A stretch of DNA of 64,000 nucleotides from a bacterium (GTDB taxonomy: Bacteria > SZUA-182 > DTGQ01). The stretch covers positions 83,859-147,858 of the forward strand of contig JBFLZW010000054.1 in NCBI GenBank assembly GCA_040755755.1, given 5' to 3'. The first letter of the stretch is position 1. The number at the start of each line of letters is the position of its first letter. The position numbers and the translations under genes are program-made. Shown here piece by piece: positions 1 through 64,000 of this stretch. The notes under the pieces are model-generated. The model was not told the DNA's origin. It worked only from the letters and a program-made list of their open reading frames with translations, and did no database searches.

Positions 1-179
1 TCGATATCCGCCGGGCTTGCTCCCCGGTAGACCGTGGTTATACTGACAAAGGGAAATTCCACCGGAGGAAATAGATCGACCCCGATTTTGGCCAGGGAAA
101 AGACACCGATAACCAGAACAGCCAGATAGAACACCGTGGTCGCTACCGGACGCTTAACTGAAAAAGAAACCAGATTCAT
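1..179 (-). CDS. RND efflux pump inner-membrane subunit, N-terminal fragment
   Basis: Only the first 59 codons are in the window; the gene starts at the ATG at 177-179 and runs off the left edge. The translation begins MNLVSFSVKRPVATTVF, the usual N-terminus of AcrB/MexB-type proton-driven pumps: a short cytoplasmic helix, then the first membrane helix, then the start of the periplasmic porter region with an FPPVEFP segment. It starts 9 nt after the adaptor gene stop, so pump, adaptor and TolC-like channel form one operon. The substrate cannot be read from this fragment. Confidence 0.88.
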   Translation of the reverse strand, partial: MNLVSFSVKRPVATTVFYLAVLVIGVFSLAKIGVDLFPPVEFPFVSITTVYRGASPADI

Positions 180-188
180 GGCGTTTTC

Positions 189-1460
189 CTAACTCCCTTT
201 TTTAACCAGCAGAGGCTCATCGCCTGCCAGCTCATTTTGCCCTTCGATGATCAGCAACTCATTTCCGGCCAGCCCTTTGAGAATAATATTTTTCTCATCC
301 ACCTCATAGTCGGCTACTTCCACGGGCACCATTTTGGCCCGCTCCTGATCAGCGACAAAAACTACCCGCTGGTGGTTTCGCTCGACAATGGCAAAGCTTG
401 GCACAACCACAGCCTGCTGGAAAACCTGGGCAGTGATTTCCAGTTTGGCAAACAGGCCGGGCTTTAAGGCCCCGGTCGGGTTGGGGACATTGCAGACCAC
501 TTCAACTGACCGGTCCACCGGGTCAACGGCCGGGTTGACCCGGTCGATGCTGGCCTGAATCGGAGCAGTGAAGCCATCGGGGGAGATGGTTACGGTCAAT
601 CCTGGTTTGACCTGCTGGAGGTACTCGGAAGAGACCTTGGCCCGAAATTCCAGAAGGTCGATCTTTTCCAGAACCAGAATGGTCTTGCCCGTATCGCCCA
701 TTTCACCCATGTTCATGATTTTTTTGCTGATCACTCCTGAAAAGGGTGCCGGGACCCTGGTGTCCGAAAGTCTTTCCCTGGCAATAGCCAGGAGCTTCTC
801 TCCGCTGGCTAAAGAGGCCTGGGTAGTCTTCAGCCCGGCCTGGGCCGCTTTCAGCCCGGCCTGGGCACTTTCAAGCTCCGCCTGACTGGCCTGCAGGGAT
901 GCCTGGGCTATATCGAAGGCACTCTTGGCATAGTCATACTTTTGCCGGGGCAGGGACTGATTCTTGACCAGCCGCTCGATCCGCTCCTCTTCCAGCGCCT
1001 TGAGCTTCAGGTCAGCCTGACTTCGGGCAACCGCTGCCTGGGCCGCAGCCAGGCGCGCCCCGGCGTTTTCCACCTCGGTGTTGGCCGCCTCAAGCCGGGC
1101 CCGCAGCTCCTCGCACGTGGCCTCGGCCCGCTTGACGTCCAGGTGAAGCTGAGTATCATCCATGCGGACCAGAACCTGCCCCTTTTCCACCCGGTCCCCC
1201 TCGTCAACGGCAATTTCCATGATCTTGCCGGGTGCCCTGGGGCTGATCATGGCCTTCTCATCAGCCTGAAAAGTCCCGTTGGTAACGATTTTCCAGGCCA
1301 CGTCTTCCCGCTGGACAGACCGGACCACAACCGCAACCCGTTTCTGATCCAGCAGGGATTGAACCTTCGTCTGCCCTTCATTGGGTTTGCAGGAAGCGAG
1401 TAAAACAGCCAGGGAAGCGGCACATACGGCATACACGGCGGCAGCGGACATTTTTTTCAT
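189..1460 (-). CDS. RND efflux periplasmic adaptor (membrane fusion protein), lipoprotein
   Basis: This 423-residue HlyD/AcrA-family adaptor bridges an inner-membrane RND pump to an outer-membrane channel. The ATG at 1458-1460 is chosen because GAGGGA lies 7 nt upstream; an upstream in-frame TTG at 1493 would overlap the tolC-like gene and has no such site. The N-terminus is a lipoprotein signal with a lipobox ending LLASC, so the mature protein is probably lipid-anchored in the periplasm. Then come a lipoyl-type half motif (PRAPGKIMEIAVDEGDRV), a long alpha hairpin rich in Ala, Glu and Gln (roughly residues 95-200), the second lipoyl half (VPAPFSGVISKK) and a beta-barrel region. The gene lies between the channel and pump genes. 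Confidence 0.92.
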   Translation of the reverse strand: MKKMSAAAVYAVCAASLAVLLASCKPNEGQTKVQSLLDQKRVAVVVRSVQREDVAWKIVTNGTFQADEKAMISPRAPGKIMEIAVDEGDRVEKGQVLVRMDDTQLHLDVKRAEATCEELRARLEAANTEVENAGARLAAAQAAVARSQADLKLKALEEERIERLVKNQSLPRQKYDYAKSAFDIAQASLQASQAELESAQAGLKAAQAGLKTTQASLASGEKLLAIARERLSDTRVPAPFSGVISKKIMNMGEMGDTGKTILVLEKIDLLEFRAKVSSEYLQQVKPGLTVTISPDGFTAPIQASIDRVNPAVDPVDRSVEVVCNVPNPTGALKPGLFAKLEITAQVFQQAVVVPSFAIVERNHQRVVFVADQERAKMVPVEVADYEVDEKNIILKGLAGNELLIIEGQNELAGDEPLLVKKGS

Positions 1461-1489
1461 GATAATTCCCTCATGTAACCCCTGATCCT

Positions 1490-2812
1490 TCAATCACCTG
1501 TAGCCAGAGACAAGCTGCGGACAGCCAGTACCTGATCATAGCGGGCATTATTCAGGTGATTTCTGGCCTGGGCCAGTAATGTCTGGGCATCCAGCACTTC
1601 CGTGTTGGTAGCCATGGATTCTTTATACAGCTCATTGGTGATCCGAAGATTTTCTTCGGCCTGAGCCACCTCTTTTTGCGCGGTTTCAATATCCTGCCGG
1701 GCTTTTTGGATATCCAGCCAGGCGGATTCCACATCCTCCCGGATTTGTGCTTCAAGCTTTCGGAATTGAATCTGATTCATGGTCAGTTGACTGCGGCCCT
1801 GAGCCACCTGGGCACTGATGCCAAATCCGGTGAAAAGCGGCCAGGTGATATGGATACCTCCAGTCACCGATTGCTCCTGGTATTCGCTTTCGCTTGTTGT
1901 ATAGTCCCACCTGCCGGAGGCGGAGAGAACAGGATACCGCCTGGACTGATACGCCTTGAGTATATTCTCCCAGTAAGCCCGGTCAGCCAGAAGTCTTTGC
2001 AGGTCCTTTCGCCTGCTCAGGGCTGCCTGCTGAAGCTCTGGAAGAGCCTTCTCCGGATATGGTGACAATTCCACGTCCTGCAATTGATAGAGTTGCTCAG
2101 GCTCTACTCCCAAAAGGATCTTAAAGGCGGTCCATGATTTCTGCTGCTGGTTCTCCGTTGCCAGAAGGTCTCTTTGCACCTGACTGAGTGCCAGTTCCGT
2201 CTTGAGAAGATCGGTTTTGGGCACCATGCCTTCAGCAAAAAAGTTCTGGGTATCCCGCAAATGATCCTGGGTGTTTTTTTCCAGTTCCTTCAGAACACCG
2301 ATTTCTTTCTGGCATCGCAAAATTCCCAGATAGGCTTCGGTGATCAGAAAATCCAGGGTCTCCTCATACCGCCGTGCAGCCAGCTCTTCCACTTTCTGAT
2401 ACTGCCTGGCTGCCCGGATACCGGCCCAGATTCCAAGGTGAAACAGGGTCTGTTCCAGGGCGATATGAGCATCCGAATAACGCTGGTCCCCATCGGGCAT
2501 CATCGGCCTGTCGTGAGCCGTATAATTGGCGGATGAAGTAAGCTGCGGCCATGCTTTGGATCGTGCTTCCCGGGTTTTCTCCTGCGCAATCCGAAGATTC
2601 AGGCGGAGGGTTTGCAGGTCCCGGTTGCGGGCTCTGGCTATCTGCCTGGCCTGCTCCAGAGTCAGGAGAGAGGGAGTGGCGGTTTGCGCCTGGGCATGAG
2701 GCCCTATCTGGGCAACAAGGATTAAAATCCCACCGAAGATGACAATTATCAGCATACTTCGGCGCAGGCGACTATTCTTTTTTAGAGCGTTTTTTTTATG
2801 GCATTCTTTCAT
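1490..2812 (-). CDS. TolC-family outer-membrane efflux protein
   Basis: The 440-residue product has the two tandem outer-membrane efflux protein repeats of TolC/OprM channels. It begins with a long basic signal peptide followed by a hydrophobic segment (MLIIVIFGGILILVAQIG). The repeats start with LTLEQARQIARARNRDL and contain long coiled-coil helices, including the C-terminal AEENLRITNELYKE segment. It would form the outer-membrane and periplasmic tunnel of the tripartite pump. The gene follows tetR by 83 nt and its stop lies 29 nt upstream of the adaptor ATG. Confidence 0.93.
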   Translation of the reverse strand: MKECHKKNALKKNSRLRRSMLIIVIFGGILILVAQIGPHAQAQTATPSLLTLEQARQIARARNRDLQTLRLNLRIAQEKTREARSKAWPQLTSSANYTAHDRPMMPDGDQRYSDAHIALEQTLFHLGIWAGIRAARQYQKVEELAARRYEETLDFLITEAYLGILRCQKEIGVLKELEKNTQDHLRDTQNFFAEGMVPKTDLLKTELALSQVQRDLLATENQQQKSWTAFKILLGVEPEQLYQLQDVELSPYPEKALPELQQAALSRRKDLQRLLADRAYWENILKAYQSRRYPVLSASGRWDYTTSESEYQEQSVTGGIHITWPLFTGFGISAQVAQGRSQLTMNQIQFRKLEAQIREDVESAWLDIQKARQDIETAQKEVAQAEENLRITNELYKESMATNTEVLDAQTLLAQARNHLNNARYDQVLAVRSLSLATGD

Positions 2813-2838
2813 AGCATTTTAAGTTCTCTTGTGAACAT

Positions 2839-2861
2839 TGACCGAAACGTTATTTGAGTCA
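2839..2861. promoter_or_regulatory. Candidate TetR operator, imperfect palindrome
   Basis: In the 83-nt gap between the tetR-like gene and the tolC-like gene there is an imperfect 23-nt palindrome with the pattern TGAC, AAA, TTT, GTCA symmetric about its centre. TetR-family repressors commonly bind such dyads next to their own gene or its targets. Only about 14 of 22 positions are symmetric, so this is a guess supported by location. Confidence 0.25.
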
Positions 2862-2895
2862 TAAAGGTTAATGGCGTTCAAGTGGCTATTGTTAC

Positions 2896-3456
2896 TTATT
2901 CGGATTTTCCGAGGAGCAACTCCAGGGAATCGTCCAGGAATTTTTCCCACGGGAAATCCTTGTCCACATCCAGACGAAAAATAATATTATTGGCCTGATC
3001 CAGCAATACCCGGGCCAGCCGGTTGCGGTCTTCAACCTGATTCCCCGCCTGAAACAGAGGGTCCAGCACGGTAGCCAGCAGGGTCAGACGCTGATCTCTG
3101 GTCGATTCCGCCATTTTAATCACCGATTGCATCAGAGGGGGCGGCAGAGTGGACAGAGATATTTCTTCCTTTTTCCTCTGAACTTCAGCGATGTTCGACT
3201 TCAACATGGTTGAAACCTTTTTTTCCAGCGGCCAGTTTTTATGAACAATTTTGATCCACTCCCCGGTCACTTCCTGAAGGTGGCTCTGGATAAGGGTCAG
3301 CAGTATCTCCTCTTTGCTGGTAAAATGAAGGTAGACAGTTCCCTTGCCGATCTGCGCCTCACGGGCGATTTCCTCGATCGTGGTCTTTTTATAGCCGAAC
3401 CGCTGAAAGAGCTTCAGGGCTGTCTCAAGAATCGTATTTTTAACCTGGTCATCCAT
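2896..3456 (-). CDS. TetR/AcrR-family transcriptional regulator
   Basis: The 186-residue protein has a typical N-terminal TetR helix-turn-helix (residues about 8-55): ILETALKLFQRFGYKKTT, then IAREAQIGKGTVYLHF, then a KEEILL helix. The C-terminal ligand-binding region is diverged, as usual. It lies upstream of and in the same direction as the efflux genes, so it probably controls that operon in response to a pump substrate. The inducer is unknown. Confidence 0.93.
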   Translation of the reverse strand: MDDQVKNTILETALKLFQRFGYKKTTIEEIAREAQIGKGTVYLHFTSKEEILLTLIQSHLQEVTGEWIKIVHKNWPLEKKVSTMLKSNIAEVQRKKEEISLSTLPPPLMQSVIKMAESTRDQRLTLLATVLDPLFQAGNQVEDRNRLARVLLDQANNIIFRLDVDKDFPWEKFLDDSLELLLGKSE

Positions 3457-3533
3457 CGTTGACTTGTGTCCATTTCCGTTTTCCAGTCATTATACCAGTT
3501 TTTCGACTCCTGTAAAGACCTTTTTCCCTATGG

Positions 3534-3562
3534 TTGAAAAATCAGACGTACTGTTATATTAT
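3534..3562 (+). promoter_or_regulatory. Putative sigma-70 promoter for the outer-membrane protein gene
   Basis: TTGAAA at 3534-3539 and TATTAT at 3557-3562 are separated by 17 nt, close to the sigma-70 consensus. The predicted start would be near 3570, leaving a leader of about 115 nt before the ATG at 3686. No competing downstream promoter was seen. Confidence 0.45.
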
Positions 3563-3685
3563 AATTTTCCCGATGAAAAACAGAGAGGAGGTGGGGAAAA
3601 AGATTTTCCAGGGAAATGGATTGTACACTTTTCTCAAGTGTCTGCTCAGGAACTTAAACTTGACTCATGATTGAGGAGAAGAAAG

Positions 3686-4204
3686 ATGAAGTCTTTCATG
3701 ATAAAATTGATGATGATATTGTCGTGTTACGGACTGATTTTTTTTGCCTGCATCAATCCCTGCTCTGCTCAGGGAAGTGCCGGTACATTCGGTTTGGGCA
3801 TTAAGGATACCATAGCTGCAGAAGAGGCATTCATAGTAGTTGGCCGTTTTTGGGTCTCGGACATGGTAACCATAGACGGGAACTTCGGTTTTAAATACAT
3901 CGATGTTGAGAATGATAAAGATAATGATTATAAACGGTTTTTACTCGGGGTAGGCATCAATCAATATCTGCTTTCTCCGCAAAAGTTCAGACCGTTTGTC
4001 GGCCTCGATTTTCTCATACGAGTCGATGACCCCAGGAAGGGCGAAAGCGATACTACCGGAGAGTTGGACGGAAAGGTTGGGGGTGAATACTTCCTTGCGG
4101 ACAGATTCAGCCTGAGCGGAGAGGTGCTCCTCAGGCTGCGTTTTGGTGATGAAGACGAGTTTGGCACAGGCGGAAGGCTTGGAGTGATCTATTATCTAAA
4201 CTAA
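3686..4204 (+). CDS. Small outer-membrane beta-barrel protein
   Basis: The 172-residue product starts at the ATG at 3686, with GAGGAG about 8 nt upstream; an in-frame TTG at 3671 is less likely. It has a signal peptide ending near CINPCSAQG, then alternating polar and hydrophobic strands with aromatic girdle residues (VVGRFWVSDM, GNFGFKYIDV, LLGVGINQYLL, FRPFVGLDFLIR) and a C-terminal strand ending in YYLN. This fits an OmpA/OmpW-like eight-stranded barrel. No partner or substrate can be inferred. The final 17 codons including the stop are tandemly duplicated just downstream. Confidence 0.7.
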   Translation: MKSFMIKLMMILSCYGLIFFACINPCSAQGSAGTFGLGIKDTIAAEEAFIVVGRFWVSDMVTIDGNFGFKYIDVENDKDNDYKRFLLGVGINQYLLSPQKFRPFVGLDFLIRVDDPRKGESDTTGELDGKVGGEYFLADRFSLSGEVLLRLRFGDEDEFGTGGRLGVIYYLN

Positions 4205-4255
4205 GACGAGTTTGGCACAGGCGGAAGGCTTGGAGTGATCTATTATCTAAACTAA
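4152..4255 (+). repeat. Tandem duplication of the gene's last 17 codons
   Basis: Positions 4152-4204 and 4203-4255 are identical at a period of 51 nt. The unit is an exact multiple of three and covers the end of the beta-barrel gene including its TAA. The second copy is therefore an untranslated perfect copy with its own stop. The absence of any mismatch indicates a very recent event or an assembly artefact. Confidence 0.95.
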
Positions 4256-4301
4256 ATACTACTACCGCGAAAGCGGAGATCCATGTGCTATTTGGTATTT
4301 T

Positions 4302-4370
4302 CCCGCAGAGACGCACAGGCGCAGAGGATATCATTTTTGGTCATTCTCTGCGCCTGTGCGTCTCTGCGGG
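4302..4370. repeat. Perfect 25-bp inverted repeat built from a dispersed motif
   Basis: Arms 4302-4326 and 4346-4370 are exact reverse complements separated by 19 nt. The arm begins CCCGCAGAGACGC. The sequence resembles the CTGTGCCTTTG-type dispersed repeats at about 12820-12850, 30255-30400 and 54560-54605. It could act as a bidirectional terminator for the upstream gene, although no clear T-run follows. Confidence 0.85.
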
Positions 4371-4493
4371 AGATCATTCTTCATATACTTTTAAGCCGCC
4401 CCGCCCATCCGGTCGAACCCGATAGCGCCCATTTTCTCCGGCAAGGCTAACTGTTTATTTACTACCAATAAGTTAGGCTCATTTTTTCTGATC

Positions 4494-4509
4494 TGGCATG
4501 ATACTTGGA
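4494..4509 (+). promoter_or_regulatory. Weak sigma-54-like -24/-12 element
   Basis: TGGCATGATACTTGGA resembles the sigma-54 pattern TGGCAC-N5-TTGCA with correct spacing, but the -12 element has GG instead of GC. It lies about 75 nt upstream of the membrane protein gene that starts near 4583. No upstream activator site was recognised. Confidence 0.2.
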
Positions 4510-4582
4510 GAAGTATAGTTCATTCCTGATAACCACTCAGGTAGAGAGACTGTTGCCATGAAAACCAGTGGAGGATAGGAAG

Positions 4583-5233
4583 GTGCGAAGGTGGTATTTG
4601 CTTTTAAACGCGGTGTTTGCGATTTGGGTGCTTGCCGATGGATTTAAGCGCAAGGCAAATGCTGCCCTCTGGGCAGTCGGAACGCTGGTGTTCGGATCGT
4701 ATATTTTCCCCGTATATCTTATTACCAGACAGCCATCAAAGACCGAGGCACTTCCCAAGGGCAGGCCAGTATGGCGGTTCCTGAAAAATTTCGCCTTTTT
4801 CTCCGGCATCGTTTGCTGGACCCTGCTGCTGATAATGGCTGGTGTCTGGAAAGATACGTCCACGGTAAATGCCAAAGAGGAAAGCCCTGAATACAAACTT
4901 GCTGTCCTCAATGCGGAAGGTTATGTCTGCCATGACGATGAAACCGTTTACCGCTTTAGCTCGTTACTCGACCAGTTATCCAGCAACTATGGAGAAAGCC
5001 GTCAGCACATTGCGAATATTTCGGTAATAGCTTATAAGAAAGTCAGAACGCGCGACCGGAAGGATGCCTCTTTGTTGAATATCATGGAAGGCTTAAATAA
5101 GCTCTGTTATTATGGAGATTTGAAAGATCAAAAATATGCCGCCCATGCTTCCATCTATGTCAGGTTACGATGTATGGGGCAATCTCATAAACAGGCTATC
5201 AAAGGACTGCAAGCCCTGGTGAGAGGCTATTGA
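4583..5233 (+). CDS. Membrane protein with large soluble C-terminal part, unknown function
   Basis: The 216-residue product is not assigned to a named family. The GTG at 4583 is chosen because GGAGGA lies 7 nt upstream; a GTG at 4568 is in frame but lacks a site. Three hydrophobic segments are visible: LLLNAVFAIWVLADGF, a GTLVFGSYIFPVYL segment, and FAFFSGIVCWTLLLIMAGVW. The rest is soluble and largely helical. A short N-terminal domain with this kind of WALGT/FPVYL pattern occurs in other anaerobe membrane proteins, but I cannot give it a function. It precedes the porin gene by about 38 nt. Confidence 0.6.
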   Translation: MRRWYLLLNAVFAIWVLADGFKRKANAALWAVGTLVFGSYIFPVYLITRQPSKTEALPKGRPVWRFLKNFAFFSGIVCWTLLLIMAGVWKDTSTVNAKEESPEYKLAVLNAEGYVCHDDETVYRFSSLLDQLSSNYGESRQHIANISVIAYKKVRTRDRKDASLLNIMEGLNKLCYYGDLKDQKYAAHASIYVRLRCMGQSHKQAIKGLQALVRGY

Positions 5234-5270
5234 AGGCCGTGTGCCTTATATCCATGACGGAAGTACAAAA

Positions 5271-6611
5271 ATGGTGAGCAGGAAATTCTTCGGTGCAGCA
5301 CTGTCGGCCCTGATTCTTGCAGGATTTCTCTCATTTTCCTCTTCCGGGTTGGCGGAGAAGGTCAAAAATGGCACTCCTCAGCCAGAGGAGCGGTCCGGAA
5401 GACGAAGACCTTACTCCTCTTTTTCCGAGGCCGGTGAATCACTGAGTAAGTATGACACCAGGGACAACAAAGCCAAGCCTGAGCAGGAAGGAGATGCCAA
5501 AATTGAAGTGGGAGTTGTCCTGGCATGGGACTACAGCTCGTATACCGGAGCCCATATTGAGGATAGCTCCCAGCACAAGGATAAGGGCCATCACTGGCGC
5601 GGCGAGTCGGAGCTGCGCCGTGCCTCTCTTGACGTGAAGAGTAAACTCAACAAAGACTGGCAGGCAGAGATGAAAGTTAGCTTTAGCAATGACGAAGAGC
5701 CTGCCACCGAGATTGAAGATGCCTATATGGAATTCAGCGGCTGGGATCATGGCGACCTGATCATCGGCCAGGCCAAGGAACCGTTCGGGCTGGAAGGGTT
5801 GGCCAGTTCCGAGGATACTATAACCATCGAGCGGTCTATGGCTACCAGTGCCTTTGCTCCGGGACGAAATCCCGGGTTGAGATTATCCGGAGCTATCCGG
5901 AAATTCACCTGGGCTGCCGGTGTCTATGAAGCCCTTGACCGTGAAGATAAACGGGACACCTATGCCCTGACCGGCCGGTTGACCATCGCCCCCTGGCAGC
6001 ATAAAACCCGTGTGCTGCATCTGGGCCTTGCAGGTTCCGTCAGGGACTTTGGCGGCGAGAAGTATCAAATTCAAGAGCGTGCCGAAGTACATGCCGCAGA
6101 AAAAAGCGTTACCGGCATCGAGACCCTGGCGGATAAAGTCAATCTTATGGGACTCGAAGCAGCCTGGGTGTCCGGGCCCATCTCGCTGCAGGCAGAATAT
6201 ATGGCCGTATCGGTAGAAGCGGATATCGGTGATGATGCCGCCTACAAGGGTTATTACCTGCTGGGAAGCTATTGCCTGACCGGAGAATCCCGGGCATACA
6301 AAAAAGGAACTTTCGATAGTATTAAACCCAGGGCCCGATACGGAGCTTTTGAACTGGTGGTCCGCTCCAGTGTTCTGGACGCTTCTATTCCTCTGTCTTC
6401 AAAAATTCCGCTTCCTGCCTCTGGCCGGGAAAATAACGACCATAGCCGTGCAGGGGTCAAGGCCGCCAGCCTTACCCTGGGCATGAACTACTACTTCAAC
6501 CGGCAGGTGCGGCTGATGCTCAACTCCATCCACACCAATCTGTCCGGTAATGTATCGAAGGATGAAGATAATGCCAGTGCGGTTTCCTTCAGGGCTCAGT
6601 ATAGTCATTAA
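5271..6611 (+). CDS. OprP/OprO-type phosphate-selective porin family protein
   Basis: The 446-residue product starts at the ATG at 5271, giving a clear signal peptide (MVSRKFFGAALSALILAG to SSGLAEK). The mature protein matches the porin O/P family by its repeated beta-strands and by the segment DLIIGQAKEPFGLEGLASSE followed by an ERSMATSAFAPGRNPGL motif. It ends with a strand typical of trimeric porins. In this family the pore often favours polyphosphate or phosphate, but specificity varies and cannot be read here. The VTC and DUF4956 genes downstream hint at polyphosphate, which is only suggestive. Confidence 0.82.
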   Translation: MVSRKFFGAALSALILAGFLSFSSSGLAEKVKNGTPQPEERSGRRRPYSSFSEAGESLSKYDTRDNKAKPEQEGDAKIEVGVVLAWDYSSYTGAHIEDSSQHKDKGHHWRGESELRRASLDVKSKLNKDWQAEMKVSFSNDEEPATEIEDAYMEFSGWDHGDLIIGQAKEPFGLEGLASSEDTITIERSMATSAFAPGRNPGLRLSGAIRKFTWAAGVYEALDREDKRDTYALTGRLTIAPWQHKTRVLHLGLAGSVRDFGGEKYQIQERAEVHAAEKSVTGIETLADKVNLMGLEAAWVSGPISLQAEYMAVSVEADIGDDAAYKGYYLLGSYCLTGESRAYKKGTFDSIKPRARYGAFELVVRSSVLDASIPLSSKIPLPASGRENNDHSRAGVKAASLTLGMNYYFNRQVRLMLNSIHTNLSGNVSKDEDNASAVSFRAQYSH

Positions 6612-6798
6612 TTCACTAATCCCTGCTCAATTCGCCCCCCTGGTCCTCCTGGTCGCCCATACGGTCGAACTCAATGCTCTGCCTGTCCGGAGGGTGAAGA
6701 TAAGATAATACTTGATTTTCAATATCTTGTTCCGATCCAGAAAGTCTGGCATGGGAATTGGAAAAATAGTAATCAACAGACAGATTGGGAGGTATTCC

Positions 6799-7593
6799 AT
6801 GAAAGATACTACCAGAATAGCATTATTACATCAGCATCTGAGGGAATTGAAATTGGACAATATTTTGGAACACTACCCTGAGCTTATGCAGCAGGCTGAG
6901 GACCGGGAATCGAGCTATGAGGAGTTCCTCTTATCACTGACCGAGCTGGAGCTTCGGGTAAGAGCGCAGAACAGCCTCAACCACCGGATCGAAGATGCCC
7001 GGTTTCCTCTCTTGAAGACCCTGGAGTCTTTTGATCTGAATGAAATCCCCGGCCCTGCTGGCCGCCTGATTCAGGAATTGATGAATGGAGAATACATCGT
7101 GCAGCACCGGAATGTAATAATCCTGGGGGAAGCCAGGACAGGGAAAACCCACCTGGCCATAGCCCTGGGAGTCGAAGCCTGCCGCCAGGGAGTGAGGACC
7201 CGCTTCGTGACCTCCGGCAGTCTGGCTCATGAGTTGATTGAAGCCCGCAGGGAGCGGGCCTTAAGCCGACTGGTCGGGAAATATGATCGCTATGGGCTTT
7301 TGATTCTCGATGAGCTTGGGGCTGAGCCCTTTTCACCCGAAGGAGCCGAGCTTGTGTTCGAAGTTCTGGCCGAGCGCCACAAAAAGGCATCGGTAATTAT
7401 TGCCTCTCGCCTTGAATTCGCGGAATGGACTCAAATTTTCGGGGAGACTACTCTTACCAACGCGCTCGTAGACCGGCTGACCCATAATGCCGCAATTATC
7501 ACCCTCCCGGAGAGGGTTGCCGTCTCGAAAAGACTATCTATAAGGAAGGATGACAGAGGTGATTCAGCGGGAAGGACTGCAACTGCGACATGA
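6799..7593 (+). CDS. Orphan IstB-like ATP-binding protein
   Basis: This 264-residue protein resembles IstB, the AAA+ helper ATPase of IS21-type transposons. It starts at the ATG at 6799 with GGGAGG 6 nt upstream. It has the IstB N-terminal helical region (LHQHLRELKLDNILEHYPEL), a Walker A (GEARTGKTHLA) and a Walker B (YGLLILDELGAEPFS). The usual IstB C-terminal end with a SYRLR-like tail is absent, and the last residues lie in sequence shared with the next gene. No istA transposase or IS21 terminal repeats are nearby. It may be a relic or a domesticated ATPase. It overlaps the VTC gene by 44 bp. Confidence 0.8.
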   Translation: MKDTTRIALLHQHLRELKLDNILEHYPELMQQAEDRESSYEEFLLSLTELELRVRAQNSLNHRIEDARFPLLKTLESFDLNEIPGPAGRLIQELMNGEYIVQHRNVIILGEARTGKTHLAIALGVEACRQGVRTRFVTSGSLAHELIEARRERALSRLVGKYDRYGLLILDELGAEPFSPEGAELVFEVLAERHKKASVIIASRLEFAEWTQIFGETTLTNALVDRLTHNAAIITLPERVAVSKRLSIRKDDRGDSAGRTATAT

Positions 7594-8278
7594 ATTAAAA
7601 TTTTACATCGATCCTCCACAGTATCGGATTCTTCGAAGCAGGCTCTCGGCACTCCTGGCAATGGACCCGTATACCGGTCCTGACGGACGCTATCATATCA
7701 GGAGCCTCTACTTCGATGACTTCAGGAACACCGCCCTGTTCGATAAGCAGGCAGGGGTTGCCCGTCGAAAGAAATACCGGATGCGCATCTATGATTACAG
7801 CGATGCGGTTATTAAGCTCGAACGAAAAATCAAGCTGAATGAGTATATCGGCAAGGAGAGTGTCCGGATCACCCGGGAGGAGGCTGACCGCATTTTGGCC
7901 GGAGATGTCGCTTTTCTGGCCAGATCGCAGAGCCGCCTTCTCAGGTCATTCTACCTGGAGAGCCGTATCAACCTCCTGCGGCCCAACGTGATTGTGGACT
8001 ACTATCGTGAGGCGTATGTTCATCCGATGGGCAATGTCCGGATCACCTTTGATATCGGCGTGCATACAGGGTTTGGCTCGGTGGCGATTTTTGACCGCCA
8101 TCTCTTCACTACGGGAGCTATCGAGGAGCCTGGTACGATTCTGGAAATCAAGTTTGATAATTTCCTGCCCCAGGCCATTCAGGGGTTGTTCCCCAGTACG
8201 ATTCGACCGCGATTAACTATCGGAAAATTCGTCATCTGCAAGAAGCATACGAAATATAACGATTGGGAGGATAATTAA
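7550..8278 (+). CDS. VTC domain protein (polyphosphate polymerase-like)
   Basis: The 242-residue product has the VTC fold of the triphosphate tunnel family, related to the catalytic domain of eukaryotic vacuolar polyphosphate polymerase. Characteristic segments are RHELKFYI near the N-terminus, IRSLYFDDF, KKYRMRIYDY, KLERKIKLNEYIGKESV, PNVIVDYYREAYV and the LEIKFDNFLP near the C-terminus. These supply the basic and acidic residues that line the tunnel. The gene is followed 2 nt later by a DUF4956 membrane protein, its usual neighbour in bacteria. No membrane domain is present, so the pair may work together. Confidence 0.87.
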   Translation: MTEVIQREGLQLRHELKFYIDPPQYRILRSRLSALLAMDPYTGPDGRYHIRSLYFDDFRNTALFDKQAGVARRKKYRMRIYDYSDAVIKLERKIKLNEYIGKESVRITREEADRILAGDVAFLARSQSRLLRSFYLESRINLLRPNVIVDYYREAYVHPMGNVRITFDIGVHTGFGSVAIFDRHLFTTGAIEEPGTILEIKFDNFLPQAIQGLFPSTIRPRLTIGKFVICKKHTKYNDWEDN

Positions 8279-8280
8279 CA

Positions 8281-8949
8281 ATGATTACTCTTGAAGAATT
8301 AATGAATATGTTAAATGGCCTGTCTCAAGTCAACCAGCCGATCACCGCCATGCGGGTGGTGTTGACCCTGCTGATCACCTGCATTATTGGCCAGTTTATA
8401 TTCTTTGTCTACCGGAAAACCTTCAAAGGAGTTCTCTACACCCGCAACTTCAACGTGGGGCTGGTAATGATCGCTATGGTGACAGCACTCGTCATCCTGC
8501 CCATCAGTTCCAACATTCTCCTTTCTCTGGGGATGGTGGGCGCTCTCAGCATCGTACGCTTTCGCACTGCTATCAAGGATCCCATCGATACCGTGTTCAT
8601 GTTCTGGGCTATCGGGGTGGGTATCTGCTGCGGTGCGGGCTTCTATATGGTGGGTATTATCGGCAGCCTCATGATCGGGCTTTTCATGTTCCTGATGAAC
8701 CAGGTGAGCCTGAGCGGGGAAGAGCCCTATCTCCTGGTGGTCCACTTTGAAAACGGGGCCGAGACCGCAGTCCGTGAGGCACTTCCGGCACACAAGCTCA
8801 AATCTCAAACCGTGACTGCTGCCGGCGTGGAACTGATGCTTGAGGTCCGTGCCAAGGCCAATGCCGCCTCCAGGATGGATAAGCTCCTTCAAATTGCAGG
8901 TGTCAAGGATGCCGCACTCATCAGCTATAATGGTGATTATGTGTCGTGA
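8281..8949 (+). CDS. DUF4956 domain membrane protein
   Basis: The 222-residue protein has four to five hydrophobic segments between residues about 20 and 140, followed by a soluble C-terminal domain of about 80 residues. The central stretch LGMVGALSIVRFRTAIKDP is the hallmark of DUF4956. The family is widely encoded beside VTC-domain proteins, as here, and is thought to partner them in the membrane, but its activity is not known to me. The soluble tail resembles a small ferredoxin-like regulatory fold, with EEPYLLVVHFENG and a later LLQIAGVKDAALISYNGD. Confidence 0.85.
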   Translation: MITLEELMNMLNGLSQVNQPITAMRVVLTLLITCIIGQFIFFVYRKTFKGVLYTRNFNVGLVMIAMVTALVILPISSNILLSLGMVGALSIVRFRTAIKDPIDTVFMFWAIGVGICCGAGFYMVGIIGSLMIGLFMFLMNQVSLSGEEPYLLVVHFENGAETAVREALPAHKLKSQTVTAAGVELMLEVRAKANAASRMDKLLQIAGVKDAALISYNGDYVS

Positions 8950-8973
8950 ACATGATATGCTAGAGGGATGCGC

Positions 8974-9858
8974 ATGAAAGTATTCCTGGTTGTATTGTCA
9001 TGTGCGGTTATAACTATGGCTGGAGGGCTTCTTTTCGAGACTGGCCGTATCAGTGACGGCCTTAAGTCTGTCCAGGTTGAAGCATCAACCTTTCCCTATG
9101 ACCTGGACAATCCGGCAGATAAATTTAAGCTGCCTCATGTTTTGGATGAAATCTCCGGCATCTCATATTTGCCGGAAAATAAACTGGCCTGTGTCCAGGA
9201 TGAGGATGGGATAATCTATGTATTTGATCTTGAACGAAAGAAGATAACCGCTACCTGCGAATTCGGCAGGGAAAGGGATTATGAGGACATTGCCCTCGTG
9301 AACAATACTGCGTATGTCTTGCAAAGTAATGGCCAGATACTGGAAATAACCGACTTCTGGAGAAAAGACCCCACGATTAGCAGGCTAAAAACCCCACTCC
9401 TGTCGAAAAAAAATGATACTGAAGGACTGGCTTTCGACGCTGAATCGAATTCATTGCTGATTACCTGCAAGGGATCGCAGAACACGAAAAAAAAACGCGG
9501 TGGTTTACCTGGTTTAAATGGTTTACAGGGTGAAAATACAGTTTACCAGTTTGATCTCGGTACCCGGAAGCTTTCGGTAAAATTGGGGTATACGGTTGGA
9601 GCGGATGATGCATCCTTTCACCCATCCGGAATTGCAGTTCATCCGATAACCCGGGATATTTATATCCTGAGCTCGGTCAATAAAACATTAATCGTTGTAC
9701 ATCCGGAAGGGGAAATTATCGCAGCCAGGAGATTGGATAACAAAACCTTCAAACAGCCGGAAGGAATCTGTTTTAATCCCGATGGAGATTTATTTATTTC
9801 AAATGAAAGGCACCAGGAGGGCAAGGCCAATATCCTGCGATTTAACTATCAACCGTAA
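8974..9858 (+). CDS. SdiA-regulated domain beta-propeller protein, exported
   Basis: The 294-residue product starts at the ATG at 8974, with GAGGG upstream; an ATG at 8968 sits directly on that site. A signal peptide or anchor (VFLVVLSCAVITMAGGLLF) leads into a beta-propeller of the SdiA-regulated family: LDEISGISYLPENKL, RDYEDIALVNNTAYVL, NDTEGLAFDAESNSLLI, HPSGIAVHPITRDIYIL and QPEGICFNPDGDLFIS are successive blades. The gene follows DUF4956 by 24 nt and likely belongs to the same operon. Family members are found in the periplasm; the ligand is unknown. Confidence 0.85.
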   Translation: MKVFLVVLSCAVITMAGGLLFETGRISDGLKSVQVEASTFPYDLDNPADKFKLPHVLDEISGISYLPENKLACVQDEDGIIYVFDLERKKITATCEFGRERDYEDIALVNNTAYVLQSNGQILEITDFWRKDPTISRLKTPLLSKKNDTEGLAFDAESNSLLITCKGSQNTKKKRGGLPGLNGLQGENTVYQFDLGTRKLSVKLGYTVGADDASFHPSGIAVHPITRDIYILSSVNKTLIVVHPEGEIIAARRLDNKTFKQPEGICFNPDGDLFISNERHQEGKANILRFNYQP

Positions 9859-10038
9859 TATGCAAGTCAAATGAAGAGCCTGACCGTTGTTAGCAGTCTG
9901 ACATTTATCTGTCTGATGGCTGCCTTGCCTGGCCTGGCTAGAGGGGGAAACAGGAGGGCTATCAGCTTTACCAGGATCCGGGAGTGCATGAGCAGAACTC
10001 TCCCTAAAACTATTTGAATTTGCTTGTTGCACTCCTCC

Positions 10039-11364
10039 CTACCCCGTCTCCTCGGCAGCCATCTGAATGCCTGCGGCCACATCGGGAATGATGCCCAGCT
10101 TGATATAGATCGGATTAATCATTTCGCTGAGGGCCGAAAGCCTGCTGGCAAATGCCAGTGATCCGAGAATACAGCAGGCCCCTCCGATCATGAGCGTATT
10201 CGGCGCGCCAATGGCACTGGCCAGACTGCCGGCCAGCAGGCTGCCGCAGGGTTCCATACCGACAAAGGCCATGGTGAAAAAACTCATTATCCGGCCACGC
10301 TTATCTTCCTCCACAATGGTCTGCAGGAGCGTATTGCTTGAAGCCATCTGCACCATGATCCCAAATCCGGTCAACAGCAGGGGGAACAGCGAGAGTATCA
10401 GAACACGGGAAAGGGAAAAAGCGACCAGCCCGATGCCAAAGATGCCCGAAGCAATGGCGATCATTTTCCCAAGCCCCAGAACGCTTCTCTGCGAGGCAAG
10501 GTAAAGAGAGCCCAGGAAAGCTCCTGCGCCCGAAGCTGCGACCAGGAAACCCAGGGTCCTGGAGCCGCCGTGAAGAATGGTTTTGGCGAAAATAGGCATC
10601 AGTACCATATAGGGCATACCCATGAAACTGACCAGAGCGAGGAGCAGCAAAACCGATCTGATGGGTGCAAACCCGAAAGCGTACGAGAATCCTTCCCGGA
10701 GCTCCTGCATGACATAGGGCCTTTGGCCACTTTTTTCTTTCGGTGCAATCTTCATGGCCAGCAGGGCTACGATAACCGCCAGAAATGTCAGGCCATTCAG
10801 GAGAAAGCACACCCCCTCCCCGACGAAAGAAATGAGTATGCCCGCTATGGATGGCCCAACCAGCCGGGCCCCGTTAAACATCGTGGAGTTGAGGGCGATT
10901 GCATTGCCCAGGTCATCCTTTCCGTCAATCATATCCACCAGAAATGCCTGGCGGCCAGGGATGTCAAAGCCGTTGACCAGACCGATGAATATGCTTAACA
11001 GTATGATATGCCAGGCCGCAACATGACCGGATAAAGCGAGAGCGGCCAGAATGAAGGCTTGAATCATGGACAGAGTCTGAGTGGCGATCACAAGACGCCG
11101 GCGGTTCCATCTGTCGATCAGCACCCCGGCCAGCGGAGCAAAAAGGAAGGCGGGAATTTGACTGGCAAATCCGACCACACCGAGCAGAAACACCGAATGG
11201 GTCAGGTTATACACCAGCCAGCTCATGGCCACCATCTGCATCCAGGTGCCAATCAGGGAAATGCTCTGGCCAAAGAAGAAGAGACGAAAATTCCTGTAAC
11301 GAAGAGAGCGAAGGATCAGCTTCAGTCCTTTTACTTCGCGAGAGCTAGTTTGCGCAGGTTCCAT
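10039..11364 (-). CDS. MFS transporter, EntS/MFS_3-like exporter
   Basis: The 441-residue protein has about 12 membrane segments and the MFS_3 N-terminal signature RYRNFRLFFFGQSISLIGTW. The cytoplasmic loop between helices 2 and 3 has the MFS motif GVLIDRWNRRR. EntS-like members export siderophores or drugs in exchange for protons; the substrate here is not determinable. It stands alone, with no siderophore gene nearby. The 302 bp between it and the next gene on the other strand hold only AT-rich sequence with a small CTTAAGCTTAAG-type palindrome near 11640. Confidence 0.9.
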   Translation of the reverse strand: MEPAQTSSREVKGLKLILRSLRYRNFRLFFFGQSISLIGTWMQMVAMSWLVYNLTHSVFLLGVVGFASQIPAFLFAPLAGVLIDRWNRRRLVIATQTLSMIQAFILAALALSGHVAAWHIILLSIFIGLVNGFDIPGRQAFLVDMIDGKDDLGNAIALNSTMFNGARLVGPSIAGILISFVGEGVCFLLNGLTFLAVIVALLAMKIAPKEKSGQRPYVMQELREGFSYAFGFAPIRSVLLLLALVSFMGMPYMVLMPIFAKTILHGGSRTLGFLVAASGAGAFLGSLYLASQRSVLGLGKMIAIASGIFGIGLVAFSLSRVLILSLFPLLLTGFGIMVQMASSNTLLQTIVEEDKRGRIMSFFTMAFVGMEPCGSLLAGSLASAIGAPNTLMIGGACCILGSLAFASRLSALSEMINPIYIKLGIIPDVAAGIQMAAEETG

Positions 11365-11666
11365 ATTCTTTTTTCGGTTTTTCCCTTATCTCAACAATGG
11401 CTTTCTCCTGTAGGCCTTCTGATTATGCATACGACATGTTTCTCCTCGGTCCTTTAATTCCACTCATTATACAGCCTCTCTCCTGAAATGACAATTGAAA
11501 GATGCTGATTGAAAATCATAGCCCCGAAAATTCCCCGAAAATCCGATTAATTACGTAAACAAATATATTATTCGTCAAAATATCTGATAAAGACGAAGTT
11601 TAAGTTATCGAAACGATTAACTATCAGCTTAACAGAAGCTTAAGCTTAAGAAAGGATTGACGGGAA

Positions 11667-12626
11667 ATGAAAAAATGTATCTTCATGACTCTGGCTACAC
11701 TCCTGGTATTAAGTTTCACCTGCGATCATGGTTTTGCCTGGGGGCCTGCCACGCACACGTATATTATGCGAAAGCTGGATAGGGGGTTTGGAATAGCAAA
11801 TTCACAAAAGCTGTATGGAGCCATAGCTCCTGACATCTTCAGCTATATTTACCGGGTACCAAACAGGAGGTATTTAGAAGAGCAGATGCATTATGAATTC
11901 ATGGGCGTCTGGGACGAGGCCGAGGGGAAAAATGAAAAAGCGTTTGCCCTCGGATTTATAAGCCATAATGATGTTTGGGGAGCGGATTACGTTGCCCGCC
12001 ATGTGCCTGACTATGAGAGCATGAAAGCCCAACAGCTCATCGACAGGATACTGAAAGAAAATCCATCCCACTATTCTGCGGACGTAAAGGGCGTCCTGAA
12101 TGCGCTGCTGGCTCTTGGCTATGGGCACGCCGAAGAACTCTGCCGCATTGCTGTAGAATATAGTGTGGATCTCTTGATAAAACGGTATAATGATCCGGAA
12201 ATCGGGGCCAGAATTGCCCTTTCGTCCACACTGCGGGACTCAAGCATCCCATCTCTCCTGGCCGGGGTCTATGGCCGGGATGAAGACGAGAAAAAGGTCA
12301 TTATTCAGGGTGAAGCGGCATTTCAGAAGATCATGGCATCTTACGGAAAAGACCTGCTCCAGGATGAAAAATCCGCGATTAAGGCAGTTGCCGGGCATAT
12401 CGCTGCAATTGCTCCCCAGGCACTGTGTATCGAGCTTCCCGAGAAGGAGAAATTAGTCAAAATTGGTGTTGAGCTTATCAACGGTGGAATGGCTGTCTGC
12501 AAGTCCGACTATCATCAACTTGTCTTGGCATCGGTCAAAGCCATAAAGGAAAAAATCAGTCTGGGAAATTTCGAGAGTAATCTGGATGATCCCGGTAACT
12601 TGGAGAGTATGGAACCTGCGGAATAG
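11667..12626 (+). CDS. Secreted zinc-dependent phospholipase C-like protein
   Basis: The 319-residue product has a signal peptide that would be cut at GFA|WGPATH, leaving Trp as the first mature residue. In S1/P1 nuclease and zinc-dependent phospholipase C proteins the N-terminal Trp and following His coordinate the zinc cluster. Further likely ligands are in GAIAPDIF, MHYEFMG and GFISHNDVWGADY. A helical C-terminal half of about 170 residues follows. It stands alone. Whether it cleaves lipid or another phosphodiester is not clear; zinc-dependent hydrolase is well supported. Confidence 0.75.
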   Translation: MKKCIFMTLATLLVLSFTCDHGFAWGPATHTYIMRKLDRGFGIANSQKLYGAIAPDIFSYIYRVPNRRYLEEQMHYEFMGVWDEAEGKNEKAFALGFISHNDVWGADYVARHVPDYESMKAQQLIDRILKENPSHYSADVKGVLNALLALGYGHAEELCRIAVEYSVDLLIKRYNDPEIGARIALSSTLRDSSIPSLLAGVYGRDEDEKKVIIQGEAAFQKIMASYGKDLLQDEKSAIKAVAGHIAAIAPQALCIELPEKEKLVKIGVELINGGMAVCKSDYHQLVLASVKAIKEKISLGNFESNLDDPGNLESMEPAE

Positions 12627-12637
12627 GAGCTCCGGAT

Positions 12638-12856
12638 ATCCCCTCCCCCGGCATCATCCTGTCATTCTGTCAAGGTTGATCAAGGGAGGGGATGCGTTAT
12701 CAGTGGTCAGTGGTCAGTAAAAACTGATCCCTCGTATATATCAGCCAGCACACCGCATGTCATTCCCGCGCAGGCGGGGATGTCGGGCAGTTGAGCATCG
12801 AATAGCCAAAGGTAACGTTGTGCCTGTGTGCCCCTTTGTGCCTGAGTAGTTACCAT
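12638..12856. repeat. Intergenic repeat block between phospholipase-like and CorC-like genes
   Basis: The 326-bp gap 12627-12952 has no gene but carries several repeats: a 10-bp inverted repeat (12638-12647 with 12684-12693, possible terminator of the upstream gene); the CAGTGGTCAGTGGTCAG motif at 12701-12717; a GTCATTCCCGCGCAGGCGGG motif at about 12759-12780; and the TTGTGCCTGTGTGCCCCTTT motif followed by CCTGAGTAGTTAC at about 12819-12855. Related copies occur elsewhere in the window. Confidence 0.7.
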
Positions 12857-12952
12857 GTCGGAAATAAAGATTGATTCTTACCTCTTGTTTTTCTCTCCTT
12901 CAAACCATCTCTCGATTAAAAGGTAATCTATCAAAAAGGCTTTGCCCGCAGC

Positions 12953-14338
12953 ATGCTTCAACTCATTGCCTTATCAGCCAAAATATGGTTTAATAATCCC
13001 AAGAGGGTTTATTTATCGGTAAACTATGATGACAGGCTATTTTTGAAAGGAAACCTGCTTTTGAGTCAACTATTATACTCCTGGCCGCTTTTATCAGCCA
13101 TGCTTATCGCCTTGTTGGCGCTTTCCGCTTTTTTCTCCGGGTCTGAGGCTGCCATGATGTCCCTCAACCGGCTGCGAATCCTCTATCTGGCCAAGCGTCG
13201 CCAGTCAAAAAAGGCTCAACTGATCAATCAACTGCTGGAACACAGGAAAAATATGCTCAGCACTATTCTGGTGGGCAATAATTTCGCAAATGTAGCCGCG
13301 TCCTCCGTGGCCACTGCCCTGGCTATCGCCCTGTGGGGAAGCAGCGGCATTTTGTATGCCACGATCGCGATCACGCTGATCTTGCTGATTTTCTGTGAAA
13401 TTTCACCCAAAATCTACGCCAGCAGGTTTCCGGAAAAGATTGCCTTTATGGTGGTCCGTCCTGTGTTATGGTGTATGAGTCTTCTGCAGCCGGTTGTCAG
13501 TGCCGTCAACCTGCTGGGTGACCTCCTGTTGAAATTTATCACCCCCCATGAAAGCAGAAAAGTGCCGCTTATCTCGGAGGAGGAAATTCTGGCTGCCATT
13601 TCAGCGGGAGAAGAAGAGGGCGTTGTTGAAAAAGAGGAGAGTAAGATGCTGATGAGCATTTTTGACCTGGCCAGCATCTCGGTGAGAGAAATCATGATTC
13701 CCAGGACAGAAATGATTTGTATTGAAGAAAAAGCCTCATATGCCGAGGTAGTCCGTCTCATCAGTCGGTCAGGCCGCTCCCGTATTCCTGTTTATAAGGA
13801 TTACATTGATAACATTATCGGTGCCATTCACAGCCGCGACCTGATCGACTTTCAGGAGAGCCCGCAAGCCTTCTCTCTGCCTAAAATCATGCATCCCCCC
13901 TTCTTTATCCCGGAGTCCAAAAAGGCACTCTCTCTGCTGGCAGACTTTAAGGAGGGGAAAATGTATCTGGCCCTGGTCGTCGATGAATATGGAGGAATTG
14001 AAGGGTTAGTCACCCTGGAAGATGTGCTGGAGGAGATCGTCGGTGATATTCTCGATGAATACGACCGCAAGAGGGAGTGGATTAAATATCTCCCTGATGG
14101 AAGAATCATCGTTGATGGTCATGCTTCCATCAGGGAGATTAACAGGTCTCTGAATACTTTCATTCCCCATGAGGAGTTTCAAACCCTGTCAGGCCTGATC
14201 CTGGATCAGCTCGGCCATATTCCGGTCCGGGGTGAATCCGTTTCCTACGAGGGGTATCTTCTTACTGTCAGTTCCATGCGCAGGCAAAGGATTTCCAAGG
14301 TTGAAATCCAGATCCTGGAGCAGCCAAAATCAGAATAA
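12953..14338 (+). CDS. CNNM/CorC (HlyC)-family membrane protein with CBS pair
   Basis: The reading frame allows 461 residues. Family domains are a DUF21/CNNM membrane domain with the [14 protein letters not shown] signature (from about residue 63), a CBS pair ([16 protein letters not shown] and [21 protein letters not shown]), and the CorC/HlyC C-terminal domain ([13 protein letters not shown] to RISKVEI). Family members take part in magnesium or cobalt handling. The N-terminal 45 residues before the first membrane helix are atypical, so a start near 13060-13100 is possible. It converges with and overlaps the pyrophosphatase gene by 9 bp. Confidence 0.88.
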
Positions 14339-16390
14339 GCTGAGCAGCATGGTGTGCAAACGGACAATAACCGGTCCGAAAACCAGGGAAGAAACTGCCA
14401 TCAGCTTTAACAGGATATTCAGGGACGGACCGGCAGTATCCTTGAAGGGATCACCAACCGTATCGCCTGATACCGCTGCTTTATGGACATCCGAACCTTT
14501 GCCTCCAAGGTTGCCTGCTTCGATAAATTTTTTAGCATTATCCCAGGCGCCACCGGCATTGGCCAGCATGATAGCCAGGGGGACTCCGGAAACCAGTGAG
14601 CCCACCAGAAAGCCGCCAAGGGCTTCAGGGCCAAGGATGATGCCGATAATCAGGGGGACGGTGACAGACATGATGCCGGGAACAATCATTTCCCGTATGG
14701 CTCCTTTGGTGGTAATATCCACGCACCTGGCCGAATCCGGCATGGTCTTTCCTTCCATCAGCCCTTTAATCTCCCGGAATTGCCTTCTTACTTCCTCCAC
14801 AATGGAGAAGGCCGCTCTTCCAACCGCCTGCATGGTCATGGCGCAGACAATGAAAGGAATGATGCCGCCGATAAAGAACCCGGCCACAACATATGGGTCT
14901 ATGACGTTCAATATTCCCAGCTTGACCGTTTCCCCATAGGCAACGAAAAGTGCCAGAGCGGTCAGGGCTGCGGAGCCGATGGCAAATCCTTTACCGATAG
15001 CCGCAGTCGTATTTCCGATGGCGTCGAGTTTTTCCGCCCGCTCCCGGACCTCCCGGCCCATACCGGCCATTTCGGCAATACCGGCTGCATTGTCAGCGAT
15101 AGGGCCATACGCATCCACGGCCACTGTCATTCCAGTGATGGCCAGCATCCCGATGGCGGACAGGGCAACACCGAATATCCCCGCAGCCCGGTAGGCAATG
15201 ATGGTCGCTATGGCAATACCCACCAGGGGCAGGGCTGTTGATTTCATACCTACAGCCAATCCCTGGATGATGCAGGTAGCTGCACCGGTCTTGGCTGCAT
15301 TGGCTACGGTTTCAACCTGCGTGCCTGAAGTATAGTATTGGGCGACATACCCGACGACCATACCGGCAATCAGCCCTGAGAGGACTGCCCAGAAAAGGTT
15401 CATACTGCCATACCACTTGGCACACAAAACAAACGATCCGATGGCCAGGAGAACTGCCGATGCAGTCATGCCCCGGTTCAATGCCTTCTGCGGGTCGGAC
15501 TTTTCATCAGCCCTGACGAAAAATATCCCGATTGTTGAAGAGATGATGCCCCATGCCGAGAGCAAAAGGCATAATAAAACTCCTTTTACGTCTATGTTGG
15601 GATTTGGAGCGGCGGCTATGACCATGCCGGAAACAATGGCTCCGATGTATGACTCAAACAGATCAGCACCCATACCAGCCACATCACCGACGTTATCTCC
15701 GACATTATCGGCAATAACTGCCGGGTTTCTGGGATCATCTTCAGGAATACCGGCCTCGACCTTGCCGACAAGGTCCGCACCGACGTCGGCGGCTTTGGTA
15801 TAAATTCCGCCGCCGACCCTGGCAAAGAGAGCCACGGAGGATGCCCCCATCGAGAAACCGGCAATCATCTGAACCGCGTCAATGATCGCTGTATCTAAAT
15901 CCGGACGGCTTCCTTTCAGGATATAGATGATACCCACGAAAACGGCAGAGAGTCCCAGAAGGCCCAGGGAGACAACACTGGTCCCCATAACCGCTCCTCC
16001 CGGAAAAGCAACACCGATAGCCTCATTATAGCTTTTGGCTGCGGCCTGGGCGGTTCTGCAATTTGCTCTGGTGGCGATACTCATGCCGATATAGCCAGCC
16101 GTGATAGAGCACAGAGCACCGATAACAAAAGCCACGGCTGTCTCTATGGTAACGAACAGAGCCAAAACAGCAAACACCACGACTACAAAGACTGCAATTG
16201 CTCTATACTCTCTGAACAGGAAGGCCATTGCACCTTCGTGGATGGCATCAGAGATCCTGACCATTTTCTCTGTGCCCGGGTCTTTCGACAGGATCCGCTT
16301 AGCCAGAATCCAGACAAAGAACATTCCAAGAATTCCCACCGCAATTGAAACAAAAATAGGCCCCAAGGAACCACCGATTAAGGCATCCAT
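14330..16390 (-). CDS. hppA: Membrane-bound pyrophosphatase, K+-dependent type
   Basis: The 686-residue protein is an ion-pumping pyrophosphatase with about 16 membrane helices. It shows the pyrophosphate- and Mg-binding motifs [38 protein letters not shown] and [20 protein letters not shown], and a C-terminal [12 protein letters not shown] and [15 protein letters not shown]. The segment [10 protein letters not shown] has Ala where K+-independent enzymes have Lys, which places it in the K+-dependent group that includes Na+ pumps. It would conserve the energy of PPi as an ion gradient, useful in an energy-limited anaerobe. Na+ versus H+ specificity is not settled by what I can see. Confidence 0.97.
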
Positions 16391-16602
16391 ACTATCATCG
16401 TCCTCCTGTATAATCCCACCAAAATAAAAGAGAAAACAAGGAATAATGAGTATAATCCGAAAAGACTACTGCGGCATAAACTTCTTTGAAGAATGCTGTG
16501 ATTTATGTGCCCATCTGACAGATCCCTCCCCCTTTAGCCCGTTTTATCATTCTTCAATTTCTCACAGCGCCAGGTGATCGATAGGTACTATTTATTTTTA
16601 CT

Positions 16603-17184
16603 TTAACCCACAGCATCCAGGCGATTAAATCTATTCATGGCTGTCAGGATTCCCTCATCGAGGATGACCTCCACGCACTGGACTGTAGTTTCAATAACCT
16701 TGGCTACTATAGTCTGTTCTTCTTCGGAAAATTCTTTTAAAACATATTCTTTTGGTTCCTGCTGGCCGCAGGGCCTGCCGATGCCGATCCGAAGGCGGGG
16801 GAACTGGGAAGTTCCCAGACACTGGATGATTGACTCTATGCCCCGGTGCCCGCCGCTCCTTCCCTGCCCGCGGATCCGTATGCGGCCCAGTGGTAAATCC
16901 ATATCGTCATGAATGACAAGAAGATCTTGATAGGTAAGATGGTAATAAGAGAGAAAAGTAAGGACTGCTTTTCCGCTGAGATTCATGTAAGTCTGAGGCT
17001 TGACTAAAAGTACCTCCTTTCCCCTGATTGTCCCCCTTCCCCATTGAGATACCGAATCAGTGTGAGAAAGCTGAATCTGATATGCTGATGCCAGTGCATC
17101 AACGGACTGGAAACCAATATTATGGCGGGTTCGTCGATAACGGGAGCCGGGATTTCCCAGTCCGACAATGAGTTGCAAATCCAA
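16603..17184 (-). CDS. pth: Peptidyl-tRNA hydrolase
   Basis: The 193-residue enzyme releases peptides from prematurely dropped peptidyl-tRNA. It has the family N-terminus (LIVGLGNPGSRYRRTRHNIG) with Asn11 and the catalytic His21, the VKPQTYMNLSG motif, the acidic VIHDDMDLPLG and GHRGIESI. The length is standard. It follows rplY by 14 nt on the same strand, the usual prs-rplY-pth order. The 212 bp between its end and the hppA start show no gene. Confidence 0.97.
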   Translation of the reverse strand: MDLQLIVGLGNPGSRYRRTRHNIGFQSVDALASAYQIQLSHTDSVSQWGRGTIRGKEVLLVKPQTYMNLSGKAVLTFLSYYHLTYQDLLVIHDDMDLPLGRIRIRGQGRSGGHRGIESIIQCLGTSQFPRLRIGIGRPCGQQEPKEYVLKEFSEEEQTIVAKVIETTVQCVEVILDEGILTAMNRFNRLDAVG

Positions 17185-17198
17185 GCCCCGGCCCCGGC

Positions 17199-17828
17199 CT
17201 ATTTTGCTTCAGGTTCGGGTGCTGGTGCAGGTTCCGCAGCAGCGGCAATCTTCGATCCCTGAGTAATCGTCAGCAAAACCGTTCCCGGATCTTCCAGAAT
17301 GGTGACGCCTTCAGGAGCCTTCAAATCCCGTACATGGATAGCTTCTCCTGCATCCAGGTTGGTAATATCAACCTTTATAGAGTCGGGGATAAACTTGGGA
17401 AGACATTCAACCAGAATCTCCCGCTTTACGTGATCCAGGATTCCGCCACCGAGCTTGACACCCCTGGCCTCGCCGACGGTCTCCACCGGCACTTCCATTG
17501 AAATCGCCTTGTCTGCTACCATCTCATAGAAGTCTACATGGACCAGGGTATCTTTTTTGGGCTCAAATTGCAGCTCTTTGATAATTGCCCTGACCGTCTC
17601 CTCCTTATGATTGGCATCAGCTTCGATTTTCATATTAAAAATAACATTTTCATGTAACTCACCATGAGTTTGTTTTAAAAATTCATTGGTATCAAACCAT
17701 AAGGGCAAAGCTTTTTCGCGGTTCCCATACAGAATAGCCGGCGTGAATCCCTTCCTGCGCAGACTTTTGTTGGCTTCCTTGCCGAACTGGTCCCTGACTT
17801 TTGCCTTTATGTTAATTTGAACAGCCAT
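17199..17828 (-). CDS. rplY: 50S ribosomal protein L25, Ctc/TL5 long form
   Basis: The 209-residue product has the L25 domain that binds 5S rRNA (residues about 5-95, with RRKGFTPAILYG) followed by the TL5/Ctc C-terminal beta domain (VPVETVGEARGVKLGG, LEDPGTVLLTI). It ends in a low-complexity Ala/Pro/Glu tail. It lies between prs and pth, as in many proteobacteria, and is transcribed with them. Confidence 0.96.
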   Translation of the reverse strand: MAVQINIKAKVRDQFGKEANKSLRRKGFTPAILYGNREKALPLWFDTNEFLKQTHGELHENVIFNMKIEADANHKEETVRAIIKELQFEPKKDTLVHVDFYEMVADKAISMEVPVETVGEARGVKLGGGILDHVKREILVECLPKFIPDSIKVDITNLDAGEAIHVRDLKAPEGVTILEDPGTVLLTITQGSKIAAAAEPAPAPEPEAK

Positions 17829-17883
17829 TTACGCCTCCATGCGAATAAAAGCATACCGCTATATGCCATCAAGATGTTAAGAA

Positions 17884-18825
17884 CTATACAAAAAGGGAAC
17901 TTACCGATTTATCGACGTTGATCCGATAGATGGTTTCACCGATCAGGTCTGCCACTGACAGTATCTCGACTTTAGCGGAATTCTGGACCTTTTCCTTGAG
18001 TGGAATCGTATCGGTAACCACTAATTTTTTGAGATCCGAAGAATTGATCCGGTCCATGGCGCTTCCGGATAGCACGGCATGAGTGCAGCAGGCATACACA
18101 CTCCTGGCTCCGTTCTGAATCAGGGCCGTGACCGCCTTGACCAGGGTGCCGCCGGTATCGATCATGTCATCGATAATAAAGGCATCTTTCCCCTTGATAT
18201 CTCCAATGATGTTCATGACCTCGGATTCATTGGGTCTTTCTCTTCGTTTGTCGATAATGGCAATCGATACATTCAGCCGCTTGGCATAGTTCCGCGTGCG
18301 CTCCACTCCGCCGGCATCCGGGGAAACGAGAATCACATTGGACAGCTTGAGGCTTTTGATATAATCAATCAGCACCGGTGCGGCTAAAAGATTATCCACC
18401 GGTACATTAAAAAAGCCCTGAATCTGGCCGGCGTGCAAGTCCATAGTCAAAACTCGGTTAGCCCCGGCAGTGGTCAGCAGGTCAGCCACCAGCTTGGCGC
18501 TGATGGGAACCCTCGGCTGCACCTTCCGGTCCTGCCGGGCATACCCGTAATAGGGGATCACGGCGGTAATTCTCCGGGCGGAAGCCCGCCGGAGTGCATC
18601 AATGATAATCAAAAGCTCCATCAGATTGTCATTGACCGGAGGACAGGTTGACTGGATGACGAACATATCTGCGCCGCGGACATTTTCATTGATTTGAACG
18701 ACAATCTCACCGTCGGCGAATTTTCCGACCGTCGCCTCCACCAGGGGAACTCCCAGGTAGTTACTGATCCCCTTGGCCAGAGGCACATTTGAATTTCCTG
18801 CTATTAATTTTAATTCAAAACCCAT
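17884..18825 (-). CDS. prs: Ribose-phosphate pyrophosphokinase
   Basis: The 313-residue enzyme makes PRPP from ribose 5-phosphate and ATP for nucleotide, histidine and tryptophan synthesis. Visible motifs are [50 protein letters not shown] and the PRPP-binding loop [15 protein letters not shown]. Length is typical of bacterial class I enzymes. It lies directly downstream of tRNA-Gln and spoVG and upstream of rplY. Confidence 0.98.
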
Positions 18826-18848
18826 TTCTCTTCTCTCTCAAAAACTGA

Positions 18849-18920
18849 CTGGGGCGGGAGGATTCGAACCTCCGAATGCAGGAACCAAAATCCTGTGACT
18901 TACCGCTTGTCGACGCCCCA
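18849..18920 (-). tRNA. tRNA-Gln (TTG anticodon)
   Basis: Read on the minus strand, the 72-nt gene starts TGGGGCG and ends CGCCCCA plus discriminator G, giving a 7-bp acceptor stem with the U1-A72 pair typical of bacterial glutamine tRNA. The anticodon arm is CAGGA TTTTGGT TCCTG, with TTG as the anticodon. The T arm contains GGTTCGAATCC. No CCA is encoded. It sits between spoVG and prs, a common position in this lineage. Confidence 0.96.
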
Positions 18921-18971
18921 TCAAAAGTTAATCATTACCTCATGTTGAGTTATATTGGTTGAGGCACCAGA

Positions 18972-19229
18972 TCACATTTCAACTTGCGTCTTGTAGTGGT
19001 TGAGAACACTCTCCTCAATCAATTTTCGCATTTCCTTATTCAGGGGATGGGCGACATCCCGAAAAGTCCCATCCTTGGTTTTCTTATTTGGCATAGCGAC
19101 AAACAGTCCATTGTTGCCATGGATGATTTTCATATCCCGAACAACAAAGGCATCATCAAAAATAACCGTTGCGTAAGCCTTTAGCTTTTCACCATTTACT
19201 AAATAGATGTTCACGTCTGTTATTTCCAC
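18972..19229 (-). CDS. spoVG: SpoVG family RNA/DNA-binding regulator
   Basis: The 85-residue protein matches SpoVG over its full length: MEITDVNIYLVNGEKLKAY, DAFVVRDMKIIHG, GLFVAMPNKK and DVAHPLNKEMRKLIEE. SpoVG proteins bind nucleic acids and affect septation and other processes in Gram-positive bacteria. They also occur beside ispE in many Gram-negative anaerobes, where the role is less clear. It follows ispE by 28 nt on the same strand. Confidence 0.96.
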   Translation of the reverse strand: MEITDVNIYLVNGEKLKAYATVIFDDAFVVRDMKIIHGNNGLFVAMPNKKTKDGTFRDVAHPLNKEMRKLIEESVLNHYKTQVEM

Positions 19230-19257
19230 CTGCCTTCACCGTCCTCCCGGTAAAAAG

Positions 19258-20142
19258 TTAGTTGATCTTTGTGTTACCCACTGGTTGAGCTAAAAAAACC
19301 TTCCACCCACTACTTTCTTTCCTCATAAGATTAAAAGCCTGGTCGGCTAATGGATGATCAGCGAATATTCCAAAGACACTCGCACCGCTTCCACTCATGA
19401 CAGCACCCACGGCTCCCGCGGAAAACAGACGATTGGTTAATTCGGCAATTACAGGGTATCTCTTGACTACAACCGCTTCCAGGTCATTGTGAAGATAATA
19501 ACCTATCCGAGACAGGTCATTCTCTCTCAAAAAAAGTTGCACCATGTTAATATGATTCGACTTATTTGTCAATAACAAACTGGTATGCGCATAAACCCAT
19601 TGGGTTGCAATGGGAAAGCCGGGATTGACAATAACTATCCATGACTTAGGCAAGGGTGTCACAGGAGTGAGGTCTGCTCCGATCCCCTCACCCAGGGCAC
19701 AGGCATGTCCCGAAAGGAAAAAGGGTACATCCGCCCCAAGTTGCCTGCCCATCATAAGCTGCTCCTCATATGGAAGAGTAAGTTGAAACAGCTCGCTCAA
19801 GCCTTTCAGGGTAGCTGCCGCATCACTGCTGCCGCCCCCCAACCCTGCGGCTACCGGGATAGTTTTGCGGATACGGATGCGGACCCCGGATGGAACGCTG
19901 AACCGGGACAGAAACAGCCTGGCTGCTTTCCAGACGATGTTGTCCTGACCGGACGGGATATCCTCATCCCCTTCACAGACAAGCTCAATTCCCTCTCTGA
20001 CGGGCCAAAACTCCAGTTCGTCATGCAGGCTCACTGCCTGAAACAGGGTCCGGATGTCATGATATCCATCCTCTCTCTTTCCGAGAACCGCCAGCCCCAG
20101 ATTAATCTTTGCCGGAGCGATGACCTTTATCCCCTGCTCCAT
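19258..20142 (-). CDS. ispE: 4-diphosphocytidyl-2-C-methyl-D-erythritol kinase
   Basis: The 294-residue GHMP kinase phosphorylates CDP-methylerythritol in the MEP isoprenoid pathway. It has APAKINLGLAVLGKREDGYH at the N-terminus, the ATP-binding glycine loop PVAAGLGGGSSDAAA, a DVPFFLSG segment and the C-terminal GAVMSGSGASVFG. Length is standard. It lies immediately downstream (9 nt) of the LolB-like gene, matching the lolB-ispE order known from gammaproteobacteria. Confidence 0.97.
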   Translation of the reverse strand: MEQGIKVIAPAKINLGLAVLGKREDGYHDIRTLFQAVSLHDELEFWPVREGIELVCEGDEDIPSGQDNIVWKAARLFLSRFSVPSGVRIRIRKTIPVAAGLGGGSSDAAATLKGLSELFQLTLPYEEQLMMGRQLGADVPFFLSGHACALGEGIGADLTPVTPLPKSWIVIVNPGFPIATQWVYAHTSLLLTNKSNHINMVQLFLRENDLSRIGYYLHNDLEAVVVKRYPVIAELTNRLFSAGAVGAVMSGSGASVFGIFADHPLADQAFNLMRKESSGWKVFLAQPVGNTKIN

Positions 20143-20151
20143 TTTCTCCTG

Positions 20152-20973
20152 CTACCTTTCAGGCTGCCATCTGCCGATATTTTCGATCACAGTCCCGGAA
20201 GGATACGGCAGACGATAGGCGCTGTCAGTGATTCCTGAGTTCAGGGAGAACTGCTTGTATCGGATTTTCAGGTGCACCTTCGAGGGGATAAACGAACACT
20301 CAATCCGCCGGGGCCAGGTGTAGCCTTCAACTGTCTGGTAGTCGTCAAACAGGACAGTAAAAAGAGGCTCTCTGTCTGCATCCAGGGTTTCCATCCTGAC
20401 CATCACTCCTCTTTCCCGGTCTACCTGGATGCGGTACCAGGCCTGATTCTGACGGGAGAAAAATTCAATATTCTCTCCCTCGCCGCTCAGGGATCCACGT
20501 TTCAGCGTCTTTAATGATACATCGGCTGGAAGGTTTCCGGAAAAAAGCTCCACCAGAGACTCAGGCTGCAGGCAGATGCCGGTTAACCGGTATAAGTTCC
20601 GGCCCGATGATTCCCCGCACAAGACCCTTTGCTGATCCGGAGCGTAAAAGCAGATCCGGTTACTGTCCGCAACCAGAAAAAAGTAGGGGGTATCGGCAAA
20701 CCCCAGCCCCTCGATCCGGGTTCGATGAGAAGCATCAAAAACAAGATTTGCAGAAAAGCTTTGCTTTTTCCCCTCCCGGGTTATGCTGACCGATGCCCGC
20801 CCCCGAAAATCCTGAAATGCACTCCGGCGCTCCAGCAATTGATGGAGCGATTTTTCAACAGGCAGCAGGGTGCCACCAGGCTGACGATACTTTCCGGCGC
20901 ATCCCCAGACGATGCACAGATAAGCGCAGCACAGGATTAAAACTGCCGTCCGCCTGGTGAGGGGGAACATCAT
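20152..20973 (-). CDS. LolB-like outer-membrane lipoprotein
   Basis: The 273-residue product has a lipobox signal (CCAYLCIVWGCAGK), so it is probably lipid-anchored. The mature part has LolB/LppX-like features: FQDFRGRASVSITREGK, SFSANLVFDASHRTRIEGLG, and an incomplete barrel with YRIQVDRERGVMVRME. Its position just before ispE supports a LolB-like role in receiving or holding lipoproteins at the outer membrane. It is longer than E. coli LolB (about 200 residues). Its ATG overlaps the TPR gene stop as ATGA, so translation is coupled. Confidence 0.65.
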   Translation of the reverse strand: MMFPLTRRTAVLILCCAYLCIVWGCAGKYRQPGGTLLPVEKSLHQLLERRSAFQDFRGRASVSITREGKKQSFSANLVFDASHRTRIEGLGFADTPYFFLVADSNRICFYAPDQQRVLCGESSGRNLYRLTGICLQPESLVELFSGNLPADVSLKTLKRGSLSGEGENIEFFSRQNQAWYRIQVDRERGVMVRMETLDADREPLFTVLFDDYQTVEGYTWPRRIECSFIPSKVHLKIRYKQFSLNSGITDSAYRLPYPSGTVIENIGRWQPER

Positions 20974-22688
20974 TTGGCTTTCTCAATCTGCTGTTGCAGA
21001 TCTTCCAGGCATCGTTTGACATTCACATTGTTTGGATCATATTCCAGGGATTTTTTTAAGTAGTCACGAGCCAGAGGAAGGTCGCCTTTGCGGAAATAAA
21101 CCTGGCCGAGATGTTCATAGATCACCGGATCATCGGTAATAAGCTTGACCGCTTTGTTGAGCTCTACTGCCGACTCTTCCAGCAGCCCTTTTTTAAAATA
21201 AGCCCACCCGAGGCTGTCCAGGTATGCTCCATTTTCGGGCTCGAATTCAAGGGCTTTTTTGATCTTCGAAACCGCATCTTCCAGCTTGATCCCTCGCTCG
21301 GCATACATATAACCGATGTAATTGTAAGCTTCCGCCCGCTGCGGGTTCAGTTCGATGGTCTTTTCGAACTCACGGATGGAGTCTTCGAACCGGCCGGCCT
21401 TTTCGTAGATAGCTCCAAGGTAAAAATGCAGGCTGTCATTGTGAGGCTCGATGCCCAGGGCTTTTGAAAGGCAATCAATAGCCTCTGTGTACTGCCTGGT
21501 CTGATTATAGGTCAGGGCCAGAGTTATGTACAGATCCACGGTTTTGGGCTGGAGCCGGATCGCCTCTTTCAGGATCTGAATCGCTTCAGGCCATCGGTTC
21601 TGCTTCTGATAGAGATAATTGAGATGGACCCTGGCCTTGATCGATTCGGGGTGAAAGGTCAGGATCTTTTTAAACTGCGCAAGGCCGGCTTCATAATCCT
21701 GCATCTCTTCATAGGAGATACCAAGATACAGCCGGACATCCTCGTCGGCGGGGTTGGATTCCAGAAACTTTTTAAATGCCTCTATCGCTTTGGGATAGTG
21801 CTTCTGCTCGTAATAGATGAGCCCGATCTTGACATACGTTTCCGGGTTGTCGGGATCTTTTTGCTGGATGGTCTGAAACTGCTTCAATGCTTCATCCAGG
21901 TTGTCCTGAAGAATGAACAGTCTGCCGAGCTGGTACCGGAATTCCAGGGCTTCGGGGTCCTGATCGATGAGCTGGTTGTAAATCCTGACCGCCTGATCAT
22001 AATGCTTCTGGTTCTCGTAGACGATCGCCAGTTTGATGAGGGCGGATTTAAACTCAGGATTGATCTGAATGGCTTTTTTGAGATAATCGATCGCCGTCTC
22101 CACCATATTGAGCTCAAGATACACCTTGGCCAGATAGTAATAGGCGACATAATAGTCAGGTACAATCCCGATAAGCTGCTTATAGGTTTCGATACTTTTT
22201 TCATATTCTCCGCCCGTCGAATACACCTGCCCCAGAAACAGGTAGGCCATGGGGTTTTCCTTATCGATGCTGATTGCCTTCCGGTAAAGGGCAATGGCTT
22301 TTTCGACCGTACCCTGCTGAGAATAAATCCTGGCCATCCGGAAAACAGCCGCAACATTGTTAGGGTCGATAGCCAGTATTTTTTCACAGTGTGACAGGGC
22401 TTCCTCCACCATGCCCTGCTGGTGCAAAAGATTGGCCAGCTCACTGTGGAGAAAGAGGGATCGGGGGTCGGCCTTGGAGGCTTTGGTGTACTCTTCGATC
22501 GATTGGTCTATTTTCCCCTCATTACCGAATAACTCAGCCAGCAGAAAGTGATAATAGGCACTGCTCAAACCATTCGGTGCATCGGAAGGCCCATCTTCGG
22601 CCAGACAGGATACCGGTCCCAGAAGGCATAATATCATCAGTATGATTAACCAGCCGATTCCCCGGGGGGAAGGGGTTCTTTTGTCCAT
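20970..22688 (-). CDS. TPR-repeat protein, exported
   Basis: The ATG at 22688 is preferred because AAAGGTGG lies about 8 nt upstream; it gives 572 residues with a signal peptide (GWLIILMILCLLGPVSCLAED). Nearly all the rest is tandem tetratricopeptide repeats of 34 residues, around fourteen, each with the A-x3-Y/F and DP-N patterns (for example IDQSIEEYTKASKADPRSL). Such arrays bind partner proteins. It lies first in the block with the LolB-like gene and ispE, so an envelope assembly role is possible. Confidence 0.88.
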   Translation of the reverse strand: MDKRTPSPRGIGWLIILMILCLLGPVSCLAEDGPSDAPNGLSSAYYHFLLAELFGNEGKIDQSIEEYTKASKADPRSLFLHSELANLLHQQGMVEEALSHCEKILAIDPNNVAAVFRMARIYSQQGTVEKAIALYRKAISIDKENPMAYLFLGQVYSTGGEYEKSIETYKQLIGIVPDYYVAYYYLAKVYLELNMVETAIDYLKKAIQINPEFKSALIKLAIVYENQKHYDQAVRIYNQLIDQDPEALEFRYQLGRLFILQDNLDEALKQFQTIQQKDPDNPETYVKIGLIYYEQKHYPKAIEAFKKFLESNPADEDVRLYLGISYEEMQDYEAGLAQFKKILTFHPESIKARVHLNYLYQKQNRWPEAIQILKEAIRLQPKTVDLYITLALTYNQTRQYTEAIDCLSKALGIEPHNDSLHFYLGAIYEKAGRFEDSIREFEKTIELNPQRAEAYNYIGYMYAERGIKLEDAVSKIKKALEFEPENGAYLDSLGWAYFKKGLLEESAVELNKAVKLITDDPVIYEHLGQVYFRKGDLPLARDYLKKSLEYDPNNVNVKRCLEDLQQQIEKAK

Positions 22689-23034
22689 GATCTTTCCACC
22701 TTTCAGTACTGGATAGTGAGCTGATAGTTTGAACTCCCAAGGCATAGAGGCAGAGAACTTTAAGCTTACCACAAGTAGTATAACACAATTTTTTATAAAG
22801 TCAATTGGAACTCTCAAAGCATCTTAACAAAAATCAAAGCCTTATACCCAAACCAAATTCATTTTCCCGAATTCATACCCCTCTTTGAATTTATCGGAAG
22901 CTCTTTCCGATTTACCCTCCCTCTGCAAATTGTGCACTACATTAGAGCAACAGAATGATCTTCAGAAGCTTCGCTCGTTGCGCCGCGTCACCGGGAAAGC
23001 AGTATCCAAGCCACTCCGACAGGTAGCGATTATT

Positions 23035-23145
23035 ATGGCACCGATTTTGCTTGCTTACGGGGTGATCAAGTTATCTCCGTTTTTTAACAATCAGCCGCAA
23101 GCCTACTATACAAGCCGTACGTCCAGAATCACTAATGCAGGATAA
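23035..23145 (+). CDS. Possible small membrane protein
   Basis: An open frame of 86 codons from a TTG at 22885 or 36 codons from the ATG at 23035 ends 15 nt before the HEAT-repeat gene. It contains one hydrophobic stretch (VAIIMAPILLAYGVIKL) and a basic region before it. No family is recognised and no clear ribosome site decides the start. It could be a real small protein or a chance frame. Confidence 0.22.
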   Translation: MAPILLAYGVIKLSPFFNNQPQAYYTSRTSRITNAG

Positions 23146-23160
23146 AAAAAGGAAATTGGC

Positions 23161-24237
23161 ATGTCAAAGCAGATTGACCTTTGCAGTACTCGGAATTTAA
23201 GCTTCGCAGCTAAAAAACAAATCATACAGAGCCTGGGAAAACAAGGGAATGGAGATGCCTGCCGGTTACTCGTCGAATTTTTATCCGACAGCGACACAAC
23301 GATTCAGGAGTTGGCCGCATCCACCCTGATCAGGATCAATACTTCTGAAGTGACCGTCAGCCTTTTGCCCCTGCTGCATAAAAGTGATGCACAAATCCAG
23401 AATATGGTCATGGAGATCATCGCTGAGATTGCCTACGATCATATCTCTCTGCTCATTCCCTTACTGCAGGATTCTCACGAGCCGATCAGGGCCCGCATCG
23501 CCGACCTGCTCGGATTAATCGGCAACCCCGAGGCCGGAGAGGCATTAATAGCTTCTCTCCGGGACCCTTCTCCCCGAGTGAGGAGCGGAGCTCTGGCCAG
23601 CCTGGGAAAGCTGAAAAGCGAGGACGGGATCGGGGCAATCGAAAGACTGCTGCAGACCGAAGAGGAATCCTGGGTGATTTTCTCCGGTATCAAAAGCCTG
23701 GAACAAATCGGGGGCAAGAAGGCTATCCAGATTCTCCTGGAGCTTCTCAAGCAGGATGATGAATTTATCCTGGCGGCTTGCGTTGAATCTCTTGGCGAAA
23801 TCGGCAGCACGCAGATCATCAGCTCCATGCTCAGAAATATCGCTCATCCGAGCGACAGCATTATCGAGCGAATGAGCACGGCCTTCATATCCATACTCCA
23901 TCGACATGGGTTCTTCAGCCCGTCGAAACCGGCTGCACACTTATCCAAGCAAGCCAGGGCGGATCTCATTTCCTTCTTCAGCCTGTGTGTCAGGATCGCC
24001 ATCAATCAGGGGACCCGCCTGCGGGCCATTGAACTGCTCGGAAAGCTCAAGGCCAGGGAAAGTCTGGATATCCTGTCCAGAATCGCCCAAAACGGCCCCT
24101 CCATCTTTCAGGCCGCTGCGATCCAGTCTCTTCAGCATATTGGCGGAAATACAGCCAGGGTGCTCCTTCTGCAATTATCCCCTCCCTGGGTTCAGATGGC
24201 GGCAGGTCAGCAGTTCAGCAGTCACTCGGAAAATTAA
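23161..24237 (+). CDS. HEAT-repeat protein
   Basis: The 358-residue protein consists mainly of HEAT/PBS-lyase-type repeats of about 30 residues, such as LIPLLQDSHEPIRARIADLLGL and LIASLRDPSPRVRSGALASL. A less regular helical C-terminal third follows. There is no signal peptide, so it is probably cytoplasmic. HEAT arrays are protein-binding scaffolds in regulatory or assembly complexes; the partner is unknown. It converges on the P-type ATPase gene with 38 bp between them. Confidence 0.85.
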   Translation: MSKQIDLCSTRNLSFAAKKQIIQSLGKQGNGDACRLLVEFLSDSDTTIQELAASTLIRINTSEVTVSLLPLLHKSDAQIQNMVMEIIAEIAYDHISLLIPLLQDSHEPIRARIADLLGLIGNPEAGEALIASLRDPSPRVRSGALASLGKLKSEDGIGAIERLLQTEEESWVIFSGIKSLEQIGGKKAIQILLELLKQDDEFILAACVESLGEIGSTQIISSMLRNIAHPSDSIIERMSTAFISILHRHGFFSPSKPAAHLSKQARADLISFFSLCVRIAINQGTRLRAIELLGKLKARESLDILSRIAQNGPSIFQAAAIQSLQHIGGNTARVLLLQLSPPWVQMAAGQQFSSHSEN

Positions 24238-24275
24238 GGGCGGCAGGAACTCGGTTTACCCCTCCGGTGTTTCGG

Positions 24276-26435
24276 CTACTTGGAGAGAATTACGTCTTGC
24301 GTCACTGACCACTGACCACTCGCTGAGCCGTTGAGCATTGGCCGTAAAGCATTCAGGGAGGCGACGACCGCTGATCCGTTGCTGATGACGGTAGTGCCGA
24401 CAGGACCGAGGACCCCGAGTAAAGCCAGGGTAATTGCTCCCGTGTTGGGGTACAGGTTAATCTTCCAGTTTTGCTGGATAAGTCGGGTTGACTCCCGGGC
24501 GATATCGATGGCTTGAGGGATCTTCCACAGGTTTCCTTCCAGGAAGGACACCTGAGCGGTTTCCCTGGCCACATCCGCCCCTCCCTTGACTGCAATGCCT
24601 ACATCGGCCTGAACAAAGGCCGGGGTGTCGTTTATTCCATCTCCCACTACGGCCACGATATGCCCTCCATTCTGCAGCGACTTCACGACCTCTGCTTTCT
24701 CTTCAGGGAAGGTATCGGCCACATACTTGCCGATACCCAGAGTGTGGGCCACTTTCTGGGCAATGGCCGGATGATCGCCGGTCAGCATGACGATATCTTT
24801 GATCCCCCTGCGGCCAAGGGCCTGGATGACACTCGATGCTTCCGGCCGGATCGGGTCCGTATAGATCAAAAGGCCGATCAGACGGCCGTCCAGAGCGACA
24901 AACAGGGGAGTGGCTGCCCGCCCGTTCATCTTCAGGATATCCCGGTCAGCCTTGCCGATCCTGATTTCTTTCAGGGCCATGAAGCGGTGACACCCTACCA
25001 GCACCGAAGAGCCTCCGACCGTGGCCTCAACACCCAGACCGATCGTATAGTCAGAAGATTCCCTTTCGAGGATGGCTATTCCCCGCTGCCGGGCCGCCCT
25101 GACAATGGCCTCGGCCACCGGATGGGTCAGGCGGGCTTCGGCTGCGGCAGCCAGGGCCAGAACCTGTTCGCAGCTCATATTTCTCCCGTAGGGAATGGTC
25201 TCGACCACCTCGGGCTCTCCAAGGGTCAGGGTTCCGGTTTTATCAAAGACAATGGTATCGACCTCGGACAGAAGCTCCAGATAGCGGCCTCCCTTGATCA
25301 GGATGCCATGATGGGCAGCCTTGGCCATAGAGCTTAAAACCGTGGTCGGGGCAGCCACCCGGATGCCTGTCCCGTAATCGACAATGAGCAGGGAGGCTGT
25401 GGTGCCGGTGTTGCCGCTCAACGCCAGGGATGCCCCGGCAGCCAGGAAACTCCAGGGTACGAAGCGGTTGGCAAAGTGCTCGGCATAATTCTGAATCCTG
25501 GTTTCGCGGACAGGAGCGTTATTTACCAGGTGGACAATCCTGGCCCTGGTCGTCTCAGTTCCAACCTTCTCAGCTCTGATGTAGAGTTTTCCCTCCCGGA
25601 CCACGGTCCCCGCATAGACCAAAGCCCCCTCTTCCTTCTCAACCGGCATCGATTCACCGGTGAGGATTTTCTGGTCAACGGTAGCCCTGCCCACAAGAAC
25701 AATCCCATCGACCGGAATAAGCTCTCCAGGATAGACTACGACTTCATCCCCTGCCCTGATCTCTTCGACCCTCACCCGGACCTTCTTCCCGTTGCGGACG
25801 ATCCAGGCGAACTGGTCCAGGCCATCGAAGAGCCTCTCGATTGCCCGGTGAGACCGCTGCACGGTTGCATCACGGATAAAATCCCCCAGGGAAACGAGCC
25901 AGACCATGGCCGCAGCCGTACTGAACTGGCCGCGAAGGGCAAGAACTGCCGTAGCCGAGGCATCAAGGACATCCACATTCGGCCTGCCCCTGTTTGCGAC
26001 AAGGGCATTGAAGGCACGGGTGAAGATCGGAATGCTGGCCCCGGCCAGAAGCCAGGGAACAAACAGGGATTCAGACAGCATGCCAAGCGCCGCCGCTGTA
26101 CTGGATAAAGCCAGGGGCAGCCATGAGAGCCGTTGGCGATCGCCGCAATCGCCGGGACCGTTGCCCTGAGAGGGCTTGGGCTGGTAAGCTTTCAGTGCCT
26201 CGAAGGAAAGTCCCTCAAAGATGCCGATCAGTTCATCTTCGGTGAGGATGTTCGGCCGGTAGGTCAGGATGAGGCTCTTGCATCTTCGATTCAGCCTGAC
26301 CTCCTGAATTCCATGCCGGTCCCGGAAAAAGGCTTCCAAAGCCCCGTCCAGTTCCTGGTCAAACGGCTGGATTAATTCCAAGTGAAGGCGCAGACGGCCT
26401 CGGATTGAATGAATAATTCGGTATCGAAAAGGCAT
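24276..26435 (-). CDS. P1B-type ATPase with HMA_2-like N-terminus, CPC motif absent
   Basis: The 719-residue protein has an N-terminal HMA_2-like domain (IIHSIRGRLRLHL), the actuator loop with LTGESMPVE (about 258-266), the phosphorylation site DKTGT at 398-402, the HP dipeptide at about 438-439, TGD at 552-554 and GDGIND at 598-603. The membrane motif that normally reads CPC in heavy-metal pumps is replaced by DYGTG at 353-357, so metal specificity cannot be predicted. A separate group of HMA_2 ATPases lacks CPC. The last ~15 residues (SGQWSVTQD) are encoded by an intergenic CACTGACCACTGACC repeat. Confidence 0.93.
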   Translation of the reverse strand: MPFRYRIIHSIRGRLRLHLELIQPFDQELDGALEAFFRDRHGIQEVRLNRRCKSLILTYRPNILTEDELIGIFEGLSFEALKAYQPKPSQGNGPGDCGDRQRLSWLPLALSSTAAALGMLSESLFVPWLLAGASIPIFTRAFNALVANRGRPNVDVLDASATAVLALRGQFSTAAAMVWLVSLGDFIRDATVQRSHRAIERLFDGLDQFAWIVRNGKKVRVRVEEIRAGDEVVVYPGELIPVDGIVLVGRATVDQKILTGESMPVEKEEGALVYAGTVVREGKLYIRAEKVGTETTRARIVHLVNNAPVRETRIQNYAEHFANRFVPWSFLAAGASLALSGNTGTTASLLIVDYGTGIRVAAPTTVLSSMAKAAHHGILIKGGRYLELLSEVDTIVFDKTGTLTLGEPEVVETIPYGRNMSCEQVLALAAAAEARLTHPVAEAIVRAARQRGIAILERESSDYTIGLGVEATVGGSSVLVGCHRFMALKEIRIGKADRDILKMNGRAATPLFVALDGRLIGLLIYTDPIRPEASSVIQALGRRGIKDIVMLTGDHPAIAQKVAHTLGIGKYVADTFPEEKAEVVKSLQNGGHIVAVVGDGINDTPAFVQADVGIAVKGGADVARETAQVSFLEGNLWKIPQAIDIARESTRLIQQNWKINLYPNTGAITLALLGVLGPVGTTVISNGSAVVASLNALRPMLNGSASGQWSVTQDVILSK
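24301..24321. repeat. CAGTGGTCAGTG dispersed repeat inside the ATPase 3' end
   Basis: GTCACTGACCACTGACCACT, the complement of the CAGTGGTCAGTGGTCAG motif seen at 12701-12717 and 33495-33550, lies in the last codons of the P-type ATPase gene. There it encodes the tail residues SGQWSVT. In the other two places the motif is intergenic. Confidence 0.85.
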
Positions 26436-26763
26436 GTTCTCTTCCTCATCTTCCTTATGCTTCGTAACTGCTCAGATTATTGAGGCTGAAGGCTGTTAGT
26501 TTAAAATCCTTTCCATTTCCACTCCCATCTCCTATGACCGGGAATTTTTTATTATGCTTTTTTATGGTTGTACACTGACAATGGATTACTCTAAGGTTGG
26601 CTGCTGGCAGGAGTTTTTCTCCTTGAGCTGGCAAGAAAACTTTTCCATGCCCTTACGCAGCTTTGAATCTTACGAATGGGGCGCATGTGTTAGCGGATTT
26701 GGATACGGTATCAGTAATTTGTAACCAAGACTTATCGGCAATATTCTGGGTTTGTGACTACCG

Positions 26764-26809
26764 AAAAAACGAGCATTGCGGAGATTAAAAAACGAGCATT
26801 GCGGAGATT
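26764..26809. repeat. 23-bp perfect tandem duplication in the lepB-ATPase gap
   Basis: Two adjacent identical 23-nt units (AAAAAACGAGCATTGCGGAG plus ATT) occupy 26764-26786 and 26787-26809. They sit in the 437-bp gap between the P-type ATPase start and the lepB end. The rest of the gap shows a short AGGCTGAAGGCTGTTAG motif near 26485 shared with the 28750-28845 region, and no gene. A 38-codon frame from 26810 overlaps lepB and is not convincing. Confidence 0.85.
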
Positions 26810-26872
26810 ATGGAGAAGACTCTGGAAAAGATCGGCTACTGCCAAAGCACTCTTGCCCTGTCGGAACAAATC

Positions 26873-27463
26873 CTAGTGCAATATCTTGGCAAAACGGTTC
26901 CATCGGACCCATTTTCGATCTGAATCCCATGACCAGTAAATGATAAAAGCTTTCCCCTTGATCAAATCTTCCTGTAAAAGCCCCCAGAATCGACTGTCAA
27001 GGCTGCAATCGCGATTATCGCCCATCACAAAGAAATATCCCTCCGGGATAGTGATGGGGCCGAAGTTATCCCGGTTGGGAGGAACATACATGGATGCTTC
27101 GCCACTTTCATGGATCGTATAGGGTTCATCCAGGGCCTTGCCATTCAGGTAAACATGCTTATTCTGAATCTCCAGAGTGTCGCCGGGGCGTCCGATCAGG
27201 CGTTTGATAAAGTCCCGCGACGGGTCCTTGGGATATTTAAAGACAATTATATCCCCCCGCTGCGGTTTTTCGAATCGGTAAATGAACTTGTTGACAAGGA
27301 TATGATCTCCTATCTGCAGGGTTGGGATCATGGACCCTGAGGGAATTTTAAAAGCCTGGACAATAAACGTGCGGATGACAAGGGCGAGAGCTACGGCGAT
27401 GATAATTGCTTCCAGATATTCCCGATAGATTGACTTTCTTTTGATCTCTTTATCCTGATTCAT
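26873..27463 (-). CDS. lepB: Signal peptidase I
   Basis: The 196-residue protein removes signal peptides from exported proteins at the outer face of the inner membrane. One membrane anchor (YLEAIIIAVALALVIRTFIV) is followed by the catalytic Ser44 in PSGSMIPTL and the general base Lys87 in FIKRLIGRPGD. The box E motif GDNRDCSLDSRFWG is present. Length is that of the short bacterial type I enzymes. It stands alone. Confidence 0.96.
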   Translation of the reverse strand: MNQDKEIKRKSIYREYLEAIIIAVALALVIRTFIVQAFKIPSGSMIPTLQIGDHILVNKFIYRFEKPQRGDIIVFKYPKDPSRDFIKRLIGRPGDTLEIQNKHVYLNGKALDEPYTIHESGEASMYVPPNRDNFGPITIPEGYFFVMGDNRDCSLDSRFWGLLQEDLIKGKAFIIYWSWDSDRKWVRWNRFAKILH

Positions 27464-27738
27464 AAAAATATTGAATTCCTCGAAAAGTTAATATATAAGT
27501 GCAAAAGATGCAGACAAAAACATAATTTTAATCATGGTTCAAAGATTTGTCAAGTATCAGGCCGTACTCAAACGGGATACCGCTGAATCGGTTAGCGGGA
27601 CAAATTCCAGGTATCCGGCGATTATGCTTTAAAATAAAACGGCTTTCTAATCCATCTGCCGAAAATATGGCCCAAGTCATGGATATTAATCCATATATTA
27701 TTTCCCCTCGATACCTTGAATTGCCAAGGGTATTTTTC

Positions 27739-27767
27739 TTGACAAGAATAAAACAGTGTGTTAAGTT
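27739..27767 (+). promoter_or_regulatory. Possible sigma-70 promoter upstream of the IclR gene
   Basis: A perfect TTGACA at 27739-27744 is followed after 17 nt by TAAGTT at 27762-27767, a poor -10. It lies about 160 nt upstream of the IclR start. The remaining 27464-27927 gap has GC-rich hairpin-forming sequence near 27825-27875 but no gene. Confidence 0.25.
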
Positions 27768-27927
27768 TATCTATCACTGGCAACAGGCACTGGAATGAAG
27801 AGCGGTCTTCTTTTCAGCCTGAGGGATCCTTCCTTGAGCGAATTGCTCCGGTTGGAAGGAGCTCACTTTCCGGATGAGGAGAATGCCTTTCTGCGGGCTT
27901 GCAGCAGAATTTAAGGTTAATGAGTGG

Positions 27928-28722
27928 ATGCCAAAAAAACAGACCTGTGAATATACAATCCAATCCGTACTTCATGCTCTTGATGTCTTGAACGTTTTTA
28001 TCCTGAGTAATGAGAAAGAGCTGGGAGTCACAACTTTAAGTAATCGACTGAAGTTGCCGAAAAATAATATCTTTCGGTTACTGGCCACACTTTCCTGTCA
28101 AGGGTATATCGAGCAAAATCCCGTTACCGGCAATTACCGGCTCGGATTGAGATGTTTTGAATTGGGCCAATCCTGTCTGCGAAGAATGGGGCTGGTCAGC
28201 CAGGCCCATGATGTCCTTGATGCCCTGGCGAGTAAGACTATGGAAACCGCTTACCTGTCCGTTTGTGACCGTGGAGAGGTCGTCTACATCGACATGATAG
28301 AAACCTGCCGTCCGGTTCGGATTATTCCCATGCTTGGGCGCAGGGCCCCGATATTCTGCACCTCAGCCGGAAAGATTCAGGTAGCCTATAAGTCATCCGA
28401 AGAAATCCGCAACCTTCTCAAGAGCATAGGACTGAAAGGATATACCAGGAACACCATTGTTTCGGAAAGCGAGATGCTCCGGCATCTTGAACTGGTGCGT
28501 AAGCAGGGCTATGCTATTGATAATGAAGAATATGAAGAAGATGTAAAATGTGTCGGCGCTCCCATACGGGATTACACCGAAAACGTAGTGGCAGGTCTGT
28601 GCATTTCCGGTCCCATAAACCGCATGGCACACGAGAGAGTCGAGAAGGAACTGGCCCCGCTCATCAAAAATGCTGCCCTGGAGATTTCCCGCCGCCTTGG
28701 GTATGGCGCAGAGTCTATCTGA
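27928..28722 (+). CDS. IclR-family transcriptional regulator
   Basis: The protein is 264 residues from the ATG at 27928; an upstream ATG at 27874 would add 18 residues. The N-terminal winged helix-turn-helix reads IQSVLHALDVLNVF, LGVTTLSNRLKLPKNNIFRLLATL and GYIEQNPVTGNYRLG. The C-terminal effector domain shows AYLSVCDRGEVVYIDM, RRAPIFCTSAGK and AIDNEEYEEDVKCVGAPI. IclR proteins sense small acids or aromatics. Located upstream of the C1 gene block on the same strand, it may regulate that block, but the long repeat-containing gap makes this a guess. Confidence 0.93.
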   Translation: MPKKQTCEYTIQSVLHALDVLNVFILSNEKELGVTTLSNRLKLPKNNIFRLLATLSCQGYIEQNPVTGNYRLGLRCFELGQSCLRRMGLVSQAHDVLDALASKTMETAYLSVCDRGEVVYIDMIETCRPVRIIPMLGRRAPIFCTSAGKIQVAYKSSEEIRNLLKSIGLKGYTRNTIVSESEMLRHLELVRKQGYAIDNEEYEEDVKCVGAPIRDYTENVVAGLCISGPINRMAHERVEKELAPLIKNAALEISRRLGYGAESI

Positions 28723-28865
28723 CATAATTGCAACTACTCAGGTAGATAGGCTGTAGGCATTTAGGCTGTAGGAGAGGACAATGCAGCCTGACTGTAAGAA
28801 AGGCTTTTCAACTAACAGCCTTCAGACTAACAGCCTGAGTATTCATTTAAGGAGTAAATATCATC

Positions 28866-29672
28866 GTGAAGATTGCTGTCACTGGTAAAGGAGGAGTGGG
28901 GAAGACCACTCTGTCTGCTATTCTGGCCAGACTTTATTCACAGCAGGGGCACAGGGTGCTGGCTATCGATGCCGACCCGGACGCCAATCTTGCTTCAGCC
29001 ATCGGTTTTCCGGAATCGGAAATCGAAAAAATTCAACCGCTCAGTACTCTCTCTTCCCTGATCGAAGAGCGGACGGGAGCCAGGCCGGGAGCAGGGGGAG
29101 GTTTTTTTAAAATCAATCCTACCGTAGATGATATTGCCGACCGCTTCGGCGTGCGGTTTGAGAATATCCTGCTGCTGGCGCTCGGACAGCCCAAACCCGG
29201 CGGCAGCGGCTGTTATTGTCCTGAAAGCACCTTTATCAGGAGCCTGGTGACCCACCTTCTGCTGAAGCAGGACGAAACCCTGATTCTGGACATGGAAGCA
29301 GGCATCGAGCATCTTGGCAGAGGAACGGCACGGGCGGTCGATGCGTTCCTGATCGTCGTCGAACCGGGCCACCGAAGCATTCAGACAGCCAGGGATATCC
29401 GTCAATTGGCTTTGGACCTCGGTGTTCAAGAGGTTTTCTTAGTGGCCAATAAGGTGCGGCATCTCCAGGACAGGGATTTCATTCACAGCCGCCTGGACGG
29501 TTTTGAAATCATTGGCTCCCTCCCCTTTGAATGGGCTCTGGTTGAAGCCGATGCTGAAGGAATATCACCTTTTCCCGCCTGCCGCGAGGTGATTGCGGAG
29601 ATCGAAAAAATTAAACAATTCCTGGACGCCAGGCGGACCGCACCGGCAGCAAATACGGTCAGTCAGCGTTGA
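28866..29672 (+). CDS. CooC/AcsF-like nickel-insertion ATPase (first copy)
   Basis: The 268-residue P-loop ATPase of the MinD/CooC group has the deviant Walker A KGGVGKTT at residues 8-15, the DADPDANLASAIG motif, and a PGGSGCYCPE segment with the CxC of CooC proteins that binds metal at the dimer interface. CooC/AcsF proteins help load nickel into CO dehydrogenase/acetyl-CoA synthase. The gene starts at a GTG and is followed by folE with overlapping ends, which ties it to C1 metabolism. The CODH/ACS genes themselves are not in the window. Confidence 0.88.
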   Translation: MKIAVTGKGGVGKTTLSAILARLYSQQGHRVLAIDADPDANLASAIGFPESEIEKIQPLSTLSSLIEERTGARPGAGGGFFKINPTVDDIADRFGVRFENILLLALGQPKPGGSGCYCPESTFIRSLVTHLLLKQDETLILDMEAGIEHLGRGTARAVDAFLIVVEPGHRSIQTARDIRQLALDLGVQEVFLVANKVRHLQDRDFIHSRLDGFEIIGSLPFEWALVEADAEGISPFPACREVIAEIEKIKQFLDARRTAPAANTVSQR

Positions 29673-29680
29673 GGGAGAGA

Positions 29681-30238
29681 ATGGACAGGGAAAAGATAGA
29701 AGCGGGAATCAGGCTGGTTCTCCAGGGCATCGGCATAGCTGACTGGCAGGGAGTTCAGGATACCCCGGCCCGCATAGCCGAAATGTACGGGGAAATTTTT
29801 GCCGGTCTGGATCAGGATCCGCGAAAAATCATGACTCCGATCAAGGGAGAGGAGTATGATGAGATGGTGCTGGTCAAGGGGCTTCCGTTTTATTCGATCT
29901 GTGAGCATCATCTTCTCCCGTTTTTTGGTGATGCGCATATCGCTTATTTGCCCAGAAAGGGAGAGATTATCGGGATCAGCAAACTGGCTTTGACCCTCGA
30001 CGTTTTGGCCAGGAGGCCCCAGCTTCAGGAGAGGCTGACCAAGGAACTGGTGGATATTATTATGGATGGCCTCAAACCGATCGGCGCTATGGTCGTGATC
30101 CAGGCAGAGCACTTGTGCATGTCCATGCGGGGTGTGAAAAAACCTCACGCCAGGGTGGTAACATCTGCTGTGCGCGGGGCTTTTCGGGACAACCCGAAAA
30201 CGAGGTCCGAAATGCTGGAGCTTATCCAGAAACCTTAG
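29681..30238 (+). CDS. folE: GTP cyclohydrolase I
   Basis: The 185-residue enzyme converts GTP to 7,8-dihydroneopterin triphosphate, the first step of tetrahydrofolate synthesis. The ATG at 29681 has GAGGGAGAG upstream. Zinc-binding and catalytic motifs are FYSICEHHLLPFFGDAHIAY, KGEIIGISKLAL and the AEHLCMSMRGVKKPHA segment with the second Cys. Placement between an AcsF-like gene and folD suggests cofactor supply for the THF-dependent C1 pathway. Confidence 0.97.
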   Translation: MDREKIEAGIRLVLQGIGIADWQGVQDTPARIAEMYGEIFAGLDQDPRKIMTPIKGEEYDEMVLVKGLPFYSICEHHLLPFFGDAHIAYLPRKGEIIGISKLALTLDVLARRPQLQERLTKELVDIIMDGLKPIGAMVVIQAEHLCMSMRGVKKPHARVVTSAVRGAFRDNPKTRSEMLELIQKP

Positions 30239-30659
30239 ATTTTTAGTAACTACTCAGGCACAAAGGGGCAAAGGGGCAAAGGCACAAAGGGGCAAAGAAG
30301 ATAGATAAATACTGGGCAATTTAGCTGGGAAGTTAAGCAGCAAATAGGCACAAACAGGCAAAGGAAACCTTGTGCCTCTGTGCCTTTGCCCCTCTGAACC
30401 TAAGTACACTGCGCATTAAATACGCGGCCAGTTAGGACGAACCATGAGATCGCGTGCGGTATTTGGTGGGGCAAAAAAGCAGCCCCACCCTACATGTGGT
30501 CGATGCCTTTCTCATGGGGGGATAGCCTCTCCTCCACTCCCTCGCCCCCTTTGGGGGGAGAGGGCTGGGGTGAGGGGGGCTATTATTTAATCCGGCCGCG
30601 CAATTCCCGCGCAGTGTACTAAGTAGTTACCAGAAGATAACAATACAAGGAGATGCAAA
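30239..30659. repeat. 421-bp gap filled with dispersed repeats
   Basis: No gene is seen between folE and folD. The gap holds GTAACTACTCAGGCACAAAG followed by several GGGGCAAAGGCAC units (30245-30295), the inverse TTGTGCCTCTGTGCCTTTGC (30367-30387), a GTGGGGCAAAAAAGCAGCCC element (30465-30494), a CTCCCTCGCCCCCTTTGGGG element ending GGGGTGAGGGG (30530-30580), and a final TAGTTACC copy near 30622. Each family recurs elsewhere in the window. Confidence 0.75.
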
Positions 30660-31508
30660 ATGAGTGGCATGATTATCGATGGGACAAAAATCGGCAATGA
30701 ACTGCGGGAGAAACTCAAAAGCAGGATCGAAACGCTCAAAACTCAGGGCAAGGTCCCCGGCCTGGCGGTGATTCTGGTGGGCGAGAATCCCGCCTCAAAG
30801 GTTTATGTCCGCATGAAGGAAAAGGCATGTGAAAGCCTGGGCATTCACTCCGAGAAATATGCCCTTCCTGCGGAAACCCCGCAGGAAGAGGTTCTGGCCC
30901 TGATCAAGCGGTTGAACCAGGATGAGAAAATCCACGGGATATTGGTCCAGCTCCCGTTGCCCGATCACTTTAACGAGGAACTGATCATCGAATCGATTAT
31001 TCCCACCAAGGATGTGGATGGCTTTCATCCGGTTAATATCGGAAACCTCATGCTGGGAAAAGCTCTCTTCCCGCCCTGCACTCCGGCAGGAGTCATGGAG
31101 CTTTTACATTACAGCAATATCGATATCAAAGGGAAAAACGCTGTCGTGGTAGGCCGAAGCAACATTGTCGGAAAACCGGTAGCAACCCTGCTGCTCCAGG
31201 AGCATGCCACGGTAACTATCTGTCATTCCAGAACCAGATCTCTGGCCGATGAGATCAGGAGAGCCGATATCCTCATCGCGGCCATCGGCAGGCCCAAGAT
31301 GATCACTGCGGACATGGTTAAAGAGGGAGCGGTGGTCATTGATGTCGGAGTCAACCGCCTGCCCGATGGAACCCTGGTCGGAGACGTGGACTTTGAGGGA
31401 ATGAAAGACAAAGTGGCAGCCATTACCCCTGTCCCCGGCGGGGTAGGACCAATGACCATTACCATGCTTATGGCCAACACGGTCAAATCTGCAGAGATGT
31501 TCTCTTGA
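30660..31508 (+). CDS. folD: Bifunctional methylene-THF dehydrogenase/methenyl-THF cyclohydrolase
   Basis: The 282-residue cytoplasmic enzyme interconverts formyl-, methenyl- and methylene-tetrahydrofolate with NAD(P). It has the catalytic Lys region YVRMKEKACESLGI, the motif KDVDGFHPVNIGNLMLG, the Rossmann loop VVVGRSNIVGKPVATLLL, and PVPGGVGPMTITMLM near the end. In the Wood-Ljungdahl methyl branch it works just before methylene-THF reductase, whose genes follow here. Confidence 0.98.
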   Translation: MSGMIIDGTKIGNELREKLKSRIETLKTQGKVPGLAVILVGENPASKVYVRMKEKACESLGIHSEKYALPAETPQEEVLALIKRLNQDEKIHGILVQLPLPDHFNEELIIESIIPTKDVDGFHPVNIGNLMLGKALFPPCTPAGVMELLHYSNIDIKGKNAVVVGRSNIVGKPVATLLLQEHATVTICHSRTRSLADEIRRADILIAAIGRPKMITADMVKEGAVVIDVGVNRLPDGTLVGDVDFEGMKDKVAAITPVPGGVGPMTITMLMANTVKSAEMFS

Positions 31509-31550
31509 TACTTTTGCCTTCTCAGAGGGTCAAGGAGGATAATAATCATC

Positions 31551-31934
31551 ATGGCTGGAAAATTGTACTTCAATAAAGAGCACCTGTGGGTTAAAGTGGA
31601 GGGAAATAAAGGCACTATCGGCATCTCTGCCCATGCTCAGGAAGAGTTGGGGGATGTTTTACTGGTTGAAACCTCCGGGGTGCGCCATAAAGTACAGCAA
31701 TCGGAATCCTTTGGCCAGATCGAGTCTGCCAAGGCCGTATCCGATCTGATTTCGCCGGTCACCGGGACCATTATCGAGATCAACGAGATCCTGGAGGATG
31801 AACCGGAATTGATCAATGAGGACCCCTACGGGAAGGGGTGGCTGGTCAAAGTGATCATGGACGATACCGGGGAACTGGATAATCTGCTCAGTGAGGATGA
31901 CTACAACCAGTACCTCCAGGAAGAGTATAGCTGA
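31551..31934 (+). CDS. gcvH: GcvH-like lipoyl carrier protein
   Basis: The 127-residue protein resembles the H protein of the glycine cleavage system. The lipoyl-lysine site is in the segment FGQIESAKAVSDLISPVTG, and HLWVKVEGNKGTIGIS marks the N-terminus. No gcvT, gcvP or lpd is nearby. It lies 42 nt after folD and 2 nt before metV1. In several anaerobes stand-alone H-like proteins serve other lipoate or electron-transfer roles, so the glycine-cleavage role is not certain. Confidence 0.88.
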   Translation: MAGKLYFNKEHLWVKVEGNKGTIGISAHAQEELGDVLLVETSGVRHKVQQSESFGQIESAKAVSDLISPVTGTIIEINEILEDEPELINEDPYGKGWLVKVIMDDTGELDNLLSEDDYNQYLQEEYS

Positions 31935-31936
31935 TT

Positions 31937-32584
31937 ATGATTATTACCAGGCCAAAACCCTTTGGTGAAGTTTGCAGTGCCCTTCAGGGAAAAAAGAAGG
32001 TCTTTCTGGTCGGCTGCGGCCTGTGTGCAGCCCTCTGCCAGAGCGGAGGAGAAGAGCAGGTGCTGAAGATGAGAGAGCGCCTTACGGATGAAGGCCATGC
32101 GGTTTCGGGGTATGCCGTACTTGAGGCTGTCTGTCACCTGCTGAAGAGTAAAAAAGAGCTGCGGGCCAGGAGGGCCGAACTGGAGGACATCGAGGCTATC
32201 CTGGTCATGGCCTGCGGGGCCGGTGTCCAGGCCGTGGCACAACTGGCGCAGATACCGGCTGTAGCTGCTCTTGACACGCTGTTTCTCGGCAATGTGCAGC
32301 GGTTTGGCCAGTTCGAAGAGCGCTGCTCCCTGTGCGGTGAGTGCATTCTGAATACAACGGGCGGTATCTGTCCGGTGACCACCTGCTCCAAGGGGCTCCT
32401 GAACGGCCCGTGCGGAGGGATGCAAGAGGGTAAATGTGAGCTGGACCCTGAGCGGGATTGTGCCTGGGTCCTGATTTACGATCGGCTGAAAGCGGCAGGG
32501 CAGGGGGAGAAGCCTCAGCAAATTCGTGCTCCGCGGGACTATTCCCCATGCACTAGGCCCCGCAAGCTGGCAGTTGAGAAATAG
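31937..32584 (+). CDS. metV: MetV-like zinc/iron-sulfur partner of methylene-THF reductase (copy 1)
   Basis: The 215-residue protein belongs to the MTHFR C-terminal domain family (MetV), the partner of MetF in acetogen-type methylene-THF reductases. The signature Cys cluster is CSLCGECILNTTGGICPVT followed by CSKGLLNGPCGG and GKCELDPERDCAW. The N-terminal half has VGCGLCAALCQSGG and MACGAGVQAVAQ. It is followed 3 nt later by metF1. Paralogous to the copy at 37114. Confidence 0.9.
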   Translation: MIITRPKPFGEVCSALQGKKKVFLVGCGLCAALCQSGGEEQVLKMRERLTDEGHAVSGYAVLEAVCHLLKSKKELRARRAELEDIEAILVMACGAGVQAVAQLAQIPAVAALDTLFLGNVQRFGQFEERCSLCGECILNTTGGICPVTTCSKGLLNGPCGGMQEGKCELDPERDCAWVLIYDRLKAAGQGEKPQQIRAPRDYSPCTRPRKLAVEK

Positions 32585-32587
32585 CTG

Positions 32588-33493
32588 ATGGAGGAATTAA
32601 GTTTTCGGCAGGTCCTGGAAAAGAACCAATTTGCCATCACCGCTGAACTTGGCCCCCCGAAGGGCACCGATGTATCCCGGATGCTGGCCCATGCCGACAG
32701 GCTCAGGGGCAGAGTGCACGGGATCAATGTGACGGATAACCAGAGCTCGGTCATGAGACTGGGATCTCTGGCTGCCTGTCACCTGCTGAAAGAGCGGGGC
32801 TTTGATCCTGTTTTTCAGATAACCTGTCGTGATCGAAACCGTCTTGCCCTGCAATCCGATCTTCTCAGCGCCAGCGTTTTGGGCATCCGGAACGTCCTGG
32901 TTCTGACCGGAGATCATCCCGGAGCGGGCGATCACCCCCAGGCCAAGGCGGTTTATGATCTTGATTCCACCCAGCTCTTGCAGGTTATTGACCGGCTCAA
33001 TCACGGAAGGGATATCTCCACCCGATTTATGGGAAAGGCTCTGCCCAATAGCACAGCACTGACAGGCGGGACGGATCTTTTCCCCGGTGCAGTGGTCAAT
33101 CCGGAGGCAAACCCGCTGGAGCCCCAAGTCTGGCGGTTTTCCCAAAAGGTTGCAGCCGGAGCCAGGTTTTTCCAGACCCAGGCTGTCTATGACCTGAAAA
33201 GATTCGAAGAGTTCATGAGCTATGCCAGAGAGCTTGGGGCGAAAATCCTGGCCGGTATTCTTGTGGTGCGATCTGCGGCTGCGGTCCGGTACATCAATAA
33301 AAATGTTCCTGGTGTTACCGTGCCGGATTGGGTGATCAAAGAGCTTGAGTCTTCGCCCGACCCCCTGGAAGCAGGGATCAGGATTGCCGGTCGCCAGATT
33401 CGGGAATTCAAGGGCTTGTGTGCGGGCGTGCATATTATGGCCATCGGGCTGGAGGATAAAATTCCTGCTGTCTTGGATGAAGCGGGGATTTGA
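32588..33493 (+). CDS. metF: Methylene-tetrahydrofolate reductase catalytic subunit (copy 1)
   Basis: The 301-residue FAD-containing TIM barrel reduces methylene-THF to methyl-THF. The N-terminal catalytic Glu is in FAITAELGPPKGTD, the FAD region includes NVTDNQSSVMR, CRDRNRLALQSDLL and LVLTGDHP, and a late RFFQTQAVYD segment is typical of MetF. It is part of the folD-gcvH-metV-metF run. A repeat-rich gap of 156 bp separates it from the HdrA-like genes. Confidence 0.94.
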   Translation: MEELSFRQVLEKNQFAITAELGPPKGTDVSRMLAHADRLRGRVHGINVTDNQSSVMRLGSLAACHLLKERGFDPVFQITCRDRNRLALQSDLLSASVLGIRNVLVLTGDHPGAGDHPQAKAVYDLDSTQLLQVIDRLNHGRDISTRFMGKALPNSTALTGGTDLFPGAVVNPEANPLEPQVWRFSQKVAAGARFFQTQAVYDLKRFEEFMSYARELGAKILAGILVVRSAAAVRYINKNVPGVTVPDWVIKELESSPDPLEAGIRIAGRQIREFKGLCAGVHIMAIGLEDKIPAVLDEAGI

Positions 33494-33640
33494 GTGATCA
33501 GTGGTCAGTGGCCAGTGGTCAGTGATCAATGGCCACTGATCAGTGGTCAGTTAAATAAAGTTATCGGTTCGAAGTTATCAGTTTTCAGTTTTTTACTGGT
33601 AACTGAAAACTGATAACTGATAACTTCTTTTTAAAGGAGG
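33493..33640. repeat. Repeat block with a 17-bp perfect stem upstream of the HdrA-like gene
   Basis: The gap between metF1 and the first HdrA-like gene starts with GTGATCAGTGGTCAGTGGCC-type repeats (33493-33550). It then has a perfect inverted repeat: 33574-33590 (GTTATCAGTTTTCAGTT) pairs with 33601-33617 across a 10-nt loop, extended by further TGATAAC copies. The hairpin could act as a terminator or attenuator, or stabilise the downstream messenger. The ribosome site AAAGGAGG follows at 33633-33640. Confidence 0.85.
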
Positions 33641-33649
33641 TTTCAGACC

Positions 33650-34927
33650 TTGAACGATCAGGATCAAGCCATTGTTATCGGCGGCGGGATTGCCGGGGTC
33701 AGCTCTGCCCTTTCCCTGGCTGATAGTGGCTGCCAGGTATATGTTATTGAAAAAAAATCAAGTATCGGCGGACATGCTCTTCGCTTCGGCTGCAAGGCTA
33801 CCGATCAGTGTAACACCTGCGGTGTCTGCCTGGCAAAGGACAGGATTATGAAAGCCGCCTCCCAGCCCAATATTCACCTCCTGCCTCAGTCCGAGGTGGT
33901 AGGGGTGCGGGAGAATGGAGCAGGCTTTACCGTTACGGTCCGAAAGCAGCCGCGGTTTATCGATCAGGAAAAATGTGTTGCCTGCTCCGTGTGCTACCAG
34001 AGTTGCCCAAAGCCGGGAGCGGCAATCAGCCGTCCCTATCTTTCTTCCATCCCGAACGTATTTTCCATCAACCGGGATCAATGCCTGCACTTTCAGCAGG
34101 GAGCGGCAGGCTGCACCCTCTGTCAGGAGAGTTGTCCGGCTGGAGCCATTTCCTTCGATCGGCAGGAAGAGATGACAACCCTGCGGGCTTCTGCCGTGGT
34201 TGTGGCTACCGGCTTTTCAGCCTACGATGCCAGGCAAAAAGGGCACCTTGGCTATGGCCGCATCCCGCAGGTAATCTCGGGGCTGGACCTTGAGCAGCGT
34301 CTGCTTGACGGAGATGCCACGGCCCTCGTTGAGAAGGCGCAGGGGAAGCCCCGGATAGCCTTTATCCAGTGTGTCGGCTCCCGCGATCCGCACATCAATC
34401 AGGATTACTGCTCACGGGTGTGTTGCAAATATGCTGTCCGGATGGCTGCCAAGCTCAAATCCCAATTGCCGGAGGCTGACGTAACCATTTTTTACATTGA
34501 CCTTCAGCGGACGGAGCGGGAATTCCTTTCCCTGATCGAGCGGGTGAAGGAAAAAATCCGCCTGGTGAAAGGGCTTCCGGTGGAAATCGAGCCGGCGGCA
34601 GGAGGCGGGGTATCGATGCGGTATGAGGATATCGACCAGGGACGCATGGGGAAGGCCGAATTCGATCTGGTCGTCTTATCGGTGGGAATCAGCCCCTGCG
34701 GTGAAAATCAATCTCTGGCTCAAAGCCTGGGCCTGAAGGTTGGGGCGGATGGATTTTTTGCAGCGGTCAACCTTACGGATTCCACGGTAACATCCCGCAA
34801 GGGTATTTTCCTGGCCGGTACCTGCCAGGGGCCAAAGAGCCTCGTGGAATCCATTTCGCATGGCCAGGAAGCGGCCTTGCGGGCACTTGCCTTCATGAAG
34901 AGGCGGGAGGAGGTATATCATGGATAG
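33650..34927 (+). CDS. hdrA: HdrA-like flavin/iron-sulfur protein, short form
   Basis: The TTG start at 33650 has AAAGGAGG 9 nt upstream. The 425-residue product has the HdrA FAD domain (IVIGGGIAGVSSALSLADSG), a Cys-rich FGCKATDQCNTCGVC segment, two ferredoxin clusters (CVACSVCYQSCP and CTLCQESCP) and the HdrA block IAFIQCVGSRD followed by YCSRVCCKYAVR. It lacks the N-terminal HdrA domain and the C-terminal ferredoxins. It is collinear with the first half of the large HdrA at 48622 without that protein's NfnB insert. It overlaps the next gene by 8 bp. Likely part of a bifurcating methylene-THF reductase. Confidence 0.88.
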   Translation: MNDQDQAIVIGGGIAGVSSALSLADSGCQVYVIEKKSSIGGHALRFGCKATDQCNTCGVCLAKDRIMKAASQPNIHLLPQSEVVGVRENGAGFTVTVRKQPRFIDQEKCVACSVCYQSCPKPGAAISRPYLSSIPNVFSINRDQCLHFQQGAAGCTLCQESCPAGAISFDRQEEMTTLRASAVVVATGFSAYDARQKGHLGYGRIPQVISGLDLEQRLLDGDATALVEKAQGKPRIAFIQCVGSRDPHINQDYCSRVCCKYAVRMAAKLKSQLPEADVTIFYIDLQRTEREFLSLIERVKEKIRLVKGLPVEIEPAAGGGVSMRYEDIDQGRMGKAEFDLVVLSVGISPCGENQSLAQSLGLKVGADGFFAAVNLTDSTVTSRKGIFLAGTCQGPKSLVESISHGQEAALRALAFMKRREEVYHG

Positions 34928-36692
34928 TCCGCTCAAGATCGGGGTGTTCCTGTGCACCTGCGGCCATATGATGAATGATTATTTCGATACCAGGCTTTTG
35001 CTGGATTCCGCGGCCAGGGTCCCCGGTGTGACCTGTGTGGATGAGAACCGCTTTCTATGTACCAGAAGCGGCCTCGAGTGGCTGAAGATCAAGATTGCCC
35101 AATCCGGCTGCAACCGCATAGTCATTGCCGGATGCTCACCGCATCAGCATGAATTCAAGTTCATGCAGGCGCTTGAAGAGGCGGGTTTGAATCGCTCCTT
35201 GCTGGCCATTGCCAATATCCGGGAAGGCTGCGCCTGGGTGTGTTCGGAAAAGAGCGAATGCCAGCCGAAAGCTCAGCGGATGATCGCGGCTGCAATCCGC
35301 CGGGTGGCTCAGGCCAGACCTGTGGAAAAGGTGCAAACCAGGATGAATCCTTCGGCCCTGGTCATCGGCGCGGGATCGACCGGCGTTCGGATGGCGCTGG
35401 AGCTGCACCGGCTGGGTATTCAGCCTGTCCTGATCGACCGGAATTCCCAGGCAGGCCAGGTGGATACTTCCCTGCTCAGCCCCTGCACCGGGGGTGCCTG
35501 CACGGAGACCCTGGACCAGCGGCAGCAACTGGCGTCCGGGCTGAAAGAGCTTGGTGACAAGAAGATCGGGATTTTAACCTCCACCGAGGTCAGGGATGTG
35601 GCCGGCGGCCCCGGAGCTTTCCAGGTTACCCTCGATATGCAAGGCCAGGACAAGGTCCTTGAGGTCGGAAGCATTGTGGTCAGTACCGGCTTGCAGAGCC
35701 GGGACGGGCAGGGGCTGGCTGGTGTGGGCTCCTCCAACCGGATCGTTGGTCTCACCCGGCTGCGGGATATGGCCGCTGGCGAACGAAAGACCCTTGAGCG
35801 GATCATGATGAGCCCGGATAAGCGGACCAAGTATGTCTGCTTCATCCTTGGTGCATCGCAGGGGGGAGGATCACGCGGGGCTTTTGCCAAGAGGGCAACC
35901 GTCATGGCCCTGAACGAAGCCATTGCCCTGAAAAAGCAATTTAAGGCGGAGGTTATGGTTGCCGCCGGTGATATCATGGTCTGCGGCACGGAACTGGAAT
36001 CCCTGTACCGGCTGGCCCGTGAATCCGGGGTCCTGTTCTTCCGGTTCACGGAAAGCACCCGGCCTGAAGTCAGCCTTGAAAAGGGAATCATCACCGTAAA
36101 GCTGTATGATCCTGCCCTTGCCGGAACGGGAAACGGAAACGGGAACGGAGAAGGGGGAGGTGGTCGCCCCATCTCGGTCCTGGCCGACCTTCTCATCCTT
36201 GAGGATGAAGTCCTCCCCGCTGAGGGGACTCAAAATCTGCAAAGCGTTCTCAGGATCAATCTGAACGACAGAGGATTTTACCGGGAAGGCTTTTTCCAGG
36301 GAGGAAACATTCACCTTGCGCCAAACCTCTCGAACCGGAAGGGGATCTTTGTAGCCGGGGCCTGCCACGGAAAAGAGGAAACTTCCGAGATCCTCAGCGA
36401 TATCCGGTCGGTGGCTATGGCTGTCTGCTCCCTGGTATCCCAGGCAAATGCCGGGGTGGAGCGCAAGGTGGTCATCAACACCGAAAAGTGCGCCCTGTGC
36501 CTGACCTGCATCCGTACCTGCCCGCACCGGGCCATCGAGGTCGGAGAGGTCGAGGCCGGGCAGAAATGGGGGGCCAAGGTCATGCCCGAAGCCTGCCAGG
36601 GGTGTGGAATCTGTGCCGGTGAATGTCCGGCCAAGGCAATTGAAATGGTGCAGTATTCTGATGCCCAGATTTTCTCTGAACTAATCTTTTGA
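34920..36692 (+). CDS. hdrA: HdrA-like protein with N-terminal domain and C-terminal ferredoxins
   Basis: The 590-residue product starts with the HdrA N-terminal domain (IGVFLCTCGHMMND, IVIAGCSPHQHEFKFMQAL, IANIREGCAWV), followed by a diverged FAD domain (ALVIGAGSTGVRMALELHRL) and ends with two [4Fe-4S] motifs (CALCLTCIRTCPHRA and CQGCGICAGECPAKA). A Gly-Asn-rich linker (GTGNGNGNGEGGGG) lies near residue 405. It is collinear with the second half of the large HdrA at 48622. The FAD domain lacks the Cys segment, so it may be an electron relay rather than the bifurcating site. It overlaps mvhD upstream region. Confidence 0.88.
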   Translation: MDSPLKIGVFLCTCGHMMNDYFDTRLLLDSAARVPGVTCVDENRFLCTRSGLEWLKIKIAQSGCNRIVIAGCSPHQHEFKFMQALEEAGLNRSLLAIANIREGCAWVCSEKSECQPKAQRMIAAAIRRVAQARPVEKVQTRMNPSALVIGAGSTGVRMALELHRLGIQPVLIDRNSQAGQVDTSLLSPCTGGACTETLDQRQQLASGLKELGDKKIGILTSTEVRDVAGGPGAFQVTLDMQGQDKVLEVGSIVVSTGLQSRDGQGLAGVGSSNRIVGLTRLRDMAAGERKTLERIMMSPDKRTKYVCFILGASQGGGSRGAFAKRATVMALNEAIALKKQFKAEVMVAAGDIMVCGTELESLYRLARESGVLFFRFTESTRPEVSLEKGIITVKLYDPALAGTGNGNGNGEGGGGRPISVLADLLILEDEVLPAEGTQNLQSVLRINLNDRGFYREGFFQGGNIHLAPNLSNRKGIFVAGACHGKEETSEILSDIRSVAMAVCSLVSQANAGVERKVVINTEKCALCLTCIRTCPHRAIEVGEVEAGQKWGAKVMPEACQGCGICAGECPAKAIEMVQYSDAQIFSELIF

Positions 36693-36703
36693 GGGGTAAA
36701 CCA

Positions 36704-37117
36704 ATGGATTTTACACCGGCCATTGTGGCTTTTTGTTGTGAAAATTCTGCCTATCGGGCGGCGGATACAGCAGGGGCGCGGCAGGAAGGATACCCTTCCA
36801 ACATCAAAATCTGCCGGCTTCCCTGTTCGGGAAAGCTCGAAGTTATTCATATCCTGAAGGCTTTTGAAGAGGGTGCTGATGGGGTTTTTGTCTTTGGCTG
36901 TCACCCGGATAGCTGCAAGTTTCTGTCAGGGAACGTGCGGGCAGGAAAGAGGGTCGATCATACGGCTGCCATGCTGGAGAAGCTGGGAATCGAAAAAGAG
37001 CGGCTGCGATTCTTCTATCTGTCCGAACTGGAATGGACTCAATTCGTGGATCTGGTTCGACAGGGCAATGAAAGTATCAGGAGCCTGGGGCCCAGTCCGG
37101 TAAAGGTGAAACCATGA
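36704..37117 (+). CDS. mvhD: MvhD-like [2Fe-2S] electron-transfer protein
   Basis: The ATG at 36704 has GAGGGG 7 nt upstream and gives 137 residues. MvhD normally passes electrons between HdrA and another oxidoreductase. Here PCSGKLEVIHILKAFEEG and FGCHPDSCKFLSGN are standard, but the first motif is FCCENSAYRAAD instead of the usual CNWC-type, so the second Cys of the CxxC pair is Ser. The copy at 53058 keeps CNWC. It links the HdrA-like proteins to metV2-metF2 and overlaps metV2 by 4 bp. Confidence 0.9.
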   Translation: MDFTPAIVAFCCENSAYRAADTAGARQEGYPSNIKICRLPCSGKLEVIHILKAFEEGADGVFVFGCHPDSCKFLSGNVRAGKRVDHTAAMLEKLGIEKERLRFFYLSELEWTQFVDLVRQGNESIRSLGPSPVKVKP

Positions 37118-37782
37118 TTGTTGCAGATCAGAAAGATATAACCGAAATTATCGCCATGACCGAAGGTTACCGCAATATTCTGGTAATCGGCTGTGATACC
37201 TGTGTGACGGTTTGCCTGGCCGGTGGAGCCAAGGAAGTGGCCATTCTGGCTTCCGGGCTGCGGCTGGCAGCCAAGGCCAGCGGCAGGCAGGTGGAAGTGC
37301 ACGAGACCAGCATCGAGCGCCAGTGCGAGAAAGAGTTTGTTGACGCTCTGCACAGTGCGGTCAAGGGGCAAGACCTCCTGATCTCCACAGGCTGCGGCAT
37401 CGGTGTCCAGACCATAGCCGAGCAGTTCCCGCAGATTCCGGTGGTACCTGCCCTCAATACCAAAATGCTGGGCCTGCCGGAGCGGCAGGGTGTGTGGGTC
37501 GAGCGCTGCCAGGCCTGCGGCCAGTGCATTCTCGATAAAACCGGCGGTATCTGCCCGATTTCCCGCTGCTCGAAGAGCCTGCTGAATGGCCCCTGCGGGG
37601 GATCGCAAAACGGCAAATGTGAAATCAACAAGGATATCGACTGTGGCTGGCATTTGATTTATGAGCGCCTGAAAGCTCTGGGCAGACTCGCATGCCTCGA
37701 AGAGATCATGCCCGCTAAAAACTGGTCCACAAGCCGGGATGGAGGACCGCGAAAGGTGATCAGGGAGGATATGTGTCTATGA
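37114..37782 (+). CDS. metV: MetV-like partner of methylene-THF reductase (copy 2)
   Basis: The 222-residue paralogue of the 31937 gene has the same Cys pattern: CQACGQCILDKTGGICPIS, CSKSLLNGPCGGSQNGKC and DIDCGWHLIYERL. The N-terminal half has VIGCDTCVTVCLAGGA and STGCGIGVQTIAE. Its start overlaps mvhD (ATGA) and its end overlaps metF2, so mvhD-metV2-metF2 are translationally coupled. Confidence 0.92.
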   Translation: MIVADQKDITEIIAMTEGYRNILVIGCDTCVTVCLAGGAKEVAILASGLRLAAKASGRQVEVHETSIERQCEKEFVDALHSAVKGQDLLISTGCGIGVQTIAEQFPQIPVVPALNTKMLGLPERQGVWVERCQACGQCILDKTGGICPISRCSKSLLNGPCGGSQNGKCEINKDIDCGWHLIYERLKALGRLACLEEIMPAKNWSTSRDGGPRKVIREDMCL

Positions 37783-38720
37783 AGGCAGGCAGCCGTCTGG
37801 AACAATTGTTGACTCGAGGGGAATTTGTGGCTACCGCGGAGCTGGGGCCACCAAAGAGTGCGGATATTCAATTGATTAAACGTAAGGCCGAGATACTGCG
37901 CGGATTTGCGGATGCCGTCAATATCACCGATAATCAGACCGCCATCGTCCGGGTGTCCAGCGTTGCCGCCGGGAAAATCGCCCTGGACGAGGGTCTTGAG
38001 CCCATCATTCAGATGACCTGCCGGGACCGGAACCGCCTGGCCATGCAGGCCGATATCCTGGGAGCGTATGTGCTTGGCCTGCGAAATCTTCTATGCCTGA
38101 GCGGGGACCATCAGAGCTTCGGCAACCATCCCCAGTCCAAGAACGTATACGACCTGGATTCCATCCAACTGGTGCAGATGTTCAAGAACATGCGGGATGA
38201 AAAGGTCTTTCAGTGCGGCGAGGAGATCCGGAATACCAAGAAGTCAGAAATCATGGAGCCGCGAATGTTTTTGGGCGTGGCCGCCAACCCCTTCGGTGAT
38301 CCCTTCGAATTCCGCGTGGTCCGGCTGGCCAAGAAAATCAAGGCCGGAGCCGATTTTGTTCAGACCCAGTGCATCTTCGATCTGCCCAAATTCAAGCGCT
38401 GGATGCAGATGGTGGTCGATCAGGGCCTGCACGAGAAAGTATACATCCTGGCCGGAATCATGCCCATCAAGTCCCCCAAGGTGCTTCAGTACATGAAGAA
38501 CAACGTGGCCGGAATGAGCATCCCGGATGAACTCATCCGCCGGATGGAAGGGGCAAAAGACGCCAAGGCCGAAGGGGTCAGGATTTGCGTGGAGCTGATT
38601 CAGCAGGCGCGGGAAATCCCCGGCGTGCGCGGAGTGCACATCATGGCCGTGGAGTGGGAGGAGATCGTGCCGACTATTGTCAAGGATGCGGGCCTGTGGC
38701 CGAGGCCACAGGTGGGGTAG
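37779..38720 (+). CDS. metF: Methylene-tetrahydrofolate reductase catalytic subunit (copy 2)
   Basis: The protein has 313 residues from the ATG that overlaps the metV2 stop as ATGA; a GTG at 37773 is an alternative. Motifs match copy 1: TAELGPPKSADI, NITDNQTAIVRVSS, CRDRNRLAMQADIL, LCLSGDHQSFGNHPQSKNVY and FVQTQCIFDLPKF. The two copies are clearly paralogous but diverged throughout, which argues against a recent duplication. It ends the first C1 cluster. Confidence 0.95.
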   Translation: MKAGSRLEQLLTRGEFVATAELGPPKSADIQLIKRKAEILRGFADAVNITDNQTAIVRVSSVAAGKIALDEGLEPIIQMTCRDRNRLAMQADILGAYVLGLRNLLCLSGDHQSFGNHPQSKNVYDLDSIQLVQMFKNMRDEKVFQCGEEIRNTKKSEIMEPRMFLGVAANPFGDPFEFRVVRLAKKIKAGADFVQTQCIFDLPKFKRWMQMVVDQGLHEKVYILAGIMPIKSPKVLQYMKNNVAGMSIPDELIRRMEGAKDAKAEGVRICVELIQQAREIPGVRGVHIMAVEWEEIVPTIVKDAGLWPRPQVG

Positions 38721-38760
38721 TGAGGTTTTTAGTTAATATCTTGAATTTGCTGGATCTCAT

Positions 38761-38815
38761 ATCCCTCCCCCTTGAGCAGGGAGCCCCTGTGGCAGGGGGA
38801 GGTTAGGTGGGGGTG
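38761..38815. repeat. CCTCCCCCTTGAG dispersed repeat
   Basis: The 243-bp gap after metF2 contains CCCTCCCCCTTGAGCAGGG and GGGGGAGGTTAGGTGGGGG (38761-38815). Related GC-rich elements are at 30530-30580 and 57963-58020. No gene is seen in the gap. Confidence 0.75.
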
Positions 38816-38963
38816 ATTGCTCAGCACAGGCAAAACGCTATGCTTATGTCCTTCCCTCAATTCCTTCCACCATGTTAGGATTTTTGGGTAAGGGTGAGAG
38901 AATCCATAAACCCTTCCCTTATAGTGAGGCAGGGGAGGGGGAGATAAGGACAGATGATAGCTC

Positions 38964-39167
38964 ATGGAGATTGACGAGGGCCGGATCGAGGAGCTGCTCA
39001 AGGAAGCTCTGGTGGAGGTGCTTGAGGAACGAAGGGATACGCTCTTCTGTGGGCTGGTTGTCGAGGTGTTGGAGGATGTTGCCTTGGCTCATGCAATACG
39101 GGAGGGAGAAAGCACAGAGCCGGTAAGCAGGGAGGATGTTTTCAAGCTGCTGGAAGACAAAGCATGA
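38964..39167 (+). CDS. Small acidic antitoxin-like protein
   Basis: The 67-residue product is strongly acidic and helical: RIEELLKEALVEVLEERRD, VLEDVALAHAIREGE and VSREDVFKLLED. Small proteins of this type are often antitoxins beside RelE-like toxins. No toxin gene follows it here, so it may be an orphan. Assignment rests on composition and resemblance only. Confidence 0.5.
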   Translation: MEIDEGRIEELLKEALVEVLEERRDTLFCGLVVEVLEDVALAHAIREGESTEPVSREDVFKLLEDKA

Positions 39168-39226
39168 AATGATGATTCATGTCCACCAGAGATCTCGAAA
39201 CCGCTATTGCTCCAAGGAGAATTGAG

Positions 39227-40144
39227 ATGAAACAGGAGAAGAAAACGATCTTTGACCAAATGTTGTCCCACATAGGCGATCAAAGTAAAAATCTTCCGAG
39301 CATTGAATTGACAGGCTTTGTTGGAATGCATGGTCAGCGAGCCAATGGTGAGTTGATGGTAATTGGCCGCTCTGCTAATGAGTGGATAGGAAATCTGTCG
39401 CCTGCTGCTTTTTTAAATAAGGAAGAGAGACAACAATTCATTGATCAAATCTTCTCGAGAAGTGATAATGAGACAAATTGCCCCTTGCAGTGGGTTAGTG
39501 ATTGCTGGGGTGCCATACCTATGCATAGGCCACGAGAATTACCCGACCAGTGTAGTGGGTCGTCCATGGCAACAGGGGAGGATTGCCTATTGTGGCAAGC
39601 GTGGCAATCTAATCTTGAGACATGCACTTGCAAGACAAGGCCCGTATTTAATGTGCAATGTACTAAGTGCGTGTATAATAAAAATAGGTACAATACCAAG
39701 AAGTCAGCTTTCTGGCGTACTATCCAGCGAGTTATTTTGAACCTTCAAATTGCAACTGACAGCGCAACTGATTGGCCAAGCCGTATAACCTGGACTAATC
39801 TTTACAAGGTTTCTCCTGCCAAGGGAGGGAATCCATACAGTACATTGATGGAATTACAGCGCCCCTTTTGCGGAAAACTGCTAAGGCAGGAAATAATTGA
39901 GTCCGCTCCCAAGCGGTTGCTCTTTCTGACTGGAATTAATTGGTTTGAGCCTTTTATACCACTGATTGGCGAGTTCATTGATGTTGTTCGTAGCACTGGT
40001 CTAGTTCAACTACGAGGGTATCTTCATATACCTGAAGCAGACTACAAGTCGAGTATAGTTGTAGCCCAGCATCCTCAAGGGAAACCAGGGGATCGTTTTG
40101 TTCTAGAAGTAACAAACGCTTTCAGGGATATACCTGTGACCTAA
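39227..40144 (+). CDS. Uncharacterised protein, possibly uracil-DNA-glycosylase-like fold
   Basis: The ATG at 39227 has AAGGAG about 8 nt upstream and gives 305 residues; an ATG at 39179 would add 16. The segments GMHGQRANGELMVIGRSANEW near the N-terminus and WTNLYKVSPAKGGNPYSTL followed by PKRLLFLTGINWFEPF resemble the motif order of uracil-DNA-glycosylase superfamily proteins. The middle part has several Cys (CNCPL... not a clear zinc site). Function is uncertain. It is more AT-rich than the C1 genes before it. Confidence 0.45.
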   Translation: MKQEKKTIFDQMLSHIGDQSKNLPSIELTGFVGMHGQRANGELMVIGRSANEWIGNLSPAAFLNKEERQQFIDQIFSRSDNETNCPLQWVSDCWGAIPMHRPRELPDQCSGSSMATGEDCLLWQAWQSNLETCTCKTRPVFNVQCTKCVYNKNRYNTKKSAFWRTIQRVILNLQIATDSATDWPSRITWTNLYKVSPAKGGNPYSTLMELQRPFCGKLLRQEIIESAPKRLLFLTGINWFEPFIPLIGEFIDVVRSTGLVQLRGYLHIPEADYKSSIVVAQHPQGKPGDRFVLEVTNAFRDIPVT

Positions 40145-40185
40145 CCGGTGGACATCTCTATTCATCATTTTAAGAAGGTAACTAT

Positions 40186-40815
40186 ATGAAATCTTTATCT
40201 CCTGATTACAAAAAAGACCTTCTCAGGGAAATAGAGGGGTTGCCGCCTGAGAAGATAAAGGAGGTTCTGGATTTTATCAAGGCAAAAGATGTCAGATATA
40301 TTTCTGGACAACTAAATGGCAAGAGATGGAGAGGGAAGCCGCCAAAGACAAAAGAGGCAGGCAATATCATAAAAGAAAAATATAAAATCATAGAGAAAGA
40401 CATTCTTAAAATAGTTCAGGAAATTAAGAAGAAAGACTCTACCCATGTGTCTGATTATGATTGGCTATTTGATAGGCTCCACCAAACAGACGTCTCTACG
40501 GACATGGAATATCAAAAAACTTATAAGAATTATTGGAGAATGAATAGAAGGGCTTTACCTGATGAATGGTTTAAAAAATACTTTGAAATCTTAGAAGAAG
40601 CTAAATACTGCGAAAAAGCTAAATACTGCGAAGTCGATATATCTAAAATATGCCTTGATTTATATAATATTAAAAACACAAGAGGAGAAAAAAGTCTGCA
40701 GTTCTCGTTTGCAACTAAACTAGCTCATATGATCGATAATAATAGCCCTATTTATGATAACTTTATCCGAAGCTTCTATCAATTATCTTTCCCTTCAAGG
40801 AATAAAAAAAAATAG
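40186..40815 (+). CDS. Unknown protein with DUF2281-like N-terminus, ending at a poly-A run
   Basis: The 209-residue product begins with LLREIEGLPPEKIKEVLDFI, like small VapB-type DUF2281 antitoxins, but continues for about 180 residues of unrecognised, Lys-rich sequence with a short internal repeat (EAKYCEKAKYCE). The frame ends right after nine A residues at 40804-40812. One extra A would extend it by about 60 residues to 41000. The gene is clearly more AT-rich than the C1 genes, which points to horizontal origin. Confidence 0.6.
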   Translation: MKSLSPDYKKDLLREIEGLPPEKIKEVLDFIKAKDVRYISGQLNGKRWRGKPPKTKEAGNIIKEKYKIIEKDILKIVQEIKKKDSTHVSDYDWLFDRLHQTDVSTDMEYQKTYKNYWRMNRRALPDEWFKKYFEILEEAKYCEKAKYCEVDISKICLDLYNIKNTRGEKSLQFSFATKLAHMIDNNSPIYDNFIRSFYQLSFPSRNKKK

Positions 40816-41000
40816 AAGATCGACTAGATCAGGTTATGCATATTCTCATTTCTTTAAGGAAAGAATATACAATGGTTCTTACTGAGGGATTCTTAAAAAA
40901 TAGTATACAAATATGGAGAGAATCATTTCAGCCTAAACATTTTTCAGAAATAAAAATAATTGATTCCTTAGTCTGGAGCTTTAGTAAGATATACGCATAA
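40804..41000 (+). other. Out-of-frame continuation after A9 run
   Basis: After the A9 run, the +1-A frame reads KKKIEDRLDQVMHILISLRK, then EGFLKNSIQIWRESFQPKHF and ends SLVWSFSKIYA at a TAA (40998-41000). This is well-formed protein sequence joined to the previous frame. Either a frameshift has truncated the gene, the run is a sequencing error, or slippage on the A run makes two products. Confidence 0.55.
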
Positions 41001-41109
41001 TATTTTTCAGTTTTCTGCCAATGGCTTAAAGGAAGTATTTGAAAGCATTAAGAAAGTAATACGGCATCAAACCAGGGGATGAAACAAAAAATAGAAAGGC
41101 ACATTTGCA

Positions 41110-41334
41110 ATGCACCAAGTTGATATAACACAAGCCAAACAGCATCTATCCGAACTTATTGAGCAAACTATCAGCGGAGAGGATGTTGTTATTACTAAAG
41201 GTGGCCAACCGGTTGTCAAGCTTGTCGCTATCAGTAAGGGTAAGAAGCAGCGACAGTTTGGAAGTGCAAGGGGCCTTATCAAGATACCTGATGACTTCAA
41301 TGAGCCACTTGAAGATTTTGAGGAGTATATGTAA
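41110..41334 (+). CDS. Phd/YefM-type antitoxin
   Basis: The 74-residue protein has the Phd/YefM N-terminal DNA-binding fold: VDITQAKQHLSELIEQTISG and EDVVITKGGQPVVKLVAI. The acidic C-terminus (PLEDFEEYM) would mask the toxin. The stop overlaps the toxin start (TAATG), a typical arrangement. It would repress its own operon. Confidence 0.92.
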   Translation: MHQVDITQAKQHLSELIEQTISGEDVVITKGGQPVVKLVAISKGKKQRQFGSARGLIKIPDDFNEPLEDFEEYM

Positions 41335-41720
41335 TGCGTGCGCTCCTTGATACAAGTTGTTTCCTGTGGTTTATTGCTGGTAGTGATAATCTGAGCATCA
41401 ATGCCCGGAACTTCATTGTCGACATAAACAATGAACTTGTTCTGAGTATTTCGAGTCTATGGGAAATAGTAATCAAGGTGAGTATTGGTAGACTTGAGTT
41501 ATTAAGGCCATTTGAGCAGCTCATCCCGGAGCAACTAAACGAGAATGAAATAGATATATTGCCAATAGAATTGAGCCATCTTTCAACGGTTATGGAATTG
41601 CCGTTTCATCATCGAGATCCGTTTGATCGGTTGATAATTGCGCAGGGCATTACGGAGAGGCTTCCGGTGATTAGCAATGACAATGTTTTTCATGAGTATC
41701 CTATTGAAATAATATGGTGA
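41334..41720 (+). CDS. PIN-domain toxin, VapC type
   Basis: The 128-residue PIN-domain ribonuclease has the acidic residues LLDTSCFLW near the N-terminus, SSLWEIVIK in the centre and HRDPFDRLIIAQ toward the C-terminus. VapC toxins cut tRNA or rRNA. The Phd-type antitoxin overlaps it upstream. Confidence 0.93.
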   Translation: MRALLDTSCFLWFIAGSDNLSINARNFIVDINNELVLSISSLWEIVIKVSIGRLELLRPFEQLIPEQLNENEIDILPIELSHLSTVMELPFHHRDPFDRLIIAQGITERLPVISNDNVFHEYPIEIIW

Positions 41721-41771
41721 GCAATGAGCAGTCGTCCCCTGTTGAAATAGCCAGAATAGTCAGTATCGCGT

Positions 41772-41822
41772 TAGGTTCACAACACGAAAAATACGTATAC
41801 AAATCATAGGCTCAGCCTATGA
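41772..41822 (+). repeat. Dispersed 51-bp repeat ending in a hairpin (copy 1)
   Basis: The element starts TAGGTTCACAACACGAAAA and ends CATAGGCTCAGCCTATGA, whose CATAGGC/GCCTATG arms form a stem with a TCA loop. A second copy lies at 45315-45365. There the stem is CATAGC/GCTATG, shorter by one matching base on each side, so pairing is conserved. It lies between the PIN gene and the next small gene. Confidence 0.85.
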
Positions 41823-41833
41823 GGCCAAGAGAC

Positions 41834-42184
41834 ATGACTATACTTGATAAAGTCAAAGAGCTTGAAAAATATATTGCTTCTGGCAAGTCGGCGGTTGATC
41901 CGGTAATGGACATTGCTCTTGATAAATTACTGGAGCGTGAAATCGGTCGAATGCTTGAGTTAAGAATACGATTGGCCAATCAACTTAAGGAATTCGAAGA
42001 GAAATATGCTTTAGTTTCATCCGATTTTTACAGATGCTATGAAAATGGCGAAATGGGTGATGCAACGGACTTTGTTGAGTGGGCAGCTACTGTGGAAATG
42101 CTGGTGAATACCGAAAGGTGGCTGGCATTATTGAGGCAAGATGCTGACTCATGTATCCAGTTGTTAGGCAATACTTTGATTTAA
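41834..42184 (+). CDS. Small helical protein of unknown function
   Basis: The 116-residue product (ATG at 41834; 41819 is an in-frame alternative that overlaps the repeat) is rich in charged helices: ILDKVKELEKYIASGKSAVD, LLEREIGRMLELRIRLANQL and DFVEWAATVEMLVN. I recognise no named family. Proteins of this size and composition frequently accompany toxin genes. The 179 bp after it (42185-42363) contain only short hairpins (CCCTATAATATGGG near 42292). Confidence 0.45.
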   Translation: MTILDKVKELEKYIASGKSAVDPVMDIALDKLLEREIGRMLELRIRLANQLKEFEEKYALVSSDFYRCYENGEMGDATDFVEWAATVEMLVNTERWLALLRQDADSCIQLLGNTLI

Positions 42185-42363
42185 TTGATGCCCGCTTGAT
42201 TGAAAGTTCAGTCATTATGGGTAGTACTCGCAATTATACTTAGCTCATTACAAGGGAAAGCGGCCTCGCCCGTTCGCTCCAAAGCGGCTACCCTATAATA
42301 TGGGTACCGCCGCTCAAGGCAAATAAATACGTAGTGGGATTTTTACCCGTAGGAGCAATAATC

Positions 42364-42669
42364 GTGAAATTACAAGCTAATGGAAAGATCTCTCAAACAA
42401 GTCGAAAAGATAGCCCTAGGATATCGGCTGAAATTAGAATTGATAAAAGCAAGCATCCAAATTTTCCTCATAAAAAAGATGATGAGTTGCCTGTTTGTTT
42501 GTTCATAGGTCAAGTTAGACATCAAACTGTTATACGGGAACGTAATGGAGTTAAAAGACATTATTGGATATCTCAAAAAGAGGGATTGTGGGAATTATTA
42601 GAAAAACATGGATACTCTCTCAATGAGAGCGTCTTACTAGACATAGATACAAATGAAAATCCGATTTGA
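42364..42669 (+). CDS. Hypothetical protein, possibly nuclease-associated
   Basis: The GTG at 42364 has AGGAG about 9 nt upstream and gives 101 residues. The sequence includes SAEIRIDKSKHPNFPHKKDD and VIRERNGVKRHYWISQ. No family is recognised. Its 3' end overlaps the HNH-type gene by 17 bp, so the two could form one unit. Confidence 0.4.
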   Translation: MKLQANGKISQTSRKDSPRISAEIRIDKSKHPNFPHKKDDELPVCLFIGQVRHQTVIRERNGVKRHYWISQKEGLWELLEKHGYSLNESVLLDIDTNENPI

Positions 42670-42904
42670 AAGAATATATGGGGAAGCAGGGAAACATTTT
42701 ATACATGTTCATCATCTTATCCCACTTTCTGAAATTCGAGCAGAGTACGTAGTAGATGGAAAGAAAGATTTACTTCCTGTTTGCCCTAACTGTCACGCGA
42801 TTATCCACAGATTTAATCCCTGCTTATCAATAGAGGAACTGAGGGCTATTATCCAAGAGCAGCGTGAGCGTTTTAACCGGAAAAAGGCTCAATCTCTTCC
42901 CTGA
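42653..42904 (+). CDS. HNH endonuclease domain, probably truncated
   Basis: The 83-residue product has the HNH nuclease core: FERIYGEAGKHFIHVHHLIP, DLLPVCPNCHAIIHR and LSIEELRAII. In full-length McrA-like proteins this is the C-terminal part, preceded by a CxxC zinc motif and a longer N-terminal domain. Those are missing here, so it is either a minimal HNH protein or a remnant. Confidence 0.6.
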   Translation: MKIRFERIYGEAGKHFIHVHHLIPLSEIRAEYVVDGKKDLLPVCPNCHAIIHRFNPCLSIEELRAIIQEQRERFNRKKAQSLP

Positions 42905-42956
42905 TGCCGGGTAAGTTGAATAGCCCAAAAGGGGAATACCGGGAGTGAAAGAAATA

Positions 42957-43892
42957 ATGAGTAGTACCCATACACGGGGCACAGATGATGCTTTTTACAA
43001 CCTGATGTTTATTGGTGCAGAAGCGGTTCTTAAGCTCCTGGGAGTAAAAGATCCAACCGGGTATGAGGCTAAAGCCGTTGTGCTGAAAGGGAAGGAGGTT
43101 CGCCCGGACATTATGGCTCTGCCAAGAGGCACTGGCCGGGAATCTAAAGAGCGGGTCTATATCGAGTTTCAGGGCTACAGGAGTGATATGATCCGTTATT
43201 CCCTAGCTTCCAAGGTGGCCCTGTCTTGTGCTCAGGAGCGATATACCGGGCCGGTCCTGGCCGGGATTATCTTCACCGATTCAGAGTATCAGGAAGACGC
43301 CCTGCCTTTCAATCTTGCGAGCCTGGATGGGGTATTCTCGATTCAGGGGAGGTTCAAGGAGATCGTTTTGACCAGCTATTCGGAAGGTCAGTTAATGGCC
43401 ATTGATTCCCGGCTGGTGGTCCTGGCTCCGTTTACGGTTTCCCGGCAGTTGACAAAAGATGACCTCATGGATCGAAGCCGAATATGGGTAGATACAGCCT
43501 ATAAGGCCTATCCGAAGAATCTTCACCAGAATGTCTTCAACGTTCTGGCTCTGTTTCTTCTGAATCGGTTTCGGGACCTGTCACGAGAGGAGGTAATACA
43601 AATGTTAGACTTTGATCTGGCCCAGACCAGGGCAGGACAGGATATCTTTCAGGAAGGCAGAGAGAAAGGAAGGCTGGAAGGAATAGAAGAGGGAATAGAG
43701 AAAGGAAGGCTGGAGGGGTTGATCGAAGCTATCAAATTAGGTATGGAATTGAAATTTGGATTAGAGGGATTGACGCTGTTACCGAGGATAGAAAAAGAAA
43801 AGGACATAACCAGGCTCGATATCATTAAAGAGGCAATAAAAATAGCCACGAGCGTAAAAGAGATAGAGAAATTACTGGGGAGCGAACCCTGA
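42957..43892 (+). CDS. Rpn-like PD-(D/E)XK nuclease/transposase-related protein
   Basis: The 311-residue protein belongs to the Rpn/DUF2887 group. The ATG at 42957 is favoured over the GTG at 42945. The nuclease core has THTRGTDDAFYNLMF, then RPDIMALPR and RVYIEFQGYR, giving the D and ExQ acidic residues. A DNA-level feature is the perfect ribosome site GAGGAGGT at 43587-43594 before an in-frame ATG at 43602. The C-terminal region is an acidic helical tail with EKGRLEGIEEGIEKGRLEG repeats. Rpn proteins are linked to phage defence or recombination. It is followed by a diverged copy of its own 3' part. Confidence 0.82.
   Translation: MSSTHTRGTDDAFYNLMFIGAEAVLKLLGVKDPTGYEAKAVVLKGKEVRPDIMALPRGTGRESKERVYIEFQGYRSDMIRYSLASKVALSCAQERYTGPVLAGIIFTDSEYQEDALPFNLASLDGVFSIQGRFKEIVLTSYSEGQLMAIDSRLVVLAPFTVSRQLTKDDLMDRSRIWVDTAYKAYPKNLHQNVFNVLALFLLNRFRDLSREEVIQMLDFDLAQTRAGQDIFQEGREKGRLEGIEEGIEKGRLEGLIEAIKLGMELKFGLEGLTLLPRIEKEKDITRLDIIKEAIKIATSVKEIEKLLGSEP
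43602..43892 (+). CDS. Possible intragenic C-terminal protein of the Rpn-like gene
   Basis: The ATG at 43602-43604 lies 8 nt after the strong ribosome site GAGGAGGT and would give a 96-residue protein identical to the C-terminal part of the Rpn-like protein (from residue ~216). In E. coli Rpn loci the C-terminal part is made separately from an internal start and neutralises the full-length toxin. The same sequence would equally encode REEV codons, so the site could be coincidental. Confidence 0.5.
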   Translation: MLDFDLAQTRAGQDIFQEGREKGRLEGIEEGIEKGRLEGLIEAIKLGMELKFGLEGLTLLPRIEKEKDITRLDIIKEAIKIATSVKEIEKLLGSEP

Positions 43893-43908
43893 CCAGCTCG
43901 TATAGACG

Positions 43909-44385
43909 GTATAGGTAGATACAGATTATAAGGTCTATCCTGAGCATCTGCACCAGGACGTCCTCAACGTTCTGGCTTTGTTTCTGCTGAACCGGTTCCG
44001 GGATCTATCAGGAGAGGAGGTAATGCGAATGAGTCGGATTTTTGATCCATCACGAGAGGCTATAAAAGAAATATTAGGCTTTGATCTGGCTGAAACCAGG
44101 GCAGGACAGGATATCTTTCAGGAAGTCATAAAGAAAGTAAGGCAGGATGGAATAGAAGAGGGCATAAAGATAGGAAGGTTGGAGGGGCTTTTCGAAGCTA
44201 TCAAATTGGGTATGGGATTGAAATTCGGGTTAGAGGGGATAAAGCTGTTACCGAGGATAGCAAAAGAAAAGGACATAACCAAACTCGATACCATTAAAAC
44301 GGCGATAAGATTAGCCACGAGCGTAAAGGATATATTAGCCACGAGCGTAAAGGATATAGAAGAATTGCTGGAGATCGAGTCTTGA
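43909..44385 (+). repeat. Diverged partial copy of the Rpn-like gene 3' half
   Basis: From about 43909 the sequence repeats the 43482-43892 part of the previous gene: GTAGATACAG, CACCAGGACGTCCTCAACG, TTTCTGCTGAACCGG and the GAGGAGGTAAT site. It shows many substitutions, an insertion around 44035-44070 and a small duplication near 44325-44355. There is no nuclease half, so this is a partial, older tandem duplication. Confidence 0.85.
44029..44385 (+). CDS. Stand-alone Rpn C-terminal domain protein
   Basis: The ATG at 44029 follows the duplicated ribosome site GGAGG (44016-44020) by 8 nt and gives 118 residues. The product resembles the tail of the upstream Rpn-like protein (GFDLAETRAGQDIFQEVIKK, EEGIKIGRLEGL, LKLGLEGIKLLP) and has an in-frame repeat of SVKDILATSVKDI. 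If the internal starts function, this would be a dedicated antitoxin-like paralogue. Confidence 0.55.
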   Translation: MSRIFDPSREAIKEILGFDLAETRAGQDIFQEVIKKVRQDGIEEGIKIGRLEGLFEAIKLGMGLKFGLEGIKLLPRIAKEKDITKLDTIKTAIRLATSVKDILATSVKDIEELLEIES

Positions 44386-44567
44386 ATGATCAGTAAGTGC
44401 CTAGGCAGGAGGGCGTTGCTTGCATCATCGGCGGTTCCTTACAGATATAATGATGATTAGCTATATTGCAGCTATCTTTCTGGAAATCTCTGGAAATCTA
44501 TTGAATTAAGACCTTCTCCAACATACCCTGCTTAAATACTTAAATACATAAGGGGAAAATTAGGATA

Positions 44568-44798
44568 ATGATTCACGAACTAGATACCGTTATCCTTTCT
44601 CATGACATTGATGAATATAGTTTGAAAGCGGGCGATGTAGGAGCAGTTGTGCATTGCCATGAGAATGGCGCTGCATGTGAGGTTGAATTTGTAACCTCCG
44701 AGGGTGAGACAGTTGCCCTTTTAACACTTACGCAGGAAGACATTCGTCCAATGCAGGGCAGGGAAATTTTGCATGTTCGGGAGCTTGCATCAAGGTGA
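44568..44798 (+). CDS. DUF4926 domain protein
   Basis: The 76-residue protein matches DUF4926 over its full length: ELDTVILSHDIDEYSLKAGD, VGAVVHCHENGAACEVEFV and LLTLTQEDIRPM. The family often lies beside a DUF6883 protein in toxin-antitoxin-like pairs, but no such partner is present. Function is unknown. The gap before it (44386-44567) shows a small CTGGAAATCT tandem pair and no gene. Confidence 0.8.
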   Translation: MIHELDTVILSHDIDEYSLKAGDVGAVVHCHENGAACEVEFVTSEGETVALLTLTQEDIRPMQGREILHVRELASR

Positions 44799-44837
44799 AA
44801 GGCCAGCAATATTCAATACAGGTCGCCAAATGTATTA

Positions 44838-45062
44838 ATGAGAGCGAAGGGATTGGTAATCAGAGAGCTTACAAGAAAGAAAAACAAGTATATATTTATG
44901 GTTAAAACTTTTGAGAAGAAATACCACATGGAATTTAAGGATCTTGAGAAAGCACATAAAGGCCAGAAAGTGGATTATGAACTTGAAAAAGATTACTTCG
45001 ACTGGGATATGGCTGTAACTGTTCTGGAGGATATTGAAGAAGAAATGAAGGAAATGGAATGA
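44838..45062 (+). CDS. Small charged hypothetical protein
   Basis: The 74-residue product starts at the ATG at 44838 and is rich in Lys and Glu (RKKNKYIFMVKTFEKKYHME, TVLEDIEEEMKEME). No family is recognised. The frame ends just before the frameshifted hicB remnant. It may be a small regulatory protein or an unconserved frame. Confidence 0.35.
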   Translation: MRAKGLVIRELTRKKNKYIFMVKTFEKKYHMEFKDLEKAHKGQKVDYELEKDYFDWDMAVTVLEDIEEEMKEME

Positions 45063-45088
45063 AAGAAGGTATTGAAAAGATATTCCAT

Positions 45089-45303
45089 ATGTACAAGTAT
45101 GAAATTATCCTTTCCTGGAGCAATGGGATCAGGTCTTTGTTGCCGAAGTGCCAGAGTTGCCCGGCTGCATGGCGCATGGTGATACGCAGGAATCAGCATT
45201 GGTGAATGCAAAGGAAGCAATTCAATTGTGGATCGATACGGCGAAAGAGTTTGGTGATCCGATACCGGCGGAGCCAAGATGCAGGCGGCTTCTGTTGGCA
45301 TAG
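45089..45303 (+). pseudogene. Frameshifted HicB-like antitoxin remnant
   Basis: The ATG at 45089 opens MYKYEIILSWSN in one frame and the frame then shifts by one base near 45123-45131 to continue QVFVAEVPELPGCMAHGD, AKEAIQLWIDTAKEFGDP and RRLLLA before TAG at 45301. The joined sequence is a clear HicB partial RNase H fold protein, very like the intact one at 47700. One missing base explains the break. No HicA partner is adjacent. Confidence 0.85.
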
Positions 45304-45314
45304 CCAATATGGAG

Positions 45315-45365
45315 TAGGTTCACAACACAAAAAAAAATCTATACAATATCATAGCTCAGCTATGA
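45315..45365 (+). repeat. Dispersed 51-bp repeat ending in a hairpin (copy 2)
   Basis: TAGGTTCACAACACAAAAA through CATAGCTCAGCTATGA, with the CATAGC/GCTATG stem and TCA loop. It matches copy 1 at 41772-41822. Both lie directly downstream of a toxin-antitoxin-type gene. Confidence 0.85.
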
Positions 45366-45446
45366 ATGGTATTTTTTTAAAATGCCTAAGTTGTGGCCAA
45401 TTGATACAAAATGGCGGATTACGCCTCGCCTCAAGGAGAATAGATA

Positions 45447-45677
45447 ATGGCATCAGCAATAAGTACAACAATGATGAAAATGATCGAGACACTTCCAGAA
45501 GAACTTCAAGAGAGAGTTCTCGATCATATGAGAGATTACATTGAGGACATTAGGGAAGAGATGAAATGGAGAGAATCTTTCTCCAAGTCACAAGGCAAGT
45601 TGGTCGCTGCCGCTCGGCAGGCTCGAAAAGAGATCGCTGAAGGCAGGGCGGCACCTCTCGACCTGGAGAAGTTATGA
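45447..45677 (+). CDS. Antitoxin of a RelE/ParE-type module
   Basis: The 76-residue protein is helical and acidic (TTMMKMIETLPEELQERVLD, MRDYIEDIREEMKWRESFSK, QARKEIAEGRAAPLDLEKL). Its stop overlaps the toxin start by 4 bp (ATGA), which strongly supports a module. AAGGAG lies before the start. Confidence 0.8.
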   Translation: MASAISTTMMKMIETLPEELQERVLDHMRDYIEDIREEMKWRESFSKSQGKLVAAARQARKEIAEGRAAPLDLEKL

Positions 45678-45937
45678 ATTCAGCGACGCTGCCGTCATTT
45701 TGGGAGAGATACCATAAACTTGATCAAAGCATCAAGGGTATCGTGAAAAAAGCATATCGCCTATGGGCAGAGGACCCGTTTCACCCCTCGTTACGTTTTA
45801 AGTGCATCAACCAAGCTGAAAGTATCTGGGCAGTCCGCGTAACACTGGGATACAGAGCCTTGGGGGTTCTTGATGGAGACACGGTGACGTGGTTCTGGGT
45901 GGGGAGTCACGATGATTACGAGCGATTTTTTGGATGA
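45674..45937 (+). CDS. RelE/ParE-like toxin
   Basis: The 87-residue protein resembles cytotoxic ParE/RelE-family proteins: SFWERYHKLDQSIKGIVKKA, HPSLRFKCINQAESIWAVRV, LGYRALGVL and the ending WFWVGSHDDYERFF. Such toxins cut mRNA on ribosomes or poison gyrase. It is coupled to the antitoxin upstream. Confidence 0.85.
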   Translation: MNSATLPSFWERYHKLDQSIKGIVKKAYRLWAEDPFHPSLRFKCINQAESIWAVRVTLGYRALGVLDGDTVTWFWVGSHDDYERFFG

Positions 45938-46095
45938 GAGATTAGCCATAAGAGTAGAACTCTGTCCTAATTACTTTGATTTACAGTAAGTTATCGACCG
46001 TAAGAAATTATAACAAACTTTATTATTAGGAAAATTGCGGAAGCATTAACTGCGACTTACAAGATAGCCCAAAAGTTCGAGAAAGCGGATTGCTT

Positions 46096-46392
46096 ATGAC
46101 TAGTATAGAAGCTATTGAAAAACTTTCAAAAAAATACTCGAGTTCACCTGATGAATTTATCCGGCATGGCTCCACCCTGGCCATACAAGAGAGAAAAAGA
46201 GATCTCCAGATTGAGAGGCTTGAAATACTTGCGCGATATGATGAGGTCACAACTGTTGAAGAATTAGAAGAAAAAATCAGAGAAGGTACAGTATCAGAAC
46301 ATCCTGCGTGGGAAGATCTGATTGAGATAAAAAACATTGAGGCTGAAATTAGAGAAATAGATAATGATCTTAGAATGTTACAACAAGCTTAG
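46096..46392 (+). CDS. TumA-like antitoxin
   Basis: The 98-residue helical protein (MTSIEAIEKLSKKYSSSPDE, RDLQIERLEILARYDEV, HPAWEDLIEIKNIEAEI) precedes a TumE-type toxin and overlaps it by 29 bp. Size, helix content and position fit the antitoxin of that pair. The start at 46096 is used rather than the in-frame ATG at 46090. Confidence 0.78.
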   Translation: MTSIEAIEKLSKKYSSSPDEFIRHGSTLAIQERKRDLQIERLEILARYDEVTTVEELEEKIREGTVSEHPAWEDLIEIKNIEAEIREIDNDLRMLQQA

Positions 46393-46759
46393 AGCGATAG
46401 CCAATAGCGAATACGATGATATTATAAAAGAAAGCTATATCATATTCAGTTATACTGGTAGAGCAAGAAAATTGCGGTTGCAGCTTGTTGATAATACTTT
46501 CATAGATATCTGGTACTCTCTTGAAGGAGAGTATTCATTTCATTGGGAGCAAAGGTATCTAAGAGATACGCTCTACAGGCATGATAATGCACCTCATAAG
46601 AGATGGGAGTATGTTAAAACTTTTCCCAAACACTGCCACGATGGCTCCCAGGAGAATGTTACAGAAAGCACCCTTTCTGATACACCTGAACAGGCAATAA
46701 GAGAGTTTCTGACTATTGTGAGGCAAAGGATAGTAGTAAGGATGAGAAGAGAAAAGTGA
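46364..46759 (+). CDS. tumE: TumE-family toxin
   Basis: The 131-residue product has the TumE/DUF6516 pattern: GRARKLRLQLVDNTFIDIWY, YSFHWEQRYLRDTLYRHDNA, VKTFPKHCHDGSQENV and EQAIREFLTIVR. The conserved His and Asp residues of the HWE, RHDNAPH and KHCHDG motifs are present. It follows its antitoxin. Confidence 0.85.
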   Translation: MILECYNKLRAIANSEYDDIIKESYIIFSYTGRARKLRLQLVDNTFIDIWYSLEGEYSFHWEQRYLRDTLYRHDNAPHKRWEYVKTFPKHCHDGSQENVTESTLSDTPEQAIREFLTIVRQRIVVRMRREK

Positions 46760-46827
46760 TTCCAGCAATGCTGTTCGATTCAATGATTTTGGTCACAAAG
46801 ACGACCTCAAAACCAAAAAGCTCATCC

Positions 46828-47108
46828 ATGATCTCTGAAGAAACAATCAGAAAGGCGGTTGATCGTTAGTAGAGACTGCGGATCCGCAGAAAATATACCT
46901 TTTTGGATCTTATGCCCGTGGTGAGGCTCGCGAACAGTCTGACTTAGACTTTCTCGTTGTTGAAAAGTCACTCAAAAGCCGCCGAACGGAGATGGTTCGT
47001 CTCCATGATGCGATACGACCAATGCGTATTCCAGTAGATATTTTAGTTGTAAGTGAGGCGGCTTTTACCGAATGGGCTGATGTTAAAGGAACTGTTATTT
47101 ATTTATAA
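46828..47108 (+). pseudogene. Frameshifted MNT-type nucleotidyltransferase
   Basis: The ATG at 46828 opens MISEETIRKAVDR and then hits TAG TAG at about 46867. One missing base there would restore ETADPQKIYLFGSYARGEAR, QSDLDFLVVEKSL and RIPVDILVVSEAAF to a TAA at 47106. GSYARGEAREQSDLD is the active-site motif of minimal nucleotidyltransferase (MNT) antitoxins. No HEPN partner is adjacent. Confidence 0.88.
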
Positions 47109-47174
47109 GGCAAAAACTGAAGGGCGATTGTGTTATGAGAAGCCTTGAACTCGGGCATGGGAAGAGAACAGGTT

Positions 47175-47354
47175 ATGATTACCAAAGATCAGTTAAAGAA
47201 AGAAATCGATGAGCTTCCGGAAAATTTGTTGGATCGGGTTTACCAGGCAATCAATTTGATAAAAAGGGATCAACAGGCAAAGGACAAAGTTCGCTCCTTT
47301 AGATTAAAGGGGCAGTTTGATAATGTAAACATCCGCGAAAAGGCATATAAATAA
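47175..47354 (+). CDS. Small antitoxin-like protein
   Basis: The 59-residue product (ATG at 47175) has the pattern KKEIDELPENLLDRVYQAIN followed by a basic tail (VRSFRLKGQFDNVNIREKAY). It resembles DUF2281/VapB-type antitoxins. No PIN toxin follows; the next module is HicAB. Confidence 0.5.
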   Translation: MITKDQLKKEIDELPENLLDRVYQAINLIKRDQQAKDKVRSFRLKGQFDNVNIREKAYK

Positions 47355-47446
47355 TATACCATCTGATATAAGTCTTCGGTTTGTTCTATTATGTTCTTTT
47401 GAGAAAACCTTGTGATTAAGGATCATAAAAGGAGATGCCGCAGAGG

Positions 47447-47707
47447 ATGAGCAAATATAAAAAACTTTTGCAGCAAATACTACTTGGAAGATCCTATGAT
47501 AACATCCTATTTTCTGATCTCTGCCAGTTACTGATTCATCTGGGCTTTGATGAGCGTATCCGTGGTGATCACCATATTTTTACTAAAAATGGTGTCGAGG
47601 AAATACTGAACTTGCAGCCCAAAGGAGGAAAGGCAAAGAATTATCAGGTTAAGCAAGTTCGTAATATCATTTTCCGGTATAAATTAGGAGATGGTTATTA
47701 TGAATAA
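47447..47707 (+). CDS. hicA: HicA-like mRNA interferase toxin
   Basis: The 86-residue protein has the HicA dsRNA-binding-like fold: ILFSDLCQLLIHLGFDERIR, GDHHIFTKNGVEEILNLQP and NYQVKQVRNIIFRY. HicA proteins usually have a GSH motif; GDHHIF is the equivalent, with the catalytic His retained. It overlaps hicB by 8 bp. Confidence 0.87.
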   Translation: MSKYKKLLQQILLGRSYDNILFSDLCQLLIHLGFDERIRGDHHIFTKNGVEEILNLQPKGGKAKNYQVKQVRNIIFRYKLGDGYYE

Positions 47708-47909
47708 ATATGAAGTTATCATATATTGGAGCGATGAAGACGAGGCATTTATTGCCGAGGTGCCAGAATTGCCCGGGTGCATGGCTGATGGAAAGACACA
47801 TCAGGAAGCGCTTTCCAATATCGAGGTCATTGTTCAGGAATGGATTGAAACTGCAAAAGAGTTAGGGCGTTCGATTCCACAACCAAAGGGACGTTTAATA
47901 TTTGCCTGA
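47700..47909 (+). CDS. hicB: HicB-like antitoxin
   Basis: The 69-residue protein matches the HicB partial RNase H fold: NKYEVIIYWSDEDEAFIAEV, PELPGCMADGKTHQEALS and VQEWIETAKELGRSIPQP. AGGAG lies about 9 nt upstream of the ATG at 47700. It pairs with the overlapping hicA. The 45089 pseudogene is its diverged relative. Confidence 0.93.
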   Translation: MNKYEVIIYWSDEDEAFIAEVPELPGCMADGKTHQEALSNIEVIVQEWIETAKELGRSIPQPKGRLIFA

Positions 47910-48080
47910 TAGCGATGTACTGAGTACACGGCCTCATAAAAATAATCTCGGCAGGTTAGGAACAGCAATCAGAGCAGGTAATTAATTATGGTGCAGTGCA
48001 CTTATTACGTCAATGGTATACATAAGGATATGCATACGTCAATCCCTTGCCATTTTCACAAAGGAGGGTAGGTAATACCG

Positions 48081-48614
48081 GTGTCGGAAGAAAAAGAAAA
48101 TTCTGCAATCAAAGTAAATTCTGCAGGCGATGGAAATGCTCCAATCAACGTCTTGGAGCTGGATCCGAAGTTCAAGTATGAGGTTTCCGAGCAACCAGGG
48201 GGCGAGAATCTGAAGCTGTGTTTCTCGTGCGGCATCTGTACTGCCGGATGTCCGGCCACGGAGGTAGAGAACGAGTACAACCCCCGCAAGTTGATCCGGA
48301 TGGTTTTACTGGGCATGAAGGAGGAGGTTTTGTCTTCCAATCTGATCTGGTTATGTTCGCTCTGCTACACCTGCTATGCTCGCTGCCCGCAAAACGTGAA
48401 ATTCACTGACATCATGGGGGTTTTGCGTGACATGGCGGTGCGGGAAAAGTATGTTCATCCCTCCTTTGTCAAGCATATTGACGAGATTGACCGTCTGTCG
48501 CAGCAGGCGCGCCATCATATGGTGCGGGCCATTTTTTCACAGAAGAAAGAAGACCGACCCATCGACCGGATAGGTTTATTGAAGACGGCTGTTGAGAAAC
48601 TACAAAAGGAGTAA
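48081..48614 (+). CDS. hdrC: HdrC-like iron-sulfur protein
   Basis: The 177-residue protein has two [4Fe-4S] motifs, CFSCGICTAGCPATEV and CSLCYTCYARCPQNV, as in heterodisulfide reductase subunit C. The GTG at 48081 follows AAGGAGGG by about 12 nt. No HdrB gene with the Cys-rich CCG domains is present in the window, so HdrC may pass electrons elsewhere. It starts the flx-hdr cluster and is followed 7 nt later by the large HdrA gene. The 171-bp gap before it contains a TATACAT-type -10 sequence but no clear -35. Confidence 0.92.
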   Translation: MSEEKENSAIKVNSAGDGNAPINVLELDPKFKYEVSEQPGGENLKLCFSCGICTAGCPATEVENEYNPRKLIRMVLLGMKEEVLSSNLIWLCSLCYTCYARCPQNVKFTDIMGVLRDMAVREKYVHPSFVKHIDEIDRLSQQARHHMVRAIFSQKKEDRPIDRIGLLKTAVEKLQKE

Positions 48615-48621
48615 AGGGATC

Positions 48622-51600
48622 ATGGGGCTTAACTTTGATCAAAAGAAGGTCGGAGCGGTCATGGTTGTCGGCGGCGGTGTGGCCGGGGTCCAGTCGGCTC
48701 TCGATCTGGCGGATTCCGGATACAAGGTCTACCTCGTCGAGCGGGGATTGAGCATTGGCGGCGTAATGGCCCAGCTCGACAAGACCTTTCCGACAAATGA
48801 CTGTTCTATGTGTATTTTGGCACCCAAGCTGGTGGATACCGGAAGGCACCAGAATATCAATATCATCACCAATGCCGAAATTCAGCAGCTTGAGGGTGAG
48901 GCGGGAAATTTTCGGGTCAGGGTGCTGAAGCACTCCCGGTACGTCGATGAGAGCAAATGCACGGGCTGCGGCGACTGCGAAAAGCAGTGTCCGGTAGAAG
49001 TGCCCAATGAATTCGAGCAGGAGCTGACCAACAGAAAGGCGATTTATAAGCCGTTTGCCCAGGCCATACCGAACCGCTACTCCATCGACAAGCGCGGAAA
49101 ATCCCCCTGCAAGCTCGTCTGCCCGCTGGGACAGAATGCTCAAGGCTACATTGCACTCATTAAAGATAAAAAATACGCCCAGGCATATAATCTCATCACC
49201 AGGGACAATCCGCTGCCTGCCATCTGCGGACGGGTGTGCGCTCACCCCTGCGAGGAGTCCTGCAAGCGCGGCGAGATCGATCAGCCGCTGTCCATTGCCG
49301 CCTTGAAGCGCTTTGTGGCAGATTACGTCTGTGCCCACAACCTTCAGACCGCTCCCGAAATACCGGAAAAGCGTTCCGAGAAAGTGGCCATTATCGGCGC
49401 AGGGCCTGCCGGGCTGGTGGCTGCTCATGATCTTGCCCTGAAAGGCTATCCGGTCACGATCTTCGAGGCCCTGCCGGTTGCCGGAGGCATGCTGGCGGTG
49501 GGAATTCCGGAATACCGTCTGCCGCGCGATGTCTTGCAGGCGCAGGTGGACTCGATCAAATCGTTAGGCGTGGAAATCCGGCTGAGCTCACCCCTTGGCC
49601 CCAATCTTACCTGTGATGACCTGAAGGCCCAGGGGTATAAGGCCATTCTATTGGCTACGGGTGCGCACAAGAGCCTGAAGCTGGGTGTTCCCGGAGAGGA
49701 GAAGTTTGCCGGAGTCATTCACTGCACCGACTTTTTGCGCGAGGTCAACCTGGGACGGAAAGTTGAGATCGGCCAGCGGGTGGCGGTCATCGGCGGCGGA
49801 AATACGGCCATCGATGCGGCCAGAACTGCCTGGCGGCTTGGGGCTTCCGAGGTTACTATCGTCTACCGCAGGACGCGGCTTGAGATGCCAGCCCTGCCGG
49901 ACGAAATCGAGGCTGCCGAGTTCGAAGGGATCAAGCTGGTTTATCTGACCGCGCCGGTTGAGATTCTCGGCGAAAATGGACGGGTCATTGGCCTCAAGTG
50001 CGTGCGCATGGAGCTGGGTGAGCCGGATAATCAGGGCCGCAGAAGGCCGGTCCCCATTGCGGGTTCCGAGTTTGTCATGCCGATGGATACAGTGATTCCG
50101 GCTTTGAGCCAGTCGCCAGACCTTTCCTTCCTGCCTGAGGGATCGGGATTCAAAACCACGCGCTCCGGCGGCCTGGAGGTGGATGCGGTCACCAAGGCCA
50201 CCAATATCGCGGGAATCTTCGCTGCCGGTGAGTCAGTGACCGGGCCTGGCATCGCTGTCGAGGCAATGGCTCATGGCCGCGAGGCGGCTGTCTCCATCGA
50301 CCGCTTCCTCAAGGGTGAGGACATGCGCGCCGGGAGAGAGAAAGAGGTTTTTGACAGGGCAGAGCCTGACCTGGATCGATGGGATGTCGAGCCAAAACAG
50401 CGAGTTCACATGCCCAGCCTTACCCTGGATGACCGGCGGGGAAGCTTCCGGGAAGTTGACCTTGGCCTGACCGAGGAAATGGCCCTTGAGGAAGCCCGGC
50501 GCTGCCTGAATTGCGGGATTTGCTCGGAGTGCATGGAATGTGTAGCTACCTGCAAGGCCGGGGCTGTCAATCACGATCTGCGGGATGAGGTCCTTGAGCT
50601 TGAAGTCGGCAGCGTGATTCTGGCTCCAGGGTATGAGGAATTTGACGCTACCCTGAAGACAAATTTTGGTTATGGCCGTTTTCCAAATGTTGTCTCCAGC
50701 ATCGAGTTTGAGCGCATTCTGAGCGCTTCCGGCCCTTACAAGGGACACATCGTCCGGCCCTCGGACCACCGGGAGCCAAAGCGCATTGCCTTCATTCAAT
50801 GTGTCGGATCGCGCGATACCTCCTGCAGCAATGACTATTGCTCCTCGGTCTGCTGCATGTATTCCATTAAGGAAGCGGTCATTGCCAGAGAGCATGTGCG
50901 TGCCATCGAGCCCACCATCTTTTATAATGATATGAGGGCCTACGGCAAGGACTTTGACAAGTACGTCAACCGGGCGGAAAAAGAGTACGGAGTAAGGTTC
51001 GTCAAGTCTCTGGTTTCGGAGGTTCAGCAGGACTCCGAGAGCGGCGACCTGCTCCTGAACTACATCCGCGAGGATGGCCGCCTGATCAACGAGCGGTTTG
51101 ACCTGGTTATTCTGGCCGTAGGCTTCGAGCCTCCCCGCAGCGTTCAGGAGATGGCCCGGCGGCTGGATGTGGACCTGAACCGGTACGGATTCTGCCGCAC
51201 GGACAGCCTGTCTCCCCTGCGGACCTCCCGGCCTGGTGTTTATGTCTGCGGAGCTTTCGTCAGTCCCAAGGACATCCCGGAGACGGTCATGCAGGCCAGC
51301 GGGGCGGCAGGTGAGGCTTCGGCCCTCCTGTCTTCGGCCCGCAACACGCTGGTTACGGAAAAGACCTATCCGCCGGAGCGGGACGTTGCCGGTGAGCCCC
51401 CGCGGATCGGGGTGTTTGTCTGTCATTGCGGGATCAACATCGGCGGCTTTGTCAATGTGCCGCAGGTCAGAGAGTATGCCCAGACCCTTCCCTATGTCTA
51501 CTACGCGGCTGACAATCTCTATACCTGCTCGGAAGATACCCAGCAGAAGATGGTCGAGATCATCAGGGAATACCGGCTGAACCGGGTCATTGTCGCCTCC

Positions 51601-53061
51601 TGCTCGCCCAGGACCCATGAGCCGCTCTTCCAGGCAACCATCCGGGAGGCGGGGCTCAACCCCTATCTCTTCGAGATGGCCAATATCCGCGACCAGTGCT
51701 CCTGGGTGCACATGTTCGAGAAGGAGAAGGCCACCGAGAAGGCCAAGGACCTGGTCAGGATGGCGGTGTATAAGGCTGCTCTGATCGAGCCGCTGAAGCG
51801 GATGTCCTTGCCGGTCAACTCGGCTGCTCTGGTCATCGGCGGGGGTGTGGCTGGCATGACTGCGGCCCTGTCTCTGGCTGACCAGGGCTTTGATGTCCAT
51901 CTGGTGGAAAAGGAAGCACAACTTGGCGGTGTGGCCAGAAAGATTTATTCTACTCTCGGAGAGCGTGATTTTCCCGCATTTTTGCAGGGCATGGTCGATC
52001 GGGTCAACCGTCATCCCATGATCCAGGTGAACCTGAATTCCGAATTGATCGAAGTGAATGGCTTTATGGGCAATTTCAGCTCGACCATTCAGTCGCGGGG
52101 GAGGAAAATATCCTTCCAGCATGGGGCAATTGTAGTGGCTACCGGCGCTCAGGAGCTTTCGCCAACCGAGTATTTATATGGAAAGAGCCCGAAGGTGGTA
52201 ACCGCCCACGATCTTGAAGCCCTGATCGACCGGAAAGACCCGCTGGTTATGAACAGCCGGAATGTGGTCATGATTCAGTGCGTCGGCTCGCGGGAAGAGG
52301 GGAGAATGTATTGCAGCCGCGTCTGCTGCTCCCAGAGCATCAAGAACGCCCTGCGCCTGAAGGAGATCAACCCGAAGGTCAATGTCTATATCCTGTACCG
52401 CGATATCCGCACCTATGGGCTGCGGGAGGAATACTACCAAAAGGCCCGGAGTCAGGGCATAGTCTTCATCCGCTACGATCTGGAGGAAAAGCCTGCCGTA
52501 TCGTCCAACGGGACAGGGAGCATCAGGATACAGACCAGGGACCCGATCCTGAACCGGCAGATTCTCCTGTCAGCGGATCTTCTGGCGCTGGCACCGGCGA
52601 TTCTGGCCCCTTCGAGCAACAAGGACCTGGCCCAGATGCTGAAAGTTCCGGTGAACGAAGATGGGTTCTTCCTCGAAGCGCACATGAAACTGCGGCCGGT
52701 GGACTTTGCCACGGACGGCATTTTTGTCTGCGGCCTGGCCCATGCGCCAAAGTCGCTGGATGAGAGCATTGCCCAGGCCAAGGCTGCGGCGGCCAGGGCT
52801 TCGGTGGTTTTGAGCAAAAAAGCCATCGAGACCCAGGGGCAGACAGCCAAGGTCGATAAGAAGCGCTGCACTGCCTGCGGCCTGTGTGAGCTGGTGTGTG
52901 CCTATAAGGCTATCGAGGTGGACCGGCAGGAAGGATGCGCCAAGGTCAATGAGGCCCTGTGCAAGGGGTGTGGTGCCTGTGCTGCCACCTGCCGCTGCGG
53001 GGCACTGGATGTGAAGGGATTTACCAATCAACAGATATTTGAGATGATGGAGGCCTTATGA
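48622..53061 (+). CDS. hdrA: Very large HdrA with inserted NfnB/GltD-like module
   Basis: The 1479-residue protein starts at the ATG at 48622 (AAAGGAG upstream). Parts in order: first FAD domain (GGGVAG at 17-22; NDCSMC at 59-64); a ferredoxin (CTGCGDCEKQCP, 113-124); an inserted GltD/NfnB module, approximately 150-560, with a double-cluster segment (155-225), FAD motif GAGPAG (249-254) and NAD(P)H motif GGGNTA (381-386) plus YRRTRLEMPA; a second ferredoxin at about 627; the rest of HdrA half one; then a second HdrA with N-terminal domain from about 927 (VFVCHCGINIGG), FAD domain at about 1070 and two C-terminal [4Fe-4S] clusters (CTACGLC, CKGCGACAATC). Probably cytoplasmic, passing electrons between the Flx module and other carriers. 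Confidence 0.9.
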   Translation: MGLNFDQKKVGAVMVVGGGVAGVQSALDLADSGYKVYLVERGLSIGGVMAQLDKTFPTNDCSMCILAPKLVDTGRHQNINIITNAEIQQLEGEAGNFRVRVLKHSRYVDESKCTGCGDCEKQCPVEVPNEFEQELTNRKAIYKPFAQAIPNRYSIDKRGKSPCKLVCPLGQNAQGYIALIKDKKYAQAYNLITRDNPLPAICGRVCAHPCEESCKRGEIDQPLSIAALKRFVADYVCAHNLQTAPEIPEKRSEKVAIIGAGPAGLVAAHDLALKGYPVTIFEALPVAGGMLAVGIPEYRLPRDVLQAQVDSIKSLGVEIRLSSPLGPNLTCDDLKAQGYKAILLATGAHKSLKLGVPGEEKFAGVIHCTDFLREVNLGRKVEIGQRVAVIGGGNTAIDAARTAWRLGASEVTIVYRRTRLEMPALPDEIEAAEFEGIKLVYLTAPVEILGENGRVIGLKCVRMELGEPDNQGRRRPVPIAGSEFVMPMDTVIPALSQSPDLSFLPEGSGFKTTRSGGLEVDAVTKATNIAGIFAAGESVTGPGIAVEAMAHGREAAVSIDRFLKGEDMRAGREKEVFDRAEPDLDRWDVEPKQRVHMPSLTLDDRRGSFREVDLGLTEEMALEEARRCLNCGICSECMECVATCKAGAVNHDLRDEVLELEVGSVILAPGYEEFDATLKTNFGYGRFPNVVSSIEFERILSASGPYKGHIVRPSDHREPKRIAFIQCVGSRDTSCSNDYCSSVCCMYSIKEAVIAREHVRAIEPTIFYNDMRAYGKDFDKYVNRAEKEYGVRFVKSLVSEVQQDSESGDLLLNYIREDGRLINERFDLVILAVGFEPPRSVQEMARRLDVDLNRYGFCRTDSLSPLRTSRPGVYVCGAFVSPKDIPETVMQASGAAGEASALLSSARNTLVTEKTYPPERDVAGEPPRIGVFVCHCGINIGGFVNVPQVREYAQTLPYVYYAADNLYTCSEDTQQKMVEIIREYRLNRVIVASCSPRTHEPLFQATIREAGLNPYLFEMANIRDQCSWVHMFEKEKATEKAKDLVRMAVYKAALIEPLKRMSLPVNSAALVIGGGVAGMTAALSLADQGFDVHLVEKEAQLGGVARKIYSTLGERDFPAFLQGMVDRVNRHPMIQVNLNSELIEVNGFMGNFSSTIQSRGRKISFQHGAIVVATGAQELSPTEYLYGKSPKVVTAHDLEALIDRKDPLVMNSRNVVMIQCVGSREEGRMYCSRVCCSQSIKNALRLKEINPKVNVYILYRDIRTYGLREEYYQKARSQGIVFIRYDLEEKPAVSSNGTGSIRIQTRDPILNRQILLSADLLALAPAILAPSSNKDLAQMLKVPVNEDGFFLEAHMKLRPVDFATDGIFVCGLAHAPKSLDESIAQAKAAAARASVVLSKKAIETQGQTAKVDKKRCTACGLCELVCAYKAIEVDRQEGCAKVNEALCKGCGACAATCRCGALDVKGFTNQQIFEMMEAL

Positions 53062-53534
53062 CCCCTACGACTGAAGGATTATGCAGCCAGGTGGAACAGG
53101 GCGGTCAGGAGGCATCGGCATCCTGGCAGCCGAAAGTTGTGGCTTTTCTCTGCAACTGGTGCAGTTATGCCGGAGCAGACCTTGCCGGTATCAGCCGGAT
53201 TCAGTATCCCCCGAATATCCGTATCATCCGGGTGCCCTGTTCGGGGAGAATCAATCCGGTCTTTATCCTGAAAGCCCTGCAAACAGGAGCTGATGCGGTG
53301 CTGGTCTCCGGCTGTCATCCGGGAGACTGCCACTATGTCAGCGGCAATTACTATGCGCGCCGGAAATTCGAGATATTCGATCGTCTGCTGGATTATATCG
53401 GGCTGGAGAAGGGCAGGGTATTTTTCTCCTGGGTCTCGGCTGCCGAGGGTGAAAATTTCGGACGTCTGGTCAAGCATGTGGTGGATGAAGTCAGGAAACT
53501 TGGGCCGGCAACAAAGCTCGTTAAAGCGATATAA
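53058..53534 (+). CDS. flxD: FlxD/MvhD-like [2Fe-2S] protein
   Basis: The 158-residue product has the standard MvhD motifs: FLCNWCSYAGADLAGISR, PCSGRINPVFILKALQTG, GCHPGDCHYVSGN. It overlaps the HdrA gene by 4 bp (ATGA), so the two proteins are likely made in fixed ratio. In Flx systems this subunit connects the NADH-oxidising FlxA-C to HdrA. It retains all the Cys residues that the 36704 copy has partly lost. Confidence 0.93.
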   Translation: MTPTTEGLCSQVEQGGQEASASWQPKVVAFLCNWCSYAGADLAGISRIQYPPNIRIIRVPCSGRINPVFILKALQTGADAVLVSGCHPGDCHYVSGNYYARRKFEIFDRLLDYIGLEKGRVFFSWVSAAEGENFGRLVKHVVDEVRKLGPATKLVKAI

Positions 53535-53569
53535 CGATATAACCATGATCATAGTGGAGTAAAAAACGT

Positions 53570-54544
53570 ATGTGGTCAGAGGAAATAACCCGGAATATGC
53601 AAACCACGGCGGAATCGCTGCTGCGGGAGGGGAAGGTTGATCTTATTCTCGGCTATCAGGCCGGAACCTGCCCCGTGCGGACAACCCCCGCTTTTATCCG
53701 CACCCCGCAGGATGCTTCTACGCTGGTTTGGAACCCTTTTTGCGAGAATAACCTCAGTGTCTATCTGCCGAGGAGGAAAGAGAAAATCGGCATCATGGCC
53801 AAGGGCTGCGATGCCCGCGCTGCCGTGGTGGCCGTGCAGGAAAACCAGATCAGCCGCGACCGGCTGATGATTATCGGGCTTCCCTGCTCTGGTGTCATTG
53901 ACCGGAAAAAGCTGGCCCTGGCGGTGGACGTCGATAAGGTCAAAGGCTTTTCTCTTGCCGGAGATTCTCTGGTGCTGGAGATGGCAGATGGAGGATCAGT
54001 GCAACTCAGGATTCAGGAGCTTTTATCTGCCTCCTGTCAGACCTGCACCCACAGGAATGCGCCGGTATCGGACCTTTTTATCGGCCAGAGAGTGCAGGAG
54101 CTGGATGTCAATAATGCCAGGGATGAATTTGAGCAGGTCCGGTCATTCGAGGCCCTGAGCAGTCAAGAGCGGTGGCAGCATTTTGCGGCTATGGCTGAAA
54201 AGTGCATCCGCTGCTATGCCTGCAAGAGTGCCTGCCCGTTATGCTATTGCCAGGAATGCATCGTGGATCAGACCCAGCCTCAATGGTTTGGCAAGACCAC
54301 GGCCAGTGAGGATGTTCTGGCCTATCATGTCATGCGTGCCTTTCATCTGGCCGGGCGGTGCGTGGATTGCGGCGCTTGCAGCCGGGCCTGCCCGATGGGC
54401 ATCGATTTGCGGCTTCTCAATAAAAAGCTCCAGAAAGAGGTCCAGGAGCTGTATCAGTATGTTCCGGGATTGAATCCGGACGAGATGCCAGCCCTCGGTG
54501 CCTACAGGGTGGATGATCCGCAAACCTGCATCACTGAAAGGTAA
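53570..54544 (+). CDS. flxC: FlxC-like iron-sulfur protein (FdhB/AsrA-related)
   Basis: The 324-residue protein has an N-terminal F420 hydrogenase/FdhB-type segment (ILGYQAGTCPVRTTPAFIR, IMAKGCDARAAV, PCSGVIDRK) and a C-terminal pair of iron-sulfur motifs (CIRCYACKSACPLCYCQEC and CVDCGACSRACPMGIDL). It matches the third Flx subunit of anaerobe NADH dehydrogenase/Hdr complexes. The 210-bp gap after it holds two repeat families (AAATGCAAAGGCAAAGG near 54567 and TGGGGCTTTTGCCCCACC at 54683-54700). Confidence 0.85.
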   Translation: MWSEEITRNMQTTAESLLREGKVDLILGYQAGTCPVRTTPAFIRTPQDASTLVWNPFCENNLSVYLPRRKEKIGIMAKGCDARAAVVAVQENQISRDRLMIIGLPCSGVIDRKKLALAVDVDKVKGFSLAGDSLVLEMADGGSVQLRIQELLSASCQTCTHRNAPVSDLFIGQRVQELDVNNARDEFEQVRSFEALSSQERWQHFAAMAEKCIRCYACKSACPLCYCQECIVDQTQPQWFGKTTASEDVLAYHVMRAFHLAGRCVDCGACSRACPMGIDLRLLNKKLQKEVQELYQYVPGLNPDEMPALGAYRVDDPQTCITER

Positions 54545-54677
54545 AGGAAATACGGAAGAAATGCAAATGCAAAGGCAAAGGACACCACAGAGGTACACAG
54601 AGGGGAGCAGGGGGAGAGTAGAGGAGAATGGCTGCTGTGTTTACGTGGTTATGTATTTCTCATGTATTTCAAAAATG

Positions 54678-54705
54678 GAGGGTGGGGCTTTTGCCCCACC
54701 AAATT
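54678..54705. repeat. GGGTGGGGCTTTTGCCCCACC hairpin repeat, one of four copies
   Basis: GGTGGGGC and GCCCCACC form a stem with a TTTT-type loop, followed by AAATTCC. Related copies lie at 30461-30494 (inverted), 57151-57180 and 57284-57315. In this position it could act as a processing or stability signal between flxC and flxB. Confidence 0.85.
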
Positions 54706-54754
54706 CCTGAGACGAGAAACTTGGGTAAGATAAACGAAAGATAGGAATCAGAGA

Positions 54755-55771
54755 ATGGATACCGGAATTATCAAAAAGACGAATATCAAGGCCGTCATCG
54801 AGGCTCTGATGCAGGTGGGTGAGGTGATTGCTCCGGTCAGGAAGGATGATTACCTTGTCTTCTCCCCGCTGTCATCTGCCGATGCTGCCTGCCTTGATTA
54901 TGCCAACAGCAAGCTCAGCCCCAAGGGATGCTTCTTCCCGCAGACTGAGGTACTTTTTACCTATGAGAAGGAAGGTCACAAGACCTTCGAGCCGCCAAGA
55001 GAAGCAAAGCCGGGCTTTATAGTGGGAATCCGGCCCTGTGATTCCAGGGCGCTGGCCCTTTTGGACCCCATCTTCGACGAGCGGCAATATCATGATGTCT
55101 ATTACCTGGAGAAGCGAAAAAGCAAAACAGTGATCGGCCTGGCCTGCAACGAGCCGCAGAGCACCTGCTTTTGTACCTCGACCGGCGGGAACCCTTCGGA
55201 TACTGCCGGGATGGATATGCTCTGGCAGAATCTTGGGGACCGGTACCTGGTCAGGCCGGTGACCAGCCGGGGGCGGGAGTTGATGGCTCAACTGCCCCAT
55301 ATCGAGGAGGCCGGACAGGATGATCTGGCCAGGGCTCAGGAGCAGGGGGAAAAGGCTCTCTCAAAGCTCCCTCCCGTTTTTTCAGCAGATGAGGTTGCAG
55401 ATAAGTTATCGTCATCATTCGATGATTCACTCTGGCAGAAGATTTACGAGAAATGCCTCGGCTGTGCCACCTGCGCCTTTGTCTGTCCCACCTGTCACTG
55501 TTTCGATATCCAGGATGAGAACCGCAGCGGCCAGGGAAGGCGGGTAAGGCTGTGGGATTCCTGCCAGTTCCCGCTGTTTACGCTTCATACCTCCGGCCAC
55601 AATCCGAGGCCCTGCGGCAAAGAGCGGGTGAGGCAGAGAGTCATGCACAAGTTCAATTACTTTAAGGTCAATAACGGACAGGTCGCCTGTGTCGGCTGTG
55701 GCAGATGCATCAGGGAATGTCCGGTCAATATGGATATCAGACAGATTGTATCAGCTTACAGCGTGAAGTAG
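54755..55771 (+). CDS. flxB: FlxB-like iron-sulfur protein (AsrA-type)
   Basis: The 338-residue protein resembles anaerobic sulfite reductase subunit A: YLVFSPLSSADAACLDYANS, GFFPQTE-type segment, VGIRPCDSRALALLDP, LACNEPQSTCFCTSTGG, then two clusters CLGCATCAFVCPTCHCFDI and CVGCGRCIRECPVNMDI. It carries electrons from the NADH-oxidising subunit to the other Flx/Hdr subunits. It is followed 12 nt later by flxA. Confidence 0.9.
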   Translation: MDTGIIKKTNIKAVIEALMQVGEVIAPVRKDDYLVFSPLSSADAACLDYANSKLSPKGCFFPQTEVLFTYEKEGHKTFEPPREAKPGFIVGIRPCDSRALALLDPIFDERQYHDVYYLEKRKSKTVIGLACNEPQSTCFCTSTGGNPSDTAGMDMLWQNLGDRYLVRPVTSRGRELMAQLPHIEEAGQDDLARAQEQGEKALSKLPPVFSADEVADKLSSSFDDSLWQKIYEKCLGCATCAFVCPTCHCFDIQDENRSGQGRRVRLWDSCQFPLFTLHTSGHNPRPCGKERVRQRVMHKFNYFKVNNGQVACVGCGRCIRECPVNMDIRQIVSAYSVK

Positions 55772-55783
55772 AGGTGAGAGAGC

Positions 55784-56623
55784 ATGGAAAATCCCTATCT
55801 GCCTAAGAGGGTCAGGATAGAAAAGGTTATTGATGAGACCGCAGGAAAAGACATCAAGAGCTTTGTCTTTTCTTTTGTCAACCCGCAGGACCGGCAGGCA
55901 TTTGCCTATCATCCGGGCCAGTTTGCCGAAATATCCATTGCCGGATCGGGAGAAATCCCCATCGGCATTGCCTCTTCACCCACGGAAGGTGATATGGTGA
56001 TGTTCACGGTCAAAAGGATGGGAGTGGTGACCAGGGAGCTCCACAATTCCTCCCCCGGCCGGATCGTTGGCCTGCGGGGGCCGTACGGCAACGGCTTTCC
56101 GATGGAGGAGCTCAAGGGCAGGAATATCGTAATTGTAGGAGGCGGATTCGCCTTCACCACCCTGCGGGCTCTGGCCGTTTACCTGATGGGCGATGAGCGC
56201 AGGAAAGATTACGGAGATATTACCGTCATTTACGGCGCCAGAACACCAGGTGACCTTATTTACCGGCAGGAGCTGCAAGCCTGGGCTTCACGGAAGGACA
56301 TGAATGTCCACATCACTGTGGACAAGGGCGAGCCCGGCTGGGAGGGGAGAGAAGGTTTTGTCCCGGCTGTAGTCAAGCAGGTTGCCCCCAGCGCCAAGGA
56401 TGCCATTGCCCTGGTCTGCGGCCCGCCGATCATGATCAAGTTCACCATTCCCATTCTCTTCGAGCTTGGCTTTGCAGCGGACAAGATCCTGAATTCCCTC
56501 GAAATGAGAATGAAGTGCGGAATCGGCAAGTGCGGACGGTGCAATATCGGCAGCAAGTACGTGTGCAAGGATGGCCCGGTCTTTACCTACGCGGAATTGC
56601 AGAATATGCCGCAGGAGTATTGA
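55784..56623 (+). CDS. flxA: FlxA-like FAD/NAD(P)H-binding subunit
   Basis: The 279-residue protein is a ferredoxin-NADP-reductase-type flavoprotein: FAD domain (YHPGQFAEISIAG, IPIGIASSPTE, RGPYGNGFPM), NAD(P)-binding loop (IVIVGGGFAFTTLRALA), and a C-terminal [2Fe-2S] motif CGIGKCGRCNIGSKYVC. It is the probable NADH-oxidising entry point. It closes the flx-hdr operon. Confidence 0.92.
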   Translation: MENPYLPKRVRIEKVIDETAGKDIKSFVFSFVNPQDRQAFAYHPGQFAEISIAGSGEIPIGIASSPTEGDMVMFTVKRMGVVTRELHNSSPGRIVGLRGPYGNGFPMEELKGRNIVIVGGGFAFTTLRALAVYLMGDERRKDYGDITVIYGARTPGDLIYRQELQAWASRKDMNVHITVDKGEPGWEGREGFVPAVVKQVAPSAKDAIALVCGPPIMIKFTIPILFELGFAADKILNSLEMRMKCGIGKCGRCNIGSKYVCKDGPVFTYAELQNMPQEY

Positions 56624-56671
56624 GATTACATACAAGTTTGTAGCGGCAGCGCGTTTCTGAGAGGTAAATCG

Positions 56672-57125
56672 ATGCCATTAGGGGTAAATGCTGTTCTCCC
56701 AATGATGGGAGTGCTCCTTGGGGGCAATTTTGCAGTATTGGTTTTCCAGGGTTTCTGAGGAACAGAAAAATCAGCAGACTCTTAGAACCCAGGCATATGT
56801 AGACTATATACGGGGAGCTGCAGGACTAGCAATTGCACAGAAGAAAGGTGATACAAAGACTCAACAGGAATACGGAATACCGATGGCTGACGCACGTGCA
56901 AGAATTCTAATTTACGGATCAGAACCAGTTATCCAGTCTCTTGCAAAGTTTTATCACCAGGGTGGAGTCCTGGATACTCCTGAACGAAAAGAACTCTTTA
57001 TATCAATGTGCCTAAATATGCGTAAAGATAGTCTATCAAGTAATGATGCCAGTACAAGTTGTCGGGAAGCATCTACCCCGTTATTCCTTCATGATGTGGA
57101 AACAAGTGAAAAGGGGCTCAAATGA
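56672..57125 (+). pseudogene. Frameshifted small membrane-associated protein
   Basis: The ATG at 56672 (GAGAGG upstream) opens MPLGVNAVLPMMGVLLG and then a run of five G (56720-56724) breaks the frame. With one G fewer it continues AILQYWFSRVSEEQKNQQTL, VDYIRGAAGLAIAQKKGD, MADARARILIYGSEPVIQSL and AKFYHQGGV to a stop at 57125. The joined protein resembles a family of short hypothetical proteins with an N-terminal membrane helix. The run may be a real mutation, slippage or a sequencing error. Confidence 0.7.
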
Positions 57126-57150
57126 TCGGTCTTTTCACTAACCTCAGCAA

Positions 57151-57315
57151 ATGTAGGGTGGGGCTTGTGCCCCACCAAATCCTCCTGGTTGCCAATGTCA
57201 ACTGTAGGTGTACTTTGCACTATGCACTAAGGGTGGTATACTTTTACATATAATATGTGTCATAAGTCATCATAATTTAAGCAAATATAAAGTGGGGCTT
57301 TTGCTCCGCCAAATT
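57151..57315. repeat. Two copies of the TGGGGC...GCCCCA hairpin repeat
   Basis: 57151-57180 (ATGTAGGGTGGGGCTTGTGC to CCACCAAAT) and 57284-57315 (GCAAATATAAAGTGGGGCTT to CGCCAAATTT) are related copies. The 250-bp gap 57126-57374 has no other feature. The second copy has mismatches in the stem and is older. Confidence 0.8.
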
Positions 57316-57374
57316 TCATACCACAATCTGTTTGTGATGCTAACTGGATGTGTATTAATGGCGCGGGGAGCCAA

Positions 57375-57563
57375 GTGAAATTTAGTGAATTGATCAGATT
57401 GTTAGAAGAGAATGGATTCAGGCTTGTAAAAGAAAAGGGCTCTGTAAGATACTACAGTAAGCCTGGGGGAGATAGGTTTATTCGAGTGGATTATCATGGA
57501 TCAAAGGAAGTTCCTGTAGGTACTTGTCATGCTATCCTCAAGGCGGCAGGTATAAAAAATTAA
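57375..57563 (+). CDS. hicA: HicA-like mRNA interferase toxin (second module)
   Basis: The GTG at 57375 has GGGGAG 5 nt upstream and gives 62 residues in classic HicA form: KFSELIRLLEENGFRLVKEK, GSVRYYSKPGGDRFIRVDYH and GSKEVPVGTCHAILKAAGI. The usual GSH catalytic motif appears as GSVRYY, so the catalytic His may be lost, while a later HGSKEV is conserved. The pair follows the frameshifted gene. Confidence 0.88.
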   Translation: MKFSELIRLLEENGFRLVKEKGSVRYYSKPGGDRFIRVDYHGSKEVPVGTCHAILKAAGIKN

Positions 57564-57569
57564 GGGGGT

Positions 57570-57824
57570 ATGGTAGAAATGATTGAATTGGAGTACTCCT
57601 TAATAATCGAGGCTACTCAAGAGCCTGACTACTTTGGATTTTATTCTCCAGAGTTAGAAGGCTTTACTGGCATAGGAAATTCTATCGAAGATTGCATTTA
57701 CAAAGCAAAATGGGGAATGAGAGAGCATGTCAGCCTGTTAATAGAAAAGGGGCTGCCTGTTCCTCCTAAGAATCCCAATCCCAAAATTATTATTCAAAAT
57801 GAACAAGAGATGGTGGCTATTTAA
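57570..57824 (+). CDS. hicB: HicB-like antitoxin (second module)
   Basis: The 84-residue protein matches HicB: LEYSLIIEATQEPDYFGFYS, PELEGFTGIGNSIEDCIYKA and KWGMREHVSLLIEKGLPVP. It begins 6 nt after hicA. The ATG at 57579 is an alternative start with better spacing. There is no DNA-binding C-terminal domain. Confidence 0.88.
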   Translation: MVEMIELEYSLIIEATQEPDYFGFYSPELEGFTGIGNSIEDCIYKAKWGMREHVSLLIEKGLPVPPKNPNPKIIIQNEQEMVAI

Positions 57825-57962
57825 GGTTGATATGCATTGCTACACGAACGACATTGAGGAGTTTCATCTGCAAGCAAATTGGAGAGAATATACAGTAAGC
57901 CTGAGTAATAAGAGACAGATGTTCCCCATGTTCCTTTTCTCAGTGAGTATGGTGAGAATAAC

Positions 57963-58020
57963 CATCACCCCCACCCAGCCTCCCCCCTCAAGGGGGAGGA
58001 GAGGAGGCTCTCCCTGTAAG
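57963..58020. repeat. CCCCACCCAGCCTCCCCC dispersed repeat
   Basis: The 292-bp gap before the second CooC-like gene contains CCCCCACCCAGCCTCCCCCC, CAAGGGGGAGGAGAGGAGGC and TCTCCCTGTAAGGGAG. It resembles the element at 38761-38815 in inverted form. No gene is seen in the gap. Confidence 0.75.
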
Positions 58021-58116
58021 GGAGATAGTGGATGCTCTCATCAAAAGATAGGAATATTTGAATAATAGCCATCTGGAATAAATGACCAGTAAAATCAGAA
58101 AGGATAAATCACCACG

Positions 58117-58875
58117 ATGGGTTATACAATTGCAGTAGCCGGAAAAGGCGGGACGGGGAAAACGACCCTGTGCGGTCTGATGATCCGTTACCTGGTGAAG
58201 AATGGACTCTCTCCGGTCCTGGCTGTTGATGCTGATGCCAATGCCAATCTTCACGAGGTTCTGGGAATGGAAAAGGGAATATCGGTGGGCCATCTTCGGG
58301 AGAAAGCCATGGATGAAGTCAAGGCCCTGCCGATGGGAGTGACCAAGGAGCAGTACATCGAGCAGAGGATTCACGAGACCCTGGTGGAGGGGCGCGGCTA
58401 TGACCTCATGTCCATGGGCAGGCCGGAAGGTCCTGGCTGCTATTGCTATGCCAATCACCTGATCCGCAAGTACAGTGAGAAGATCAGTGAAAGCTATCGC
58501 TACGTTATCATGGACAATGAGGCTGGACTTGAGCATTTGAGCCGGAGAACAACCCAGGATGTTGATGCGCTGATCATCGCCACGGATGAAACCATGCGCG
58601 GCCTTCGGACGGTGCAGCGGATTCTGGACATTATCGAGGAGCTGCAACTGGCAATACGGAAAAAATTCCTTATAGTGAACCGGTCGCTCAACGGCCTGCC
58701 CGATGCCTTCAACGCCGAGATTGCCGGAATGAAAGTCCAGTTTTTAGGCACCATCCCCGCTGATGAGATGATCGTTCTCTACGACCTTGAAGGAAAGCCC
58801 CTGGTTACTTTGCCCGATACCTCCGTGGCTGTTCAGCGGGTGTCGGAGATAATGGCTGAATTGATGGGGGATTAG
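58117..58875 (+). CDS. CooC/AcsF-like nickel-insertion ATPase (second copy)
   Basis: The 252-residue protein has the deviant Walker A KGGTGKTT, the DADANANLHEVLGM motif, and GPGCYCYANHLIRKY with the CxC pair used for metal binding in CooC dimers. It has MDNEAGLEHLSRRTTQDVDA as its switch region. It is about as diverged from the copy at 28866 as expected for separate maturation roles. No CODH/ACS gene is near it. Confidence 0.93.
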   Translation: MGYTIAVAGKGGTGKTTLCGLMIRYLVKNGLSPVLAVDADANANLHEVLGMEKGISVGHLREKAMDEVKALPMGVTKEQYIEQRIHETLVEGRGYDLMSMGRPEGPGCYCYANHLIRKYSEKISESYRYVIMDNEAGLEHLSRRTTQDVDALIIATDETMRGLRTVQRILDIIEELQLAIRKKFLIVNRSLNGLPDAFNAEIAGMKVQFLGTIPADEMIVLYDLEGKPLVTLPDTSVAVQRVSEIMAELMGD

Positions 58876-58933
58876 GCTGAATTGGCTTAAGATTGCTGAA
58901 TTAAGGTCATATGAATGAAGGCAAGAACGTGAT

Positions 58934-59143
58934 ATGATAAGAGATGTCAAGATGTTAGAGGAATTTGAGAAGGAACTTGTCCGAAGCGAAAAGGCAGATT
59001 TTATGAAAAATCTCAAAATCGTCAGCGAGCTTCATCAGGAAGCGCTGAAATTGGGTGTTTTCAAAAAGCATGTGCCTGACGGTGCTTCAGAGGTAAGCCT
59101 GAGAATAGCGAAAGTCGTGAACAGTGTTCGAAAAGCATCCTGA
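58934..59143 (+). CDS. Small hypothetical protein
   Basis: The 69-residue product is well formed (MLEEFEKELVRSEKADFMKN, LKIVSELHQEALKLGVF, RIAKVVNSVRKAS). Similar small proteins occur in deltaproteobacteria, but I cannot name a function. It may be an antitoxin-like partner of neighbouring genes. Confidence 0.55.
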   Translation: MIRDVKMLEEFEKELVRSEKADFMKNLKIVSELHQEALKLGVFKKHVPDGASEVSLRIAKVVNSVRKAS

Positions 59144-59217
59144 AAATATTGTCGGCAGCGCAAAACGCTCAGGGCTATGTAATACACTTCAATCCTGATA
59201 ATACAGGAGGAGAGGAT

Positions 59218-59457
59218 ATGGATACAACCGTTGAAAAAATACTAGAGCAAGCTCTGGAGATGCCACCCAAAGATCGTGCTGCTATTGCAGAACGCCTTAT
59301 ATTAAGTCTGGATGTTCAAACAGATCATGACGTTGAGGTTCTATGGCAGCAAGAAATACAGCAACGAATTGCAGAGATTGAGAAGGGGGAAGTAGTCTGT
59401 ATCCCGTGGGAGGAAGTTCGGGATCGTTTAAGGAAGAAGTCCCGTGAGGCGGGTTGA
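59218..59457 (+). CDS. Addiction module antitoxin (TIGR02574-like)
   Basis: The 79-residue protein (ATG at 59218, GGAGGAGAGG upstream) has the family pattern LEQALEMPPKDRAAIAERLI, LSLDVQTDHDVEVLWQQEIQ and GEVVCIPWEEVRDRLR. It overlaps the ParE-type toxin by 14 bp. Confidence 0.85.
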   Translation: MDTTVEKILEQALEMPPKDRAAIAERLILSLDVQTDHDVEVLWQQEIQQRIAEIEKGEVVCIPWEEVRDRLRKKSREAG

Positions 59458-59740
59458 GCTTCATCCCCAGGCGTATGCCGAATTAGATCAGGCCATTTCC
59501 TGGTACGAAAATCAGACCAGGGGACTTGGTGATGCACTTTTAGATGAAGTCGAACATGCTATTTCTGTAATTCAAGAGTCACCGGATAGATGGCCAGTTT
59601 ATATAGGGGAAACCCGCAGTTTCCTTGTTCACAGGTTCCCTTTTGCTATTGTATATCGGCATGACGATGTGAAAATTCAAGTGCTGGCCATTGCTCATTT
59701 ACGACGAAGACCAGGGTATTGGCGAGATAGAAAATTTTAG
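59444..59740 (+). CDS. ParE/RelE-family toxin
   Basis: The 98-residue protein shows the ParE pattern: VELHPQAYAELDQAISWYEN, LGDALLDEVEHAISVIQESP, FLVHRFPFAIVYRHDDVKIQ and LAIAHLRRRPGYWRDR. It starts at a GTG at 59444 inside the antitoxin gene. ParE toxins act on gyrase; RelE relatives cut mRNA. Confidence 0.9.
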   Translation: MRRVELHPQAYAELDQAISWYENQTRGLGDALLDEVEHAISVIQESPDRWPVYIGETRSFLVHRFPFAIVYRHDDVKIQVLAIAHLRRRPGYWRDRKF

Positions 59741-59763
59741 GATATTGATATGGCATATTTACC

Positions 59764-60459
59764 ATGGAAAAGATAAAACAGCACTTCGAGGCGGAAGCCA
59801 GAGAGTTTGACCAGATAGTACAAAAGCTCATTCCATATTATTTCCAGATGGTCGAGAGCCTGGTGGCTGCGATTCCATTTGCGAGACTTGAGCCAATAGA
59901 TGTTATTGACCTTGGATGCGGGACGGCTACTGTCGGAAAGGCCATTAAAGATGCTCACCCCTGTGCCCGGATCACCTGTATTGATCTTGCTCACAACATG
60001 ATCGAAATGGCCCGCATGAAGCTGGCTGATTATGCTGATGATATATGCTTCCAGGTTGGAAATTTTTGCGACTATGAGTTCGATCGTACTTATGATGTGG
60101 CAGTTTCATCCCTTGCCCTCCATCATTTGGAAACCAATGAGGATAAAAAGGCATTCTACGGCAATATCTATGAAAATCTCAGACCTGGGGGAGTCTTTTA
60201 TAATGCGGATATAGTCCTTGGATCGAGTGATTACCTTCAGGATATGTATTTGCGAAAGTGGAAAGCCTTTATGAACCGGGAAGCATCTGAGGAAGAAATC
60301 GAAAAGAAATGGATTCCGAAATATTATGAGGAGGATCGGCCGGCAACGCTTATCGAGCAGATAGCATGGCTCAGGGAGATAGGCTTTTCTTCTGTGGATG
60401 TAGTTTGGAAATATTTTAATTTTGCCGTCTACGGGGGACAAAAGCCAAAAAGTGGCTGA
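59764..60459 (+). CDS. Class I SAM-dependent methyltransferase
   Basis: The 231-residue protein has motif I VIDLGCGTATVGKAIKD, motif II ITCIDLAHNMIEMA, motif III-like DVAVSSLALHHLE and a LRPGGVFYNADIVL segment. It resembles small-molecule methyltransferases. The acceptor is unknown. It lies between a ParE module and an MNT gene. Confidence 0.88.
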   Translation: MEKIKQHFEAEAREFDQIVQKLIPYYFQMVESLVAAIPFARLEPIDVIDLGCGTATVGKAIKDAHPCARITCIDLAHNMIEMARMKLADYADDICFQVGNFCDYEFDRTYDVAVSSLALHHLETNEDKKAFYGNIYENLRPGGVFYNADIVLGSSDYLQDMYLRKWKAFMNREASEEEIEKKWIPKYYEEDRPATLIEQIAWLREIGFSSVDVVWKYFNFAVYGGQKPKSG

Positions 60460-60480
60460 CTGATAGTGAAATAAGTGGTT

Positions 60481-60813
60481 ATGAAAGCGCAACAAATAGC
60501 AAGAACTAACGATATCGTAAGAGAATTCAAAGCAGAGATTGGAAAACTCTACGGCGAGAGGCTGAAGGATGTCATACTCTACGGTTCCTGGGCAAGGAAT
60601 GAAGGGACGGAAGATTCTGATATTGATCTGGCTGTTATTCTTAAAGGACAGATACAGCCAGGAAGAGAAATAGATCGAATGATAGACATCATCACGGATC
60701 TGAATCTCAAGTATACGGTGTTGATAGCAGTTTATCCGGTATCCGAAGAGGATTACCTGAGCGTGAAAAGCCCACTGTTGATGAACATCCGAAAAGAGGG
60801 TTTCGTAGTATGA
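60481..60813 (+). CDS. MNT-type nucleotidyltransferase (first copy)
   Basis: The 110-residue protein has the MNT active site LYGSWARNEGTEDSDIDLAV, with both Asp residues. In HEPN/MNT modules the MNT partner AMPylates the HEPN toxin. The expected HEPN gene starts inside its end (ATGA) but is truncated. Confidence 0.88.
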   Translation: MKAQQIARTNDIVREFKAEIGKLYGERLKDVILYGSWARNEGTEDSDIDLAVILKGQIQPGREIDRMIDIITDLNLKYTVLIAVYPVSEEDYLSVKSPLLMNIRKEGFVV

Positions 60814-60875
60814 AGGAGGTTAAATCCCTCATTGAAAGAGCAACAAAGTATCTTCAGAGTCACCTCGTTTCCTGA
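60810..60875 (+). pseudogene. Truncated HEPN/HepT-like toxin start
   Basis: The ATG at 60810 overlaps the MNT stop and reads MKEVKSLIERATKYLQSHLV before a stop at 60873-60875. This is the N-terminus of a HEPN protein; the rest, including the RxxxH ribonuclease motif, is missing. The toxin is therefore lost while the antitoxin remains. Confidence 0.75.
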
Positions 60876-60897
60876 AAATGCGTGGAGAGGCTTTCTC

Positions 60898-61218
60898 ATG
60901 TTGAGCGAAGAAGATTGCAAGATCGCCAGTGAGTTTCATCAGCGGTTGAAAGCCATTGTGCCTGTACTTGACCTGCTTGTTTTTGGTTCGCGGGCACGAG
61001 GTGAAGCGAGCGTGGAATCGGATTTAGACGTATTTATCGTGGTTGAGACAATCACGCCCATGATGCGCCAGCGTATATCTGAAATAGCATGGGAGGTGGG
61101 TTTTGAGATGGACCGGATCATCTCTACTATTGTGGCTACCCCTGACCAGCTCGAAAATGGGCCTATGGCTGCAAACCCGCTCATTCTCAAGATTGAGCAG
61201 GAAGGTGTCCGGGTGTGA
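60898..61218 (+). CDS. MNT-type nucleotidyltransferase (second copy)
   Basis: The 106-residue protein has the MNT motif LVFGSRARGEASVESDLDVF; the second Asp is present. The ATG at 60898 is preferred because the upstream in-frame codons overlap the truncated HEPN start. It overlaps the next HEPN gene by 4 bp. Confidence 0.9.
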   Translation: MLSEEDCKIASEFHQRLKAIVPVLDLLVFGSRARGEASVESDLDVFIVVETITPMMRQRISEIAWEVGFEMDRIISTIVATPDQLENGPMAANPLILKIEQEGVRV

Positions 61219-61634
61219 AATCGGATCAGCTTGAATCGCTTCTGCGCTATCGTATTAAACAGGCTCACGAGACATTGCGGGAAGCAGAAATTCTTTTTGA
61301 GCAATCAGCTTTGCGCGGTGCGGTTAGCCGGGCTTATTATGCTATGTTTTATGCTTTACTGGCCCTATTAGCTACCCGGCAACTTGGCACATCCAGGCAT
61401 AGTGGAGCATTGGGCCTTTTTGATCGAGAATTTGTGAGAACAGGTCTATTTTCCCGTGATCTTTCTCGATCTTTACGGATGGCTTTCGACCGCCGTCAAA
61501 GATATGATTATGGCGAATTGGCTGACATAGACAAGATGACCACCCAAGAAGCTTTGGACGATGCCAAAACCTTTATCTCTGCTGCTGAGGCTTACTTACA
61601 TTCTACTGGGTACTTAACAATTGATGGTGGTTGA
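61215..61634 (+). CDS. HEPN-domain protein, toxin of the second MNT/HEPN module
   Basis: The 139-residue protein has SRAYYAMFYALLALL and TSRHSGALGLFDREFVRTG, typical of HEPN proteins that pair with MNT proteins. The helix-turn with Arg-x-His residues could be the ribonuclease site. It starts at a GTG that overlaps the MNT stop. Unlike the first module, this one is intact. Confidence 0.9.
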   Translation: MKSDQLESLLRYRIKQAHETLREAEILFEQSALRGAVSRAYYAMFYALLALLATRQLGTSRHSGALGLFDREFVRTGLFSRDLSRSLRMAFDRRQRYDYGELADIDKMTTQEALDDAKTFISAAEAYLHSTGYLTIDGG

Positions 61635-61670
61635 AGAGTAGCTTATGAAAGAGCAGGTGAGACGAGAGAC

Positions 61671-61928
61671 ATGCAAGGGAGAGTAGAAATAGATTGGCGG
61701 CAGTATATTCATTCAGACCCGGAAGTTCTGATGGGCAAGCCGATTGTTAAGGGAACTCGACTGGCTGTGGAATTTATCCTCCGACTCTTTGCCGCCGGAT
61801 GGACGGAGCAGCAAGTATCGGAAAATTATCCTACGCTCACCTCTGAAGCACTTCAGGCAGTATTCGCTCTTGCCGCAGAGTGTATGAGTGAAGAAGCCCT
61901 TTATGCTATTCCGTCCGAACCGAAATAA
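61671..61928 (+). CDS. DUF433 antitoxin-like protein
   Basis: The 85-residue protein matches DUF433: HSDPEVLMGKPIVKGTRLAV, FILRLFAAGWTEQQVSENYP and LTSEALQAVFALAAE. The family is paired with DUF5615 PIN-like toxins. The following partner is truncated to a 15-residue remnant. Confidence 0.9.
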   Translation: MQGRVEIDWRQYIHSDPEVLMGKPIVKGTRLAVEFILRLFAAGWTEQQVSENYPTLTSEALQAVFALAAECMSEEALYAIPSEPK

Positions 61929-61975
61929 TGCAGTTTCTGGCTAGTGAGAACTTTCCCTTGGCCAGCGCAGGCTAG
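61928..61975 (+). pseudogene. Truncated DUF5615-type toxin start
   Basis: The ATG at 61928 overlaps the DUF433 stop and reads MQFLASENFPLASAG before TAG at 61973-61975. FLASENFPLA is the N-terminal motif of DUF5615 PIN-like proteins. The rest is absent, so the toxin has been lost. Confidence 0.8.
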
Positions 61976-62007
61976 CATATGCCGATTGTGTGAGGCAGGG
62001 TGAAACA

Positions 62008-62223
62008 ATGGAAGATCAAATAATCAAAGCTAAGTTAGAGGAATTACCTGAAGACTTGAAGAAGGAAGTCTTGGATTACATAGAATTCCTCTTGCAAAAA
62101 TATGGCAAGAGACCACCAGAAAAGAGAAAGTTTAGATTTGATTGGGAAGGTGGTTTATCGGACCTGAAGGACAAATATACTTCCGTAGAGCTCCAGCATA
62201 AGGCATTGAGATTTCATTCATGA
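62008..62223 (+). CDS. DUF2281 antitoxin-like protein
   Basis: The 71-residue protein (ATG at 62008) has the DUF2281 pattern: IIKAKLEELPEDLKKEVLDY, IEFLLQKYGKRP and a C-terminal FDWEGGLSDLKDKYTSVELQ. DUF2281 proteins are VapB-like antitoxins for PIN toxins. No PIN gene follows. Confidence 0.82.
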   Translation: MEDQIIKAKLEELPEDLKKEVLDYIEFLLQKYGKRPPEKRKFRFDWEGGLSDLKDKYTSVELQHKALRFHS

Positions 62224-62256
62224 ACTCTTTATCAGTAGGGATAGAGTGTAAGGCTT

Positions 62257-62445
62257 ATGAATAAATGTATTTGGTTTTTTGGTAGAGGTGCTTCTGTAGC
62301 ATATGGTTTGGCAATTGAAGATAGCATACGAGCTGAAATGGACAAGCCCTATGTTAATACTGCGCCTTATAGAGAGCTTCTATCTCATCTGGCCTCTTAC
62401 ACTAAGGAGAATTGGAGACATGTATTCTTTACTACAAACTGCTAG
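62257..62445 (+). pseudogene. Truncated SIR2-like protein remnant
   Basis: The 62-codon frame starts MNKCIWFFGRGASVAYGLAI, like the N-terminal nucleotide-binding loop of SIR2-like proteins, but then jumps to ELLSHLASYT and WRHVFFTTN, which normally lie much further along. It ends at TAG immediately after FFTTN. The intervening part is deleted. The N-terminal block of another frame (ASNLGYLLIGL) may be the continuation after an insertion of about 10 nt. Confidence 0.65.
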
Positions 62446-62474
62446 CAACTTGGGTTATTTATTAATCGGCTTAA

Positions 62475-62746
62475 ACCACTACCTCTGGTAGTGGTACCGT
62501 AAAAAAGGTTCTACCGGTACATTAATCAGGTTACTCACTCCCCAAAATTGTTGTGTTTCAGCAATCGCCATTTGGGAAAAAAGTTGCCTGTGAGGGCTAA
62601 AAAACAGCACAATCCATTTGGAAAGTACCTGTAGGTTAAATCAATAGGTTTATGCACTACACCATGAGGTGATAGAAAAACCTATCTACTACAAGGCCCT
62701 TCCAGGGCCAATAACTACATGCCACCGCCTTTGGCGGTGGTAGTTG
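62475..62746. other. Hairpin-rich non-coding segment
   Basis: Between the SIR2-like remnant and the lipoprotein gene lies a segment with at least five strong stems: CCACTACC-TCT-GGTAGTGG (62476-62494), GTACCG...CGGTAC (62494-62520), ATAGGTTT...AAACCTAT (62644-62685), GGCCCT-TTCC-AGGGCC (62695-62710) and CCACCGCC-TTT-GGCGGTGG (62723-62741), the last flanked by AACTAC and GTAGTT that also pair. The first and last stems share the same layout. No gene is seen. It could be a non-autonomous IS200/IS605-like element or a structured RNA. Confidence 0.6.
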
Positions 62747-62771
62747 ACTTAAAAAACTGAGGAGAAGAAGT

Positions 62772-63773
62772 ATGGTCTACCAAGAATTGCATCTTTCGAA
62801 GCTAAGGATATGGCGATCTCCTGCTTTCGTTATCTTTTTAGTGTTTATAACAATTGGTTGTGGTTCAAAAAAGGTATCAGTTCCAAAAATAGATGGCCTT
62901 TGTGGACGCAAGACATTAGTTATAGAGAAAGTTACCCAAAACTTGCCAAGAGGGTATGTGGAATTTTTCGCGGAGAAAGATAACAACCGAGAGTGGAGTT
63001 TTTTTATCTATCACTTTCTAAATAATAAAAAAGAATGGACAGGTTGGACCGGGGTTGATAAGAGCAGGAAAACCATTAATAGCAGATTTTTTATTGAACC
63101 AGGATTACATACTTTTATCATAAAATTTGAACCATTGATTACAGGATTCGAACTCCTTCGTGCTTCTATCTTCAATGCTCTTCCTTCAAGCCTGTCACCC
63201 CCAGAAAGGCTTATTTGCAAAGACAAGAAAGTAACAGTAGAGGTTATTGATGGCATGATCACACCAGTTAAAATTACACTGCAATTCATTGATGAAACGT
63301 GGAAAAATGAGTTTCAACAGATAACACCCTACTATAATTTTGAAATAAAAGAGGACGTTTATGCTCCCATCTCATTAGAAAATTACAATAATTTTAAATG
63401 TAATTGTAATACTATCGTTCCTGTTCCTAGAAAATTCACTTTTCCTAGTCAGTATTTTCCTGGACCCAAACTATCGTATTGGCCATTTAATAAACTAGAC
63501 AATGGTGTTTTAAGGGTAACTGAAAATTCAATAGAATTTGAAGGGAAAAAGAAAGACATTACTATTATGCTTTCAGATATTAAAACTATTTCTTATGTTA
63601 CATTTGGATTATCACCTATTAAATGGGTCTCGATAGAATATGGTAAAGAGAAGTTACTTTCATACGCTCTATTTTCGCCCGGGCATAAACTGTCTGATAG
63701 AGCTTTTTGGGCAATTAAATCTTTTGTCAAGGAAAAAGGATTGAATCCTCTCATTGAAGAGCAGCCTAAATAG
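62772..63773 (+). CDS. Lipoprotein of unknown function
   Basis: The 333-residue product has a lipoprotein signal with lipobox ITIGC after a hydrophobic stretch (SPAFVIFLVFITIGCGSKK). The mature part is mixed alpha/beta with no domain I recognise; visible segments include FFIYHFLNNKKEWTGWTG, PGLHTFIIKFEPL and KWVSIEYGKEKLLSYALF. It is AT-rich compared with the C1 genes. The 227 bp after it are AT-rich and show no feature. Confidence 0.7.
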   Translation: MVYQELHLSKLRIWRSPAFVIFLVFITIGCGSKKVSVPKIDGLCGRKTLVIEKVTQNLPRGYVEFFAEKDNNREWSFFIYHFLNNKKEWTGWTGVDKSRKTINSRFFIEPGLHTFIIKFEPLITGFELLRASIFNALPSSLSPPERLICKDKKVTVEVIDGMITPVKITLQFIDETWKNEFQQITPYYNFEIKEDVYAPISLENYNNFKCNCNTIVPVPRKFTFPSQYFPGPKLSYWPFNKLDNGVLRVTENSIEFEGKKKDITIMLSDIKTISYVTFGLSPIKWVSIEYGKEKLLSYALFSPGHKLSDRAFWAIKSFVKEKGLNPLIEEQPK

Positions 63774-64000
63774 TGCGCTATCAAGTTGTCAATTTTGAGA
63801 ATTTTTAGGGAGAGGAGTATACCTGCGATTTTTTATGATTATAGATATTTTTATATAGTTAGTTATCAAGTTCTCTCACTACCGGACACATTTTCATAAT
63901 CTTGCCTCAAAGGCATGATAAAATAATACAGGGATAGGTAATTCCTGGTTCAATAGATAATTATAGAAGCGTAAGCCGAGCTGAAAAAGGCTCAGATCAC

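Follow-up and report, generated by a model that had tools for sequence, protein, structure and literature searches.

Gene neighbourhood of the 1479-residue HdrA

The window, i.e. the whole stretch of 64,000 nucleotides analysed here, encodes a tandem HdrA of 1479 residues next to HdrC and a FlxABCD set, Table 1. The preliminary description had given this gene with the same positions, start, length and motifs (GAGPAG, GGGNTA and YRRTRLEMPA, the last at residues 415-424) and the same neighbours; the gene and its motifs are as stated there, and domain models identify FlxABCD and HdrC beside it. A purine-rich "aaaggagt" sits upstream of the ATG. HdrC scores 96.8 bits against TIGR03290, under the 160-bit cut-off of that model. 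As a candidate NfnA partner, the FlxA-like protein is a distant relative (FAD/NAD and a DHODB-type Fe-S domain), yet it is part of the Flx set.

Table 1. Genes and sequence features in the window (positions and strand as in the window; residues are those of the 1479-residue HdrA).
Feature	Positions	Strand	Basis
folD, methylene-THF dehydrogenase/cyclohydrolase (context)	30660..31508	+	PRK14189, 422 bits, above cut-off (NCBIfam)
metV1	31937..32584	+	Pfam DUF5981, MTHFR C-terminal; orthologues at L037, L039
metF1, methylene-THF reductase	32588..33493	+	NCBIfam MTHFR models
hdrAa, HdrA FAD half (425 aa), second split HdrA pair	33650..34927	+	HdrA2 model, 323 bits
hdrAb, second HdrA half (590 aa), C-terminal ferredoxin	34920..36692	+	HdrA2 model, 249 bits
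mvhD-like (142 aa), first set	36689..37117	+	ORF
metV2	37114..37782	+	Pfam DUF5981; 80-81% identical at L037/L039
metF2, methylene-THF reductase	37773..38720	+	MTHFR models; synteny, hdrC next in relatives
hdrC, 177 aa, two 4Fe-4S motifs (CFSCGICTAGC, CSLCYTCYARC)	48081..48614	+	TIGR03290, Fer4_8
hdrA with GltD-type insert, tandem form, 1479 aa	48622..53061	+	Domain models, structure alignment
First half of inserted-ferredoxin motif, CTGCGDCEKQC, Cys113/116/119/123	48958..48990	+	
Inserted GltD/StnC-like module, residues 158-633	49093..50520	+	Alignment with L035 and L038 HdrAs; structure alignment
Lys229, equivalent of StnC Lys170	49306..49308	+	Alignment; Glu in NfnB
FAD loop GAGPAG, residues 259-264	49396..49413	+	
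NAD(P)H loop GGGNTA, residues 391-396	49792..49809	+	
YRR 415-417, predicted NADP 2'-phosphate site	49864..49872	+	Same in StnC, NfnB, NfnABC
Permuted segment, residues 598-631, N-terminal in NfnB	50413..50514	+	phmmer domain 1 vs 4ylf_B, 5jca_L
Second half of inserted-ferredoxin motif, CSECMECVATC, Cys634/637/640/644	50521..50553	+	Invariant
Glu697 and Lys750, bifurcation-signature pair, half 1	50710..50871	+	Moorella equivalents E696/K750
Second HdrA half, residues 925-1479, Glu1199/Lys1241, C-terminal 2x4Fe-4S	51394..53058	+	
flxD / mvhD	53058..53534	+	Pfam FlpD, E 1.6e-53
flxC-like Fe-S protein	53570..54544	+	FrhB_FdhB_C and Fer4
flxB-like Fe-S protein	54755..55771	+	Fer4_22; sulfhydrogenase/AsrA beta-type models
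flxA-like FAD/NAD(P) protein, 2Fe-2S binding domain	55784..56623	+	NAD_binding_1, DHODB_Fe-S_bind
cooC-like ATPase (context)	58117..58875	+	CbiA/AAA_31; syntenic at L036, L037

The preliminary description missed the functional context: the metVF genes for methylene-THF reductase, within a Wood-Ljungdahl cluster. In relatives the cluster reads metV1F1-hdrAa-hdrAb-mvhD-metV2F2-hdrC-hdrA-flxDCBA, without hdrB, and the counterparts of the mvhD-like gene at loci L036, L037 and L039 match FlxD (38-41%). The operon with two metVF pairs is contiguous in genomes G001 and G003 and near-contiguous in G002. At L037 and L039 metV2F2 directly precedes hdrC; in the window the context is hidden, because unrelated genes, about 9 kb in all, lie between the two and break up the operon. 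The genome also encodes ACS/CdhC.

The CCG motif of HdrB is absent from the window and from loci L036, L037 and L039, whereas the control loci (L035, L038, L057 and L058) match. FlxABCD-HdrABC is a known NADH dehydrogenase/disulfide reductase and hdrB adjoins another Hdr set in the same genome (L035), which would both fit a Flx-Hdr enzyme whose substrate is DsrC or a similar disulfide; its HdrB would come from elsewhere, and metVF would only be co-regulated. However, besides the missing CCG motif in these orthologous operons, metVF stands directly before hdrC in G001 and G003, and no dsrA was found above the cut-off in the genome, a result on which dissimilatory sulfate reduction as the context was also rejected. 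We regard a disulfide-reducing enzyme as improbable. The likely product of the operon is an HdrB-less methylene-THF reductase complex, MetV2F2-HdrC-HdrA-FlxABCD.

Domain order and occurrence of the fusion

The 1479-residue protein consists of an HdrA FAD half, the first ferredoxin cluster, a GltD-like module (158-633), the second ferredoxin cluster, the remainder of the first half and a second HdrA half (925-1479), which HdrA models and alignment place where it had been described. The borders of the insert were taken from alignment with an un-inserted tandem paralogue (locus L035) and a plain HdrA (locus L038). The two ferredoxin motifs flank the insert, which separates Cys123 of the first from Cys634 of the second; the cysteine sets for both clusters are complete. 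The module had previously been placed at about residues 150-560; its presence and position in the domain order stand, while its end moves to about residue 633, because the segment that opens NfnB/GltD sits at the end of the insert (598-631).

The domain scan finds intact FAD and NAD(P)H Rossmann folds, with Pfam matches to Fer4_20 (residues 160-239, E 8e-20) and Pyr_redox_2 (254-552), and the NCBIfam model PRK12771 spans residues 149-651 with 557.8 bits against a cut-off of 516 bits. Several stretches of the remaining protein are matched by HdrA models. In an AlphaFold model of residues 1-925, residues 158-649 align with StnC/NfnABC (Z 43-46, rmsd 2.2-2.6) and residues 8-908 with HdrA (Z 28-29), i.e. 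a whole GltD domain interrupts the HdrA FAD domain, in agreement with the preliminary description. The model confidence is low near the ferredoxin junctions (residues 105-165 and 630-653). Both halves carry a Glu/Lys bifurcation-signature pair, and in the GltD-inserted half the conserved pair (equivalents of E356/K409) is present as E697/K750. At locus L056 the second half is a separate gene of 561 aa.

Full-length orthologues are found in two other genomes, with 88% and 80% identity, and in a third genome the first 419 residues are present up to the contig end (78% identity). As these genomes carry the same protein, the fusion is not an assembly artefact. The GltD insert has a dN/dS of 0.088, similar to the remainder of HdrA; it is intact and under purifying selection. 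A junction pattern matches GltD-inserted HdrA loci (10 locus records) and 0 of 32 other loci. Run on 386 genomes, it gives 6 of 9 in the own phylum and 3 elsewhere; three other phyla were covered as well. The counts are lower bounds because the pattern requires exact matches and was tuned on few sequences. A tblastn search of plasmids gave no full-length match.

Identity of the inserted module

The module had been described as GltD/NfnB-type. The fold is indeed that of NfnB (Z 37 for the AlphaFold model), but the NfnB type does not hold. According to phmmer, the insert is colinear with 8oh5_C, 9bov_A and 9n5u_A and circularly permuted relative to 4ylf_B and 5jca_L. The Lys229 position is invariant across 8 GltD-inserted HdrAs, and the predicted Stn-type ligand set comprises Cys206/210/214 with Lys229, and Cys163/167/628/631. 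In StnC, Lys170 is the fourth ligand of the FAD-proximal 4Fe-4S cluster and is required for activity. In the tree, a clade of NfnB and free-standing GltD (support 100/100) leaves out all HdrA inserts. NfnB as the identity of the insert is thus ruled out by the permuted order, the Lys in place of Glu and the position outside the NfnB clade; judged from its sequence, the insert is StnC/NfnABC-like and not of the bifurcating NfnB type. On the tree, which has 4 label changes and a long-branch warning, the insertion may have had one origin or more than one.

An NfnB-type bifurcating insert was suggested for ANME-1 by Chadwick et al. (PMC9012536), and the preliminary description implied the same here, i.e. 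NfnB-type and HdrA-type bifurcating flavins in one protein. The shared fold would agree with such a second bifurcating site, as would Arg299, the conserved equivalent of NfnB R201. In addition to the Stn-type Lys, the topology and the tree, what speaks against it is that the corresponding flavin in StnC, where the Arg is conserved too, has been shown not to bifurcate (PMC10482914). We find a second bifurcating site very improbable.

The NADP preference of the insert is predicted from one motif, YRR, which is replaced by CLE in three other GltD-inserted HdrAs (loci L044, L060 and L061; alignment). For archaeal type III HdrA a NAD preference was claimed from a GXGXXG motif (PMC12054007); this argument is not carried over, because the GxGxxG of the insert (residue 259) is the FAD loop, and its NAD(P) loop is GxGxxA. 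We would interpret the insert as an NADP(H) port to the HdrA ferredoxin clusters.

Proposed electron flow and comparison with known systems

On balance, we consider the 1479-residue HdrA to be a Moorella-type tandem HdrA that forms the electron-distributing core of the methylene-THF reductase complex. Through the insert, an NADP(H)-FAD site would be docked at the ferredoxin clusters, the place at which free ferredoxin contacts the HdrA of methanogens. We tentatively propose that NADH electrons go to methylene-THF and NADP+. NADH would enter at FlxA, and its electrons would pass via FlxB, FlxC and FlxD to an HdrA FAD that splits electron pairs into two branches. One would lead through HdrC to MetVF, reducing methylene-THF to methyl-THF (E0' about -200 mV), and the other would reach NADP+ (about -370 mV in vivo) by way of the ferredoxin clusters and then the GltD FAD. 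The net reaction would be 2 NADH + methylene-THF + NADP+ -> 2 NAD+ + methyl-THF + NADPH, with an estimated energy of about -13 kJ/mol, reversible, and the NADPH could serve FolD. In favour of this scheme, NADP has already been proposed as a possible low-potential acceptor (PMC5736913); against it, we found no precedent for transfer from HdrC to MetVF without HdrB.

The roles may also be exchanged, with the GltD module as the NAD(P)H entry site and FlxABCD as an alternative or exit port. HdrA would then bifurcate electrons from NADPH/NADH to MetVF and to a second acceptor, which might be ferredoxin, a membrane carrier or, through FlxA, NAD+. In Moorella the MetFV-containing complex, with the same module in HdrA, lacks FlxA and yet has NADH diaphorase activity; its GltD module, for which a donor role is presumed, may thus be where NADH enters. 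StnC likewise takes electrons from NADPH and hands them inwards, towards the bifurcating module. However, a nucleotide site of its own is provided by the conserved FlxABCD set, and the YRR motif points to NADP(H), whereas the Moorella complex uses NADH. A donor site is possible but rather doubtful.

The earlier proposal was one complex for NADH, NADPH and ferredoxin. Its NADH and NADP(H) part is plausible, because the module within HdrA is intact and FlxABCD and HdrC are adjacent. An HdrB-less complex with four redox partners may also be envisaged: FlxA would use NADH, the Stn-type module NADP(H) and MetVF methylene-THF, and the C-terminal clusters might use ferredoxin. It would be a transhydrogenase driven by the methyl branch of the Wood-Ljungdahl pathway and would supply the second acceptor of Hdr-type MTHFR. 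This whole reading we hold to be unlikely, if worth considering.

Which second electron carrier the Hdr-type (Moorella) methylene-THF reductase uses has yet to be identified (PMC13391211, PMC8578096), and the energy balance of many acetogens is therefore open. An operon with a separate NADH entry (FlxABCD) and a predicted arginine-type NADP site makes one answer directly testable, namely that the former ferredoxin site has NADP(H) as its partner. Two simple sequence criteria for sorting GltD-inserted HdrAs are the Lys/Glu position and the YRR/CLE motif, which would separate non-bifurcating NADP(H)-type from NADH-type inserts.

The preliminary description had allowed for the fusion being already known as a plain HdrA; the layout is indeed published, but in GltD-inserted form, for Moorella HdrA and archaeal type III HdrA. 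The HdrA of Moorella thermoacetica (1487 aa, YP_430051) belongs to MetFV-HdrABC-MvhD, the "type IV" MTHFR (Mock et al. 2014; architecture in PMC9430772), and has the same domain order: TrxR and ferredoxin interrupted by GltD, then the second half (922-1487 against 925-1479 here). The Glu/Lys pairs, 696/750 and 1204/1246 in Moorella, are 697/750 and 1199/1241 here; the Moorella protein was compared through its published description. MvhD, HdrC and metVF are linked to hdrA in both, whereas the present operon also has FlxA, FlxB and FlxC, a second metVF pair and an additional split HdrA pair, and lacks HdrB. Against our scheme, the Moorella complex was reported, after purification, to oxidise NADH but to leave ferredoxin unreduced, and bifurcation by it has never been demonstrated. 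In S. ovata, pulldowns show binding of HdrA to MetF and MetV, in favour of the complex, but part of the complex is located at the membrane and quinol may be involved, which speaks against the scheme.

Type III HdrA (HdrA9-11) of ANME-1 and Bathyarchaeota likewise has a GltD/NfnB-like domain of about 500 aa in the HdrA ferredoxin domain (PMC12054007, PMC9012536). The archaeal forms were described on a type I background, whereas here the HdrA is tandem, with the insert in its first half, and is encoded in a metVF/flx operon of a bacterium.

StnC of StnABC and NfnABC (8oh5, 9bov, 9n5u) are colinear with the insert and 42-46% identical (Foldseek alignments), sharing the Lys ligand position, the FAD loop and YRR; StnC Cys114 is Ala173 in the insert. 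Their module works for a HydBC-type bifurcating site and has a NuoG/FdhF-like protein as its fusion partner, whereas here it is fused inside HdrA, which it serves, among Flx, Hdr and Met neighbours. NfnB of NfnAB shares the GltD fold and the FAD and NADP sites (42-43% identity by structural alignment), but it is unpermuted, has Glu for the Lys ligand and its own bifurcating flavin, and falls in a separate clade.

Desulfovibrio FlxABCD-HdrABC likewise has FlxABCD, HdrA and HdrC as neighbours; the differences here are the missing HdrB, the tandem GltD-inserted HdrA and the metVF context. Compared with the published cases, the features that appear new from sequence are FlxABCD, the duplicate MetVF, the lack of HdrB and the predicted arginine-type NADP site.

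The 1479-residue HdrA

The ORF at 48622-53061 (plus strand), with a purine-rich, ribosome-binding-like stretch before its ATG, encodes a 1479-residue protein. According to Pfam and NCBIfam, HdrA matches are found at both termini and in the second half, with a GltD-type module in between. By alignment with an un-inserted tandem paralogue of the same genome and a plain HdrA (653 aa, locus L038), the insert comprises residues 158-633, between both 4Fe-4S motifs of the HdrA inserted ferredoxin domain.

Features of the inserted module in the 1479-residue HdrA
Feature	Residues	Source
PRK12771	149-651	exceeds its curated cut-off
Fer4_20	160-239	Pfam/NCBIfam scan
Pyr_redox_2	254-552	Pfam/NCBIfam scan
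GAGPAG	259	motif
GGGNTA	391	motif
YRRTRLEMPA	415	motif

An AlphaFold model of residues 1-925 has a mean pLDDT of 69.5, mostly 80-94 across 250-565 and low at the ferredoxin junctions. In structure alignments, its residues 158-649 match NfnABC/StnC (Z 43-46) and residues 8-908 methanogen HdrA (Z 28-29). Domain scan, motifs and structure matches bear out the GltD-type module that the preliminary description had placed inside HdrA. Orthologues in two related genomes are 88% and 80% identical; in a third only the first 419 residues precede the contig end. The dN/dS is 0.088 for the insert vs 0.025-0.098 for the remaining parts. The inserted-module HdrA is a real, intact and conserved feature.

Residues 925-1479 form a complete HdrA half without the inserted ferredoxin, and each half keeps the Glu/Lys pair taken as a bifurcation signature (E697/K750, E1199/K1241). 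In genome G207 the equivalent halves are encoded by separate adjoining genes (906 and 561 aa) with mvhD and flxC next in line, an arrangement suggesting that the tandem HdrA arose by fusion of neighbouring genes.

Identity and distribution of the insert

The best solved relatives of the insert, all colinear with it, are NfnABC of Caldicellulosiruptor (9bov) and Thermococcus (9n5u) and StnC of Sporomusa (8oh5), whereas Thermotoga NfnB and Pyrococcus NfnL fit only with the N-terminal segment shifted to the C-terminal end. At the FAD-proximal cluster, NfnB has Glu as its non-cysteine ligand and StnC has Lys170 (numbering checked on the printed alignment: C114, K170, R239), to which Lys229 of the insert corresponds; all GltD-inserted HdrAs examined retain this lysine. 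A tree of 30 modules puts the inserts outside a clade with 100/100 support that unites NfnB with free-standing GltD-like proteins. Segment order, Lys229 and tree contradict the NfnB-type label first given to the module, and on the same three grounds a second, NfnB-like bifurcating site is judged unlikely. As the FAD of the corresponding StnC module is non-bifurcating, with electrons travelling linearly from NADPH (PMC10482914), our interpretation of the insert is an NADP(H)-to-one-electron port.

YRR, the predicted NADP 2'-phosphate motif, is present in the insert, StnC, NfnB and NfnABC. CLE takes its position in three inserted HdrAs of one other family (L044, L060, L061). In Rossmann folds CLE in place of YRR points to NADH, suggesting that these three proteins may use NADH. 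Their relative L059 retains YRR, an apparent cofactor switch inside one family.

The junction pattern gives lower bounds of 6/9 genomes in the window's own small phylum, 3/377 other sampled bacteria, and 4/14 genomes of one phylum among those with matches elsewhere. The insert is rare yet found across at least four phyla. Genome G110 has an identical GltD-inserted junction at three contig ends (L054, L057, L058) in a repeat-collapsed assembly, the longest being a tandem HdrA with MvhD, HdrB- and HdrC-like neighbours. L038:6186-18001 reads hdrC-hdrB-(1124-aa GltD-inserted HdrA)-(653-aa HdrA)-mvhD-flxC-flxB-flxA; this Flx-Hdr operon has hdrB and no metVF nearby. The un-inserted paralogue (L035:5321-10228, 1152 aa) is fused to an MvhD-like domain and adjoins hdrC and hdrB, with a multihaem cytochrome gene nearby.

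Operon setting and proposed electron flow

In G001 and G003, two of the related genomes, the operon is contiguous: metV1-metF1-hdrAa-hdrAb-mvhD-metV2-metF2-hdrC-hdrA(GltD). G003 stops within hdrA, where its contig ends; G001 continues with flxD-flxC-flxB-flxA and, shortly downstream, a cooC gene. The third, G002, has the same order except for one small ORF. In the window a stretch of about 9.3 kb (38721-48080) separates metF2 from hdrC, so the metVF-hdr link is hidden; it carries small, unrelated genes, among them one for a DUF2887 protein (42945) and a similar fragment (43978). No CCG (HdrB) motif was found in the window or the three orthologous operons, while hdrB-bearing control loci were detected. 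Upstream in the window are folD and cooC genes, the G001 neighbourhood extends to a pterin-binding methyltransferase, and the genome encodes CdhC/acetyl-CoA synthase, with no DsrA match above cut-off. The gene context is that of the Wood-Ljungdahl pathway. Between the two metVF pairs lies another tandem HdrA, split into two genes (425 + 590 aa) and accompanied by a separate mvhD (33650-37117), without FlxABC or GltD insert; a membrane-bound pyrophosphatase gene (NCBIfam, 940 bits) is at 14330-16390, minus strand.

Electrons from NADH would enter at FlxA and pass through FlxB/C/D to the HdrA FAD. The high-potential branch would lead through HdrC and MetVF to methylene-THF, and the low-potential branch through the inserted ferredoxin, GltD clusters and GltD FAD to NADP+. 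Using -320, -200 and -370 mV (PMC5861303; in vivo NADP value, PMC13391211), the first branch would yield -23 kJ/mol and the second +10; the net is about -13, so the reaction could run in either direction. NADP has already been proposed as a possible second acceptor (PMC5736913), and the separate FlxA NADH site and predicted arginine-type NADP site of the insert supply a physical basis for it. In the main competing reading the GltD site would be a donor site, as is presumed for Moorella. The Moorella MetFV-HdrABC-MvhD complex uses benzyl viologen as acceptor in NADH oxidation; it did not reduce ferredoxin, and bifurcation was not demonstrated (PMC5861303, PMC8578096).

Comparison with known systems

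The architecture of the GltD-inserted tandem HdrA is already published: in the 1487-aa HdrA of Moorella thermoacetica the ferredoxin of the first TrxR-like domain is interrupted by a GltD domain, the second half is 922-1487, and the pairs are E696/K750 and E1204/K1246 (PMC9430772). The archaeal proteins defined by such an insert are type III HdrA (PMC12054007) and HdrA9-11 (PMC9012536). In the literature searched we found no description of a GltD-inserted HdrA combined with FlxABCD and two metVF pairs without HdrB; the value here lies in this operon and the sequence criteria rather than in the fusion itself.
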